Shown in pieces: positions 1 through 41,985 of a stretch of DNA of 41,985 bases. A program made the translations under genes and the position numbers. Numbering within the stretch: position 1 is the stretch's first letter; each line of letters begins with the position of its first letter. Location: positions 1 to 41,985 of the forward strand of contig JAIPBB010000007.1 of assembly GCA_021739805.1 (NCBI GenBank). Reading direction: 5' to 3'. Source of the DNA: Saprospiraceae bacterium. Lineage in GTDB: Bacteria > Bacteroidota > Bacteroidia > Bacteroidales > JAIPBB01. Below the pieces are notes generated by a model. That model was not told the DNA's origin. It saw only the letters and a program-made list of their open reading frames with translations, and did no database searches.

Positions 1-1
1 C

Positions 2-1396
2 AGAGATTATCTTGAAGATTTTTCAGATTATTATGTGAGGTGTTTTAAAGATTATAAACGCAAGTGTAAGCGTCTACATTTTTTTAACTTTAATTTTAGC
101 CCCGAAGATTTTGATAGACTATTATTAAAACAGGATACCTTTTTAGATGTAAGTAAACTTCAAATAGGATATCTAGGCTTTATTGTATTTAAGCCAATAC
201 CGGAAACATTTATTGGGAGAACATGTATACAAACTTATCAAGAAAAAAATGGCAGAGAATATTTAATTAAAAAGACGTATCCTGTAAATTTCTTTGGAAT
301 AGAGTTAACAATAGATTCACTTGCTTATCAAGAGCAAGATTTAAATGTTGCGGCTTGTGCTACAACAGCCCTCTGGTCAGCATTTCATAAAACAGGCGAG
401 TTATTTCACCATCAAATACTATCTCCTGTATCAATTACAAAATCAGCGACAGAGTTTTTTCCAAATGCTAATAGAAATTTTCCAAATGAAGGATTGGCTG
501 AAGAAGAAATGTCAAGTGCAATCAGAAATGTGAATTTAGAACCCTTATTTATTGGAAATTTATATTCAGATGAGTTTTCATATTTGAACTCAAACACAAA
601 AGGAGCTATTTATTCATATGTTAAATATGGAATTCCAATAATCTTGGGAGTACGATTATATAAAAAGTCAAAAGATGGTTTTAAATTCATGGGTAAACAT
701 GCCGTGACCATAGCAGGAATAAATATTGATGAGAAAAGTATAATTGATAGTAAGTCAACATTTATTTTGAAATCCGAGAAAATTAATAAGATATATGTTC
801 ATGACGATAGAATAGGACCATTTGCAATGATGGAGTTTGATAAAAAAGAAGTTTATTTACTTGACAAAGCAAAAGAACTTGAATCGTTAAGTATAACATG
901 GCCTTACAATGAACCAGAAGATGTCAGAGCAATTCCTGAGATTTTATTAATGCCATTATATCATAAAATACGTGTTCCATATAACACTATCGCTGATATT
1001 ATTTTTCAGTTTAATAATATAATTAATGATCTCACGAAACTTGGTCGTTGTAACTTTCCTCAATTTGAATGGGATATTTTTCTTTCAAATATTAAAGAAA
1101 TTAAAAATCATGTATTTACTAATACTTCGTTAGAACCAAAATACCGTAAAGATATTCTAACAAAAAACTATCCTAGGTTTATTTGGAGAGCGATTGCGTT
1201 AGTAGACAATAAGCCTTTGATAGAATTTCTTTTTGACGCGACAGATATTATTCAAGGAGATCTTTTTTTAGGAACTATTGATTATGATAAAAATCTATCA
1301 AGGGCTTTCAAAGAATTATATAGTGTTTTTGACTATACCAAATTAAAAAATCGCAGAAATTTTGTTATATTCAAATGGTTTAAGGAAAATCATTAG
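2..1396 (+). CDS. Papain-like/C39-like cysteine peptidase-fold protein, 5'-truncated by the window
   Basis: The reading frame is open from base 2, so the true start probably lies outside the window; a GTG at 35 is the first in-window start candidate and is used for numbering here. I do not recognise a named family. What can be seen is a papain-like layout. Gln101 sits six residues before Cys108 in the stretch AACATTALW, His222 lies in GKHAVTIAGI, and an Asp pair follows in VHDDRIGPF. This matches the Gln-Cys-His-Asp order of C1/C39-type cysteine peptidases. No signal peptide can be judged because the N-terminus is missing, and no membrane segment is obvious. The C-terminal 150 residues are charged and unassigned. 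The gene converges on the kinase gene at 1424 with a 27-base gap, so it is a separate transcription unit. The peptidase role is inference from the residue pattern only. Confidence 0.55.
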   Translation, partial: RDYLEDFSDYYVRCFKDYKRKCKRLHFFNFNFSPEDFDRLLLKQDTFLDVSKLQIGYLGFIVFKPIPETFIGRTCIQTYQEKNGREYLIKKTYPVNFFGIELTIDSLAYQEQDLNVAACATTALWSAFHKTGELFHHQILSPVSITKSATEFFPNANRNFPNEGLAEEEMSSAIRNVNLEPLFIGNLYSDEFSYLNSNTKGAIYSYVKYGIPIILGVRLYKKSKDGFKFMGKHAVTIAGINIDEKSIIDSKSTFILKSEKINKIYVHDDRIGPFAMMEFDKKEVYLLDKAKELESLSITWPYNEPEDVRAIPEILLMPLYHKIRVPYNTIADIIFQFNNIINDLTKLGRCNFPQFEWDIFLSNIKEIKNHVFTNTSLEPKYRKDILTKNYPRFIWRAIALVDNKPLIEFLFDATDIIQGDLFLGTIDYDKNLSRAFKELYSVFDYTKLKNRRNFVIFKWFKENH

Positions 1397-1423
1397 AAAT
1401 TACAGATACAACGGTTAAACAAA

Positions 1424-3217
1424 TTATTTGAATCCCTTCTCCGCCGGAATTCCAATTATAAACTTTGTTCCGGTTTTTCCTTTTGATTTATCGTTATTGG
1501 ATTCAACGCTGATATTTCCTTTATGAATTTTGATTATTCCATAACAAACTGCTAAGCCTAAACCTTTCGCCTGCACTCCTTCTTTGGTTGAGAAAAATGG
1601 TTCAAAAAGCTTTTTGCGATTTGTTTCTGATATTCCACAACCATTATCTTCAACGGTGTAAATTATATCAGAGTCTATGTGAAATGCTGAAATATGAATT
1701 TCTCCTTTTCCGCTTGTGGCTTCAATTGCGTTTTTTATAAGATGTGAAAAAACATTTATCATTTGGGTTTCATCGATAAAAGCCGTTTGGGCTTCATCGC
1801 TAATATTGATTGAAATTTTGGTTTTATCAGGAATAATAAGCTCTTCAAGAATTTTATCAAACATTTTCTTATTATCAACTTTCTCAATATTAATTTCACT
1901 TTCACGGGCAAAATTCAATAAACCAGACATAATATCTTTTGTGCGCTTTGCTTGCGATTCAATTAATTCAACATCAATATAAGCCTGGGAATTTTCTTCT
2001 AGCTGCTCTTTTAAAAGTTCTGTGTGAAGCAAAATCACTCCAATTGGATTATTTACTTCATGAGCAATACCGGCAGACAACTGCCCCATATTTGCCATCT
2101 TTTGAGTGTGAGCCAAAGCTTCTTTTGCTGCATTTAGCTGAATATTCGATTTCTCAAGTTTTTCCAGAAAACTAAATAGATTTTTAGTTGTGTAAAAATA
2201 AACAATTACTGAAAGGGCAATTATTATAAGTATTGCGATGATTACAGATGAAAAAATTAACTCTTGTATTAAATCTTTTGTTTCTTCTTTTTCATTAATA
2301 CTGGCTGCAATATAAAGTTTGAAATCAGGAAAATAATCAAAAGCTACAATTTGTTCTCCATTGCTGTTTTCATCCTGATATCTTAGAATTCCATTTGTTT
2401 GCTCTGATGTAATTTCTTTTATAAAATCTTTATTGCTCCAGTTTTCACCTTCGGCTTTTGGGTGCATAATTATGTTGCCATCTTTATCAAAAACAAAAGG
2501 AAAACCACTTTCACCAATTTTAAGCTCGCTAATTATGCTTCGTAACTTGTCAAGGTCTTTTTCCTTACTTCCTACATATAAATTTCCAACAATTTTATTA
2601 TTATATTTTATTGGCTCGTAAGCAGTAATATACCAGGCATTTACAACAAATGCACGTCCAAAATACGTTTCACCTTTTCCTGTGGATTGGCTAACTTCCG
2701 AATAATTTGGAATGTATGTGAATATTGCTCTTTGGTTATTTTCATCTAAAACATTTGTTGATATTCTAACACAACCGCTATCAGATTTTTGGAAAATGGT
2801 AACAGTTCCACCAAGCATTGATTGAATTTTGTCAACGAATGAAAAATCATCAAGAAGCTCTTTATTATTCCACTTCCAGCTTTTTAATTTTGCAATATGC
2901 TTTTGCTTAGAAATTTGATTGGTAATTTCATGCTCCGACACAACATCTTCAATTATAAATTCTTTTGAGTAAAAATAATCATGAGCAACTTTTAAATCGG
3001 TTTTAACTTTATCAAGTTTAAGAGCCCTTTCTCTCTCAAACATTTTCATTATTGTTTTCACTTCGAGAGAAAGATTACTTTCCAATGATTCAGAAATATT
3101 CTTTTTCGAACGGTCAATAGAGAAATAGGTAATAATGGAAATAGTGATTATGATACCTATGAAAACAGGTAGGAATAGTTTGAATTTTACTGCTTGTTTC
3201 GACCAAAAGTTATTCAT
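1424..3217 (-). CDS. Cache-domain membrane sensor histidine kinase
   Basis: This 597-residue sensor kinase has a membrane segment at about 13-32, a large extracytoplasmic region at about 35-318 and a second segment at about 320-342. The outer region contains the block GETYFGRAFVVNAWYITAYE and a following VGNLYVG strand, typical of double Cache (Cache_3/Cache_2) ligand sensors. The transmitter follows: HisKA with phosphoacceptor His386 in SAGIAHEVNNP, an N box HLIKNAIEA, and G boxes DNGCGISE and KGLGLAV. There is no HAMP domain; a short coiled helix links membrane and kinase. It is the last gene of the hydrogen island, 173 bases after the receiver-kinase hybrid, and the gap holds a GTGCCTA repeat and a hairpin, so it may be transcribed separately. 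The ligand is unknown; Cache domains usually bind small organic molecules. Its transmitter resembles that of the hydrogenase-fused kinase at 4912 (AHE[VL]NNP[IL]GV), suggesting related partners. Confidence 0.9.
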   Translation of the reverse strand: MNNFWSKQAVKFKLFLPVFIGIIITISIITYFSIDRSKKNISESLESNLSLEVKTIMKMFERERALKLDKVKTDLKVAHDYFYSKEFIIEDVVSEHEITNQISKQKHIAKLKSWKWNNKELLDDFSFVDKIQSMLGGTVTIFQKSDSGCVRISTNVLDENNQRAIFTYIPNYSEVSQSTGKGETYFGRAFVVNAWYITAYEPIKYNNKIVGNLYVGSKEKDLDKLRSIISELKIGESGFPFVFDKDGNIIMHPKAEGENWSNKDFIKEITSEQTNGILRYQDENSNGEQIVAFDYFPDFKLYIAASINEKEETKDLIQELIFSSVIIAILIIIALSVIVYFYTTKNLFSFLEKLEKSNIQLNAAKEALAHTQKMANMGQLSAGIAHEVNNPIGVILLHTELLKEQLEENSQAYIDVELIESQAKRTKDIMSGLLNFARESEINIEKVDNKKMFDKILEELIIPDKTKISINISDEAQTAFIDETQMINVFSHLIKNAIEATSGKGEIHISAFHIDSDIIYTVEDNGCGISETNRKKLFEPFFSTKEGVQAKGLGLAVCYGIIKIHKGNISVESNNDKSKGKTGTKFIIGIPAEKGFK

Positions 3218-3259
3218 AAAAGTGCCTAAAGTAATTGAAGTGCCTAGAGTGCCTAGAGT
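3218..3259. repeat. GTGCCTA short dispersed repeat, copy 1
   Basis: Three GTGCCTA units in the context AGTGCCTA(A/G)AGT lie directly upstream of the Cache kinase start. The same units occur in the opposite orientation at 12858-12912. No coding potential is seen; it looks like an intergenic repeat family. Confidence 0.6.
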
Positions 3260-3345
3260 TTAAACAATAGCTCACTTCTCTTTTAAATCTAGAATTTCAA
3301 TCTTGGCAATTATACTAAAAATCTTTGAAAATTGAAGAATCTTTT

Positions 3346-3380
3346 TATTCGGGGCGAGACTTAAAGTCGCACTCCGAATA
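3346..3380. repeat. Imperfect hairpin between the receiver-kinase gene and the Cache kinase gene
   Basis: Outer arms TATTCGG and CCGAATA (7 bp, perfect) enclose a second stem GACT/AGTC. It lies just after the stop of the receiver-kinase gene at 3391. Read on the minus strand it is followed by A residues, not a U tract, so a processing or stability hairpin or a repeat element is more likely than an intrinsic terminator. Confidence 0.45.
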
Positions 3381-3390
3381 GACTAAATAT

Positions 3391-4509
3391 CTATTTTGGA
3401 AATTTAACAATAAACCTACTTCCAACATCAACTTTGCTTTCAACTGTAATTTCTCCGTGATTGCTTTCTACAAGTTTTTTTACAATTGACAAACCCAAAC
3501 CACTTCCGGTAATATTCTTGGTTTTTTCGTTCTTAATTCTGATAAAATCTTTAAACAGCTTTTCTATATCTTCTTCACTCATTCCAATTCCGGTATCTTC
3601 AACTTGGATTATTATTCCATCCTTTTTTGAGATGATTGAAACATTTACTTCTCCATCGTCTTTATTGTATTTTATAGCATTAGAAACCAGGTTGTTAAAA
3701 ATAATCTCAATTTCATCGGAGTCAGCTTTGATATAAACATTTTCATCAGTAATCAAATGAACTTTAATGTTTTTTTGAATTGCCATTGGCTCCATAGTGT
3801 CGATTGATAGCTGTGCAATTTCATTTAAATCAACCGATTTTATGTTTTGTGTTTTCTTGCCCGATTCTATTTTCGTAAGGTCAAGCATATCAAAAATAAG
3901 GCTTCTCATACCTTTGATTCGCTCAATCGAACGTTCAATCATTTTATCATAATCTTCAAGATTGTTCCCAACTTGCCGCGACTGCATGATTTTCAAATAT
4001 CCTTCAATTGCATTGATAGGTGATTTTAGTTCATGCGAAAGAACCGACAAAAACTGAAACCGAATTTGCTTTCCTTCGGTATTCATTTTCTTGGTCATTC
4101 TCTTTAGAAAAAGATGTTTTGTGATATTATCGATTGATGCCTTAAGCTCTTGAGGTGTGAATGGTTTTGGGACAAAATTATAAGCACCATTATTTGTAGC
4201 TTTTACAGCTAAATCCAATGAAGCATAAGATGTTATCATCATAACCTGGGTGTCATAATTTTTCTTGTTAATGTATTCCAAAACATCAATACCATAAATT
4301 CCAGGAAGTTTATTATCGAGCAAAATAATATCCATTTGCTCTTTATCAATTATTTCAATTGCCTGTTCACCTGTTGATGCTTCGATAATATCAAAGTTGA
4401 AATCTTCATCCATGAAAGGATAACTGACTGAATAATTTTGCAATATTCTGGTGATTCCCGAACGAATTCCGGGTTCATCATCAACGACTAAAATTTTTAA
4501 CTTTTCCAT
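3391..4509 (-). CDS. Receiver-histidine kinase hybrid (REC-HisKA-HATPase), soluble
   Basis: The 372-residue protein starts with a receiver domain: acidic pair Asp10-Asp11, phosphoacceptor Asp65 in ILLDNKLPG, and Lys115-Pro116 in VPKPFTP. A helical linker follows, then HisKA with His159 in LSVLSHELKSP and an HATPase with N box NNLVSNAIKYN and G2 box GSGLGLSIVKKL. There is no membrane segment or PAS domain, so it is a cytoplasmic kinase whose input is phosphorylation of its own receiver. This architecture normally makes a relay step between an upstream kinase and another regulator. The gene starts 2 bases after the lone receiver gene and 400 bases after the hydrogenase-fused kinase, so the three are surely co-transcribed; the likely input is phosphate from the hydrogenase-like sensor. 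The output partner is not identifiable from sequence. Confidence 0.9.
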   Translation of the reverse strand: MEKLKILVVDDEPGIRSGITRILQNYSVSYPFMDEDFNFDIIEASTGEQAIEIIDKEQMDIILLDNKLPGIYGIDVLEYINKKNYDTQVMMITSYASLDLAVKATNNGAYNFVPKPFTPQELKASIDNITKHLFLKRMTKKMNTEGKQIRFQFLSVLSHELKSPINAIEGYLKIMQSRQVGNNLEDYDKMIERSIERIKGMRSLIFDMLDLTKIESGKKTQNIKSVDLNEIAQLSIDTMEPMAIQKNIKVHLITDENVYIKADSDEIEIIFNNLVSNAIKYNKDDGEVNVSIISKKDGIIIQVEDTGIGMSEEDIEKLFKDFIRIKNEKTKNITGSGLGLSIVKKLVESNHGEITVESKVDVGSRFIVKFPK

Positions 4510-4511
4510 GA

Positions 4512-4907
4512 CTATAGTTTTAAAAGCTTGTTAATTTCTCTTTCAAGCTGGTCGGGGCGGATTCCTTTTTCAATAATTAAATCTGCTTTAATCCAGTTTT
4601 TACTTTCATCTGAATATAAATCGAAGGAAATTCCTGTTTCAGCTGTAACCGCAGTAGCAATTATTACCGGCACATCAGGGTATTTTTGTTTGATTTTGTA
4701 GCTTAAGATAAAGCCGCTATCCTGATTATCCATCATTAAATCAATTATTGCCAAATCCGGTCTTGTTTTTTCAATAATTTTTTCACATTCACTTTGGTTT
4801 TCGGCTGTTATGGTTTCATAACCTAAGTTTTTTACAATAATTTCAATTGCTGTTAATTGGTCAATATCATCATCTGCGATTAATATTTTACCTTTTATTT
4901 TTTCCAT
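4512..4907 (-). CDS. Stand-alone response regulator receiver domain with unusual beta4-beta5 segment
   Basis: A single receiver domain of 131 residues with acidic residues Asp12-Asp14 and phosphoacceptor Asp56 in LAIIDLMMDN; there is no output domain. After the beta4 strand (PVIIATAVTA) there is a longer than usual segment reading ESKNWIKADLIIEKG before the conserved Lys, and the Pro that normally follows this Lys is missing. The same W-x2-[AI]-D-x3-[EK]-K pattern occurs in the second receiver of the protein at 11511-12437, which suggests a shared specialised receiver subfamily in this island. The gene lies 4 bases after the hydrogenase-fused kinase and 2 bases before the receiver-kinase hybrid, so it is the natural first phosphate acceptor of the sensor, acting as a shuttle. 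That pairing is inferred from position. Confidence 0.88.
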   Translation of the reverse strand: MEKIKGKILIADDDIDQLTAIEIIVKNLGYETITAENQSECEKIIEKTRPDLAIIDLMMDNQDSGFILSYKIKQKYPDVPVIIATAVTAETGISFDLYSDESKNWIKADLIIEKGIRPDQLEREINKLLKL

Positions 4908-4911
4908 TTCT

Positions 4912-6894
4912 TTAAATATTTTGTGCTAGTACAATTTTAAAATTTGTTCCTGTAGGACCTTTTTTGGGATTTGCATTCGATTTCACATTAATTTGCCCAT
5001 TGTGCATTTTAACAATTCCATAAATCAAAGGCAAGCCCAAGCCGGTACCTTTTCCTGCTTCTTTTGTTGTGAAAAATGGAGTGAAAATCTTTTCCATATT
5101 TTCTTCTGAAATTCCAATTCCTGTATCCTGAATGTTTATTTCTACCGAGCCATTATTTTCTTCAAGAAAGATGCTTAACACACCACCCTTTGGCATTGCA
5201 TCAACTGCATTTTTCTCAAGATTTGTTAAAACCTGCATCATTTGATTTTGGTCAATCAGCAAGTTTGTATTTGTTAAATTTGAATTGAATTTTACGATAA
5301 TATTATCCGCTTTGATAATTGACGAAATACTATGTTCAACAAATTCAGCAATATTGGTCTTTTCAAGTTTTACCTGATTTTTTCGGGCAAAATTCAACAG
5401 TCCACCAACTATTTTCTTACATCTTTCGGTTTGTTCAACAATTAGTTTTAAATCTTCCCGGGTTGGATTGCTTTCAGGCATTTCATCCAGCAAAATATTG
5501 CTATACATAGTAATAACACCTAGCGGATTATTAAGTTCGTGGGCAATTCCTGCTGACAATTGACCCATGTGAGCAAGCTTTTCCGATTGTCGCAAAGCCA
5601 TTTGAGCATTTGCTAATTTTTCGTTCGAAATATTCAGGTCGCTAATAGAATTATGAAGCTTTTCGATGCTATAAGGCAAACACATTTCTGTTTCTGCAAG
5701 TCCTTCAACAATTGCTATTGCATGTTCTTCGCAAGTTGCATAGCCACAAGCACCACAATTCAAATGGTCAGTAATACTGGTTTTACCCATTTTTTTCAAA
5801 ACCTTATCGATTTCTTTCTTAGTTGGTTTTTCTATACGTCTGTCTTGTTGAGAAAAATGCTGTGAAAAATCTATGTGTTTAAATTCATCTATTTCGTTAT
5901 CCCATTTGATTTTATCAAGGTTTTCAATTTTGTCTTTTACGTAGTTTTTAATTTTTGTTCTTTTCTCAAAACGTGCTCCATCACTGCTCATTCCCGGCCC
6001 CATAATACAACCATCGCAGCATAATAATTCAAGATGATGATTTTTTAAGTCACCTGAATCAAACTCTTTTATTGCTTCTTTAAAATCTTCTTTTCCGTCA
6101 GCAACTATTATATTTCCTTTAATAAGGTCATCAGTTTTTTCGGTTGTTTGAAGCAAACCTCTGCTGATTGGAAAAATTGAGCCTTTTCCTGAAAATGGTG
6201 GGTCAAATTCTCTGGGTTTAACTTTTTCGGCTTTAATGTTTTTTTCCAAAAACAGTTTTCTAAGTTCCTTAAAAGTAATTGCTTCGTCAATCTCATCCGA
6301 TTCAGCTTTTTTTGCTATACAAGGACCAATAAACACTACTTTGTTATCAGCTCCATATTTTTCTTTTACAATTCTTGTGATTGCAACCATTGGCGAAGCA
6401 ATCGGAGCTAAAAAATCCACTAAATGAGGATAGTAATGTTCAACATAATATACAATTGCGGGGCAATCAGAAGAAATACAAGCCTTCCCTTTTTCGTCAT
6501 CAAGTAATTTTCGGTATTCTTTAGCGACAATATCCGCTCCAAAAGAAACCTCAACAACTTTATCGAAACCAAGTGCTTTTATCATTCCAACCACAACTTT
6601 ATAGTCGGATATTTCTTTAAATTCCGCCGGAAAACTGGGAGCAACGCAGGCAATAACTTTTTCGCCTGAATCAATCATTTGCATTACTTCAGATGTGGAA
6701 TCAAGAAAAATCTTAGCTCCCTGGCTGCAAACTTTCACACAATTACCACAACCAATGCACCTTTCGTTAATGACTTCAGCCTGTCCATTAATGATTTTTA
6801 TTGCTTTAACCGGACATTCTCTAACACAAGTATAACAAACCCTGCAACGATCTTTGAGAGTGAAAACAAGTTTATTTCTTTTATTGTGGCTCAT
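4912..6894 (-). CDS. hydS: [FeFe]-hydrogenase-like sensor fused to histidine kinase (HydS, group C1 type)
   Basis: A 660-residue cytoplasmic fusion. Domains in order: two [4Fe-4S] ferredoxin motifs (Cys17, 20, 23, 27 and Cys46, 49, 52, 56), an [FeFe]-hydrogenase H-cluster domain (about 75-340), a PF04060-type Fe-S motif (Cys380, 383, 388, 405), a short helix, HisKA with His452 in [11 protein letters not shown], and HATPase with GTGLGL. The four H-cluster ligands are present: Cys144 (SSDCP), Cys192 (GPCIAKK), Cys292 and Cys296 ([10 protein letters not shown]). However, the proton-shuttle Cys of the TSCCP motif is Asp143, and the Met of MPCxxK is Gly190, changes typical of sensory rather than catalytic enzymes. 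In established classifications this is a histidine-kinase-linked group C sensory hydrogenase. It is expected to sense H2 or redox state and to start a phosphorelay through the receiver (4512) and hybrid kinase (3391) directly downstream. It would need HydEFG maturation from elsewhere. No promoter motif was found upstream, where a repeat array lies. Confidence 0.92.
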
Positions 6895-6900
6895 TATTTT

Positions 6901-7266
6901 GTCATTAAGTTGTTATTAGTTGTCATTTGCTTCGCGTCATTAAGTTGTCATTTGCTTCGCGTCATTAAGTTGTCATTTACTTCGCGTCATTAAGTTGTCA
7001 TTTACTTCGCGTCATTATTTGTCATTTGCTTCGCGTCATTAAGTTGTCATTTACTTTGCGTCATTAAGTTGTCATTTGCTTCGCATCATTAAGTTGTCAT
7101 TTACTTCGCGTCATTAAGTTGTCATTTACTTTGCGTCATTAAGTTGTCATTTGCTTTGCGTCATTAGGTTGTCATTTGCTTTGCGTCATTAGGTTGTCAT
7201 TTGCTTCGCGTCATTAAGTTGTCATTAAGTTGTCATTCGGTAGTCATTCATTGTCATTAAGTAGTT
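6901..7266. repeat. Tandem array of about twelve 25-bp units between hydA and the sensor gene
   Basis: The unit is GTCATTAAGTT followed by GTCATTTGCTTCGC (11 + 14 bases), with substitutions of G to A, C to T and one 1-base-short copy near 7011-7020. About twelve copies are recognisable; the end near 7219-7266 degenerates into only the short GTCATT subunit. On the minus strand, the sense strand of the neighbouring genes, exact copies read GCGAAGC, a sequence known to form a very stable mini-hairpin in DNA. The array fills most of the 433-base gap after the hydA stop. No reading frame or promoter motif of its own is convincing. Confidence 0.9.
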
Positions 7267-7281
7267 ATTTATAGTTTAAGT

Positions 7282-7326
7282 TTCTTTCTTCTGACTTCCG
7301 ACTTCCGACTTCGGTCTTCCGACTTT
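7282..7326. repeat. GACTTCCGACTTC short dispersed repeat, copy 1
   Basis: A run of CTTCTGACTTCCGACTT-like units lies just after the hydA stop. Related units, arranged as an inverted pair, occur at 37230-37315. This looks like a dispersed intergenic repeat family; it has no U-rich tail that would make it a terminator for hydA. Confidence 0.6.
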
Positions 7327-7327
7327 T

Positions 7328-9052
7328 TTATAATAACACATCCCTTTGTCCATAATGAGTATGTAATAACTCATGACATTTATGACTTGCCGGTTTTCCA
7401 AGAAAATTATTATAGAGTTCAATTACTTCAGAGTTCTTATGTGAAACTTTAACCGTTCCGTTTTCATCAATTTTATAAAGAGACATCATTCTTGCTTTCA
7501 AATCTTCTTCGGTAGCACCAATATGTTGACCGCCGCCGCCAATACATCCTCCGGGACAAGCCATCACTTCAATAAAATGTATGTCGTTTCTACCGTTTTT
7601 AATTTCATCGAGTAGCTTTTTAGCGTTAGCCAAACCATTAACAACAGCAACACCTAATTCGAGTTCGCCAATTTTGATTTTAGCTTCCTTTCTGCCTTTA
7701 AGCCCACGAACTTCATTGATTTTAAATTTGAGAAGTTCTTTTCCTGTTAAAGTATTATAAGCAGTTCGGATTGCTGCTTCCATAACACCACCGCTTGCAC
7801 CGAATAATTTTCCGGCAGTACTTCTTTGTCCGTGTGGCGAATCAGCCATTTCGGGGTCAATATTTTGAATATCTATTCCATAAAGTCGGATAAGCTGACC
7901 AAATTCACGGGTGGTTAAAACCGCATCGACATCAGTAATTCCTTTATGAGTCATTTCTTCACGTTGTGCTTCGAATTTTTTAGCCGTGCAAGGCATAATT
8001 GAAACAGAATAAATATCTTTTGATTCCAGTCCTTCTCTTTCAGCAAAATATGTGTTAATGATTGCACCAAGCATTTGCTGAGGTGATTTGCAGCTCGAAA
8101 TATTTGGAATAAATTCGGGAACAAACTCTTCAGCATATTTTACCCATGCAGGGCAACAGCTTGTGATAAGCGGCAAATTCTCATTCTTTGTTATTCTATC
8201 TATTAATTCGGTTGATTCTTCGATTATTGTTAAATCTGCAGAAAAGGAAGTGTCGAAAACTTTATCGAAACCAATTTTTCTTAAAGCAGCATTCATAATT
8301 CCATTAATATCTTTCCCGGCTTCAATTCCAAATTCTTCGGCTAATGAAACTGAAATTGCAGGTGCGTATTGAACCACAACTGTTTTTGTTGGATTTTGCA
8401 AAGCTTGTAGAATTTCAGGAAAATGATTTATTTCTGATAATGCTCCCGTTGGGCAAACCATTATACATTGTCCGCAATTTACACAACTTGATGTGTTTAA
8501 ACCTTTATAAAACGAAGTTGAAACTGTAGATTTACTGCCACGATTAGCAAAGTCAATTGCTGAAACGCCCATTATTTCTTCGCAAACTCTAATACATCTT
8601 CCGCAAAGAATACATTTTTCGGGGTCTCGTTGAATACTTGCACTTGAAAGGTCGAGAGGCTGTTTTGTTTTAGGTCCCCTTATGTTTCTTTCTCTGATGT
8701 GTAATTCTTCTGCTAAATCCTGTAGTTCGCAATTTCTGTTTCTAACACAATACAAACAATCATCAGGATGATCGGATAAGAGCAATTCAACAATTGTTTT
8801 TCGGGCTTCAATTACTTTTGGAGTATGGGTTTTAATTTTCATTCCTTCATTAACAGGATATGAACAGGAAGTTACTAATTTACCTGTATCAACTTGTTCG
8901 ACAACACACATTCGGCAAGAGCCTGTTGGAACAAAGTTTTTCATATGGCATAATGTCGGAACCTTAATTCCATTTCGATTCAGTACATCCAATATGGTTT
9001 CTCCCATATGGGCTTCAACACTTTTGCTATTTATTTCTATCTGGAAACTCAT
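7328..9052 (-). CDS. hydA: [FeFe] hydrogenase catalytic subunit HydA (M3 type, NAD-linked trimer)
   Basis: This is the catalytic subunit that reversibly makes H2 from protons. The 574 residues contain an N-terminal [2Fe-2S] domain (Cys35, 46, 49, 63), a His-Cys3 [4Fe-4S] site (His95, Cys99, 102, 108), two ferredoxin clusters (Cys147, 150, 153, 157; Cys190, 193, 196, 200), the H-cluster domain and the C-terminal small-subunit-like tail (FLGKPASHKCHELLHTHY). H-cluster ligands are Cys300 (TSCCP), Cys355 (MPCTAKK), Cys499 and Cys503 (MACPGGCIGGGG). The proton path residues Cys299, Glu279, Glu282 and Ser319 are kept, so it should be active. Numbering is in register with Clostridium pasteurianum CpI. 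It is 16 bases after HydB and has no extra C-terminal [2Fe-2S] domain of the Thermotoga kind. With HydB and HydC it forms a cytoplasmic NAD(H)-linked, probably ferredoxin-bifurcating complex. Bifurcation is inferred from subunit make-up. Confidence 0.96.
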   Translation of the reverse strand: MSFQIEINSKSVEAHMGETILDVLNRNGIKVPTLCHMKNFVPTGSCRMCVVEQVDTGKLVTSCSYPVNEGMKIKTHTPKVIEARKTIVELLLSDHPDDCLYCVRNRNCELQDLAEELHIRERNIRGPKTKQPLDLSSASIQRDPEKCILCGRCIRVCEEIMGVSAIDFANRGSKSTVSTSFYKGLNTSSCVNCGQCIMVCPTGALSEINHFPEILQALQNPTKTVVVQYAPAISVSLAEEFGIEAGKDINGIMNAALRKIGFDKVFDTSFSADLTIIEESTELIDRITKNENLPLITSCCPAWVKYAEEFVPEFIPNISSCKSPQQMLGAIINTYFAEREGLESKDIYSVSIMPCTAKKFEAQREEMTHKGITDVDAVLTTREFGQLIRLYGIDIQNIDPEMADSPHGQRSTAGKLFGASGGVMEAAIRTAYNTLTGKELLKFKINEVRGLKGRKEAKIKIGELELGVAVVNGLANAKKLLDEIKNGRNDIHFIEVMACPGGCIGGGGQHIGATEEDLKARMMSLYKIDENGTVKVSHKNSEVIELYNNFLGKPASHKCHELLHTHYGQRDVLL

Positions 9053-9068
9053 TATTCTAATTCTTTAA

Positions 9069-11018
9069 CTATAAAACTGATATTGCATCAAACTTGCATG
9101 TTTCTTCACAGGTACCGCAACCAATACATTTATCTTCAATAATAAAATGTGGCTTTTTCTTTTCACCAATTATGGCATTTGTCGGACACTTTTTAACACA
9201 GGCAGTGCAGCCGGTACATTTATCAATATCAATAGTAAATGTTCTTAAATCTGTACAAACTCCTGCAGGGCATTTTCTTTCAAAAATATGCTGTTCATAC
9301 TCTTCTCTAAACCATTTCAACGTACTTAAAACAGGATTTGGAGCTGTTTGTCCAAGCCCGCAAAGAGAGGTTTCTTTAATTACTCTGCCAAGTTTTTCAA
9401 GTTGAAGTATTCCCTTAAACCTTTCAAGAGCTTCGGATTTTGTTTCTTTGCTCGGTCGGTGAGTGATGCTTTGAAGTATTTCAAGCATTCTTTTAGTCCC
9501 TTCACGACAAGGAATACATTTCCCACAGCTTTCTCTTTGAATGAAATCCATAAAAAACTTCGCAACATCAACCATGCATGTATCTTCGTCCATAACAACT
9601 AAACCACCTGAGCCCATCATTGCACCAACTTCAATTAAGTTTTGGTAATCAATTGCTATATCAAGATTTGCTTCTGTAATACAACCACCTGAAGGACCGC
9701 CAATTTGAACTGATTTAAACTTTTTGCCATTCGGAATTCCTCCACCCATTTTGAAAACAATATCTCTAACAGTTGTTCCCATTGGGATTTCGATAAGACC
9801 GGTATATTTCACTTTTCCTGATAAGGCAAAAACTTTTGTTCCTTTGCTGCTTTCGGTTCCAATTGAGGCAAACCAATTTTCACCTTTTTCAAATATTTCA
9901 GGAATATTAGATAAAGTTTCAACATTATTAATAATGGTTGGCTTTCCGAATAATCCGCTAACAGCTGGAAAGGGTGGTCGTGGGCGAGGCATTCCCCTCA
10001 TTCCTTCAATGCTATTTATTAAGGCTGTTTCTTCACCGCAAACGAAAGCACCCGCACCTTTTTTGATAATGAAATTTAAACTAAAATCAGAACCAAAAAT
10101 TCTCTCACCTATTAATCCATAGTTTTTTGCTTGTTCAATGGCTATTGTTAATCTTTCAATAGCTAATGGGTACTCAGCTCTGATGTACACATAAGCAACC
10201 GAAGCACCGATAGCATAAGCACCGATTGCCATACCCTCAAGCAATCTGTGAGGATCTCCTTCGATTACCGCTCTATCCATGAACGCACCCGGATCACCCT
10301 CATCTGCATTGCAAATCAGGTACTTTTGATTGCTTTTTTCATTGTAAGCAAATTTCCACTTTCGTCCGGTGAGGAAGCCTCCACCGCCTCGCCCTCTCAG
10401 ACCACTCTGTTCAACTAAATCACAAACATTTTTGGAGGAGTTTGTTTTAATTGTTTTAATGAAATTCTTATAACCGCCGCCGGCAATATATTCTTCAATG
10501 CTTACAGGGTTTATTATTCCACAGTTTTTTAGAACTAATCTTTTTTGTTGAGCAAAAAATTGATGCTCATCAAGAAATGGAATATTTTCCCAAACTTCTT
10601 TGTCATCAGTTCTGAACTGTGCAAGAGTATTTTCTAATTTAATTGTATTTTTAAAAGCATCATCAAGAATTTCTTCAACTTTATCTGAAGTGACATGTTG
10701 AAATGAAATCCTGTTTTTATTTGGAAATTGGATGTCGAGTAATGGTTCTGCTGAACAAAACCCAATACAACCAATCTGAATTATTTCCGCATCAATATTG
10801 TTTTTCTCTAGATAAGCCTGAGTTTCAATTAATGTTTTTTTTGCACCGGCACCCAAACCACAGGTTCCGGCACCAATAAGAATTACAGGCTTATCATTTT
10901 TTTCTCTTCTGATTATAGATAGTTCTTTTTCAACTTCTTTATCGTAAGAGCTTGTCTCGTAATTCTCTAAAATATTCTTTATTAGAAATTCCTTTATGTT
11001 GTTTTTAGTTTTCATCAT
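9069..11018 (-). CDS. hydB: NAD-linked hydrogenase subunit HydB (NuoF-like, FMN and NADH binding)
   Basis: This is the flavin subunit that exchanges electrons between NAD(H), FMN and iron-sulfur clusters. Domains: N-terminal thioredoxin-like segment, NuoF core with FMN/NADH motifs (SGLRGRGGGGFLTG, NADEGDPGAFMDR, GAGAFVCGEETALI), SLBB region, a [4Fe-4S] site (ESCGKCIPC plus SLCGLG), a CPAGVC pair, and a C-terminal two-cluster ferredoxin (CTGCTACVKKCP, CIGCGTCEETC). The first Cys of the N-terminal [2Fe-2S] site (C-x4-C in Thermotoga HydB) is replaced: the segment reads ILIGAGTCGLG, leaving three Cys. The frame stays open to an ATT or other weak start near 11054, but the ATG pair at 11018/11015 beside the HydC stop (11005) gives a short coupled overlap and is preferred. 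It lies between HydC and HydA in one operon. Length (about 649) fits the HydB/HndC family. Confidence 0.95.
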   Translation of the reverse strand: MMKTKNNIKEFLIKNILENYETSSYDKEVEKELSIIRREKNDKPVILIGAGTCGLGAGAKKTLIETQAYLEKNNIDAEIIQIGCIGFCSAEPLLDIQFPNKNRISFQHVTSDKVEEILDDAFKNTIKLENTLAQFRTDDKEVWENIPFLDEHQFFAQQKRLVLKNCGIINPVSIEEYIAGGGYKNFIKTIKTNSSKNVCDLVEQSGLRGRGGGGFLTGRKWKFAYNEKSNQKYLICNADEGDPGAFMDRAVIEGDPHRLLEGMAIGAYAIGASVAYVYIRAEYPLAIERLTIAIEQAKNYGLIGERIFGSDFSLNFIIKKGAGAFVCGEETALINSIEGMRGMPRPRPPFPAVSGLFGKPTIINNVETLSNIPEIFEKGENWFASIGTESSKGTKVFALSGKVKYTGLIEIPMGTTVRDIVFKMGGGIPNGKKFKSVQIGGPSGGCITEANLDIAIDYQNLIEVGAMMGSGGLVVMDEDTCMVDVAKFFMDFIQRESCGKCIPCREGTKRMLEILQSITHRPSKETKSEALERFKGILQLEKLGRVIKETSLCGLGQTAPNPVLSTLKWFREEYEQHIFERKCPAGVCTDLRTFTIDIDKCTGCTACVKKCPTNAIIGEKKKPHFIIEDKCIGCGTCEETCKFDAISVL

Positions 11019-11487
11019 TCCCGACATTATTTTCAAGATTTCTGTAACTCTCAATGATTTCTTTTAATGATTCAGATGTTACTTTTGCATAGAATTCACC
11101 GTTAATAGCAATAACAGGTGCCAGACCACAAGCTCCGATACAGGCAACCACTTCAATACTAAAAAGTCCATCACGAGAAGTTTGACCTGCCTTAATATTC
11201 AGGTTTTTTTCTACTTCTTTTAAAACAGTTGATGAGCCTAAAACATGACATGCTGTTCCCCGACAAACTTGTATATTATATTTCCCTTGAGGGATAAAGC
11301 GAAACTGGTTGTAAAAAGTGGCAACACCAAAGATCTTGCTGGTTGAAAGTCTAAGGTGTTTGCCAATTTTAATAACTGCCTCTTCTGATATAAATCCATC
11401 CTTTTCCTGAACTTCCTGGAGAATTGGGATAAGATATTCTCGCTTAGCATTTGGGAAGTTTTTTATTATTTCTTCAACATTATTCAT
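11005..11487 (-). CDS. hydC: NAD-linked hydrogenase subunit HydC (NuoE-like [2Fe-2S] protein)
   Basis: A 160-residue NuoE-type protein, the small electron-transfer subunit of the trimeric hydrogenase. It has an N-terminal helical region (about 1-65, with the family stretch GVATFYNQF) and a thioredoxin-like [2Fe-2S] domain with ligands Cys75 and Cys80 (VCRGTACHVLG) and Cys116 and Cys120 (VVACIGACGLAP). This is the normal full complement and normal length. It is the first structural gene of the hydrogenase set: 23 bases after the double-receiver gene, and its stop overlaps the start region of HydB, so translation is probably coupled. The subunit works with HydB at the NAD(H) site. It could also be annotated HndA or HymA; the gene order C-B-A and the companion sensors make hydC the best name. 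Confidence 0.95.
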   Translation of the reverse strand: MNNVEEIIKNFPNAKREYLIPILQEVQEKDGFISEEAVIKIGKHLRLSTSKIFGVATFYNQFRFIPQGKYNIQVCRGTACHVLGSSTVLKEVEKNLNIKAGQTSRDGLFSIEVVACIGACGLAPVIAINGEFYAKVTSESLKEIIESYRNLENNVGNDEN

Positions 11488-11510
11488 AACAAAAGAAATT
11501 AAATTATTTT

Positions 11511-12437
11511 TTACTTAAGGTGTTTCCTGATTTCAGGTAAAATCACTGCTGCGTCAACCGGTTTTTTGATGAATCCATCAATTGGTAACCAAATTGATTT
11601 TCCGTTTTCGGCTCTATAGTCAATTCCGGCTGCACCGTTAAATTCTTCTTGTATTAAAAGCACTTGAAGTTCTTTGTAAGATGGGTCTTTACGGAACTCA
11701 TGAGCCATTCCCTGAACATTTGAATTGTTTGTTTTCAATACATCTATTGAAGATTGAATTAAAACAGGCATATTTTTGAAAGCTTTGTCAAGAGCTAATT
11801 CTTTTGCCATTTCGAAACCTTCGTAATGAGTTGTCATCATTACATCAAGTATTGCTAAATCAGGTTTTAAAGTTCTTGCTTTTTCAAGACCTTCGTTTTT
11901 ATCATTAGCGGTAAATACTTCATAATGTTCTTTTTCAAGAATTGTTTGAAGGATGGTGATAACATCAACGTCATCATCTACGATTAAAATTTTCTTTTTT
12001 TCCATGACTTTAAATTTTAGAGGGTTTTTATTTATTATTGATTTTATTTCTTCGGAGAAAAAACATTCCCCGTTTGGATTCATAATTATTTCTTCAATTA
12101 CTTTATAGTTGTCTCTGAACTTTGAAAGATAGCCTTTGGCTCCTGCATTATACATTCCTTCGATATATTCAATGTTTTCAAAGGAGGAAAAAGCAATAAT
12201 TTTCAAAGAAGGATGAGTTTTCATTGCTTGTCTTGCAGCTGTAATTCCATCAATTCCCGACATTTGAATATCAAGAAAAACCAAGTCGGCTTCAATTGTA
12301 TTAATTGTGTCAAGAAATTCTTCTCCACTTGTTAGTTCAGCAACTATTTCAACATTTTCAAACTGTAAAAGAACATCTCGCAACCCTATTCTGAAGTATT
12401 TGTTGTTATCGACTAATATGACTTTAGTTGGGTTCAC
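11511..12437 (-). CDS. Double-receiver response regulator (NarL-type REC joined to a second REC), no HTH
   Basis: The 308-residue protein holds two receiver domains. The first (about 1-125) is NarL-like with phosphoacceptor Asp56 (VFLDIQMSG) and ends in ECFFSEEI, the same linker that in the neighbour at 12907 (NYFSEEF) leads to a LuxR HTH. Here the HTH is absent and a second receiver starts at Met145 (MEKKKILIVDDD), with Asp198 (LAILDVMM), a roughly 55-residue insertion after beta4 and Lys291-Lys292-Pro293 (WLPIDGFIKKP). The start is GTG at 12437; an in-frame stop just upstream leaves no other choice except CTG. Met145 at 12005 could also give the second domain alone. It sits at the head of the hydrogenase operon, 23 bases before HydC. 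A role as phosphate sink, shuttle or protein-binding adaptor is inferred; it cannot bind DNA by a known domain. Confidence 0.88.
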   Translation of the reverse strand: MNPTKVILVDNNKYFRIGLRDVLLQFENVEIVAELTSGEEFLDTINTIEADLVFLDIQMSGIDGITAARQAMKTHPSLKIIAFSSFENIEYIEGMYNAGAKGYLSKFRDNYKVIEEIIMNPNGECFFSEEIKSIINKNPLKFKVMEKKKILIVDDDVDVITILQTILEKEHYEVFTANDKNEGLEKARTLKPDLAILDVMMTTHYEGFEMAKELALDKAFKNMPVLIQSSIDVLKTNNSNVQGMAHEFRKDPSYKELQVLLIQEEFNGAAGIDYRAENGKSIWLPIDGFIKKPVDAAVILPEIRKHLK

Positions 12438-12460
12438 GATTTTCAGAGTTTTTGTTGATT

Positions 12461-12468
12461 CAAAAGTA
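12461..12468 (-). promoter_or_regulatory. Candidate -7 promoter element for the double-receiver/hydCBA operon
   Basis: On the minus strand this reads TACTTTTG, an exact match to the Bacteroidota -7 consensus TAnnTTTG, 23 bases before the GTG start. No good -33 TTTG is found at the usual distance, which would fit an activator-dependent promoter. Confidence 0.45.
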
Positions 12469-12515
12469 TATCAGCTTAGCGATGTGGTTTAGAGGTAAAC
12501 ACACAATTACAAATA

Positions 12516-12529
12516 GGGTGAAAACACCC
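12516..12529. promoter_or_regulatory. Candidate operator dyad 1 upstream of the hydrogenase operon
   Basis: GGGTGAAAACACCC is a perfect 5-bp dyad (GGGTG-N4-CACCC). It lies about 65 bases upstream of the start point expected from the -7 element at 12461-12468, a position usual for an activator. A related dyad lies at 12691-12709. The LuxR-type regulator encoded next door is the obvious candidate ligand, by inference. Confidence 0.5.
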
Positions 12530-12690
12530 GTTTTCCTGAATAAAGCATAAGATAACCAGCAACTTAGAAATAGAATAAGCAGTAAATAATTTTCAAAAAA
12601 AATAACACTAAAATTCCATTCAACTCAATTTGAGTTTATTACAAAAAAGAAAATTTAAAGAAAATTGAAAATAATTTGAAATTATTTTTG

Positions 12691-12709
12691 ATAGGGTGTT
12701 TTCACCTAT
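12691..12709. promoter_or_regulatory. Candidate operator dyad 2 upstream of the hydrogenase operon
   Basis: ATAGGGTGTTTTCACCTAT has the same GGTG-N4-CACC core as the dyad at 12516, with ATAGG/CCTAT arms. A half-site GGGTGTTTT follows at about 12720-12728. The rest of the gap 12438-12906 (469 bases) is very AT-rich and shows no convincing gene, apart from the repeat at its far end. Confidence 0.5.
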
Positions 12710-12857
12710 GGGAAATTGTGGGTGTTTTAACTGTAATATTGAGATTATAGGTGTCAAAAATTGTTGATGCTATACACATTTTGCATCTATCTTTAGTTTC
12801 TTGTTGCTTTTTTGAATTTTGAACAAGGATTAACGATTTTTGATTTAAGAAGTTGGT

Positions 12858-12912
12858 GTTGCAATAACTCCAGGCACTCCAAACTTTAGGCACTCTAGGC
12901 ACTTCGCTAGGC
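12858..12912. repeat. GTGCCTA short dispersed repeat, copy 2
   Basis: On the minus strand three GTGCCT(A/G) units occur in series, inverted relative to the copy at 3218-3259. The repeat touches the last codons and TAG stop of the LuxR-type regulator gene. Confidence 0.6.
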
Positions 12913-13545
12913 TTTAATCAACCCATGCTGAATCGCATACATCACCAGATTTGGAGCATTTTTGGCTCCGGTTTTATCAAATAATCTTCCACGGTGTCCA
13001 TCAACTGTTCTTTGACTGATTCCAAGTTCTTTTGAAATATCATTATTTGAATAGCCTTTGCAGATCATTTCCAAAACTTCCATCTCTCTTTCGGAAAGAA
13101 CAACAGGACATTCTTTTTGATTTGACCTGTTTCTGCGATTAACATTACTAATAAATTCTTCTGAAAAGTAATTATCGCCTTCCATCACATTAATAATGGC
13201 TTTTTCGAGTTCATCTTTAGTAGTCTTTTTTAGAAGAAATCCTTCGGCACCGGCATCAATCATTTTATTGAAATATCCTATTTCTTCGTGCATAGTCAAA
13301 GCAATTATTTTAAGATTGGGATATTTTGTCATTGCTTTTTTTGTTGCTTCAATGCCATCCATTATTGGCATTTTAATATCCATTAGAACAACATCAATAT
13401 CGTTGTTTTTCAAAACATCAAAAAACTCAAAACCATTTGATGCTTCGGCGATTACTTTAACATTACCGATTTCGTCAAGAATGGTTCTTAGCCCTTTTCG
13501 GAAAATAATATGGTCGTCAACGATTGCAATTTTAACTATATTCAT
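12907..13545 (-). CDS. NarL/LuxR-family response regulator, the only DNA-binding regulator of the hydrogen island
   Basis: A 212-residue two-domain regulator. Receiver: acidic Asp10-Asp11, phosphoacceptor Asp56 in VLMDIKMPIMDG, and the conserved Lys in FLLKKTT. The linker contains DNYFSEEF. The C-terminal LuxR helix-turn-helix (about 146-212) has the family hallmarks LSEREMEVLEMICKG and SNNDISKELGISQRTVDGH. It starts 2 bases after the membrane kinase at 13548, so the two form a classical HisKA_3 kinase/NarL regulator pair. It is followed by a 469-base gap with two dyads, then by the hydrogenase operon. It is the only protein in the island with a known DNA-binding output, so it is the best candidate to control hydCBA. 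Targets are inferred from position. The stop codon lies in a dispersed GTGCCTA repeat, which may have altered the last residues. Confidence 0.93.
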   Translation of the reverse strand: MNIVKIAIVDDHIIFRKGLRTILDEIGNVKVIAEASNGFEFFDVLKNNDIDVVLMDIKMPIMDGIEATKKAMTKYPNLKIIALTMHEEIGYFNKMIDAGAEGFLLKKTTKDELEKAIINVMEGDNYFSEEFISNVNRRNRSNQKECPVVLSEREMEVLEMICKGYSNNDISKELGISQRTVDGHRGRLFDKTGAKNAPNLVMYAIQHGLIKA

Positions 13546-13547
13546 AA

Positions 13548-14507
13548 TTATTGATTTTCAGTAAGACTTACTTTTAACAAAACCGACATGCCTTTTTCAG
13601 GATGGCTTTTCATGTCGATTTCACCGTTAATAGTTTTTGCTTTATGATAGATATTATTGATACCTAAACCACTATTTGCTTTTCTTGCTTCATTAATATC
13701 GAACCCTTTTCCATCATCTTCAAAAGTAAAACGAATTTCCGAATCGTCATTTTCCAATTTAACAGAAATATTATTTGCCGAAGCATGTTTAAGTGTGTTG
13801 TTAATTAATTCTTTGGTGATTTGATATAAAATTGCTTCGATAAAATCAATATTTTCAATCTTATAGTTTTCAGTATCAACAGAAATATTCATTGATTTTG
13901 TTTCATTAATATAATTACAAAACTCTTTAATTGCTGCAGAAAGACCGAAATCATGCAGAATATTTGGCATTATATTATAAGAAAGTTCTTTGGTTACTGT
14001 TATCGCATTATTAACCAATTCATCAATATTGCTAATGATTTTTTCACTTTTTATTTTTTGATAATCTCCCTTTTTAATTAAATCTGTATATAATTTAATT
14101 GTTGAAAGTATTGGACCAAGTCCATCGTGCAAGTCGGCAGCAAATTTTTTACGGTCTTTTTCTTCAGTATTTATGATTGCAGCCAGAACTTGTCTTTCAG
14201 AAGAAAGGCGTTCTTTTTCTGCTTGTTTTAGTGTATGAAATACTTCTCCCATTCTTGCTACTCCAATAATAATTAGAATTGTAGAAACAATTCCAAAAAC
14301 AACTGCAATTAGTGAAATTTCGTGATGAGTTTTATCTGTAAAAAATAACATTAGTTCATAAACTCGTTTTACTACAATAAAGAATAATCCTATTGAGACT
14401 AAAATCCATGAAATTCGTGCCTTTGCTAAAGGAATTAATCTTAAAGCAAGTATTGCTGCAATTAATTGAAGAACAACTGATATAATAAGAAAAACGGAAA
14501 TATACAT
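13548..14507 (-). CDS. Membrane sensor histidine kinase, NarX/LiaS type (HisKA_3)
   Basis: A 319-residue kinase with three predicted membrane segments (about 4-24, 33-54 and 62-84) and almost no extracytoplasmic loop, so it probably senses something in the membrane or receives its signal from a partner. A coiled helix (about 88-112) leads to HisKA_3 with phosphoacceptor His127 in KKFAADLHDGLGP, and to an HATPase domain with N box KELINNTLKHA and G motif DDGKGFD. This subfamily normally phosphorylates NarL/LuxR-type regulators, and such a gene lies 2 bases downstream. The start ATG at 14507 is 16 bases from a TAnnTTTG element. It is the first gene of the minus-strand hydrogen island and is divergent from the RDD gene at 14669. 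Confidence 0.92.
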   Translation of the reverse strand: MYISVFLIISVVLQLIAAILALRLIPLAKARISWILVSIGLFFIVVKRVYELMLFFTDKTHHEISLIAVVFGIVSTILIIIGVARMGEVFHTLKQAEKERLSSERQVLAAIINTEEKDRKKFAADLHDGLGPILSTIKLYTDLIKKGDYQKIKSEKIISNIDELVNNAITVTKELSYNIMPNILHDFGLSAAIKEFCNYINETKSMNISVDTENYKIENIDFIEAILYQITKELINNTLKHASANNISVKLENDDSEIRFTFEDDGKGFDINEARKANSGLGINNIYHKAKTINGEIDMKSHPEKGMSVLLKVSLTENQ

Positions 14508-14523
14508 TATTTGAAATTTTTAG

Positions 14524-14531
14524 CAAAGATA
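14524..14531 (-). promoter_or_regulatory. Candidate -7 promoter element for the membrane kinase/LuxR regulator pair
   Basis: The minus strand reads TATCTTTG, matching TAnnTTTG, 16 bases before the ATG. The -33 box is poor, so confidence is moderate. Confidence 0.4.
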
Positions 14532-14668
14532 ATAAATGCTATACATAAGCTGAAGTTTGATTGGCTAAAATCATTGTTCATGAAACAAACTATTAAAATA
14601 CAATATATAATATTTGCAAATGTTATTAAAAATAATTTTATTTGTATTGTATAAATAAAATAGCTTAT

Positions 14669-15112
14669 ATGGAATACAATGAAAATATTTTAGACGAAAA
14701 TCTGATAAATGAAAAAGAGACTATCACAGATGCATACAGAGCAAACGGTGGAAAAAGATTTGCCAATTTATTAATTGATAGTATTATTATTAATTTTCTG
14801 TATTTTGGATTATTATATGTTCTTGATGTTGCTAGCGATTATGAAACACTTTTCTTGATTTCATATCCAATGCAGCTTTTGTACTATTGGATAATGGAGT
14901 ATTATTATGGAAAAACCATTGGAAAAATGGTCACAAAAACAAAAGTTGTTGATATAAATGGAAATCGTCCAAGCTCTTCAATGGCTTTTACCAGGTCGAT
15001 ATGTAGATTTATTCCTTTTAATGCTTTATCGTTTTTAGGAACACCTCCAAGAGGCTGGCACGACACTATTGCCAAATCATTTGTTGTTCGTGACGAAGAT
15101 GTTACCTGGTAA
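14669..15112 (+). CDS. RDD family membrane protein
   Basis: The 147-residue protein starts best at ATG 14669, nine codons inside a frame that could begin with a TTG at 14642. It shows RDD features: GGKRFANLLIDSIIIN at the start of the first membrane helix, a second helix pair (about 65-85), the YYGKTIGKM motif, then TKVVDINGNRPS and a last segment ending WHDTIAKSFVV. RDD proteins are small integral membrane proteins of poorly known function, some linked to ion exchange. It is divergent from the hydrogen island and converges on the second RDD gene at 15367. The SpoIIM/MoxR operon with which RDD genes usually associate starts 1.1 kb away. Confidence 0.85.
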   Translation: MEYNENILDENLINEKETITDAYRANGGKRFANLLIDSIIINFLYFGLLYVLDVASDYETLFLISYPMQLLYYWIMEYYYGKTIGKMVTKTKVVDINGNRPSSSMAFTRSICRFIPFNALSFLGTPPRGWHDTIAKSFVVRDEDVTW

Positions 15113-15137
15113 CTGATGTTACGCAATTTGTTTAAAT

Positions 15138-15337
15138 TAGATTCCTCGCTTTTCCCCTTATGTGGCTTCGTTACCAATGACATTTAGTTAAGGTCTTTTA
15201 AATGTGAGATTCCTCGCTTCGCTCGGAATGACACTGGCTCTTAGAAGGAGAAGGAATATATCGGGGCACGCCCCGATATATTCCCCACACAATTGCGGTT
15301 TGTCATTCCGAATGGAGCGAAGCGGAACGAGGAATCT
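15138..15337. repeat. Palindromic dispersed repeat element between convergent RDD genes
   Basis: Outer arms AGATTCCTCGCTTCGCTCGG (from 15207, continuing AATGAC to 15232) and its near-complement at 15302-15337 enclose a central hairpin. A partial extra arm is at 15138-15149. The left arm is 26 bases and the right arm carries a few extra bases (AATGGAGCG). It has no credible gene; frames through it are low-complexity translations of the arms. Confidence 0.75.
15253..15284. terminator. Perfect 14-bp hairpin, possible bidirectional terminator for the two RDD genes
   Basis: GGAATATATCGGGG and CCCCGATATATTCC pair perfectly around the loop CACG. It lies between two convergent stops. There is no T tract, so a terminator role is only inferred from position and stability. 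Confidence 0.45.
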
Positions 15338-15366
15338 AAAAATGTAAAATTCCACTCTTTGTAACA

Positions 15367-16083
15367 TCACCTCGTAAGAAAAACATAGTCTTTTATTATT
15401 GTAGATAAGAACACTTTTTTATCCTTATGTGCAGAAATATTTAGCTGTTCCTGAATTTTTTTACTTAAACTTTCAATTGCTTTAATATGCCCTTCGGTAT
15501 TATTTTTATTTAACCTGTCAAGAGTTTCCTTTATTAGTAAAACTTCATTTTCAGTTAGCTTAGTAACTGCCGGATAAGTAGGCTGATAATTAATTTGTTT
15601 GTTAAGGTTTAATATTTTTTCAAGTTTCACCCTTCTGCCACCAAGAACTTTAATAACAGAAGTTTCAGCCAGAAAATCACCAATTCTTTGACTTTTTGAA
15701 CTTGAAATAATTAACAGAGTTGCCAGAGTTCCAAATGATAAAAAGATATCAATCATTCTGAATGCCCATCGCATCATATAATCAAATACATCAGCTTTTT
15801 CGCCATTTATTTTTACAACTTTTATTTTCAGGAAGAGCTTGCCGGGAGATTGACCGTTGTTTAAACTTTCAAACATTAAACTATATAAAGTGAAAATCGG
15901 AACAAAAATAATCCAAAAGGCCATTTCATTTGATGTGAAAATTTTAGAAAACAAGAATAAAATTAATGAAGACAGCCATATAATTACCTCATCAATGAAA
16001 AAAGCTAAAGCTCTTTCAATGAAAGGAGCTAAAGTATATTCAACCTTAACATTCTGTGCCGTAATTACTTCAATTTTCTTCAT
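15367..16083 (-). CDS. RDD family membrane protein with C-terminal cytoplasmic tail
   Basis: A 238-residue RDD protein: ERALAFFIDEVIIWLSSLIL gives the R-D motif and first helix, followed by helices at about 49-66 and 108-128, and GQSPGKLFLKIKVVKING as the family G-K-x-x-x-K block. The last 90 residues are polar with helical LTENEVLLIKETLDRL and probably cytoplasmic. It is divergent from the SpoIIM-like gene at 16220, an arrangement very common for the RDD/SpoIIM/DUF4129/MoxR/DUF58 cluster, so it probably belongs functionally to that group. A TACTTTTG -7 element lies 20 bases upstream of its ATG. Confidence 0.87.
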   Translation of the reverse strand: MKKIEVITAQNVKVEYTLAPFIERALAFFIDEVIIWLSSLILFLFSKIFTSNEMAFWIIFVPIFTLYSLMFESLNNGQSPGKLFLKIKVVKINGEKADVFDYMMRWAFRMIDIFLSFGTLATLLIISSSKSQRIGDFLAETSVIKVLGGRRVKLEKILNLNKQINYQPTYPAVTKLTENEVLLIKETLDRLNKNNTEGHIKAIESLSKKIQEQLNISAHKDKKVFLSTIIKDYVFLTR

Positions 16084-16103
16084 ATTTGGGTCAATTTGTT
16101 CAA

Positions 16104-16111
16104 CAAAAGTA
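16104..16111 (-). promoter_or_regulatory. Candidate -7 promoter element for the second RDD gene
   Basis: The minus strand reads TACTTTTG (TAnnTTTG), 20 bases before the start codon at 16083. No clear -33 TTTG is present. Confidence 0.35.
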
Positions 16112-16219
16112 AAAATAACAGAACCTAGAATTTATAAAAATATGTAAATTTAGAATATAACTTATAAACCTTAGTAAATTTTATAGAATTTTTTATTATT
16201 ATTGCTTCAAATTAGATGC

Positions 16220-18082
16220 ATGAAAGAATCCTGGTTTATTGAGCAAAATAAAGCGAAATGGAAAGAATTTGAGCAACTGCTAAAAGAAAAGGAAAAGAAT
16301 CCTGCAAAATTAAGTCGCTTATTCATTCAGATATCTGATGATTTATCATACGCCAGAACATTTTATAGAAACCGCTCAGTACGACCATATTTAAACGGAG
16401 TTGTTCAATTTCTTTATCATTTAGTAAACAAAGGAAGAAGATTCAGTGCAAAAGGTTTCGTTAATTTCTGGAAAACCGATCTGCCATTAATAGTTTATAG
16501 GTCAAAAAGAGAATTCTTAATCTCATTTCTTTTATTTTTCCTTTCTTTTTTAATAGGGGTTTTGTCAACAGCAAAAGATCCGGGTTTTAGCACATTAATC
16601 CTGGGACAGGGATATATTGATATGACTTTGAAAAATATTGAAAATGGTGAACCAATGGCTGTTTATAATAGTTATAATGAATTCGAAATGTTTTTTAGCA
16701 TAACACTCAATAATCTACAGGTTTCTTTCTACACATTTGTATCTGGATTATTAATGGCCTTAGGAACTCTATTTGTGTTGATTTACAATGGAGTTATGGT
16801 TGGAACATTTCAATACTTTTTTATTGAGAAAGGACTTTTCTGGGAATCGTTTTTAACTATTTGGCAACACGGAACTATTGAAATTTCGTGTATTATTATT
16901 GCCGGAGCAGCAGGACTTACTTTAGGTAAGGGCTTATTGTTTCCAGGAACTTATTCAAGGTTTCAGGCTTTTAAGATTACAGCAAGAAGAGGGCTGCAAA
17001 TTATGGCTGGAATTGTTCCTTTAATAATTCTTGCAGCTTTCATCGAAGGTTATTTTACAAGACATACAGATGCACCCGATTTTCTTAGAATAATTGTGAT
17101 TTTGGTTTCACTAATGTTTATTCTGGGCTATTTTGGATGGTATCCAAGAAAAGTGGCAAGAAAACTTGACGATATTCCACCCGATGACTATAAACTTAAG
17201 GCTCCTGATGATTCAAGAATAAATTATGCTATGATTTTTAGTTTGGGAGAATTGGTAACCAATACTTTTAAATTCTTTCGCCAAAATATTGGAATCATAC
17301 TTAAAACAGTTAGTGCTATTTCAATTTTATACACTGTTTTAATAGTGTACGTTTTGGATGTTTTTAAAATCAGAGGTTTTGAAACAATAATGCTTCTGAA
17401 TTACAACATTATTGATTTGTTTGATTATGATGGTAATTTTAAGCTTCTTTCAATAAATATATTCACATTTTTTACAATTACGGTTATTTTTTCTTTTCTG
17501 GTAAATGTTTTTTATAAAGAAAATATTAAAATAGGTGCAGGAAAAAGCTTTTTCCACTTTTTCATCAGAAATGGATGGAAATACTTTGTTGTTTTTCTGT
17601 TTCTTAACTATTTAATAATGCTTAATTTCGGATGGGGGATATTCTTTGGCCTAACAGTATTGCCTTTTTCAATTTTCTTAACTAATGTTTTTGCTGTTAA
17701 TAAACTTGCTTTAGGTTCGGGTTTTAAAGAATGCTTCAAGCTACTTAAAGAAAATTGGGGTAGATTAATCCTTATCTATTTAATTTTCGGAATACTATCA
17801 TTAGTACTTACAAAGCTGGTGTCAACTCCATGGTTTCAAAACATGCTTGACATATTCCTGATGAATATTGATTTTGAAAAAGAAAAGCTAATACTATTCA
17901 TGCTTTCATTAAAAATATTCCTTACAATTTTTATTTTAATGATAAATATGGGATTGCTTGTAACTGGAATTACTTTCCTATACTATGTTGTTGTTGAATT
18001 AAATACAGCAGATGATTTGTTGAAAAGAATAGATAAATTTGGATTGAAAAATAAATTGCTTGGTTACGAACGCGAGACTTAA
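16220..18082 (+). CDS. SpoIIM-like (stage II sporulation protein M family) membrane protein with extra C-terminal membrane domain
   Basis: The ATG at 16220 (protein MKESWFIEQNK) is preferred over a TTG 18 bases upstream. The N-terminal 90 residues are cytoplasmic and contain ISDDLSYARTFYRNRS, the family block. Membrane segments follow at about 98-115, then at positions typical of SpoIIM (DUF95): FYTFVSGLLMALGTLFVLIYNG, GTIEISCIIIAGAAGLTLG and IVPLIILAAFIEGYFTR. Ordinary members are about 330 residues; here a second membrane region of about 280 residues with some five more helices is attached. In non-sporulating Bacteroidota the family is not linked to spores but sits with MoxR ATPase and DUF58 genes. 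Its stop overlaps the next start by one base (TAATG), so it heads a coupled operon. Function is unknown beyond membrane location. Confidence 0.9.
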   Translation: MKESWFIEQNKAKWKEFEQLLKEKEKNPAKLSRLFIQISDDLSYARTFYRNRSVRPYLNGVVQFLYHLVNKGRRFSAKGFVNFWKTDLPLIVYRSKREFLISFLLFFLSFLIGVLSTAKDPGFSTLILGQGYIDMTLKNIENGEPMAVYNSYNEFEMFFSITLNNLQVSFYTFVSGLLMALGTLFVLIYNGVMVGTFQYFFIEKGLFWESFLTIWQHGTIEISCIIIAGAAGLTLGKGLLFPGTYSRFQAFKITARRGLQIMAGIVPLIILAAFIEGYFTRHTDAPDFLRIIVILVSLMFILGYFGWYPRKVARKLDDIPPDDYKLKAPDDSRINYAMIFSLGELVTNTFKFFRQNIGIILKTVSAISILYTVLIVYVLDVFKIRGFETIMLLNYNIIDLFDYDGNFKLLSINIFTFFTITVIFSFLVNVFYKENIKIGAGKSFFHFFIRNGWKYFVVFLFLNYLIMLNFGWGIFFGLTVLPFSIFLTNVFAVNKLALGSGFKECFKLLKENWGRLILIYLIFGILSLVLTKLVSTPWFQNMLDIFLMNIDFEKEKLILFMLSLKIFLTIFILMINMGLLVTGITFLYYVVVELNTADDLLKRIDKFGLKNKLLGYERET

Positions 18083-18774
18083 TGAAAAGAAATTATTTAA
18101 ATATTGATTATTGTTTTCATGGTAGAATAATATTACTGTTGATATTACTGGTATTTGGCAGTGTTACAAGAGGAAGTGAGAAAAAAACATTTTTAAATAA
18201 ACAGGCTTGGGAGAAAAGCACAAAGAATATCAATTACATCGAAGATTATAAGGAAATAGAAAAGAAAGAAAGCACTCCAAATATAAATTACACACCCCCT
18301 TCAACATCAGGAGTATCAGAAATCTTTACCTATATTGCTGTTATAATAGTCTTAGGTTTTTTAATCTTTTTTGTATTTAGATTGGTTCAGGGAGGCAATA
18401 TGCAAATGAATAGGCGTATTAGGTCTTCAAAAATTGCAATTGAATCAAATCTTGATGAAGATATTAGCAAAGTTGATCTGGAATATTTACTAAAAAAGGC
18501 TCGTGATGAGAAAAATTATAAACTTGCTTTAAGGATTAACTTTTTAATGATAGTAAAAACTTTGTCATTAAAGAATCTGATAATCTGGAGAATTGACAAA
18601 ACAAATGGGGATTACCTATATGAACTTGCTGACAAAAAGGAATGGTTTGAATTTGCAGGAATCACACTTACTTTCGAAAAAGTGTGGTATGGAGATACCG
18701 AGATAAACGAAAAGGATTATTCCTATCTAAGCAAAAATTTTGAATCTTTTAATTTAAAATTGAATAATGAGTAA
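18082..18774 (+). CDS. DUF4129-type single-pass membrane protein
   Basis: A 230-residue protein with an N-terminal hydrophobic signal (about 15-28), a polar periplasmic segment (about 30-85), one membrane helix (about 88-110: IFTYIAVIIVLGFLIFFVFR) and a cytoplasmic C-terminal domain. The tail contains LALRINFLMIVKTL and TFEKVWYGDTEINE, matching the DUF4129 pattern of a helical domain ending in a W-Y-G motif. It overlaps the SpoIIM-like stop by one base and the next gene by eight bases, which indicates coupled translation. The family is thought to act with MoxR/DUF58 partners at the membrane, with no biochemical role established. Assignment rests on the motif and the gene neighbourhood. Confidence 0.85.
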   Translation: MKRNYLNIDYCFHGRIILLLILLVFGSVTRGSEKKTFLNKQAWEKSTKNINYIEDYKEIEKKESTPNINYTPPSTSGVSEIFTYIAVIIVLGFLIFFVFRLVQGGNMQMNRRIRSSKIAIESNLDEDISKVDLEYLLKKARDEKNYKLALRINFLMIVKTLSLKNLIIWRIDKTNGDYLYELADKKEWFEFAGITLTFEKVWYGDTEINEKDYSYLSKNFESFNLKLNNE

Positions 18775-19990
18775 GAGGGCAATTATAGTATTGGTTATTT
18801 TTTCTGTAATTGTGGTTGCAATGATACTTTTCAATATGTATTTGAGGTCTAAATTGCCTCAGTATTCATGGGTTGAATCCTATTCATATAAAAGTAATCA
18901 GCCTTATGGTGCTAAGGTTTTATATGATATATTAAACACAAAAAAAGACGAAAGAAAGTTAATTACTCTCGACAAAAACAGAATATCGCAGATTGATACT
19001 TCAATAAGAAATACAAATTATATTTTCATTGGCAATTGCTTATTAATGGATTCCGATGAATTCGATTATTTACTTGATTATGCTGATAGAGGAAACAATG
19101 CATTTATTGCAACAAATTCATTGCCTGATGATTTAATGGATGAATATGAGCTGGAGTATGAAATATATAATAAGAAAAGTATTACCACCAGCTTTTTAAA
19201 CAACAAAAAAGAATTTCAATTTCATTTTCAGTTTTTAAAGGACACTGTTGTTTATCAATGGCGTTACTTAAACAAATCTGATGTAATTGACAATATTGAT
19301 CCCGATGATGAAGTGAGTCTATTATCTGAAATAGATAGAGACAAAATAAATTATTTTAAAGTTAAATATGGCTCCGGCAATATTTATATTCACACAAATC
19401 CAATTTTATTTACAAATTATTATCTTATAAATAAAAACGGTTTTGATTATGCCAACCAGGTGTTTTCCGAAATGAAAGAAGGAGATATTTATTGGGACGA
19501 AATAAATAAGAGCTACTCAGCTTACAATTCAGAAATGCATCAGGGAAAACCTTTGAGGTATATTTTAAGTCAAAGAAGTTTAAGATGGGCATGGTATTTG
19601 GGAATTATTACTATTATTCTTTTTGTGATTTTTAGGGCAAAACGAGAGCAAAAAATCATCCCGATTATCGATAAAAACAAAAACACCTCACTTGAATTTA
19701 TCAATAATATCGGAGCATTATACTACCAGGCAAAAGACCACAGAATAATCGCAAACGAGATTATGCTTTTGTTTTACTCATTTATCAGAAACAGGTACGG
19801 AATTCAAGTAAACATTAAAAATAAACCGGAAATGATTAAAGAAATATCACAAAAATCAGAGATTGATGAAGAAAAGATTAAAGAACTTTTTGATTTAAAT
19901 CTTATGGCTCAATTTCATGAGGGAGTTGATAATAAGATTATTGTGAAATTTTACGAATCAGTAGAAAACTTTTATAAAAACTGTAGATAA
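18767..19990 (+). CDS. DUF4350 domain membrane protein
   Basis: A 407-residue protein with an N-terminal membrane anchor (about 5-25), an extracytoplasmic domain starting with NQPYGAKVLYDIL, the DUF4350 hallmark, a second membrane helix (about 275-292: AWYLGIITIILFVIFRAK) and a cytoplasmic tail with NNIGALYYQAKDHRIIANE and RNRYGIQVN. The DUF4350 fold is related to glutamine-amidotransferase-like domains (GIFT), without visible catalytic residues. It overlaps the previous gene by eight bases and is followed two bases later by the MoxR gene, in the normal order for this cluster. No function is known. Confidence 0.87.
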   Translation: MSKRAIIVLVIFSVIVVAMILFNMYLRSKLPQYSWVESYSYKSNQPYGAKVLYDILNTKKDERKLITLDKNRISQIDTSIRNTNYIFIGNCLLMDSDEFDYLLDYADRGNNAFIATNSLPDDLMDEYELEYEIYNKKSITTSFLNNKKEFQFHFQFLKDTVVYQWRYLNKSDVIDNIDPDDEVSLLSEIDRDKINYFKVKYGSGNIYIHTNPILFTNYYLINKNGFDYANQVFSEMKEGDIYWDEINKSYSAYNSEMHQGKPLRYILSQRSLRWAWYLGIITIILFVIFRAKREQKIIPIIDKNKNTSLEFINNIGALYYQAKDHRIIANEIMLLFYSFIRNRYGIQVNIKNKPEMIKEISQKSEIDEEKIKELFDLNLMAQFHEGVDNKIIVKFYESVENFYKNCR

Positions 19991-19992
19991 TT

Positions 19993-21036
19993 ATGACAGA
20001 AATTATTAATCCTGAGAACTTAGAAGAAAGCTCAGAAGAACAACAAAGCAATGAGTCTTTGTCTTTCAATGTTGAGACAACAGATGATGAATTGATTTTC
20101 ATTAAAGACCTTGCCATTAAAGTGCGGACCGAAATGCAAAAAGTGATTATTGGGCAATCACAATTAATTGACTTTATGATAATTGGATTGTTATCAGGAG
20201 GACATATTCTTTTAGAGGGAGTACCGGGAGTGGCAAAAACACTTTTGGTTAAACTAATGGCAAAAACTCTGAATGTGGACTATAATAGAATTCAGTTTAC
20301 TCCCGACCTTATGCCGTCGGATGTTGTTGGTACAAGTGTGTTTAACATGAAAACATCTGCTTTTTACTTCCGCAAAGGTCCTGTTTTTTCTAATTTCATT
20401 TTAATAGATGAAATAAACAGAGCTCCTGCAAAAACCCAATCTGCTTTGTTTGAAGTAATGGAAGAAAGGCAAATTACTGTTGATGGCGAGACATATAAAA
20501 TGGATTTTCCTCTTTTTATAGTTGCAACGCAAAACCCTATTGAACAAGAAGGTACATATAAACTTCCTGAAGCTCAGCTCGACAGATTTATATTTAAACT
20601 TGTTGTTAATTATCCTGAGTTGAAACAGGAAATAGAAATCCTTAAAAGATTTAAAGACGACTTTAACCAGAAGATTAACGAAGAAGTAAAAGCAGTTGTA
20701 ACAGTTGATATGCTTAAAAAAATTGTTGCAAAGGTTGAAACAATTCATATTAAGGAAGACCTGCTTGACTACATAGCAAAAATTGTTACCAGAACCAGGA
20801 ATGATAGAGATATTTTTCTTGGTGCTTCACCAAGAGCTTCGCTGGCAATTATGAAATGCTCAAAAGTAATGGCCGCTATTAATGGACGAAACTTTGTGAC
20901 TCCTGACGATATTAAAAAAATTGCAATTCCGGTACTAAATCATAGAATAATTCTGAATCCTGAAAAAGAGTTGGAAGGTATTCATGTTGTTGAGGTTATT
21001 AATGATATAATAGATAAAATTGAAGTTCCAAGATGA
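19993..21036 (+). CDS. MoxR family AAA+ ATPase
   Basis: A 347-residue AAA+ ATPase. Walker A is GVPGVAKT (76-83), Walker B ILIDEINRA (136-144), sensor 1 IVATQNPIEQEGTY (176-189) and sensor 2 GASPRASLAI. The first 30 residues are acidic and variable. MoxR ATPases are cytoplasmic chaperone-like enzymes that act with von Willebrand-type partners; the DUF58 protein encoded by the next gene (overlap ATGA) is the expected partner. The setting with SpoIIM, RDD, DUF4129 and DUF4350 proteins suggests a complex at the inner membrane that matures or remodels envelope proteins. The specific substrate is not known. Confidence 0.95.
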   Translation: MTEIINPENLEESSEEQQSNESLSFNVETTDDELIFIKDLAIKVRTEMQKVIIGQSQLIDFMIIGLLSGGHILLEGVPGVAKTLLVKLMAKTLNVDYNRIQFTPDLMPSDVVGTSVFNMKTSAFYFRKGPVFSNFILIDEINRAPAKTQSALFEVMEERQITVDGETYKMDFPLFIVATQNPIEQEGTYKLPEAQLDRFIFKLVVNYPELKQEIEILKRFKDDFNQKINEEVKAVVTVDMLKKIVAKVETIHIKEDLLDYIAKIVTRTRNDRDIFLGASPRASLAIMKCSKVMAAINGRNFVTPDDIKKIAIPVLNHRIILNPEKELEGIHVVEVINDIIDKIEVPR

Positions 21037-22367
21037 TTCAATTAGTTAAAAATATTTATTTAACTACGAGATTTTTTTCGCTATTTGCTTTTTTTGCAGT
21101 GGTGTTTGCTGCAAGCTATTTAGCTGATTGGCTTTTCCCCTTTGCTCAATTGCTGCTGCTTTTAGGAATATGCCTGATTATTGTTGATGCTTTATTGCTT
21201 ATCAAAAAAAAGAATAAGTTGTCAGTTCAAAGAATACTGCCAAAAGTTCTTTCACTGGGCGACATAAACACTGTTGAATATACTGTAAAAAGCCTGACAT
21301 CACTGAATTTAAAAATAATTATTATTGACGAACTTCCCGAACAGTTTCAGGAAAGAGATTTTAAATTTACCATTACTTTGGATAAAGGGTGCAGTAAGCA
21401 AGTAACTTATGAGCTTTTTCCGGCTAAAAGAGGAAAGTATAATTTTGGAAGAATAAACATCTTTTATGAATCAAAACTTGCTCTTTTAAGAAAACGTGAA
21501 ATCCATGAAACAGAAGAAACTGTTGCGGTTTTTCCTTCTATTATTCAAATGAAGAAATACGAATTAAAGGCTTTAAAAAGTCTTTCTCATTTCACCGGAG
21601 TAAAGAAAATTCGGCAAATAGGACATAGTTATGAATTTGAGCAAATTAAAAAATATATTATTGGTGACGACGACAGAAGTGTGAATTGGAAAGCAAGCAG
21701 CAGAAGAGGCGAATTGATGGTAAATCAATATGAAGACGAAAGATCGCAGCAGGTTTATTCTATTATTGACAAAGGTCGCACAATGAAGATGCCTTTTGGC
21801 GGACTTAGCCTTTTGGATTACTCAATAAATACAAGTCTTGTAATATCAAATATCGCCTTACAAAAGCATGATAAGGCAGGTTTATTGTCTTTCTCCGATA
21901 AAATTGGGAGTGTTATTAAAGCCGATAACAAAACCAAACAGTTGCCAAATATCATGCAATCTCTTTATAATGAAAAGGAAAATGATTTTGATGCAAATTA
22001 CGAATTGCTATATAATGCTGTAAGGAATCTTATAACCGCCAGAAGCCTGGTTTTTCTATTTACAAATTTCGAAAGCATATATTCACTCGAAAGAGTTTTA
22101 CCCATTCTCAGGAAAATTAATAAGTTTCATTTGCTGGTGGTAATGTTTTTTGATAATTATGAGATTAAGAAACTCAGTGAAATTGAATGTCATGATGTTC
22201 GTGATATCTACAATAAGACAATAGCAAAAAAATATGTAGCTGAGAAAAACAGGATAAGCCGTGAATTAAAAAAACACGGAATACAATCAATAAGCTCCAA
22301 ACCCGAAGATTTATCGATAAATACAATTAATAAATATCTTGAATTGAAATCGAGGGGGATGATATAG
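21033..22367 (+). CDS. DUF58 domain membrane protein (von Willebrand-like), MoxR partner
   Basis: A 444-residue protein with two N-terminal membrane helices (about 14-31 and 34-54), a beta-rich region, and the DUF58 signature IGDDDRSVNWKASSRRGELM (about 208-227) followed by a von Willebrand-like alpha/beta domain. The canonical metal site (DxSxS) is not intact: the segment reads SIIDKGRTM. It overlaps the MoxR stop by four bases and ends the operon. DUF58 proteins are paired with MoxR ATPases throughout bacteria; a shared role is inferred from this constant link. Confidence 0.93.
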   Translation: MIQLVKNIYLTTRFFSLFAFFAVVFAASYLADWLFPFAQLLLLLGICLIIVDALLLIKKKNKLSVQRILPKVLSLGDINTVEYTVKSLTSLNLKIIIIDELPEQFQERDFKFTITLDKGCSKQVTYELFPAKRGKYNFGRINIFYESKLALLRKREIHETEETVAVFPSIIQMKKYELKALKSLSHFTGVKKIRQIGHSYEFEQIKKYIIGDDDRSVNWKASSRRGELMVNQYEDERSQQVYSIIDKGRTMKMPFGGLSLLDYSINTSLVISNIALQKHDKAGLLSFSDKIGSVIKADNKTKQLPNIMQSLYNEKENDFDANYELLYNAVRNLITARSLVFLFTNFESIYSLERVLPILRKINKFHLLVVMFFDNYEIKKLSEIECHDVRDIYNKTIAKKYVAEKNRISRELKKHGIQSISSKPEDLSINTINKYLELKSRGMI

Positions 22368-22384
22368 AGGATATCTCACAGGGG

Positions 22385-22439
22385 AATTTTATTTATAATG
22401 ATATAAAAAAATAACTCTCTAGCCCAGCAAAATAAAATT
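22385..22439. repeat. AT-rich inverted repeat after the MoxR/DUF58 operon
   Basis: AATTTTATTT (22385-22394) and AAATAAAATT (22430-22439) form a perfect 10-bp inverted repeat with a 35-base loop. It could act in transcript termination or 3'-end stability; nothing else supports that. Confidence 0.3.
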
Positions 22440-22452
22440 TACCCTTATTATG

Positions 22453-22481
22453 TTTGTAATTTAAATAAATTATTATATTTG
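22453..22481 (+). promoter_or_regulatory. Candidate promoter for the exported-protein/PKD lipoprotein pair
   Basis: TTTG (22453-22456), 17-base spacer, TATATTTG (22474-22481). The -7 box is a perfect TAnnTTTG; the spacer is slightly short of the usual 19. It lies 86 bases upstream of the ATG at 22568. Confidence 0.5.
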
Positions 22482-22567
22482 CTATAATCAAAATAATAAT
22501 ATTTTCATTAAAGGAAAAATCTAAGATAAGCAGCAAATTTAGTCAACAGTATTTTAACATTTAATCT

Positions 22568-24088
22568 ATGAAAAAAATAGCTTTATTTCTCGTTTTTATC
22601 CTTTCCATTTCTTTTCAAATTAAAAGTCAAACTTATAAACCTAAATGGGGACCAATCTGTGAAGAAGAAGGTTCACTTCTGAGGAATGGTGGTTTATTGG
22701 GAATTCAGGGTGATTATTATTATTTATTCATGAATCTTCAATCAGAAGATAAATTATTAAAATATGATATGAACCATAAGTTAATATCCAACGAAGCCCT
22801 TGATTTGAAGTTTGACAATCAACAAATTAGACTGAAAATGCTTATTAATACAAAAAATGGTTCATTTGGATATTTTGATTCAACTGATGAAGAAAAACAG
22901 CAGATGACAGCATTTTCGGCTAAGTTTACCGATGGGAAATTTTCAGATAGCAAACAAATTTATAAACATGATTATAATTTTAAATTTGCTATATCATTAT
23001 ACGGTTATTCAAATAAATATTCGTATAATGATAATCATGGTATTATATTATGCCGAGATTTGAGCCACTTTGTTTATACAAATATTCCCACATTTGAGAG
23101 TAATTCTCAGCAAAAATTAGCTATTGCAGTTTTTGATGCTGATATGAATTTGCTTTGGGATAAAATGCAGAGCTTCGAGTATTTGAATAAAGACCTTGAA
23201 ATAAGACAAATCTGCATTAACAATAGTGGAGTTGTTTATTTATCATGTAGATTAGAAAAAGATAAATCAGCAAAGAAAAAAGCTTATATTGATTTCGACT
23301 ATAAGATTTTTAGAATTACCAAGGATGATATTAAGGAATTTGATGTTAATATTGGTGAGTTGATATTTCCAACCGATGCACTTCTTTATTTAACTGAAGA
23401 TATGAATTCTGAGTTTATTCTGTCTGGGTTTTATTCAGATGGCTATATGAAATTTGGCTTACGAGGCTTGTTTTATTTGTCAGGTAATAATAAGGATGGT
23501 ATTAGTATAATAAAAACTCACAAATTCGATGCTTCATTTTTAAAAGATAATATAACAGATGAAGACTTAAAAAAGGGAAGAGGATTAAGTTGGGATTACA
23601 AAACCCATAGATTTATTCCTTTTAAGGATGGGTCAATAGGTTTATTAACTGAAGAGACTTCTTCGGCATCTACTAGTTCGAGAGGAAGTTCAATGGGTTA
23701 TACGTATTATAATTCTAATAACATCCTCATTCCAAGGTTTACATCAGATGGAGAATTGTCAAATATCATTAAAATCCCCAAGTATTTTGCCAGCTCTACT
23801 CCTTTTAGTCTTTCATACTCATTTGCTTCTATTAACAATAAAACATATCTCCTATTCAATAATTCTAAAGATTCAGGTTCAGCATTTGATTTAAGCGGTG
23901 GACGGGTTGAACTTGTTATTATTAACGAATTAGGGGAAATTGAATATAACAAACCATTATTTAAAAACGATGAGGTTGAACTTCTTTATGCCCCGAAGCT
24001 ATTTGATTATACTAATGATAAATTATTGATAGGTAATCTAGGTAGTTTAACGAATAAATATTCTTTCGGAATAATTGATTTAAAGTAA
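22568..24088 (+). CDS. Exported protein of unknown function
   Basis: A 506-residue protein with a clear signal peptide (MKKIALFLVFILSISFQIKSQ), a typical Bacteroidota N-terminus with cleavage expected near residue 21. The mature part is beta-strand rich, with repeated aromatic and polar blocks such as GDYYYLFMNLQSEDKLLKYD and a Ser-rich stretch (SSASTSSRGSS, about 363-373). It may form a beta-propeller-like fold, but I recognise no family and see no catalytic motif or type IX sorting domain. It has its own promoter candidate and is followed after 28 bases by the PKD lipoprotein gene, so the two are likely co-expressed. Confidence 0.75.
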   Translation: MKKIALFLVFILSISFQIKSQTYKPKWGPICEEEGSLLRNGGLLGIQGDYYYLFMNLQSEDKLLKYDMNHKLISNEALDLKFDNQQIRLKMLINTKNGSFGYFDSTDEEKQQMTAFSAKFTDGKFSDSKQIYKHDYNFKFAISLYGYSNKYSYNDNHGIILCRDLSHFVYTNIPTFESNSQQKLAIAVFDADMNLLWDKMQSFEYLNKDLEIRQICINNSGVVYLSCRLEKDKSAKKKAYIDFDYKIFRITKDDIKEFDVNIGELIFPTDALLYLTEDMNSEFILSGFYSDGYMKFGLRGLFYLSGNNKDGISIIKTHKFDASFLKDNITDEDLKKGRGLSWDYKTHRFIPFKDGSIGLLTEETSSASTSSRGSSMGYTYYNSNNILIPRFTSDGELSNIIKIPKYFASSTPFSLSYSFASINNKTYLLFNNSKDSGSAFDLSGGRVELVIINELGEIEYNKPLFKNDEVELLYAPKLFDYTNDKLLIGNLGSLTNKYSFGIIDLK

Positions 24089-24116
24089 ATTCAAATATAA
24101 ATTTAAATAAAGTAAA

Positions 24117-24926
24117 ATGAAAAAGATTAAATTATTTGGAGTACTATTTCTGTTAGTATTCATTATTTCTTGCTCTAAGGATAAAGATGGTTCAAATGTA
24201 AAAGCATCTTTTACTTTTAACCCGGGAACAGGAACAACAGAAACTATTTTTAATTTCGATGCTTCTGAAAGTACAAATGCATCAGAATATAGATGGGATT
24301 GGGATAATGATGGAGTTTGGGATGAAAACTATTCTTCTAGTTCAACTATTAGCCATAAGTTTGCTTTAGCAGGAAATTTAACTGTTAAACTGGAAGTAAA
24401 GGATGATGATGGTAATACGAACTCAACAACTCAACCAGTCACCATAAATTTGGGACCTGCTCCTCAATTAACTAAGAAATTTTATTTTCAAACTAAGCTC
24501 AATGGTAATAAATGGATTACTTTTCAAAGTAATGATCCTGGCTATTCAGGTGATAATATCGGACTTAATACTATTTTTTATACATATTATGTTGGATTAG
24601 ATTTTGAGACAAAAATTACCTCAAGTAAAATCTTAGGATTAAAAGGGCAAACTTTAGGTTTTGATTCACCTGGAATTCACGCTAGTATTATAAATGATGA
24701 TAATGGTGTATATGTTGGAACTTATGCTGCACCTGATCAAATAGGAAGTGAATTTAAGGTTGTAGATGTTACAAGTGATGGAAGCTATATGGGATATCCT
24801 AGTTATGTTGTAGAAGGGACATTTAAATGCAAAGTAGATGATGATACCCATGCAAATTACGGAGAAATGACGGATGGCAAATTTGCTTTACGGTTGTTTG
24901 TTAAACCGCAATTAGACTATATATAA
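24117..24926 (+). CDS. PKD-domain lipoprotein
   Basis: The 269-residue protein has a lipoprotein signal (LVFIISCSKDKDGS) with lipid-modified Cys20; the residues after it do not reveal a surface export tag with confidence. A PKD domain covers about 29-110 with the hallmarks FDASESTNASEYRWDWDND and SHKFALAGNLTVKLEV. The rest (about 118-269) is a beta-rich domain with FQTKLNGNKWITF that I do not recognise; similar modules occur in Bacteroidota surface lipoproteins. It should be attached to the outer membrane and serve in binding or adhesion. It follows the exported protein gene by 28 bases. Confidence 0.85.
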   Translation: MKKIKLFGVLFLLVFIISCSKDKDGSNVKASFTFNPGTGTTETIFNFDASESTNASEYRWDWDNDGVWDENYSSSSTISHKFALAGNLTVKLEVKDDDGNTNSTTQPVTINLGPAPQLTKKFYFQTKLNGNKWITFQSNDPGYSGDNIGLNTIFYTYYVGLDFETKITSSKILGLKGQTLGFDSPGIHASIINDDNGVYVGTYAAPDQIGSEFKVVDVTSDGSYMGYPSYVVEGTFKCKVDDDTHANYGEMTDGKFALRLFVKPQLDYI

Positions 24927-25301
24927 GATTCTCTAACTGTGTGCTCGGCACAAAACATTCATAATCTTCCCATTTAGTTCGAGATAATCGAATCTCAAAT
25001 TTAACAAATTAATAAATCACCACATGGAAATTTCGTTAATAAACGAATATTAGAATTTTTATGGAGTATGTTCGTAAGTGTGAACCTAAATTTCAGTTAT
25101 GAATTATATTTTGGGTTAGTACGGTACAAGAAAACTTAGCTGTGAAAAACAGGAATTTGTTTACCTGCAGGGGACATAGATAAATAAGCAAAAGAACTTT
25201 ATTCGGGCAAAATTCATAATTTCCCAAATGATTGATTTAAAATTGTCAATAAAATACTAATTTTACAATTAAGTTAATCCTTTAAATCCTGTTTGCGACA
25301 A
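24927..25301. other. 375-base gap without a recognised gene
   Basis: I see a small stem TGTGC-TCG-GCACA just after the PKD gene (about 24939-24951) and a GAGAT/ATCTC pair near 24982-24998, but no open frame of note, no RNA gene, and no exact TAnnTTTG with a good -33 box for the downstream gene. Confidence 0.4.
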
Positions 25302-26054
25302 ATGATTATCCAATATTGTTCCGACCTGCATTTGGAATTCCCCGAAAACAAAGAGTTCCTGAAAACAAACCCTTTACAAGCAAAGGCTGAGATTTTATTG
25401 TTGGCGGGTGATATTGTTCCTTTAGTTGTAATGAATAAACACAATGATTTTTTCGATTACGTTTCCGATAATTTCAAACACACTTATTGGATACCAGGGA
25501 ATCATGAATATTACTATTACGACATTACAAAAAAAGATACTATTATTAATGAGAAAATCAGAAGTAATGTTCATTTGGTTAACAATTTTTCTGTTAAGCA
25601 CAATGATGTAAAGCTTATATTTTCAACTCTTTGGTCGAAGATAAATCCTGCAAACCAATGGAATATTAGGCAAAGAATATCCGATTTTCATGTGATAAAA
25701 CACGGGAAAGAGAGTTTCACTCCAACTCATTTTAATGAATTACACAAGGAATGCTTACAATTTATCGAACAGGAAGTTGAACAAAATGAAAAGACAATTG
25801 TAGCATCTCACCACATACCTAGTTTTTTGAATTATCCCGAAAAATACAAAGGAGATGTTTTAAACCAGGCATTTGCTGTTGAACTATATGATTTCATCGA
25901 AAATTCAAATATTAATTATTGGCTATTTGGGCATCATCATCAAAATGTTTCTGACTTTACAATTGGAAAAACCAAATTAATAACTAACCAATTGGGTTAC
26001 GTAAAATATAGAGAGCAAAAAGGATACGATGGGGGGAAAACTATTGAAATTTAA
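25302..26054 (+). CDS. Calcineurin-like metallophosphoesterase
   Basis: The ATG at 25302 (protein MIIQYCSDLHLEF) is preferred over a TTG nine bases upstream. The 250-residue protein has the full metallophosphoesterase motif series: Asp8 and His10 in SDLHLEF, Gly36-Asp37 in LLLAGDIV, GNHE at 66-69, SHH in IVASHHIPSF, and GHHH near the C-terminus. These bind two metal ions and place it in the PF00149 family. The type IX secretion or signal peptide features of its neighbours are absent, so it is cytoplasmic. The substrate is unknown. The next gene (26097) starts 42 bases downstream and may be co-transcribed. Confidence 0.92.
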   Translation: MIIQYCSDLHLEFPENKEFLKTNPLQAKAEILLLAGDIVPLVVMNKHNDFFDYVSDNFKHTYWIPGNHEYYYYDITKKDTIINEKIRSNVHLVNNFSVKHNDVKLIFSTLWSKINPANQWNIRQRISDFHVIKHGKESFTPTHFNELHKECLQFIEQEVEQNEKTIVASHHIPSFLNYPEKYKGDVLNQAFAVELYDFIENSNINYWLFGHHHQNVSDFTIGKTKLITNQLGYVKYREQKGYDGGKTIEI

Positions 26055-26096
26055 TTTGAACAATTAATTACGAAAGAAAAAATATTAAAGCATTTT

Positions 26097-27473
26097 ATGA
26101 AAACAACAAACTGGTATGAAAAAGATATTGACGAAGTTTTTGAATATCTCTACGACGAAGTTAAGGAAGATGAACAGTTTGAAGCATTAAAATATTTCAT
26201 GCTAAATTATCCCGATTTGGATATTGAATGGCTGGAGATTTTCGAAAACTTTAAATACCATTTATTAATAAATGAAAGAATTGAAGATATTTTATTCTTT
26301 GTTGACTGGTACTCGAAAAAAGACCCTGATGATTATCACGAAAGATATGAATTCGTTGAAGGTAGTTTGGTAGATTACTTTCTCTTTAAAAAAGATTATG
26401 CAGCCTTACAAAAAAGGATAGAAATTATCAAGCAAAACCCTGCACCTGCCTATGATACTTTAACCAAACGCTTATTATTTCAGCTTGTTTATCATGGGCT
26501 TTACGATCTAGCGATTGATTATGCACAAGCTGTTTGGAAACCGATTGATGAATCACCTAAACTTATCGGATTTGTTTCCTACCCTTTCATTAGCACTTTG
26601 TATATTAATAATCTTCAGAATTATTACGAGTCACTTTTGAATAACACTTCATTTGATATTGACCAAATGTTTCAAAAGGCTGTTGAAATCGGATATGACA
26701 ACGATAAAGAATTGTTTAATGAAGTGGTAACTACTATTAAATCGGATTTAGATATTGAATTGATTGAAACATCTATCCAAAATAAGAAAGACCAACACAT
26801 GTACCATCTAAACATACAGTTTTTAAAATATATGTACCGGGAATTTAAAATGCCATTCGTTTTTTCTGAATTAATCTGGCAGTTTATTCATACACGTAAA
26901 ATATTTGGAAAACATGGAAGAAAAAACTGGTTTTATATTGATAAAAAAACTCTTGACAAGCACATTGTTGACAGATATGATAATTTTTTAGGCAGCAACG
27001 AATTGGAGATTTTTGGTAAAGTTTGGGGTTTCCCTTATCTCATTTCGTTTTTCAATCATTTTCAATTATTAAGTGATGAACATAGTCAGTTAATGCTTAA
27101 AAACATGGAATATTTCAAAAAAGAAATGGTGCAAATTGCTTCTTTCAGTTTATGGAAAATGATGTTTGTTTTTAAATGGCCAAAAATCAGTGATTCTGTC
27201 GAAGACCATTTGTATCAAGATTTTTTTGAATCAACATTTGGAATTAAGGATGAAGATATGAAAGAACATTTATCTGAATTTTTTCCATCATTTCAAGAAA
27301 CCGAAGAATGGAATTACCAGGCTGAAATGAAAGAAAAAGATTTAGGTACAATAGTTTATAGTGGCGACTCACCTTATAAAAAAGAAGAACCTGAAATTGG
27401 AAGAAATGCTCCCTGCCCTTGTGGAAGCGGAAAAAAATATAAAAATTGTTGTTTGAATAAAAAGTCGGATTAG
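26097..27473 (+). CDS. Helical repeat-like protein with C-terminal SEC-C zinc-binding motif
   Basis: A 458-residue soluble protein. The last 25 residues form a SEC-C metal-binding motif ([19 protein letters not shown]; three-Cys plus Cys/His type zinc ligand set), also found at the end of SecA and in many uncharacterised proteins. The first 420 residues are mainly helical, rich in Asp/Glu and aromatic residues, with no motif I know; the early part resembles TPR-like helix pairs. No signal peptide or membrane segment is seen. It sits between a metallophosphoesterase and a tRNA gene on the opposite strand. Function is unknown; SEC-C may mediate ribosome or protein contact, by analogy. Confidence 0.85.
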
Positions 27474-27528
27474 ATTAAAAGAGAATGATAACGGAATCGA
27501 ACTGATTTTTGCTGTTATTTATTAAAAG

Positions 27529-27602
27529 TGACCTAGGGAGGACTCGAACCCCCAACCCTCAGAGCCGAAATCTGATATTCTATCCAATTGAACTACTAGG
27601 CC
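27529..27602 (-). tRNA. tRNA-Arg (anticodon UCG)
   Basis: The minus strand folds as a 74-nt cloverleaf. The acceptor stem GGCCTAG/CTAGGTC includes one G-T pair, the D stem is GTTC/GAAT, and the anticodon stem TCAGA/TCTGA has loop TTTCGGC and anticodon TCG at 34-36. The variable loop is GGGTT and the T arm is GGGGG-TTCGAGT-CCTCC. The discriminator base is A. No CCA is encoded, so the tRNA needs CCA addition. The anticodon reads CGA and related Arg codons. Confidence 0.96.
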
Positions 27603-27611
27603 AAGATTCGG

Positions 27612-27644
27612 CAAAAATAGTAAATTTGTGCATATTTCAACAAA
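27612..27644 (-). promoter_or_regulatory. Candidate promoter of the tRNA-Arg gene
   Basis: On the minus strand TTTG (27641-27644), 21-base spacer, TATTTTTG (27612-27619). Initiation would be just upstream of the first tRNA base at 27602. Confidence 0.5.
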
Positions 27645-27654
27645 TATAAATTTG
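27625..27654 (+). promoter_or_regulatory. Candidate promoter of the PorZ-like gene, interleaved with the tRNA promoter
   Basis: TTTG (27625-27628), 18-base spacer, TAAATTTG (27647-27654), a good match to the Bacteroidota consensus about 70 bases before the start codon. It overlaps the opposite-strand tRNA promoter. Confidence 0.55.
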
Positions 27655-27726
27655 GCTTTAATGCTGATTAATACAATAATTTTTAAGATATTTAGTTAAA
27701 AGATTAAGATTTTGAAAAACACATTA

Positions 27727-30048
27727 ATGATACTATTAAAGAAATTCATCCTTGCTTTCATATTAATTATCATAGCAATAAACTCAAAAAGCCAGGAAAT
27801 TGCCATTGGAGAATGGAGAGACCATCTTCCTTATGCAAATTGTATTGCTGTTACTGAGGCTGAGAATTTGATTTATACAGCGACTTTATATAATCTGTTT
27901 TATTATGATAAAAACGACAATTCAGTTTCACGATTAACAAAAATATCGGGACTTTCTGATATTGGAATTAGCACGATTAACTATAATTCTAAAACCAAAA
28001 CAATTGTTGTAGCTTATTCAAACACAAATATTGATTTAATAAAAGATCAGCAGATTACTAATATTTCGGATATCAAAAGAAAATCAATATTAGGAAATAA
28101 AACCATTAATAAAATCTTGTTTATTGATGAATATGCATATTTAGCCTGTGGTTTTGGAATAGTTGTTCTTGATTTAAATAGACAAGAAATTAAAGACACA
28201 TATTATATAGGTTCGGGTGGAAGTCAAATTGATGTTCTTGACCTTGCTTTCGATGGGGAAATTATTTATGCAGCAACTGAAAATGGCATTTTCTCTGCTC
28301 CAATAAATAGCTCAAATCTTGCAAATTACGAATCCTGGAGCAAGGATTTTACTCTCCCTTATCCTAATGAAAAATATAATATAATCGAAGTAATAAATAA
28401 AAAAATAATTGTTAATTATTCCACTTTAGATTGGGCTTCAGATACTGTTTTTGTGTATAACGGAGGTAGCTGGATGCAATTAGATGCAACATATACAGCC
28501 CGAAAATCTGACATATCAATTTTCAATGATAAAGTTGTAATATCAGCTAATGACAACATAAGAATCTATGATACTACTCTAACTAATTTTAAATCAATTT
28601 TCACTTATAATCCTGAACCTATGTCGCCTCAGCAAACAATAATTGACAAAGATGATTTTTTATGGATTGCTGATCAAAATGAAGGATTGGTTAAAAACTG
28701 GGATATCTGGAATTCAATAAAAATTAAATTAAATGGTCCGGGCACGAAAAATTCATACAAAATGTCGCTCGAAGGTAATAAATTGTGGGTTGCAACAGGA
28801 GGTAAGGATATTTCATGGAATAATAGGTGGATGACTGATGGTGTTTTTGCATTTGAAGACGAACAGTGGAAAACATTTAATCTTAAAAACACACCCTTAA
28901 TGACTCCCATCAGAGACTTTATGTCTGTTGCTGTTAATCCGCTTAATCCTGCACAAGTTTATGTTGGAACATGGGGATTTGGATTACTGGAATTTAATAA
29001 TGGTGCTTTAACGAAAATTTATAACGATACTAACAGCTCATTACATTCTGCAAGTAATTGGGCGGGCTGGGTAGGAATAGCAGGAATATCATTCGACTTA
29101 AACGGAAATTTATGGGTTTCAAACTCAGGAACTCCAAATGCTTTATCTGCAAAAATTAATGGAGAATGGAAATCATTTAGTTTGAGTCCTCTTATAAGTC
29201 AGGATGTTGTTGGGAGCTTAATGATTGATTCATACAATCAAAAATGGATTATTATGCCAAGAGGGCAAGGTGTGATTGTTTTTAATGATAATAATACATA
29301 TGATAATTCAGGTGATGACAGAAAAATTCGCTTATCCATGACTGTTGGAAATGGAGCATTGCCAAGCAATGACATTGTTTGTATGGCAGAAGACAAAGAT
29401 GGAGAGGTCTGGTTAGGTACAGATAAAGGTATTGCTGTAATTTATTCACCCGAAAATATTTTTACAGGCAATGATTTCGATGCCCAGCAAATACTTGTTG
29501 AACAAGACGGGATAGTAAATTATCTGCTTGAAGCGGAAACTGTTACTGCGATTGCTGTTGATGGTTCAAATAAAAAATGGATAGGCACCCAAAGAGGTGG
29601 AGTATTCTTAATGTCAGATGATGGAACTAAACAAATACATCATTTTACTGAAGAAAACAGTCCACTATTTTCAAATTCAATAATTTGCATTGAAATTGAT
29701 GGTGAAACAGGAGAAGTGTTTTTCGGCACTGACAATGGAATAATTTCTTACAAAGGTAAAGCTACAGAAGGCTTTGAAGAATACAACAACGTTTATGCTT
29801 ATCCAAATCCTGTTAAAGAAAACTATAATGGTTATATCGCAATAAAAGGTCTCGTACAAAATGCTGATGTAAAAATCACTGATATTAGCGGAACACTTAT
29901 TTACAAGACAATTGCAGAAGGTGGTCAAGCTGTTTGGAATGGCAAAAACTTTAGTGGTGAAAGGGCTAAGTCGGGAGTTTATCTTGTGTTTTCGTCAAAT
30001 GCTGATGGCTCAGAAACCCTGGTGACAAAAATTCTTTTTATTAACTAA
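27727..30048 (+). CDS. porZ: PorZ-like type IX secretion system attachment-complex protein
   Basis: A 773-residue exported protein (ATG at 27727; a TTG at 27712 would add five residues). A signal peptide ends near INSKSQ, and the mature chain opens with IGEWRDHLPYANCIAVTEAE. The body consists of repeated propeller blades, many with the two-component-regulator propeller pattern (GEVWLGTDKGIAVI, KKWIGTQRGGVFLM). The end is a type IX-like C-terminal sandwich (YAYPNPVKENYNGYIAI ... GVYLVF). Length and plan match PorZ of Porphyromonas (two seven-bladed propellers plus a CTD-like domain, about 776 residues). PorZ belongs to the surface attachment complex that links type IX cargo to A-LPS. No other type IX machinery gene is in the window. 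A propeller of another family is the alternative. Confidence 0.82.
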   Translation: MILLKKFILAFILIIIAINSKSQEIAIGEWRDHLPYANCIAVTEAENLIYTATLYNLFYYDKNDNSVSRLTKISGLSDIGISTINYNSKTKTIVVAYSNTNIDLIKDQQITNISDIKRKSILGNKTINKILFIDEYAYLACGFGIVVLDLNRQEIKDTYYIGSGGSQIDVLDLAFDGEIIYAATENGIFSAPINSSNLANYESWSKDFTLPYPNEKYNIIEVINKKIIVNYSTLDWASDTVFVYNGGSWMQLDATYTARKSDISIFNDKVVISANDNIRIYDTTLTNFKSIFTYNPEPMSPQQTIIDKDDFLWIADQNEGLVKNWDIWNSIKIKLNGPGTKNSYKMSLEGNKLWVATGGKDISWNNRWMTDGVFAFEDEQWKTFNLKNTPLMTPIRDFMSVAVNPLNPAQVYVGTWGFGLLEFNNGALTKIYNDTNSSLHSASNWAGWVGIAGISFDLNGNLWVSNSGTPNALSAKINGEWKSFSLSPLISQDVVGSLMIDSYNQKWIIMPRGQGVIVFNDNNTYDNSGDDRKIRLSMTVGNGALPSNDIVCMAEDKDGEVWLGTDKGIAVIYSPENIFTGNDFDAQQILVEQDGIVNYLLEAETVTAIAVDGSNKKWIGTQRGGVFLMSDDGTKQIHHFTEENSPLFSNSIICIEIDGETGEVFFGTDNGIISYKGKATEGFEEYNNVYAYPNPVKENYNGYIAIKGLVQNADVKITDISGTLIYKTIAEGGQAVWNGKNFSGERAKSGVYLVFSSNADGSETLVTKILFIN

Positions 30049-30066
30049 AAGATACAAAAAACTAGT

Positions 30067-30074
30067 TATTTTTG
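30067..30074 (+). promoter_or_regulatory. Candidate -7 element for the M23 lipoprotein gene
   Basis: TATTTTTG matches TAnnTTTG, 14 bases before the ATG at 30089. No clear -33 box; the M23 gene may instead be read through from PorZ, 40 bases upstream. Confidence 0.3.
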
Positions 30075-30088
30075 TCCCTAAAAAATAT

Positions 30089-31330
30089 ATGTCTAAATCA
30101 AAATTGAATAATCAGTTTGTTGTTATCATAATATTTGCAGCTATTTTAAGTTGCTTTTCATGTCAAAATCCAACCTCCGACAAAAAAACTTCTGAACTTA
30201 AAACCGATACAGTACTTTTACAGCCAAAGGTAGTTTATGGAATAAATGTGGACTCATTAAGGGTAATAAGCGACAAAATCAAAGCTAATCAAAATCTATC
30301 TGAAATATTACCAAAATATGGAGTTAGCTATCAAACTATTGATGAATTATCCAGAAAATCTATAGATATTTTTGATATTAGAAAAATCAGGGCAGGAAAT
30401 AAATACACAATAATTTCTTCGAATGATTCATTAAAAAAAGCACAATACTTCATTTACGAAAGTTCAGCAATTTCTTATGTAGTATTTGATTTGCGTGATT
30501 CAGTTGTGGTTTATAAAGGAAAGAAAGAAGTTATAACAAAAATGGAATCGGCTTCAGGGGCAATTGAATCTTCATTATGGAACGACATGATAAAAAATGA
30601 CATTAATCCCGTTTTGTCAATTGAATTGTCGGAAGTTTATCAATGGGCGATTGACTTCTTCGGACTACAAAAAGGAGATAAATATAAGGTGATTTATGAA
30701 AATAAATTTGTTGAAGGAAAATCTGTAGGTTTAGGAAAGATAAAAGCAGCCTGGTTCTATCATGCAAACAAAGACTTTTACGCATTTTATTTTGTACAGG
30801 ATAGCATTGGTGATTATTTTGATGATGAAGCAAACAGCCTAAAACGAACATTTCTTAAAGCTCCTTTACGATTTTCGAGAATTAGTTCTCGCTTTTCAAA
30901 TAGCAGATATCATCCGGTTTTAAAAATAAGAAGACCTCATCATGGAGTTGATTATGCTGCACCAACTGGAACACCTGTTCAGGCATTAGGTGATGGAAAA
31001 GTTACTGAAGCAGGAAGAAAAGGTGGTTATGGGAAATACATAAAAATTAAACATAACAGTGTTTACACAACAGGATATGCTCATTTATCGGGTTATGCAG
31101 TTGGAATTAAAGCAGGAACTTATGTGAATCAAGGTGATGTTATTGGATATGTTGGAAGTACAGGACTTTCAACAGGACCACATTTAGATTTTAGAGTTTA
31201 CAAAAATGGCTCAGCTATTGACCCATTGAATATGGAATCACCTCCAGCAAAGCCGGTTGACTCAGTTAATATTGAAAAATATAAATTGCTGGTTGATAAA
31301 ATGAGTAAAAAGCTTGATGCGATTAAGTAA
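30089..31330 (+). CDS. M23 family (LytM-type) peptidoglycan metallopeptidase-like lipoprotein
   Basis: A 413-residue protein with a lipoprotein-type signal (AILSCFSCQNP; Cys22 or Cys25 is the lipid site). Residues 55-130 form an OapA/LysM-like region (DSLRVISDKIKANQNLSEIL ... IRAGNKYTI). The M23 domain (about 265-380) has HxxxD at His284-Asp288 (HHGVDYAAP), the AHLS His332, and GPHLDFRV where most family members have HLH. So His365 is kept but the zinc-ligand His is Asp367. Such HLD variants occur in Bacteroidota and may still bind zinc, or the protein may be a non-catalytic activator of another lytic enzyme. It would act in the periplasm, attached to a membrane, on cross-link peptides. It follows PorZ by 40 bases. 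Confidence 0.88.
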   Translation: MSKSKLNNQFVVIIIFAAILSCFSCQNPTSDKKTSELKTDTVLLQPKVVYGINVDSLRVISDKIKANQNLSEILPKYGVSYQTIDELSRKSIDIFDIRKIRAGNKYTIISSNDSLKKAQYFIYESSAISYVVFDLRDSVVVYKGKKEVITKMESASGAIESSLWNDMIKNDINPVLSIELSEVYQWAIDFFGLQKGDKYKVIYENKFVEGKSVGLGKIKAAWFYHANKDFYAFYFVQDSIGDYFDDEANSLKRTFLKAPLRFSRISSRFSNSRYHPVLKIRRPHHGVDYAAPTGTPVQALGDGKVTEAGRKGGYGKYIKIKHNSVYTTGYAHLSGYAVGIKAGTYVNQGDVIGYVGSTGLSTGPHLDFRVYKNGSAIDPLNMESPPAKPVDSVNIEKYKLLVDKMSKKLDAIK

Positions 31331-31799
31331 ACACTTTATCGAACCTATAGTTTTTTTGAAGTGAAATTAAACTAGGTTTTTGCTTAGTATTTTCATCTTT
31401 CCTTTGTTCCCAATCGAATATTTACCAGAGATATACAGAATCTTTTATCAAATATTTTTCAGTAGTATTCGCTTTTTGTGAAAATAATTTATTATTCTCT
31501 CTCTCTTTTATACCAATTGTTAATTCAAAATTACCAAAGGACATTTTGAATTTTACAATGGTTAATGCCGTGTGAAACAATATTTAATATTAGATTTGGA
31601 CTGTTAATTAATTCACATCGGTATTAATTATTCCCAGATAATAATTATTCATACTAAAATATAAAAATTTAAGAAGTTTAATACATGTGATATAAATTTT
31701 GTAATTTTATATTCTGAAGAATTTAATGTGCTTCATTTATTTTTACACTAATATAAATATCATTTTAGAAAATCTTGAAATTGTAAATTAATAAATAAG
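31331..31799. other. 469-base AT-rich gap without a recognised gene
   Basis: No frame, RNA gene or strong promoter is convincing. A TAGATTTG -7-like box lies at 31591-31598, 200 bases before the next ATG and without a -33 partner. The last 100 bases before 31800 are strongly A/T-rich. Confidence 0.35.
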
Positions 31800-32351
31800 A
31801 TGAAAAAATTAATAATTGCATTAACACTAATATGTTTTTATAATCAAACAAATGCCAATGTTTATCTTGTAACACCTCAACAGGGAAATATTCAAGGATC
31901 ATTAAACTCATGTCTTTATGGTGATACAGTTTATGTAGATACTGGATACTATTATGCAAATATTATTTGGCCAAAAGTATCCAATATAAAGCTTCTAAGT
32001 TTGGGGGATTCATCGAATACAACAATTGATGGTTCTGGACTTGGCTCAGTAATAAAATTCATTTTTACTTTAAGTGATACTGCCAAAATAGATAGCAATA
32101 CAGTAATTAAAGGCTTTACAATAACTAATGGATATGATGCAAGTACTCATTCTCAAGGAGCTGGAATTTACCTCTACCTTAGCAGTCCAAAGTTAGAAGG
32201 ATTATATATTACAAAAAACCGATTAAATGGCAATCGAGCAAAAGGGGCAGGACTATGGGGGGGTATTCTAACACTGTTATCTACAATTCATCCATTTCCG
32301 AAAATAGTAGTGATTCTACAAGTTATGCAAAGGGAATTGGTGTATACTTAG
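31800..32351 (+). CDS. N-terminal part of frameshifted beta-helix type IX cargo protein
   Basis: This frame begins with a signal peptide (MKKLIIALTLICFYNQTNA) and a right-handed parallel beta-helix region (VYVDTGYYYANIIWP, NTTIDGSGLGS, IKGFTITNGYD, GAGIYLYLSSPKLEGLYITK). In-phase coding ends in the 7-G tract at 32257-32263; what follows in this frame (ILTLLSTIHPFPKIVV) is not beta-helix-like and soon stops. The helix pattern continues in another frame from 32255. So this is one gene, about 505 residues if restored by one extra G or loss of two, now split. As read, the product would be truncated at residue 183 and lack the sorting domain. It could be a phase-off state, a real mutation, or a base-call error in the homopolymer. 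Confidence 0.85.
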   Translation: MKKLIIALTLICFYNQTNANVYLVTPQQGNIQGSLNSCLYGDTVYVDTGYYYANIIWPKVSNIKLLSLGDSSNTTIDGSGLGSVIKFIFTLSDTAKIDSNTVIKGFTITNGYDASTHSQGAGIYLYLSSPKLEGLYITKNRLNGNRAKGAGLWGGILTLLSTIHPFPKIVVILQVMQRELVYT

Positions 32352-33316
32352 AAGGAGGAACAGTAGTGTTTAAGAATGTTAAAATAAATAATAATAACAT
32401 TCATTATTCTAGCTATAACCATGGTGGTGGAGTATATGCTGCACATTGTAATTTAAAATTAACAAATGTGGAAATTAGTGGAAATATCATGGGACCAAAT
32501 GGATTATATTATCATGGAGGAGGATTGTGGATTGGTTCTACTAATACCAAACTGACAAATGTATTAATTTCAAATAATGTTTTGGGAGAAAATGGTGGAT
32601 GGTATCATGGAGGTGGAATATATATAAATACTTCTGACACGACAAGAAAAATTGAATTTACAAATGTAACTATTGCTGAAAACAAGACACTGGACACAAA
32701 TAAATTATTTCTAGGGGGTGCGATTTATACCTGTGAGAGTGATTCTTTTTATATTGTAAATTCAATAATTCATACTGAAGAAAATCAAAATCCATTAATT
32801 TGCTCAAATGACACATTAAAAATCACTTATAGCAATATACAAGGCGGTTATCCCGGAACTGGAAATATTGATATTACCCCAGGCTTTATTTCTCTTACAG
32901 ATTTTCATTTGATGACAAGCTCTCCTTGTGTAAATGCTGGGACTTTAATAGGTGCCCCTTCTTATGATCTTGATAATAACTTAAGACCATTACCGGTTTT
33001 TACTAATCCAGATATGGGCTGTTATGAAGTTGACCAAACATTGGGAATTTCATCATACCAAAATCAGAATAATGCAATAAAATGCTTTCCAAATCCCGTA
33101 AATGATGAATTATTTTTAGAGTTTAACAATTTACAATACAATTCTATTATTTCTATAGAAGTATATAATGGTATAGGAACTTTTGTTAAAGAAGTAGATT
33201 TCATGTCAAGTAAAAACAACATTTATGTTGGTGATTTAGTAAATGGTCTTTATTTAATAAAAGTCATTTCTAATGAAAATAAAATTTACACTAATAAAGT
33301 AATGGTTCTTCGTTAA
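32255..33316 (+). CDS. C-terminal part of frameshifted beta-helix protein with type IX sorting domain
   Basis: In the restored gene this is residues about 153-505. It has more beta-helix rungs (NTVIYNSSISENSSDS, GGGVYAAHCNLKLTNVEISG, HGGGLWIGSTNTKLTNVLIS, GGIYINTSDT) with the usual Asn/Gly turn residues. It then has a type IX type-A sorting domain: IKCFPNPVNDELFLEF, ISIEVYNGIG, VYVGDLVNGLYLIKV-like end with NKVMVLR. The rungs are similar to DUF1565/pectate-lyase-like adhesins and polysaccharide-binding proteins; no catalytic residues are visible. An ATG at 32255 happens to precede the G tract but lacks its own leader, so independent translation is unlikely. The protein is expected at the cell surface when in frame. 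Confidence 0.85.
   Translation: MGGYSNTVIYNSSISENSSDSTSYAKGIGVYLEGGTVVFKNVKINNNNIHYSSYNHGGGVYAAHCNLKLTNVEISGNIMGPNGLYYHGGGLWIGSTNTKLTNVLISNNVLGENGGWYHGGGIYINTSDTTRKIEFTNVTIAENKTLDTNKLFLGGAIYTCESDSFYIVNSIIHTEENQNPLICSNDTLKITYSNIQGGYPGTGNIDITPGFISLTDFHLMTSSPCVNAGTLIGAPSYDLDNNLRPLPVFTNPDMGCYEVDQTLGISSYQNQNNAIKCFPNPVNDELFLEFNNLQYNSIISIEVYNGIGTFVKEVDFMSSKNNIYVGDLVNGLYLIKVISNENKIYTNKVMVLR
32257..32263 (+). other. 7-G homopolymer at the frameshift point
   Basis: Seven G residues in an otherwise AT-rich gene. Eight or five G would join the two frames of the beta-helix gene. This is a slippage-prone site, either for phase variation or for sequencing error. Confidence 0.75.
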
Positions 33317-33393
33317 CCAAAATGAACCTATCGGAGTTTAAACCCTTGAAAGGATTTCTTGTTTTAGTAGCTTTAAAAAAAATTTCTAAAATA

Positions 33394-33424
33394 TTTGGAT
33401 GTAATATTTTTATTTGTATATTTG
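33394..33424 (+). promoter_or_regulatory. Promoter of the Rrf2/ferredoxin/Hcp operon
   Basis: TTTG (33394-33397), exactly 19 bases, TATATTTG (33417-33424): a full match to the Bacteroidota TTTG-N19-TAnnTTTG consensus. The start point should be near 33430, giving a leader of about 27 bases before the ATG at 33457. Confidence 0.75.
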
Positions 33425-33436
33425 CGTATTCAAATA
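33419..33436. promoter_or_regulatory. Candidate Rrf2 operator overlapping the -7 box
   Basis: TATTTG-N6-CAAATA is a perfect 6-bp dyad that covers the -7 box and the expected start point. Binding there would block initiation, which fits self-repression by the Rrf2-type regulator encoded just downstream. Confidence 0.55.
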
Positions 33437-33456
33437 CCTAATTAATATGTACAGCT

Positions 33457-33873
33457 ATGAGCAACCTATTTTCATTATCAGAAGCCTCGTCAATTGCGAT
33501 TCATAGCATGGCTTTGATAGCTAATACCGAGAAGCAACTTAACGTAAAAACTATGGCAGAGATGACTGGCTTTTCACGAAACCATATGGCAAAAGTGCTT
33601 CAAACTTTAGTACGATACAATTTTCTAAGCTCAACAAGGGGACCGGCAGGTGGATTTAAATTAATTAAAGAGCCTAAGGAAATTTCATTATTAGAAATTT
33701 ATGAAACTATTGAAGGTAAGCTTACCAATGAACCTTGTATTAAAAAAGTTGATTGCCCATTTGAAAACTGTGTTTTTGGTGGAATCACTTCTAAACTAAC
33801 TGAAGAGTTCAAAGTATTTTTTAGTAATAGAATGCTAAGTGATTTATTGTTAAAGAAAGATGAAACGAATTAG
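33457..33873 (+). CDS. Rrf2 family iron-sulfur transcriptional regulator
   Basis: A 138-residue Rrf2-type winged-helix repressor: LSEASSIAIHSMALIAN, then the DNA-binding part VKTMAEMTGFSRNHMAKVLQ and the wing STRGPAGGFKL. Three cysteines, Cys94, Cys100 and Cys105 (C-x5-C-x4-C), follow the dimer helix, in the spacing range of IscR and NsrR cluster ligands. It should therefore carry a [2Fe-2S] or [4Fe-4S] cluster and react to NO, O2 or iron. It heads the operon with a ferredoxin-like gene (48 bases later) and Hcp, a protein that handles NO and hydroxylamine. I infer an NsrR-like role; IscR-like is possible. The promoter carries an overlapping dyad. Confidence 0.9.
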   Translation: MSNLFSLSEASSIAIHSMALIANTEKQLNVKTMAEMTGFSRNHMAKVLQTLVRYNFLSSTRGPAGGFKLIKEPKEISLLEIYETIEGKLTNEPCIKKVDCPFENCVFGGITSKLTEEFKVFFSNRMLSDLLLKKDETN

Positions 33874-33921
33874 AGTTAGACTCCGATTAATTTGAATAAT
33901 TAAAAAAACTAAAACTTTAAG

Positions 33922-34878
33922 ATGAAAAGAGATATAATTAAAATTGATGAAGAACTTTGCAATGGTTGTGGTATTTGTGTACCTAATTGCCACGAAGGAG
34001 CTTTGCAAATAATTGATGAAAAAGCCAGACTAATCAGCGATTTAATGTGTGATGGATTAGGAGCATGCATTGGACATTGCCCTGAAGGAGCTATAACCAT
34101 TGAACAAAGAGAAGCTGTTCCTTATGATGAAATTGCTGTGATTACAGATATGGTTAGTAAAGGTAGAAATACAATTATTGCTCACTTACAACATTTGAAA
34201 GAACATAATGAAGTTGATTTTTTCAAACAAGGTGTTCAATATCTGGAACAAAATAGAGCTAATCTGCCTTTTGACTTAGATGATGTTAAGCATCATGTTC
34301 ACAATATGATTAAACCCAATAAAAATAACTTGTCCGACAATCGGCGGATAGAAACTAAAACTGTAAAAATGGAAAAAGGAAGTGCATGCGGAGGGGCTTG
34401 CCCGGGCTCAGCCACAATAGATTTTAAAATAGATATAGATAAAGTACAAGGACAAAATAGTAGTAATCAATCAGCAGCAGTTGTTGCCAATGCAATATCA
34501 GAATTAAAGCAATGGCCAGTGCAGCTACATTTGGTTAGTCCACAAGCTAGCTATTTTAAAAATGCCGATGTTGTTCTTGCAGCTGATTGTGTTGCATTTT
34601 CAATGGGAAATTTTCATAGTGAATTTTTAAAAGGCAGAAGTTTAGCTATTGCCTGCCCTAAACTGGATTCAAACGTGGAAGTTTATATTGAAAAACTCAC
34701 TTCAATGATTGAAAACTCCAAAATTAACACATTAACAGTTGTAATGATGGAAGTTCCTTGTTGTGGCGGTCTTTTACAAATGGCAAAAATTGCATTGAAA
34801 AATTCAAGCAGAAAAATTCCGATTAAACAAGTTGTTATTGGAATTCAAGGAAATATTTTATCTGAAGATTGGGTGTAG
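33922..34878 (+). CDS. Ferredoxin-like Cys-rich protein upstream of Hcp, probable Hcp electron donor
   Basis: A 318-residue protein. The N-terminal ferredoxin module has one normal [4Fe-4S] motif (Cys13, 16, 19, 23) and a second motif with one Cys missing (Cys43, Leu46, Cys49, Cys53 in MCDGLGACIGHCPEG), which would suit a [3Fe-4S] or Asp-ligated cluster (Asp44 is near). A helical middle (70-135) is followed by a C-terminal domain with further cysteines: CGGACPGS (156-163), AADCVAF (Cys223), ACPKLDS (Cys245) and VPCCGG (Cys280-281). I know of no crystal structure for this tail. It lies between the Rrf2 regulator and hcp (80 bases before hcp), the place that hcr occupies in enterobacteria, so electron supply to Hcp is inferred. 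It is found with hcp in other anaerobes. Confidence 0.82.
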   Translation: MKRDIIKIDEELCNGCGICVPNCHEGALQIIDEKARLISDLMCDGLGACIGHCPEGAITIEQREAVPYDEIAVITDMVSKGRNTIIAHLQHLKEHNEVDFFKQGVQYLEQNRANLPFDLDDVKHHVHNMIKPNKNNLSDNRRIETKTVKMEKGSACGGACPGSATIDFKIDIDKVQGQNSSNQSAAVVANAISELKQWPVQLHLVSPQASYFKNADVVLAADCVAFSMGNFHSEFLKGRSLAIACPKLDSNVEVYIEKLTSMIENSKINTLTVVMMEVPCCGGLLQMAKIALKNSSRKIPIKQVVIGIQGNILSEDWV

Positions 34879-34958
34879 GTTAAAATTCCAAATAAACCAT
34901 TGGAAAACATAGTAAAGTAGAATAATATTATTATTAATAAATAAAAAAAGTTAAAATT

Positions 34959-36611
34959 ATGAGTATGTTTTGTTATCAATGCCAGGAAACGGCAAAAGGA
35001 ACTGGATGCACAATAGCAGGTGTATGTGGTAAAAAAGAAAATGTTGCAAATATGCAAGACCTTTTAGTTTTTGTATTAAAAGGAATTTCAATTTACAATG
35101 TTAAGGCTAAAGAATTTGGAATTGAGAATGAAAAAGCAAATAAGTTTATTCTCGAAAGCCTATTTATGACTATTACAAATGCTAATTTCGATGAAGATCG
35201 TTTTATAGCTAATGTAAAAGAAGGTTTAAAAATTCGTGATGAAATTAGAGATGCCATTATTAATGCAGGTGATAAATTTGATGAAGTACTTCATGAATCA
35301 GCAATATGGACTGGAAGCACAATAGAAGAATTTAAAGCTAAAAACACAGAAGTTGGCGTTTTAGCGACGGAAAATGAAGATGTAAGATCACTTCGTGAGT
35401 TAACAATTTATGGACTTAAGGGTTTAGCTGCTTACACAGAGCATGCATTAAATCTTGGTTTTGAAGAAAAAGAAATTTATTCTTTTATTAATAAAGCCTT
35501 AGTTGCAACTACTGATGATAATATATCTGTAGATGAATTGGTTGCCTTAGTTCTTGAAACTGGTAAATATGGCGTTCAGGCAATGGCTCTTTTAGATAAA
35601 GCTAATACTACAAAATATGGTAACCCAGAAATTACGAAAGTTAATATAGGTGTTAGCAATAAGCCTAGTATTTTAATTAGTGGTCATGATTTACGTGACA
35701 TGGAAGATTTGCTTATTCAAACAGAAGGCACTGGAGTTGATGTTTATACTCACAGTGAAATGCTTCCGGCAAATTATTATCCTGCTTTCAAAAAATATTC
35801 TCATTTTATTGGGAATTATGGTAATGCATGGTGGAAACAAAAAGAAGAATTCGAGAGTTTTAACGGACCTATCCTTTTTACAACAAACTGCATTGTTCCT
35901 CCCAAAAAAGATGCAAAATATGCCGATAAAGTTTTTACTACAGGAGCTGCTGGATACCCGGGATCAAAACACATAGCTGATAGAAAAGAAAATGGAAGAA
36001 AAGATTTTTCCGAAATCATCGAATTAGCTAAAAAATGTGAAGCTCCAACTGAAATTGAAAAAGGTGAAATTATTGGTGGTTTTGCACACAATCAAGTTAT
36101 TGCTTTAGCCGACAAAGTTGTTGATGCAGTAAAATCAGGAGCAATAAAGAAATTCTTTGTTATGGCAGGTTGCGATGGAAGAATGAAAGACAGAGATTAT
36201 TATACTGAATTTTCGGATAAACTTCCAAAAGACACTATTATTTTAACCGCCGGTTGTGCAAAATACAGATACAATAAACTTGAGTTAGGTGATATTGGTG
36301 GAATTCCAAGAGTACTTGATGCTGGTCAATGTAACGACTCATATTCACTTGCTGTTATTGCTTTGAAACTTAAAGAAGTTTTCGAACTAAATGACATCAA
36401 TGAATTGCCAATTGCATATAATATTGCTTGGTATGAACAAAAAGCGGTAATTGTTTTATTAGCTTTACTTTCATTAGGTGTTAAGAATATTCATCTTGGA
36501 CCAACTTTACCAGCATTTTTATCTCCAAACATAGTCAATGTTTTAGTTGAAAACTTTGGTATAGCCGGAATTACAAATGTTGATGATGACATTAAAATGT
36601 TTATGAATTAA
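34959..36611 (+). CDS. hcp: Hydroxylamine reductase / hybrid cluster protein
   Basis: The 550-residue protein is the hybrid cluster protein that reduces hydroxylamine and, in E. coli, NO. The N-terminal cluster motif is Cys5, Cys8, Cys17, Cys23 (C-x2-C-x8-C-x5-C), the pattern of the classes from anaerobes rather than the E. coli class. Hybrid-cluster ligand blocks are all present: [11 protein letters not shown] (His, Glu), [34 protein letters not shown] and [10 protein letters not shown], plus [10 protein letters not shown] near the end. Length is normal. It is cytoplasmic and needs reduced ferredoxin-like donor, likely the product of the gene upstream. The operon starts at the Rrf2 promoter, and a good terminator follows. 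Roles in nitrite/NO detoxification fit an anaerobe. Confidence 0.96.
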
Positions 36612-36617
36612 AAATCG

Positions 36618-36651
36618 AATCAGGGTGCAGAAATGTGCCCTGATTTATTTT
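36618..36651 (+). terminator. Intrinsic terminator after hcp
   Basis: AATCAGGG and CCCTGATT form a perfect 8-bp stem (extendable through G-T pairs) with a short loop, followed by a T-rich tail TATTTTAATT. It starts 7 bases after the hcp stop. Confidence 0.75.
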
Positions 36652-36684
36652 AATTAGTGCTGATGAAATTTAGTGCTAAGAATA

Positions 36685-36806
36685 AAAAATGATAAAATGA
36701 TGTAATGATAAAATGATAGAATAAATTCAAAAAGTTACTTAATATTATTTATTATCGCATTAAAGCATTATCGCATTAAAGCATTATCGCATTTTATCAT
36801 TAAATA
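36685..36806. repeat. Short repeat cluster between hcp and the first cupin gene
   Basis: AATGATAAAATGAT-type units (about 36689-36720) are followed by tandem 16-base units ATTATCGCATTAAAGC (about 36751-36792) and end with GCATTTTATCATT, which is complementary to the first units, so the block can fold back on itself. No gene or promoter is seen in it. Confidence 0.65.
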
Positions 36807-36829
36807 AATAGAACAAAACAAAAGAAAGA

Positions 36830-37159
36830 ATGGAAAACAAAGAATTCGAAAAAGCCAATATTTTCAGTTTTGAAAAATCAGTTGATTATTCTGAAAATGC
36901 AATTGTAAGTAAAACTGTTCTTAAAAGAGAAACCGGAAATGTTTCATTATTCGCATTTGATAAAGGTGAGGGATTAAGCGAGCATACTGCTCCTTTTGAT
37001 GCACTAATTCAGGTTATTGATGGAAAAGCAGAAATACTAATTAATAGAGAAAGTTATTTTCTTGAAGCTAACGAATCTATATTAATGCCAGCAAATATTC
37101 CACACGCTGTAAAAGCATTAGAAAAATTCAAGATGATATTAACTATGATTAAAGGATAA
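36830..37159 (+). CDS. Small cupin-domain protein 1
   Basis: A 109-residue single-domain cupin. The fold is shown by GEGLSEHTAPFDALIQVIDG (motif 1) and ESILMPANIPHAVKALEKFK (motif 2), with His in each. The full set of three His and one Glu is not present, so metal binding may be weak or different. Family members with EHTAPFDA occur widely in anaerobes, often near redox or hydroxylamine-reductase genes, and are thought to be small-molecule or metal-binding proteins; none is defined for this one. It lies between the hcp terminator with its repeats and the second cupin. Confidence 0.87.
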   Translation: MENKEFEKANIFSFEKSVDYSENAIVSKTVLKRETGNVSLFAFDKGEGLSEHTAPFDALIQVIDGKAEILINRESYFLEANESILMPANIPHAVKALEKFKMILTMIKG

Positions 37160-37224
37160 ATTAATTACAATACATTGAAATCATATAGTTAAAAGTACGA
37201 TTGAAGTTCGATATAACAATAACA

Positions 37225-37320
37225 ATTGGTCAGAAGACGGAAGACAGAAGTCAGAAGTGTTACTTCTAATCTTTTTGTAAACTTACTTCCGACTTCAGTC
37301 TTCGGACTTCGGTCTGTATT
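37225..37320. repeat. Inverted GAAGTCGGAAGT repeat element, copy 2 of the family at 7282
   Basis: Left arm CAGAAGACGGAAGACAGAAG (from about 37231) and right arm ACTTCCGACTTCAGTCTTC (from about 37289) are near-complementary and can form a long stem. The unit matches the series at 7282-7326. Between cupin genes 37159 and 37392, no gene is present. Confidence 0.65.
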
Positions 37321-37348
37321 AACATAAAAAAATATAGAAATAAAATCA

Positions 37349-37366
37349 CCTGCATTAAATTGCAGG
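37349..37366. promoter_or_regulatory. Dyad in the leader of cupin gene 2
   Basis: CCTGCA-TTAAAT-TGCAGG is a perfect 6-bp palindrome whose right arm ends 25 bases before the ATG at 37392. It may be an operator or leader hairpin; the regulator is unknown. Confidence 0.35.
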
Positions 37367-37391
37367 ATTTCAACTAATAACTAGATAATAT

Positions 37392-37718
37392 ATGAAAGTT
37401 ACTGAGCTTAATTCAGCACCAAAAGTTCCTTTTGATTTAGATGGAAAAATCCTATTTTCACAAGAGAATATTGAAATTGTTCATTTAACATTACAGCCAG
37501 CAGAAGAAATTGATATTCATAAAAATCCGGTGGATGTATTATTTTGGGTATTAAACGGAACTGCAACATTAACAATTGAAACAGAAGAGCATGTATTTGG
37601 AGTTGGTAATTTAATTGAAGTTGGATGTGAAGAAAACAGAGGATGGAAAAATACCGGGGATGAGAAATTTGAGATTCTTGTAATTAAATTAGTAAAACCA
37701 AACAGAAATAAAAAATAG
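37392..37718 (+). CDS. Small cupin-domain protein 2
   Basis: A 108-residue cupin with IVHLTLQPAEEIDIHKNPVD and VLFWVLNGTATLTIE forming motif 1, and VGNLIEVGCEENRGWKN in motif 2. Only one His of the usual metal set (His in DIHKNP) is obvious, and a Cys (VGCEE) is present. It is not a close copy of cupin 1. The leader holds a palindrome and a repeat, so it probably has its own promoter. Its position before a membrane protein and a metal-efflux permease suggests a metal or redox role, by inference only. Confidence 0.85.
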   Translation: MKVTELNSAPKVPFDLDGKILFSQENIEIVHLTLQPAEEIDIHKNPVDVLFWVLNGTATLTIETEEHVFGVGNLIEVGCEENRGWKNTGDEKFEILVIKLVKPNRNKK

Positions 37719-37727
37719 AAAATCCAT

Positions 37728-37772
37728 GAATGCACGAAAATAAATTAATATTTCATGATTATTCGTGCATTC
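37728..37772. terminator. Hairpin after cupin gene 2
   Basis: GAATGCACGAA (37728-37738) and TTCGTGCATTC (37762-37772) form a perfect 11-bp inverted repeat with a 23-base loop, starting 10 bases after the cupin stop. The long loop and weak T tail make it a terminator or repeat element. Confidence 0.45.
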
Positions 37773-37833
37773 TTGGTAAATCTTTTTGTAGATTTATAAA
37801 ATTGTTTTGAAATTAAATAAAGGGATTTTATAA

Positions 37834-38250
37834 ATGTTTATTAGAGTTAAACCAAAAGTATTAATTTTTATTTCTGGGATTCTTTGGAGTTTTGTTGGAA
37901 TTCTTCTTAATCATTTTGCTGCTAAATGGTTCGTCAATTTACCTAAAGCCGAAAAGATAACATCTATAGTATTTGGGGGTATTATGGGAATAATAATAGC
38001 ATATTTTGGTTTTAATAAAATTGCAAAAAATAATATTAAACGAATTTTAGAATACAAGGATAAAGCTTGTTTTTTTGCTTTTCAATCCTGGAAGAGCTAT
38101 ATCATTATTGTTATTATGATTAGCATGGGAATTTTTATGCGAACTTCAGGTTTAATACCAAAATATATTTTAACACCTATCTATATTGGAATTGGATTAG
38201 CACTTTTTATTGCAGGAATCCAGTATTATATAGTTTTATTAAGAAAATAG
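37834..38250 (+). CDS. Small four-helix membrane protein, function unknown
   Basis: A 138-residue protein with hydrophobic segments at about 9-26, 43-60, 88-105 and 112-133, and short polar loops. It has conserved-looking features such as LLNHFAAKWF, FFAFQSWKSY and MGIFMRTSGLIP, but I do not recognise a named family. The stop is 3 bases before the permease start at 38254, so the two are co-translated or co-transcribed. It could be an accessory subunit of the metal-efflux permease; that is inference from the tight spacing. Confidence 0.75.
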   Translation: MFIRVKPKVLIFISGILWSFVGILLNHFAAKWFVNLPKAEKITSIVFGGIMGIIIAYFGFNKIAKNNIKRILEYKDKACFFAFQSWKSYIIIVIMISMGIFMRTSGLIPKYILTPIYIGIGLALFIAGIQYYIVLLRK

Positions 38251-38253
38251 AAA

Positions 38254-39498
38254 ATGGAATTTACACTAAATTTCTTTCAGGAACTTGTAACTCTAACGAA
38301 TGAGATGTCTCCTTATTTACTTCTTGGATTTCTTATTGCCGGGATTTTACATATTTATATAAAGAAGGAAAAAATCACAAAATATTTAGGAAAGAAAAAC
38401 ATAAAGACAGTAATTGTTGCTTCAATTTTTGGAATTCCGCTCCCTTTGTGTTCATGTGGAGTTATACCAACTGGGATTTCGTTTTATAAAGATGGTGCTT
38501 CAAAAGGAGCAACAGTTTCATTTTTAATTTCAACTCCACAGACCGGGATGGACTCTATTATGATTACCTATTCTTTATTAGGTCTTCCATTTGCTATTAT
38601 TCGTCCGATTGTAGCACTTATAAGTGGAGTTATTGGCGGAATACTTACAAATAATTTTGACAAAAAAGAAATAGAAAAACCAGCAGATTTAGAATGTACT
38701 AATGATAATCCTGCTGAGCATAATCAAAACAAACTGAAACTGATGTTTAAATATGCTTTTGTTGAATTTATGCAAGATATCGCAAAATGGTTGATAATTG
38801 GTTTGTTGGTCGCAGCTTTAATTGCTGTTTTAATTCCAGATAATTTTTTCGAAATGTATATTGGAAATAATTATTTGAGCATGCTTATGATACTTGTTGT
38901 TTCTATTCCATTATATGTTTGTGCAACTGGTTCAGTTCCTATAGTGGCAGTTTTATTAATGAAAGGTTTATCTCCGGGAGCTGCACTGGTTTTTCTTATG
39001 GCAGGTCCTGCAACAAATGCTGCAACTATTACAGTTATTGGAAAATCTTTAGGGCAAAAGACTTTAATTTTATATTTGATTTCCATTATAAGTGGAGCTT
39101 TGATATTTGGTATTTTTATTGACTCTTTTTTGCCAATTTCATGGTTTCAAAATCACATAATTAATTTAGCTCACGGGCACGAATCACATTTATTGCCTTA
39201 TTGGTTAAAAGTATCGAGCAGTATAATTCTTACCATTCTGTTAATAAATGGGATCTTTCGAAAATATTTCATGAAAAATAAATCAAAAACTGATATGACT
39301 GAAACAATAATCACTGTAAAAGGAATGACTTGCAATCATTGCAAGGCTAATGTCGAAAAAAGTCTTTTAAAGCTAGAAGGAATTAAAGAGGTTGTTGTTG
39401 ATTTAGCTTCTTCGAAAGTTAGAATAAGTGGAGAAAAGATTAATCTATTAAAAGTGAAAACGACACTTGATGAGATAGGATATGAGCTTGTAGATTAA
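38254..39498 (+). CDS. SO_0444/ArsP-type metal efflux permease with C-terminal heavy-metal-associated domain
   Basis: The 414-residue protein is a polytopic permease (about eight helices) of the DUF318/ArsP family. The signature FGIPLPLCSCGVIPTG (about 52-67) gives the paired CSC site near the membrane centre, and a second repeat ATGSVPIVAVLLMKG and AGPATNAATITV follows the same inverted layout. A His-rich loop (LAHGHESHLLPYW) precedes the last helix. The C-terminal 66 residues are a heavy-metal-associated domain with GMTCNHCKANV. This combination defines the SO_0444-type family, annotated as Cu/Zn efflux; the true ion is not proved. The closeness of Hcp and cupins suggests metal or nitrosative stress defence. 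It is in tight tandem with the membrane protein at 37834. Confidence 0.9.
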   Translation: MEFTLNFFQELVTLTNEMSPYLLLGFLIAGILHIYIKKEKITKYLGKKNIKTVIVASIFGIPLPLCSCGVIPTGISFYKDGASKGATVSFLISTPQTGMDSIMITYSLLGLPFAIIRPIVALISGVIGGILTNNFDKKEIEKPADLECTNDNPAEHNQNKLKLMFKYAFVEFMQDIAKWLIIGLLVAALIAVLIPDNFFEMYIGNNYLSMLMILVVSIPLYVCATGSVPIVAVLLMKGLSPGAALVFLMAGPATNAATITVIGKSLGQKTLILYLISIISGALIFGIFIDSFLPISWFQNHIINLAHGHESHLLPYWLKVSSSIILTILLINGIFRKYFMKNKSKTDMTETIITVKGMTCNHCKANVEKSLLKLEGIKEVVVDLASSKVRISGEKINLLKVKTTLDEIGYELVD

Positions 39499-39541
39499 AA
39501 ATTAGTTTCGGCTTTGATTTGATTGCCTTTCTATTATTCAT

Positions 39542-39560
39542 AAGGCTACTTTTTAGCCTT
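39542..39560 (+). terminator. Hairpin after the permease gene
   Basis: AAGGCTA and TAGCCTT pair perfectly around a 5-base loop, 44 bases after the permease stop. The tail is only mildly T-rich, so a weak or bidirectional terminator is possible. The rest of the gap 39499-39707 shows no gene. Confidence 0.35.
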
Positions 39561-39707
39561 TGAATATAGTATTTCAAATCGTTACACAATAAAAAAGTGC
39601 TGTAAGCCTTAGATTAAAAGTATTTCAAAGAATGTTCTTGTTTTTTTAATGGACGCTAATGTTTTGGTTTAACAAATTAATACCAATCAAAATGGGTTTA
39701 AAAATCT

Positions 39708-41660
39708 TTACTGTGGCATTTCACTTGCTTTCATTTTAACCTCGCAATATTTCTTTACTAACTCTGCTGCTTTTTTATTTCCCAAACTTTCAGCATATCT
39801 GAAATCATTACAAGATGCGACTAATTCTTTTAGCATTAGCAAAGTAACACCTCTTTGCATAATTGCATCAGAAAAGTCAGGTTTCAGTTCAATTGCCTTT
39901 GAATAATTACTAATAGCTTCCTGATATTTTCGCAATTTGTAGTTAGCGACACCAATACTAAAATATGCTTTTTCATTATTTGGTTCGAAGCTAAGCACTT
40001 TGTTGAAATCCTTAATTGCATCATCAAATTGATTTATTAATCCTTTTGCATTGCCGCGATAAAGAAATGCTTGGGGGTAATTGTTTTCCAGGGCGATTGC
40101 CAAATCAAAATCTGAAATTGCACCATTATAATCCCGAATATTGAATTTCGCCAATCCACGATTATAATATGCTTCAGCATGGTCGTGGCTTAAGCGAATT
40201 GCATAATCTAAGTCTGTAATTGTTTCCTGAAATTTGTTTTGCTTTGCATAAACTGATGCCCTGTTAATATATGCAATTTCGTACCTTGGATTACTTTTTA
40301 TTGCAATAGCATAATCTTTTAGAGCCTTTTCATAATTTCCGCTCCAGTAATAGCCGTCAGCTCTGACAAGATAAGCATGCCAGACTTTTGGATTTTTTTT
40401 GATAACATCTGTAAGCAATGTTTCATTGTTTTCCCATTTCTTATTTTGATTGTAAGTGATAAGAGAAAATATAATTACTGCTATTGCTAGAAATCCGATG
40501 GTGATATTTGTAAATCTTGCTGTCTTTTTTGAATCTTTTAATTTCACAAAATAAGTTCCTATGATAAATAGAAAACCAAGATAAGAAATATATGGATAAC
40601 GGTCGGCAACAATCTGTAATCCAATTGGAACAAAATGCACAACAACTGAAATTGTAATTACATAAAACAGTATTCCGAACAACAAAGGGTCTTTAAAATT
40701 CTTCTTTTTAATTGCATTAATTATGAGCTTTAAGGTAAAAACAATTATACCTATACATACAATTGCAGCAAAATAATATTCCCAACCTACGCTTGATTCA
40801 ATATTTGGTGTGCTAATCACAGGATAATAATGAATAGCTGATAAACCAACAGGAACTATTAGCTTAACCAGATAAAAAACAAAAGAATAGCCAATAAAAA
40901 CTACTCTATCGAGAAAACTAAAGGATTCTCTTAAGCTTCCGATATGTGAAAACTCCTCTCTAGCATTGTAAGCAATAATAACAAAAACAATGGATAAAGC
41001 TATAAATGGGATTTTTTCTAAAATGTTTTTCCAATCGATTTTTCTTGAGTGATACAAATCGAAAAGAATCAATACAAATGGAAGTGTGATTGCGGGTGCT
41101 TTTGATAGTAAGGACAAAACAAAGAAAACGAAAGTTAAAATCAAGGAAACCACTCTTTTATTCTGTAAATATTTAACATAAGAAAGCAAGGAAGCAAGAA
41201 AAAACAATGAATACATTAAATTACTTCGTGTCGAAATCCATGAAACCGATTCAACATTCATTGGGTGAATAGCAAAAAACAGGCTTATGATAATGGATAT
41301 TTCAATTCGTTTTGTGAAGGAGTAAAACAGAAAGAAAACAAGAATTATGTTTATTAGATGAATAAATAAGCTTGTTCTGTGATTGGTTGCAGCATCTAAA
41401 CCTGAAATTTTATATTCAACGGCATAACTTAAAGTTGAAATAGGTTGATACATTCCAACATAAAAGCTGGTAAAGATGGTTTTAATATTTTCTTTTGATA
41501 AAGTTTTTATATCATCGTTTTCCACTACTTGTCCTTCATCATCCCAGCCCATAATAAAGTCATTATTTATGGAATTGGAATAAACCACAAAAGCCAGTAT
41601 TAGTATTCCGAACAAATACAATAGATATTTTTTGGGGAATTTGTTAGTTGAATTTTTCAT
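39708..41660 (-). CDS. Polytopic membrane protein with C-terminal TPR repeats (glycosyltransferase-C/TMTC-like)
   Basis: A 650-residue protein with about eleven to twelve membrane helices in the first 410 residues and six to seven TPR units after about 425 (GNYEKALKDYAIAIKSNP, NKFQETITDLDYAI, RDYNGAISDFDLAIAL, RKYQEAISNYSKAIELKP). The N-terminal loop has MGWDDEGQVVEN, an acidic motif like that of GT-C glycosyltransferases, and YQPISTLSYAVEYKISGL and ASVSWISTRSN-like blocks are typical of the TMTC/O-mannosyltransferase-like group. A role in glycan transfer to exported proteins is inferred; Bacteroidota do O-glycosylate such proteins. It stands alone on the minus strand and converges on the permease operon. 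A TAAATTTG -7 box lies at 41871, with 210 bases of leader including a heptamer repeat. Confidence 0.82.
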   Translation of the reverse strand: MKNSTNKFPKKYLLYLFGILILAFVVYSNSINNDFIMGWDDEGQVVENDDIKTLSKENIKTIFTSFYVGMYQPISTLSYAVEYKISGLDAATNHRTSLFIHLINIILVFFLFYSFTKRIEISIIISLFFAIHPMNVESVSWISTRSNLMYSLFFLASLLSYVKYLQNKRVVSLILTFVFFVLSLLSKAPAITLPFVLILFDLYHSRKIDWKNILEKIPFIALSIVFVIIAYNAREEFSHIGSLRESFSFLDRVVFIGYSFVFYLVKLIVPVGLSAIHYYPVISTPNIESSVGWEYYFAAIVCIGIIVFTLKLIINAIKKKNFKDPLLFGILFYVITISVVVHFVPIGLQIVADRYPYISYLGFLFIIGTYFVKLKDSKKTARFTNITIGFLAIAVIIFSLITYNQNKKWENNETLLTDVIKKNPKVWHAYLVRADGYYWSGNYEKALKDYAIAIKSNPRYEIAYINRASVYAKQNKFQETITDLDYAIRLSHDHAEAYYNRGLAKFNIRDYNGAISDFDLAIALENNYPQAFLYRGNAKGLINQFDDAIKDFNKVLSFEPNNEKAYFSIGVANYKLRKYQEAISNYSKAIELKPDFSDAIMQRGVTLLMLKELVASCNDFRYAESLGNKKAAELVKKYCEVKMKASEMPQ

Positions 41661-41679
41661 TTTTTCTAGTTGCTGATTT

Positions 41680-41781
41680 AAGGTTTCAAGTTTAAGGTTT
41701 AAGGTTTGGGTTTCAGGTTTCGGGTTTCAGGTTTCGGGTTTCAGGTTTAAGGTTTCAGGTTTCAGGTTTCGGGTTTAAGGT
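41680..41781. repeat. GGTTT heptamer repeat in the leader of the TPR gene
   Basis: About thirteen 7-base units of the form nnGGTTT (CAGGTTT, CGGGTTT, AAGGTTT in irregular order) lie 20-120 bases upstream of the start codon. The remaining stretch to the window end is AT-rich with no gene. Confidence 0.8.
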
Positions 41782-41870
41782 TTGTCCATATTTGCCAATT
41801 TCTATTGTGATTTGCATATTGCTTACTTCATAATTCGATATTCAGTGTGACTCGTCCTGATTTTTGTTTA

Positions 41871-41878
41871 CAAATTTA
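41871..41878 (-). promoter_or_regulatory. Candidate -7 element of the TPR membrane gene
   Basis: The minus strand reads TAAATTTG (TAnnTTTG). The -33 box is not clear. If used, the transcript leader would contain the heptamer repeat. Confidence 0.3.
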
Positions 41879-41985
41879 ATTTATATATTTTTTAGATTTC
41901 TTTTTAATTATCATTTTATTTCTTTGTCATTTCAATACAGTTTCCTTTTTTGATGTGTTGGGTTGTGAAGTATTTTTAATATACT

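Follow-up and report, generated by a model that had tools for sequence, protein, structure and literature searches.

A conserved set of HydS, lone receiver and receiver-kinase genes beside an NAD-linked [FeFe] hydrogenase, with candidate operators of a LuxR-type regulator in the hydrogenase promoter

Comparison of the hydrogenase island of a Saprospiraceae bacterium with related loci suggests that many Bacteroidales share a constant core, which includes the hydrogenase genes hydCBA, the hydrogenase-kinase fusion HydS, the lone receiver REC1 and the receiver-kinase RECHK, and further suggests that promoter control, exerted either by a LuxR-type regulator with its kinase or by Rex, is an exchangeable module around this core. 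The complete explanation, a constant HydS module (module A) combined with an exchangeable promoter module (module B), is the one towards which we incline, by a modest degree. All ten island genes are located on the minus strand in the ORF list of the window (the whole 41,985-nt stretch that was analysed), and the features are as follows.

13548-14507, minus strand: HisKA_3 (NarX/DesK-type) membrane kinase (Pfam HisKA_3 and HATPase_c)
12907-13545, minus strand: LuxR/NarL-type response regulator (Response_reg and GerE)
12694-12707, no strand: dyad, candidate operator of the LuxR-type regulator, GGGTGTTTTCACCT on the plus strand (motif count)
12516-12529, no strand: dyad, candidate operator, GGGTGAAAACACCC on the plus strand (motif count)
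11511-12437, minus strand: REC-REC protein with two receivers (Pfam)
12018-12437, minus strand: REC-a half of REC-REC, a GacA/MctR/NarL-type receiver without output
11511-12008, minus strand: REC-b half of REC-REC, a DVU0259/DivK-like receiver in which the conserved Ser and Lys are separated by a long stretch
11005-11487, minus strand: HydC, NuoE-like [2Fe-2S] subunit (PF01257)
9069-11054, minus strand: HydB, NuoF-like FMN/NAD subunit with C-terminal 2x[4Fe-4S] (PF01512, PF10589, Fer4)
7328-9052, minus strand: HydA, catalytic [FeFe] hydrogenase (PF02906, PF02256; NF040763 above cut-off)
6918-7226, no strand: 25-base tandem repeat array of 12.4 copies in the hydA-hydS gap
4912-6894, minus strand: HydS, 2x[4Fe-4S], H-cluster domain, [4Fe-4S] (PF04060), HisKA and HATPase_c (Pfam, conservation)
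4512-4907, minus strand: REC1, stand-alone receiver (Pfam, conservation, NCBIfam receiver models)
3391-4509, minus strand: RECHK, receiver-controlled histidine kinase with D65 and H159 (Pfam, conservation, structure model, Foldseek)
1424-3217, minus strand: Cache_3-Cache_2 sensor on a HydS-like HisKA kinase core (Pfam, locus comparison)

The inventory given by the sequence-only reading was recovered by Pfam, with four histidine kinases (HisKA in HydS, the Cache protein and RECHK, together with the HisKA_3 kinase) and five receiver domains in four proteins around hydCBA on one strand, and with GerE, the sole DNA-binding output of the island, found only in the 12907-13545 protein. The gaps that it had reported, 4 bases between HydS and REC1 (4908-4911) and 2 bases between REC1 and RECHK (4510-4511), and its NAD-linked [FeFe] hydrogenase were likewise found, as HydA scores 809 bits against a cut-off of 765 for the NCBIfam family 'NADH-dependent [FeFe] hydrogenase, group A6' (NF040763) and is joined by NuoE- and NuoF-type partners into a trimeric HydABC enzyme. 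The C-terminal 2x[4Fe-4S] carried by HydB is a feature linked to electron bifurcation in the available text of PMC11406978; the NCBIfam name of HydA is nonetheless NADH-dependent A6. hydB is listed from a TTG that overlaps hydC, and its true start may lie further downstream. The hydA-hydS gap comprises 433 bases, mostly the repeat array, with a median of 18 bases in relatives.

The constant core was assessed in 175 non-redundant HydS-kinase loci, with testable loci as denominators and with the surroundings of P0002 and P0003, the nearest HydS relatives at 80-81% identity, outside the set. REC1 directly follows HydS in 168/171 loci and RECHK comes next in 164/168, while HydA lies upstream of HydS in 158/170 and HydC is present in 127/134; since the order HydA-HydS-REC1-RECHK holds in nearly all of the 175 loci, the arrangement exceeds chance. 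The catalytic residues are intact, with D65 of RECHK kept in 163/164 and its H159 in 164/164, D56 of REC1 in 170/170, and D198 of REC-b in 53/54 with one gap. Exceptions are loci L194 and L197, where REC1 is present and RECHK absent, and the phylum of L050 (titled Spirochaetia), in which three loci carry HydS-RECHK without REC1 and five carry neither gene within ~1.5 kb. The third genes of distant loci were considered as NtrC-type regulators and rejected, as the six examined, which are cut by the locus end, encode REC-PAS-HisKA proteins, of 492-513 aa at full length in L201-L208. The proposed conserved set of HydS, REC, receiver-kinase and Cache kinase beside hydCBA thus recurs in its first three members, and the Cache kinase drops out of it, being found at this place in none of the other loci listed, nor in L075-L080; many loci end soon after RECHK. 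By its sequence this kinase looks like a chimera of the Cache sensor of a LuxR-partner kinase and a HydS-like kinase core. A family-level search covered one genome and was uninformative. No description of the HydS-receiver-receiver-kinase set was found in the literature searched, of which few subscription papers were within reach.

Differential arrangements were observed around this core. Class I comprises loci with REC-b 5' of hydC, and class II loci carry HydS2-SpoIIE on the upstream side and, for the most part, Rex on the downstream side; no locus combines REC-b with HydS2 (0/134), and Rex lies downstream in 44/46 class II versus 0/46 class I loci. Rex-like sites with at most 2 mismatches were detected in 50/64 class II promoters (3.9 in dinucleotide shuffles) and also in 19/54 class I promoters; judged by sites, the promoter modules thus do not strictly exclude one another. 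Rex was rejected as the regulator in the window, where the best site near the promoter has 3 mismatches and 32 sites were found against 33.3 expected. Unrestricted exchange of the HydS core between the hydrogenase classes was rejected: over 107 loci one branch separates the classes for HydA, HydB and RECHK, and for HydS 4 changes are required, at least 3 of them on well-supported branches, so that exchange is at most rare. Caldithrix abyssi resembles class II in having a Rex gene and a Rex-like site at its [FeFe] HydABC operon, but the available text describes no HydS core there (PMC5317091).

The H-cluster domain of HydS matches PF02906 at E 4e-49, and the four H-cluster ligand cysteines expected of group C are present, with C144 and C192 invariant in the 174/174 sequences that have a residue there and C293 and C296 in 175/175, C293 being preferred over C292 as the probable ligand by its conservation. 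C380, C383, C388 and C405 are likewise invariant (175/175), as are H452, N562 and the glycine-box residues checked (175/175), and the PF04060 [4Fe-4S] region is followed by HisKA/HATPase_c, connecting a cluster to a signalling domain. Group C sensory enzymes carry a PAS domain after the [4Fe-4S] cluster in the available text of PMC13104023, and Pfam detected none in HydS, which is hence classed here as a kinase-linked, HydS-like protein outside the standard PAS-bearing members of group C.

Whether the sensed signal would be H2 itself was weighed against HydS being a redox or CO/O2 sensor, with Fe-S loss or HydABC electron flow setting kinase activity, a reading that we regard as possible but the weaker one. 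The L3 motif of HydS is CxGC, one residue shorter than the CPGGC of HydA, Asp143 occupies the position of the proton-transfer Cys, and the C-terminal [4Fe-4S] cluster of a group D relative is unresponsive to H2 (PMC13104023, available text), all of which speak for it; against it stand the invariant H-cluster cysteine positions and the report, in the available text of PMC10055695, that Asp is the substitution at this Cys excepted from activity loss in prototypical enzymes. The HydS of Thermotoga maritima and the group C enzyme of Ruminococcus albus are also putative H2 sensors co-encoded with catalytic hydrogenases, and the latter has a putative phosphatase subunit comparable with HydS2-SpoIIE of class II, but both are PAS-linked with no kinase core mentioned in the available text, and T. 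maritima HydS has Ala where the present family has Asp (PMC10055695, PMC6776011). Group C1 of HydDB, 'histidine kinase-linked (putative)', similarly ties an H-domain enzyme to histidine kinase signalling; here, however, the kinase is fused, PAS is missing, and the fixed REC1-RECHK trio is not mentioned in that text as available (PMC5037454). In Hydrogenedentota the gene of group C3 'BfuT', with a kinase domain, likewise adjoins a trimeric A3/BfuABC hydrogenase, but the main text describes no receiver or receiver-kinase ('response regulator', 0 matches; PMC11406978).

RECHK has the REC-DHp-CA order of LvrB with intact receiver and kinase, its structure model shows a single helix (119-176) from the receiver to the phosphoacceptor helix, and its top Foldseek match over the full length is LvrB (8vc9), a kinase activated through phosphorylation of its own receiver (PMC13269768, available text). 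This resemblance to a receiver-switched kinase makes an H2-gated kinase cascade the best reading of HydS-RECHK. No HPt domain was detected at E 0.001 in the ten island proteins, and a kinase cascade accordingly fits better than a multistep His-Asp-His-Asp phosphorelay. In the LvrA/LvrB/LvrC system an upstream kinase also acts on a REC-DHp-CA kinase of the same full-length architecture and then on a receiver partner, but the upstream sensor here is a hydrogenase and identity is 17-19% (PMC13269768, available text). The precedent of LvrB with its partner LvrC, together with a conserved core that has no DNA-binding output, would also suit control of transcription by module A through a response regulator encoded elsewhere and phosphorylated by RECHK, which we hold to be a lesser possibility, as REC1, a nearer target, stands beside the kinases in 168/171 loci. 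Among the NCBIfam receiver models, with all scores below cut-off, the LuxR regulator and REC-a come closest to GacA/MctR, REC1 and REC-b to DVU0259/DivK, and the RECHK receiver to NosR/LuxO/AtoC. Co-variation by mutual information (APC) was calculated over ~170 loci for six kinase-receiver pairs at interface positions taken from HK853-RR468 work and was uninformative; none fell below 0.05 on both measures. The lowest value, 0.032, came from RECHK paired with its own receiver and held for one measure, and RECHK with REC-b gave 0.065 on both.

The hydrogenase promoter is the probable site of action of the LuxR-type regulator, in agreement with the earlier proposal, judging by dyad counts and orthologue association. 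The HisKA_3 kinase is the probable partner of this regulator. The two genes lie 2 bases apart, a HisKA_3 kinase beside a REC-GerE regulator as in NarX/NarL-type pairs. A HisKA_3 kinase also stands beside the LuxR-type gene in several relatives (in G001 the pair and the hydrogenase lie on different contigs). The relatives' kinases at this place are Cache-PAS-HisKA_3 or PAS-HisKA_3 proteins; in the window the sensor part is reduced to membrane helices, with 3 membrane-like stretches by crude hydropathy. Orthologues of the regulator are 58-72% identical. The dyad GGTGN4CACC occurs twice in the 42-kb window, both times in the hydrogenase promoter (expected 0.04), although the site at 12516-12529 also scores as a weak terminator-like hairpin. 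The form RGGTRN4YACCY, derived from the very promoters on which the association was counted, was observed in 13/21 class I promoters of genomes with a LuxR orthologue versus 0/33 without (Fisher 1.8e-7), in 4/7 versus 0/33 where the LuxR gene lies outside the fetched locus (3.8e-4), and in 0/64 class II promoters; the strict dyad is missing in 8/21 of the genomes with an orthologue. With kinship taken into account the association weakens: 4.3 independent pairs went the same way, 0 the opposite way and 1.7 were ties (median p 0.125). Genome-wide, a related pattern gave 82 versus 43 control sites in nine genomes (~2x), one genome having 17 versus 20. These dyads are candidate operators to which the regulator may bind.

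The sequence-only reading went further and had all four kinases feed one relay ending on the LuxR regulator, so that H2 and membrane-kinase signals would meet there; this we judge improbable. In its favour, only the regulator among the island proteins is DNA-binding, its candidate operators sit in the hydrogenase promoter, and REC-REC, with a NarL-type and a DivK-type receiver in one chain, could bridge the modules in this lineage, such fusions occurring in 5/54 class I loci, window included. However, HydS is kept in 33/54 class I genomes without a LuxR orthologue (assemblies possibly incomplete), where REC1 and RECHK follow it, the one exception being L016, where the contig stops; nine class II genomes were tested and have only LuxR paralogues of at most 50% identity, or none; receiver types split three ways, into the LuxR regulator with REC-a, REC1 with REC-b, and RECHK; and the absence of HPt, noted above, also counts against it. 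Receivers of REC-a type are stand-alone or fused in relatives, and a NarL-type receiver, lone or fused, precedes REC-b in 11/21 genomes with a LuxR orthologue versus 7/33 others.

In the two-module explanation, HydS would sense H2, or a redox consequence of H2, at its H-cluster, and the signal would travel by the C-terminal [4Fe-4S] region and along a helix into the kinase core of the same protein (H452), whose phosphate would move to D65 of the RECHK receiver and switch the RECHK kinase (H159) as in LvrB. RECHK, HydS or both may then charge REC1 (D56) and, in class I, REC-b (D198). Because REC1 and REC-b lack a DNA-binding part, their output is probably by protein contact, with the hydrogenase, a kinase or a regulator elsewhere as the possible partner. 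That the stand-alone receivers act post-translationally on the hydrogenase complex, under an H2-gated kinase-to-kinase cascade and independently of the exchangeable promoter regulator, is a tentative proposal. In module B, the HisKA_3 kinase and LuxR regulator would act on the promoter at the RGGTRN4YACCY dyads, with REC-a as a conceivable competitor or phosphate sink, and other lineages carry Rex, and HydS2 with the SpoIIE phosphatase, around the same core. The Cache sensor, similar to those of module B kinases, may be an extra input to module A.

Hydrogenase-like sensors that drive a kinase controlling hydrogenase genes are familiar from HupUV/HupT/HupR and HoxBC/HoxJ/HoxA; these differ in having an [NiFe] sensor, a separate kinase and an NtrC-type output on DNA. 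HupR also turned up as a receiver match. The signal output route of sensory [FeFe] hydrogenases is still unresolved in the available texts of PMC13104023 and PMC11406978. The recurrent trio names the likely partners of the fused hydrogenase-kinase, so the step from H2 to phosphate becomes directly assayable, and the dyad offers a concrete candidate operator. That lineages swap the promoter module but keep the core points to H2 sensing as a function separable from promoter control.

The sequence-only inventory of the hydrogenase island was borne out, with gene content, strand, gaps and domains all right, and the genes are as follows:

1424–3217, minus strand, Cache kinase
3391–4509, minus strand, receiver-controlled histidine kinase (RECHK)
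4512–4907, minus strand, stand-alone receiver (REC1)
4912–6894, minus strand, hydrogenase-like sensor fused to a kinase (HydS)
7328–9052, minus strand, HydA
9069–11054, minus strand, HydB
11005–11487, minus strand, HydC
11511–12437, minus strand, REC-REC (halves REC-a and REC-b)
12907–13545, minus strand, LuxR-type regulator
13548–14507, minus strand, HisKA_3 kinase

Elsewhere in the window (33457–36611), Rrf2-type regulator, Fe-S protein and hybrid-cluster-protein-like genes are consecutive, as identified by eye only.

The comparative findings were drawn from relatives of the window. At least 569 HydS relatives were detected in a first scan, of which 80 loci were retained, the majority from MAGs with Bacteroidales or Bacteroidetes in the title and HydS identities of 58–68%. 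Genome searches contributed 23, then 29 new and then 1 further loci, and 80 more regions, 78 of them centred on HydS, were taken as part of the places found by the first two of these searches. Merging at 97% identity left 175 HydS-kinase loci, window counted in; as loci were chosen by HydS likeness, the counts apply to HydS-kinase loci, not to genomes at large.

The set HydS-REC1-RECHK adjoining hydCBA recurs among these loci. Where enough DNA was available, REC1 follows HydS in 168/171 loci, a receiver-kinase lies within 2.2 kb of HydS in 164/168 and HydA precedes HydS in 158/170, while HydB and HydC were found in 129 and 127 of the 134 loci with 5.2 kb upstream. REC1 is missing in L050, L144 and L172, RECHK in L144, L172, L194 and L197, and HydA does not adjoin HydS in twelve loci, some of them because the locus or reading frame is cut. 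Median gaps are 18 bases for HydA-HydS, 16 for HydS-REC1 and 12 for REC1-RECHK. The hydA-hydS gap is short in relatives, unlike that of the window, which is mostly filled by two repeats, a 25-base tandem one (6918–7226) with 12.4 copies at 93% matches and a 7-base one (7288–7325).

HydS matches at E 1e-100 or better occur in 154/393 genomes of the order of genome G001, a count that takes in HydS2, a kinase-less second sensory hydrogenase. Distant relatives in the G001 phylum (18/296 genomes drawn) show HydS identities of 41–45%, and the third gene starts REC-PAS-HisKA in 6/6 loci examined. Five distant loci (L203–L206, L208) carry an extra REC1-like receiver (123–127 aa) and NuoE/NuoF-like genes after the receiver-kinase. 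Of 247 genomes from the phylum of G012, whose locus L050 carries the title Spirochaetia, a full-length match to the HydS-kinase (43–61%) was obtained in ten, a fragment in one and a kinase-less relative only in eight. HydS-RECHK stands without REC1 in three loci and neither gene lies within ~1.5 kb of HydS in five, so in this phylum the trio frequently lacks a member.

The ligand and kinase residues of HydS are invariant across relatives, and HydS has no PAS domain. At the proton-transfer Cys position, residue 143 (window 6466–6468) is Asp, as in 151/157 close relatives, and the 17 distant relatives with a residue there have Pro, Ala or Ser, never Asp. Sensory sequences are described as having Cys in 17% and Ala in ~43% at this position, and Asp is named as an exception among the replacements that destroy activity in prototypical enzymes (PMC10055695). 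The Asp of HydS may keep a working proton path. The L3 motif at HydS residues 292–296 and its HydS2 counterpart reads CxGC, versus CPGGC in HydA; residue 293 is invariant in 175 and residue 292 variable, and the L3 pattern for HydS2 matched 39/62. The HydS model (mean pLDDT 74) matches [FeFe] hydrogenases and ZraS, with a long helix (406–471) joining the Fe-S domain to the kinase at low confidence. RECHK was modelled at a mean pLDDT of 79.7, with lower values near the phosphoacceptor helix, and in this model a single helix runs from the last helix of the receiver to the phosphoacceptor. The top full-length Foldseek match of RECHK is LvrB, but the global TM is low (0.36) because the domains are placed differently; the LvrB kinase is described as activated once an upstream kinase phosphorylates its receiver (PMC13269768).

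Two ARRANGEMENTS were observed among the 134 loci with 5.2 kb upstream, namely class I with REC-b before hydC (52) and class II with a divergent HydS2 there (53); HydS2 lies behind a small ORF in 11, neither is in reach in 16, something else is present in 2, and REC-b and HydS2 occur together in 0/134. The domains of the L012 HydS2 are of hydrogenase and Fe-S type, with no kinase, and its gene neighbours SpoIIE. In class II loci such as L012 (2379–5438), the kinase-less sensory hydrogenase and SpoIIE phosphatase are divergent from hydCBA, with Rex downstream. As class II HydS2 stands alongside HydS, these loci hold two putative H2 sensors. Among loci with 2.6 kb downstream of RECHK, Rex is found there in 44/46 class II and 0/46 class I loci, and hydG in 15/46 and 29/46, respectively. 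The LuxR regulator is the best match for genes (any length) in 30/52 class I and 0/53 class II loci. Across 107 loci, HydA, HydB and RECHK each separate the two classes by a single branch, and HydS requires 4 changes.

Exact GGTGN4CACC dyads occur twice in the 468 bases before REC-REC and nowhere else in the 41,985 bases (expected 0.04). The promoter comparison took in at most 430 bases ahead of the REC genes for each of 54 class I loci (22,430 bases in all) and, for 64 class II loci, the stretch between HydS2 and hydC (33,964 bases). RGGTRN4YACCY is present in 9/14 class I loci with an in-locus LuxR orthologue (at least 58% identity; dinucleotide-shuffle mean 0.04), in 4/40 remaining class I loci and in 0/64 class II promoters. 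A LuxR protein search of the 40 remaining genomes gave seven with an orthologue (58–72%) and the rest at most 51%, with a gap between, and all four dyad-bearing loci fall among these seven (Fisher 3.8e-4). Combined, the dyad occurs in 13/21 class I loci with the orthologue versus 0/33 without (Fisher 1.8e-7), the pattern being derived from the same promoters later tested; kinship-corrected pairs all point in one direction and are unable to reach significance. Eight orthologue genomes lack RGGTRN4YACCY at the promoter, and genome-wide a related dyad pattern is about twofold above control. In G001 the hydrogenase promoter carries the dyad, though the LuxR gene, which adjoins a Cache-PAS-HisKA_3-like kinase, and HydS are on different contigs; in G372, G476 and G626, three of those seven genomes, the LuxR gene is on the HydS contig, beyond the stretch examined. 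Rex-like sites (≤2 mismatches) were detected in 50/64 class II promoters (shuffles 3.9), and in class I promoters in 8/21 with the LuxR orthologue and 11/33 without (shuffles 1.4 and 1.4); the window has none at this threshold.

The kinase half of the Cache kinase finds its match at HydS in 9/9 genomes searched (38–43%), and its core aligns gaplessly with the window HydS core over 262 residues (39%). The Cache half matches a ~700-residue kinase in six of the nine (44–51%), adjoining a LuxR-type gene in five and ~9 kb away in G524, and is unmatched at E 1e-40 in three. The window HisKA_3 kinase has no Cache and no PAS parts. The simplest reading of these sequences would be that the Cache sensor moved from the promoter module onto a HydS-like kinase.

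The sequence-only reading had the relay ending on the LuxR-type regulator; gene order, exchange patterns and receiver types suggest that the output of the putative HydS-REC1-RECHK cascade is probably not this regulator. The same three lines of evidence favour a reading of two modules, in which a putative constant HydS-REC1-RECHK cascade would be combined with an exchangeable promoter module.
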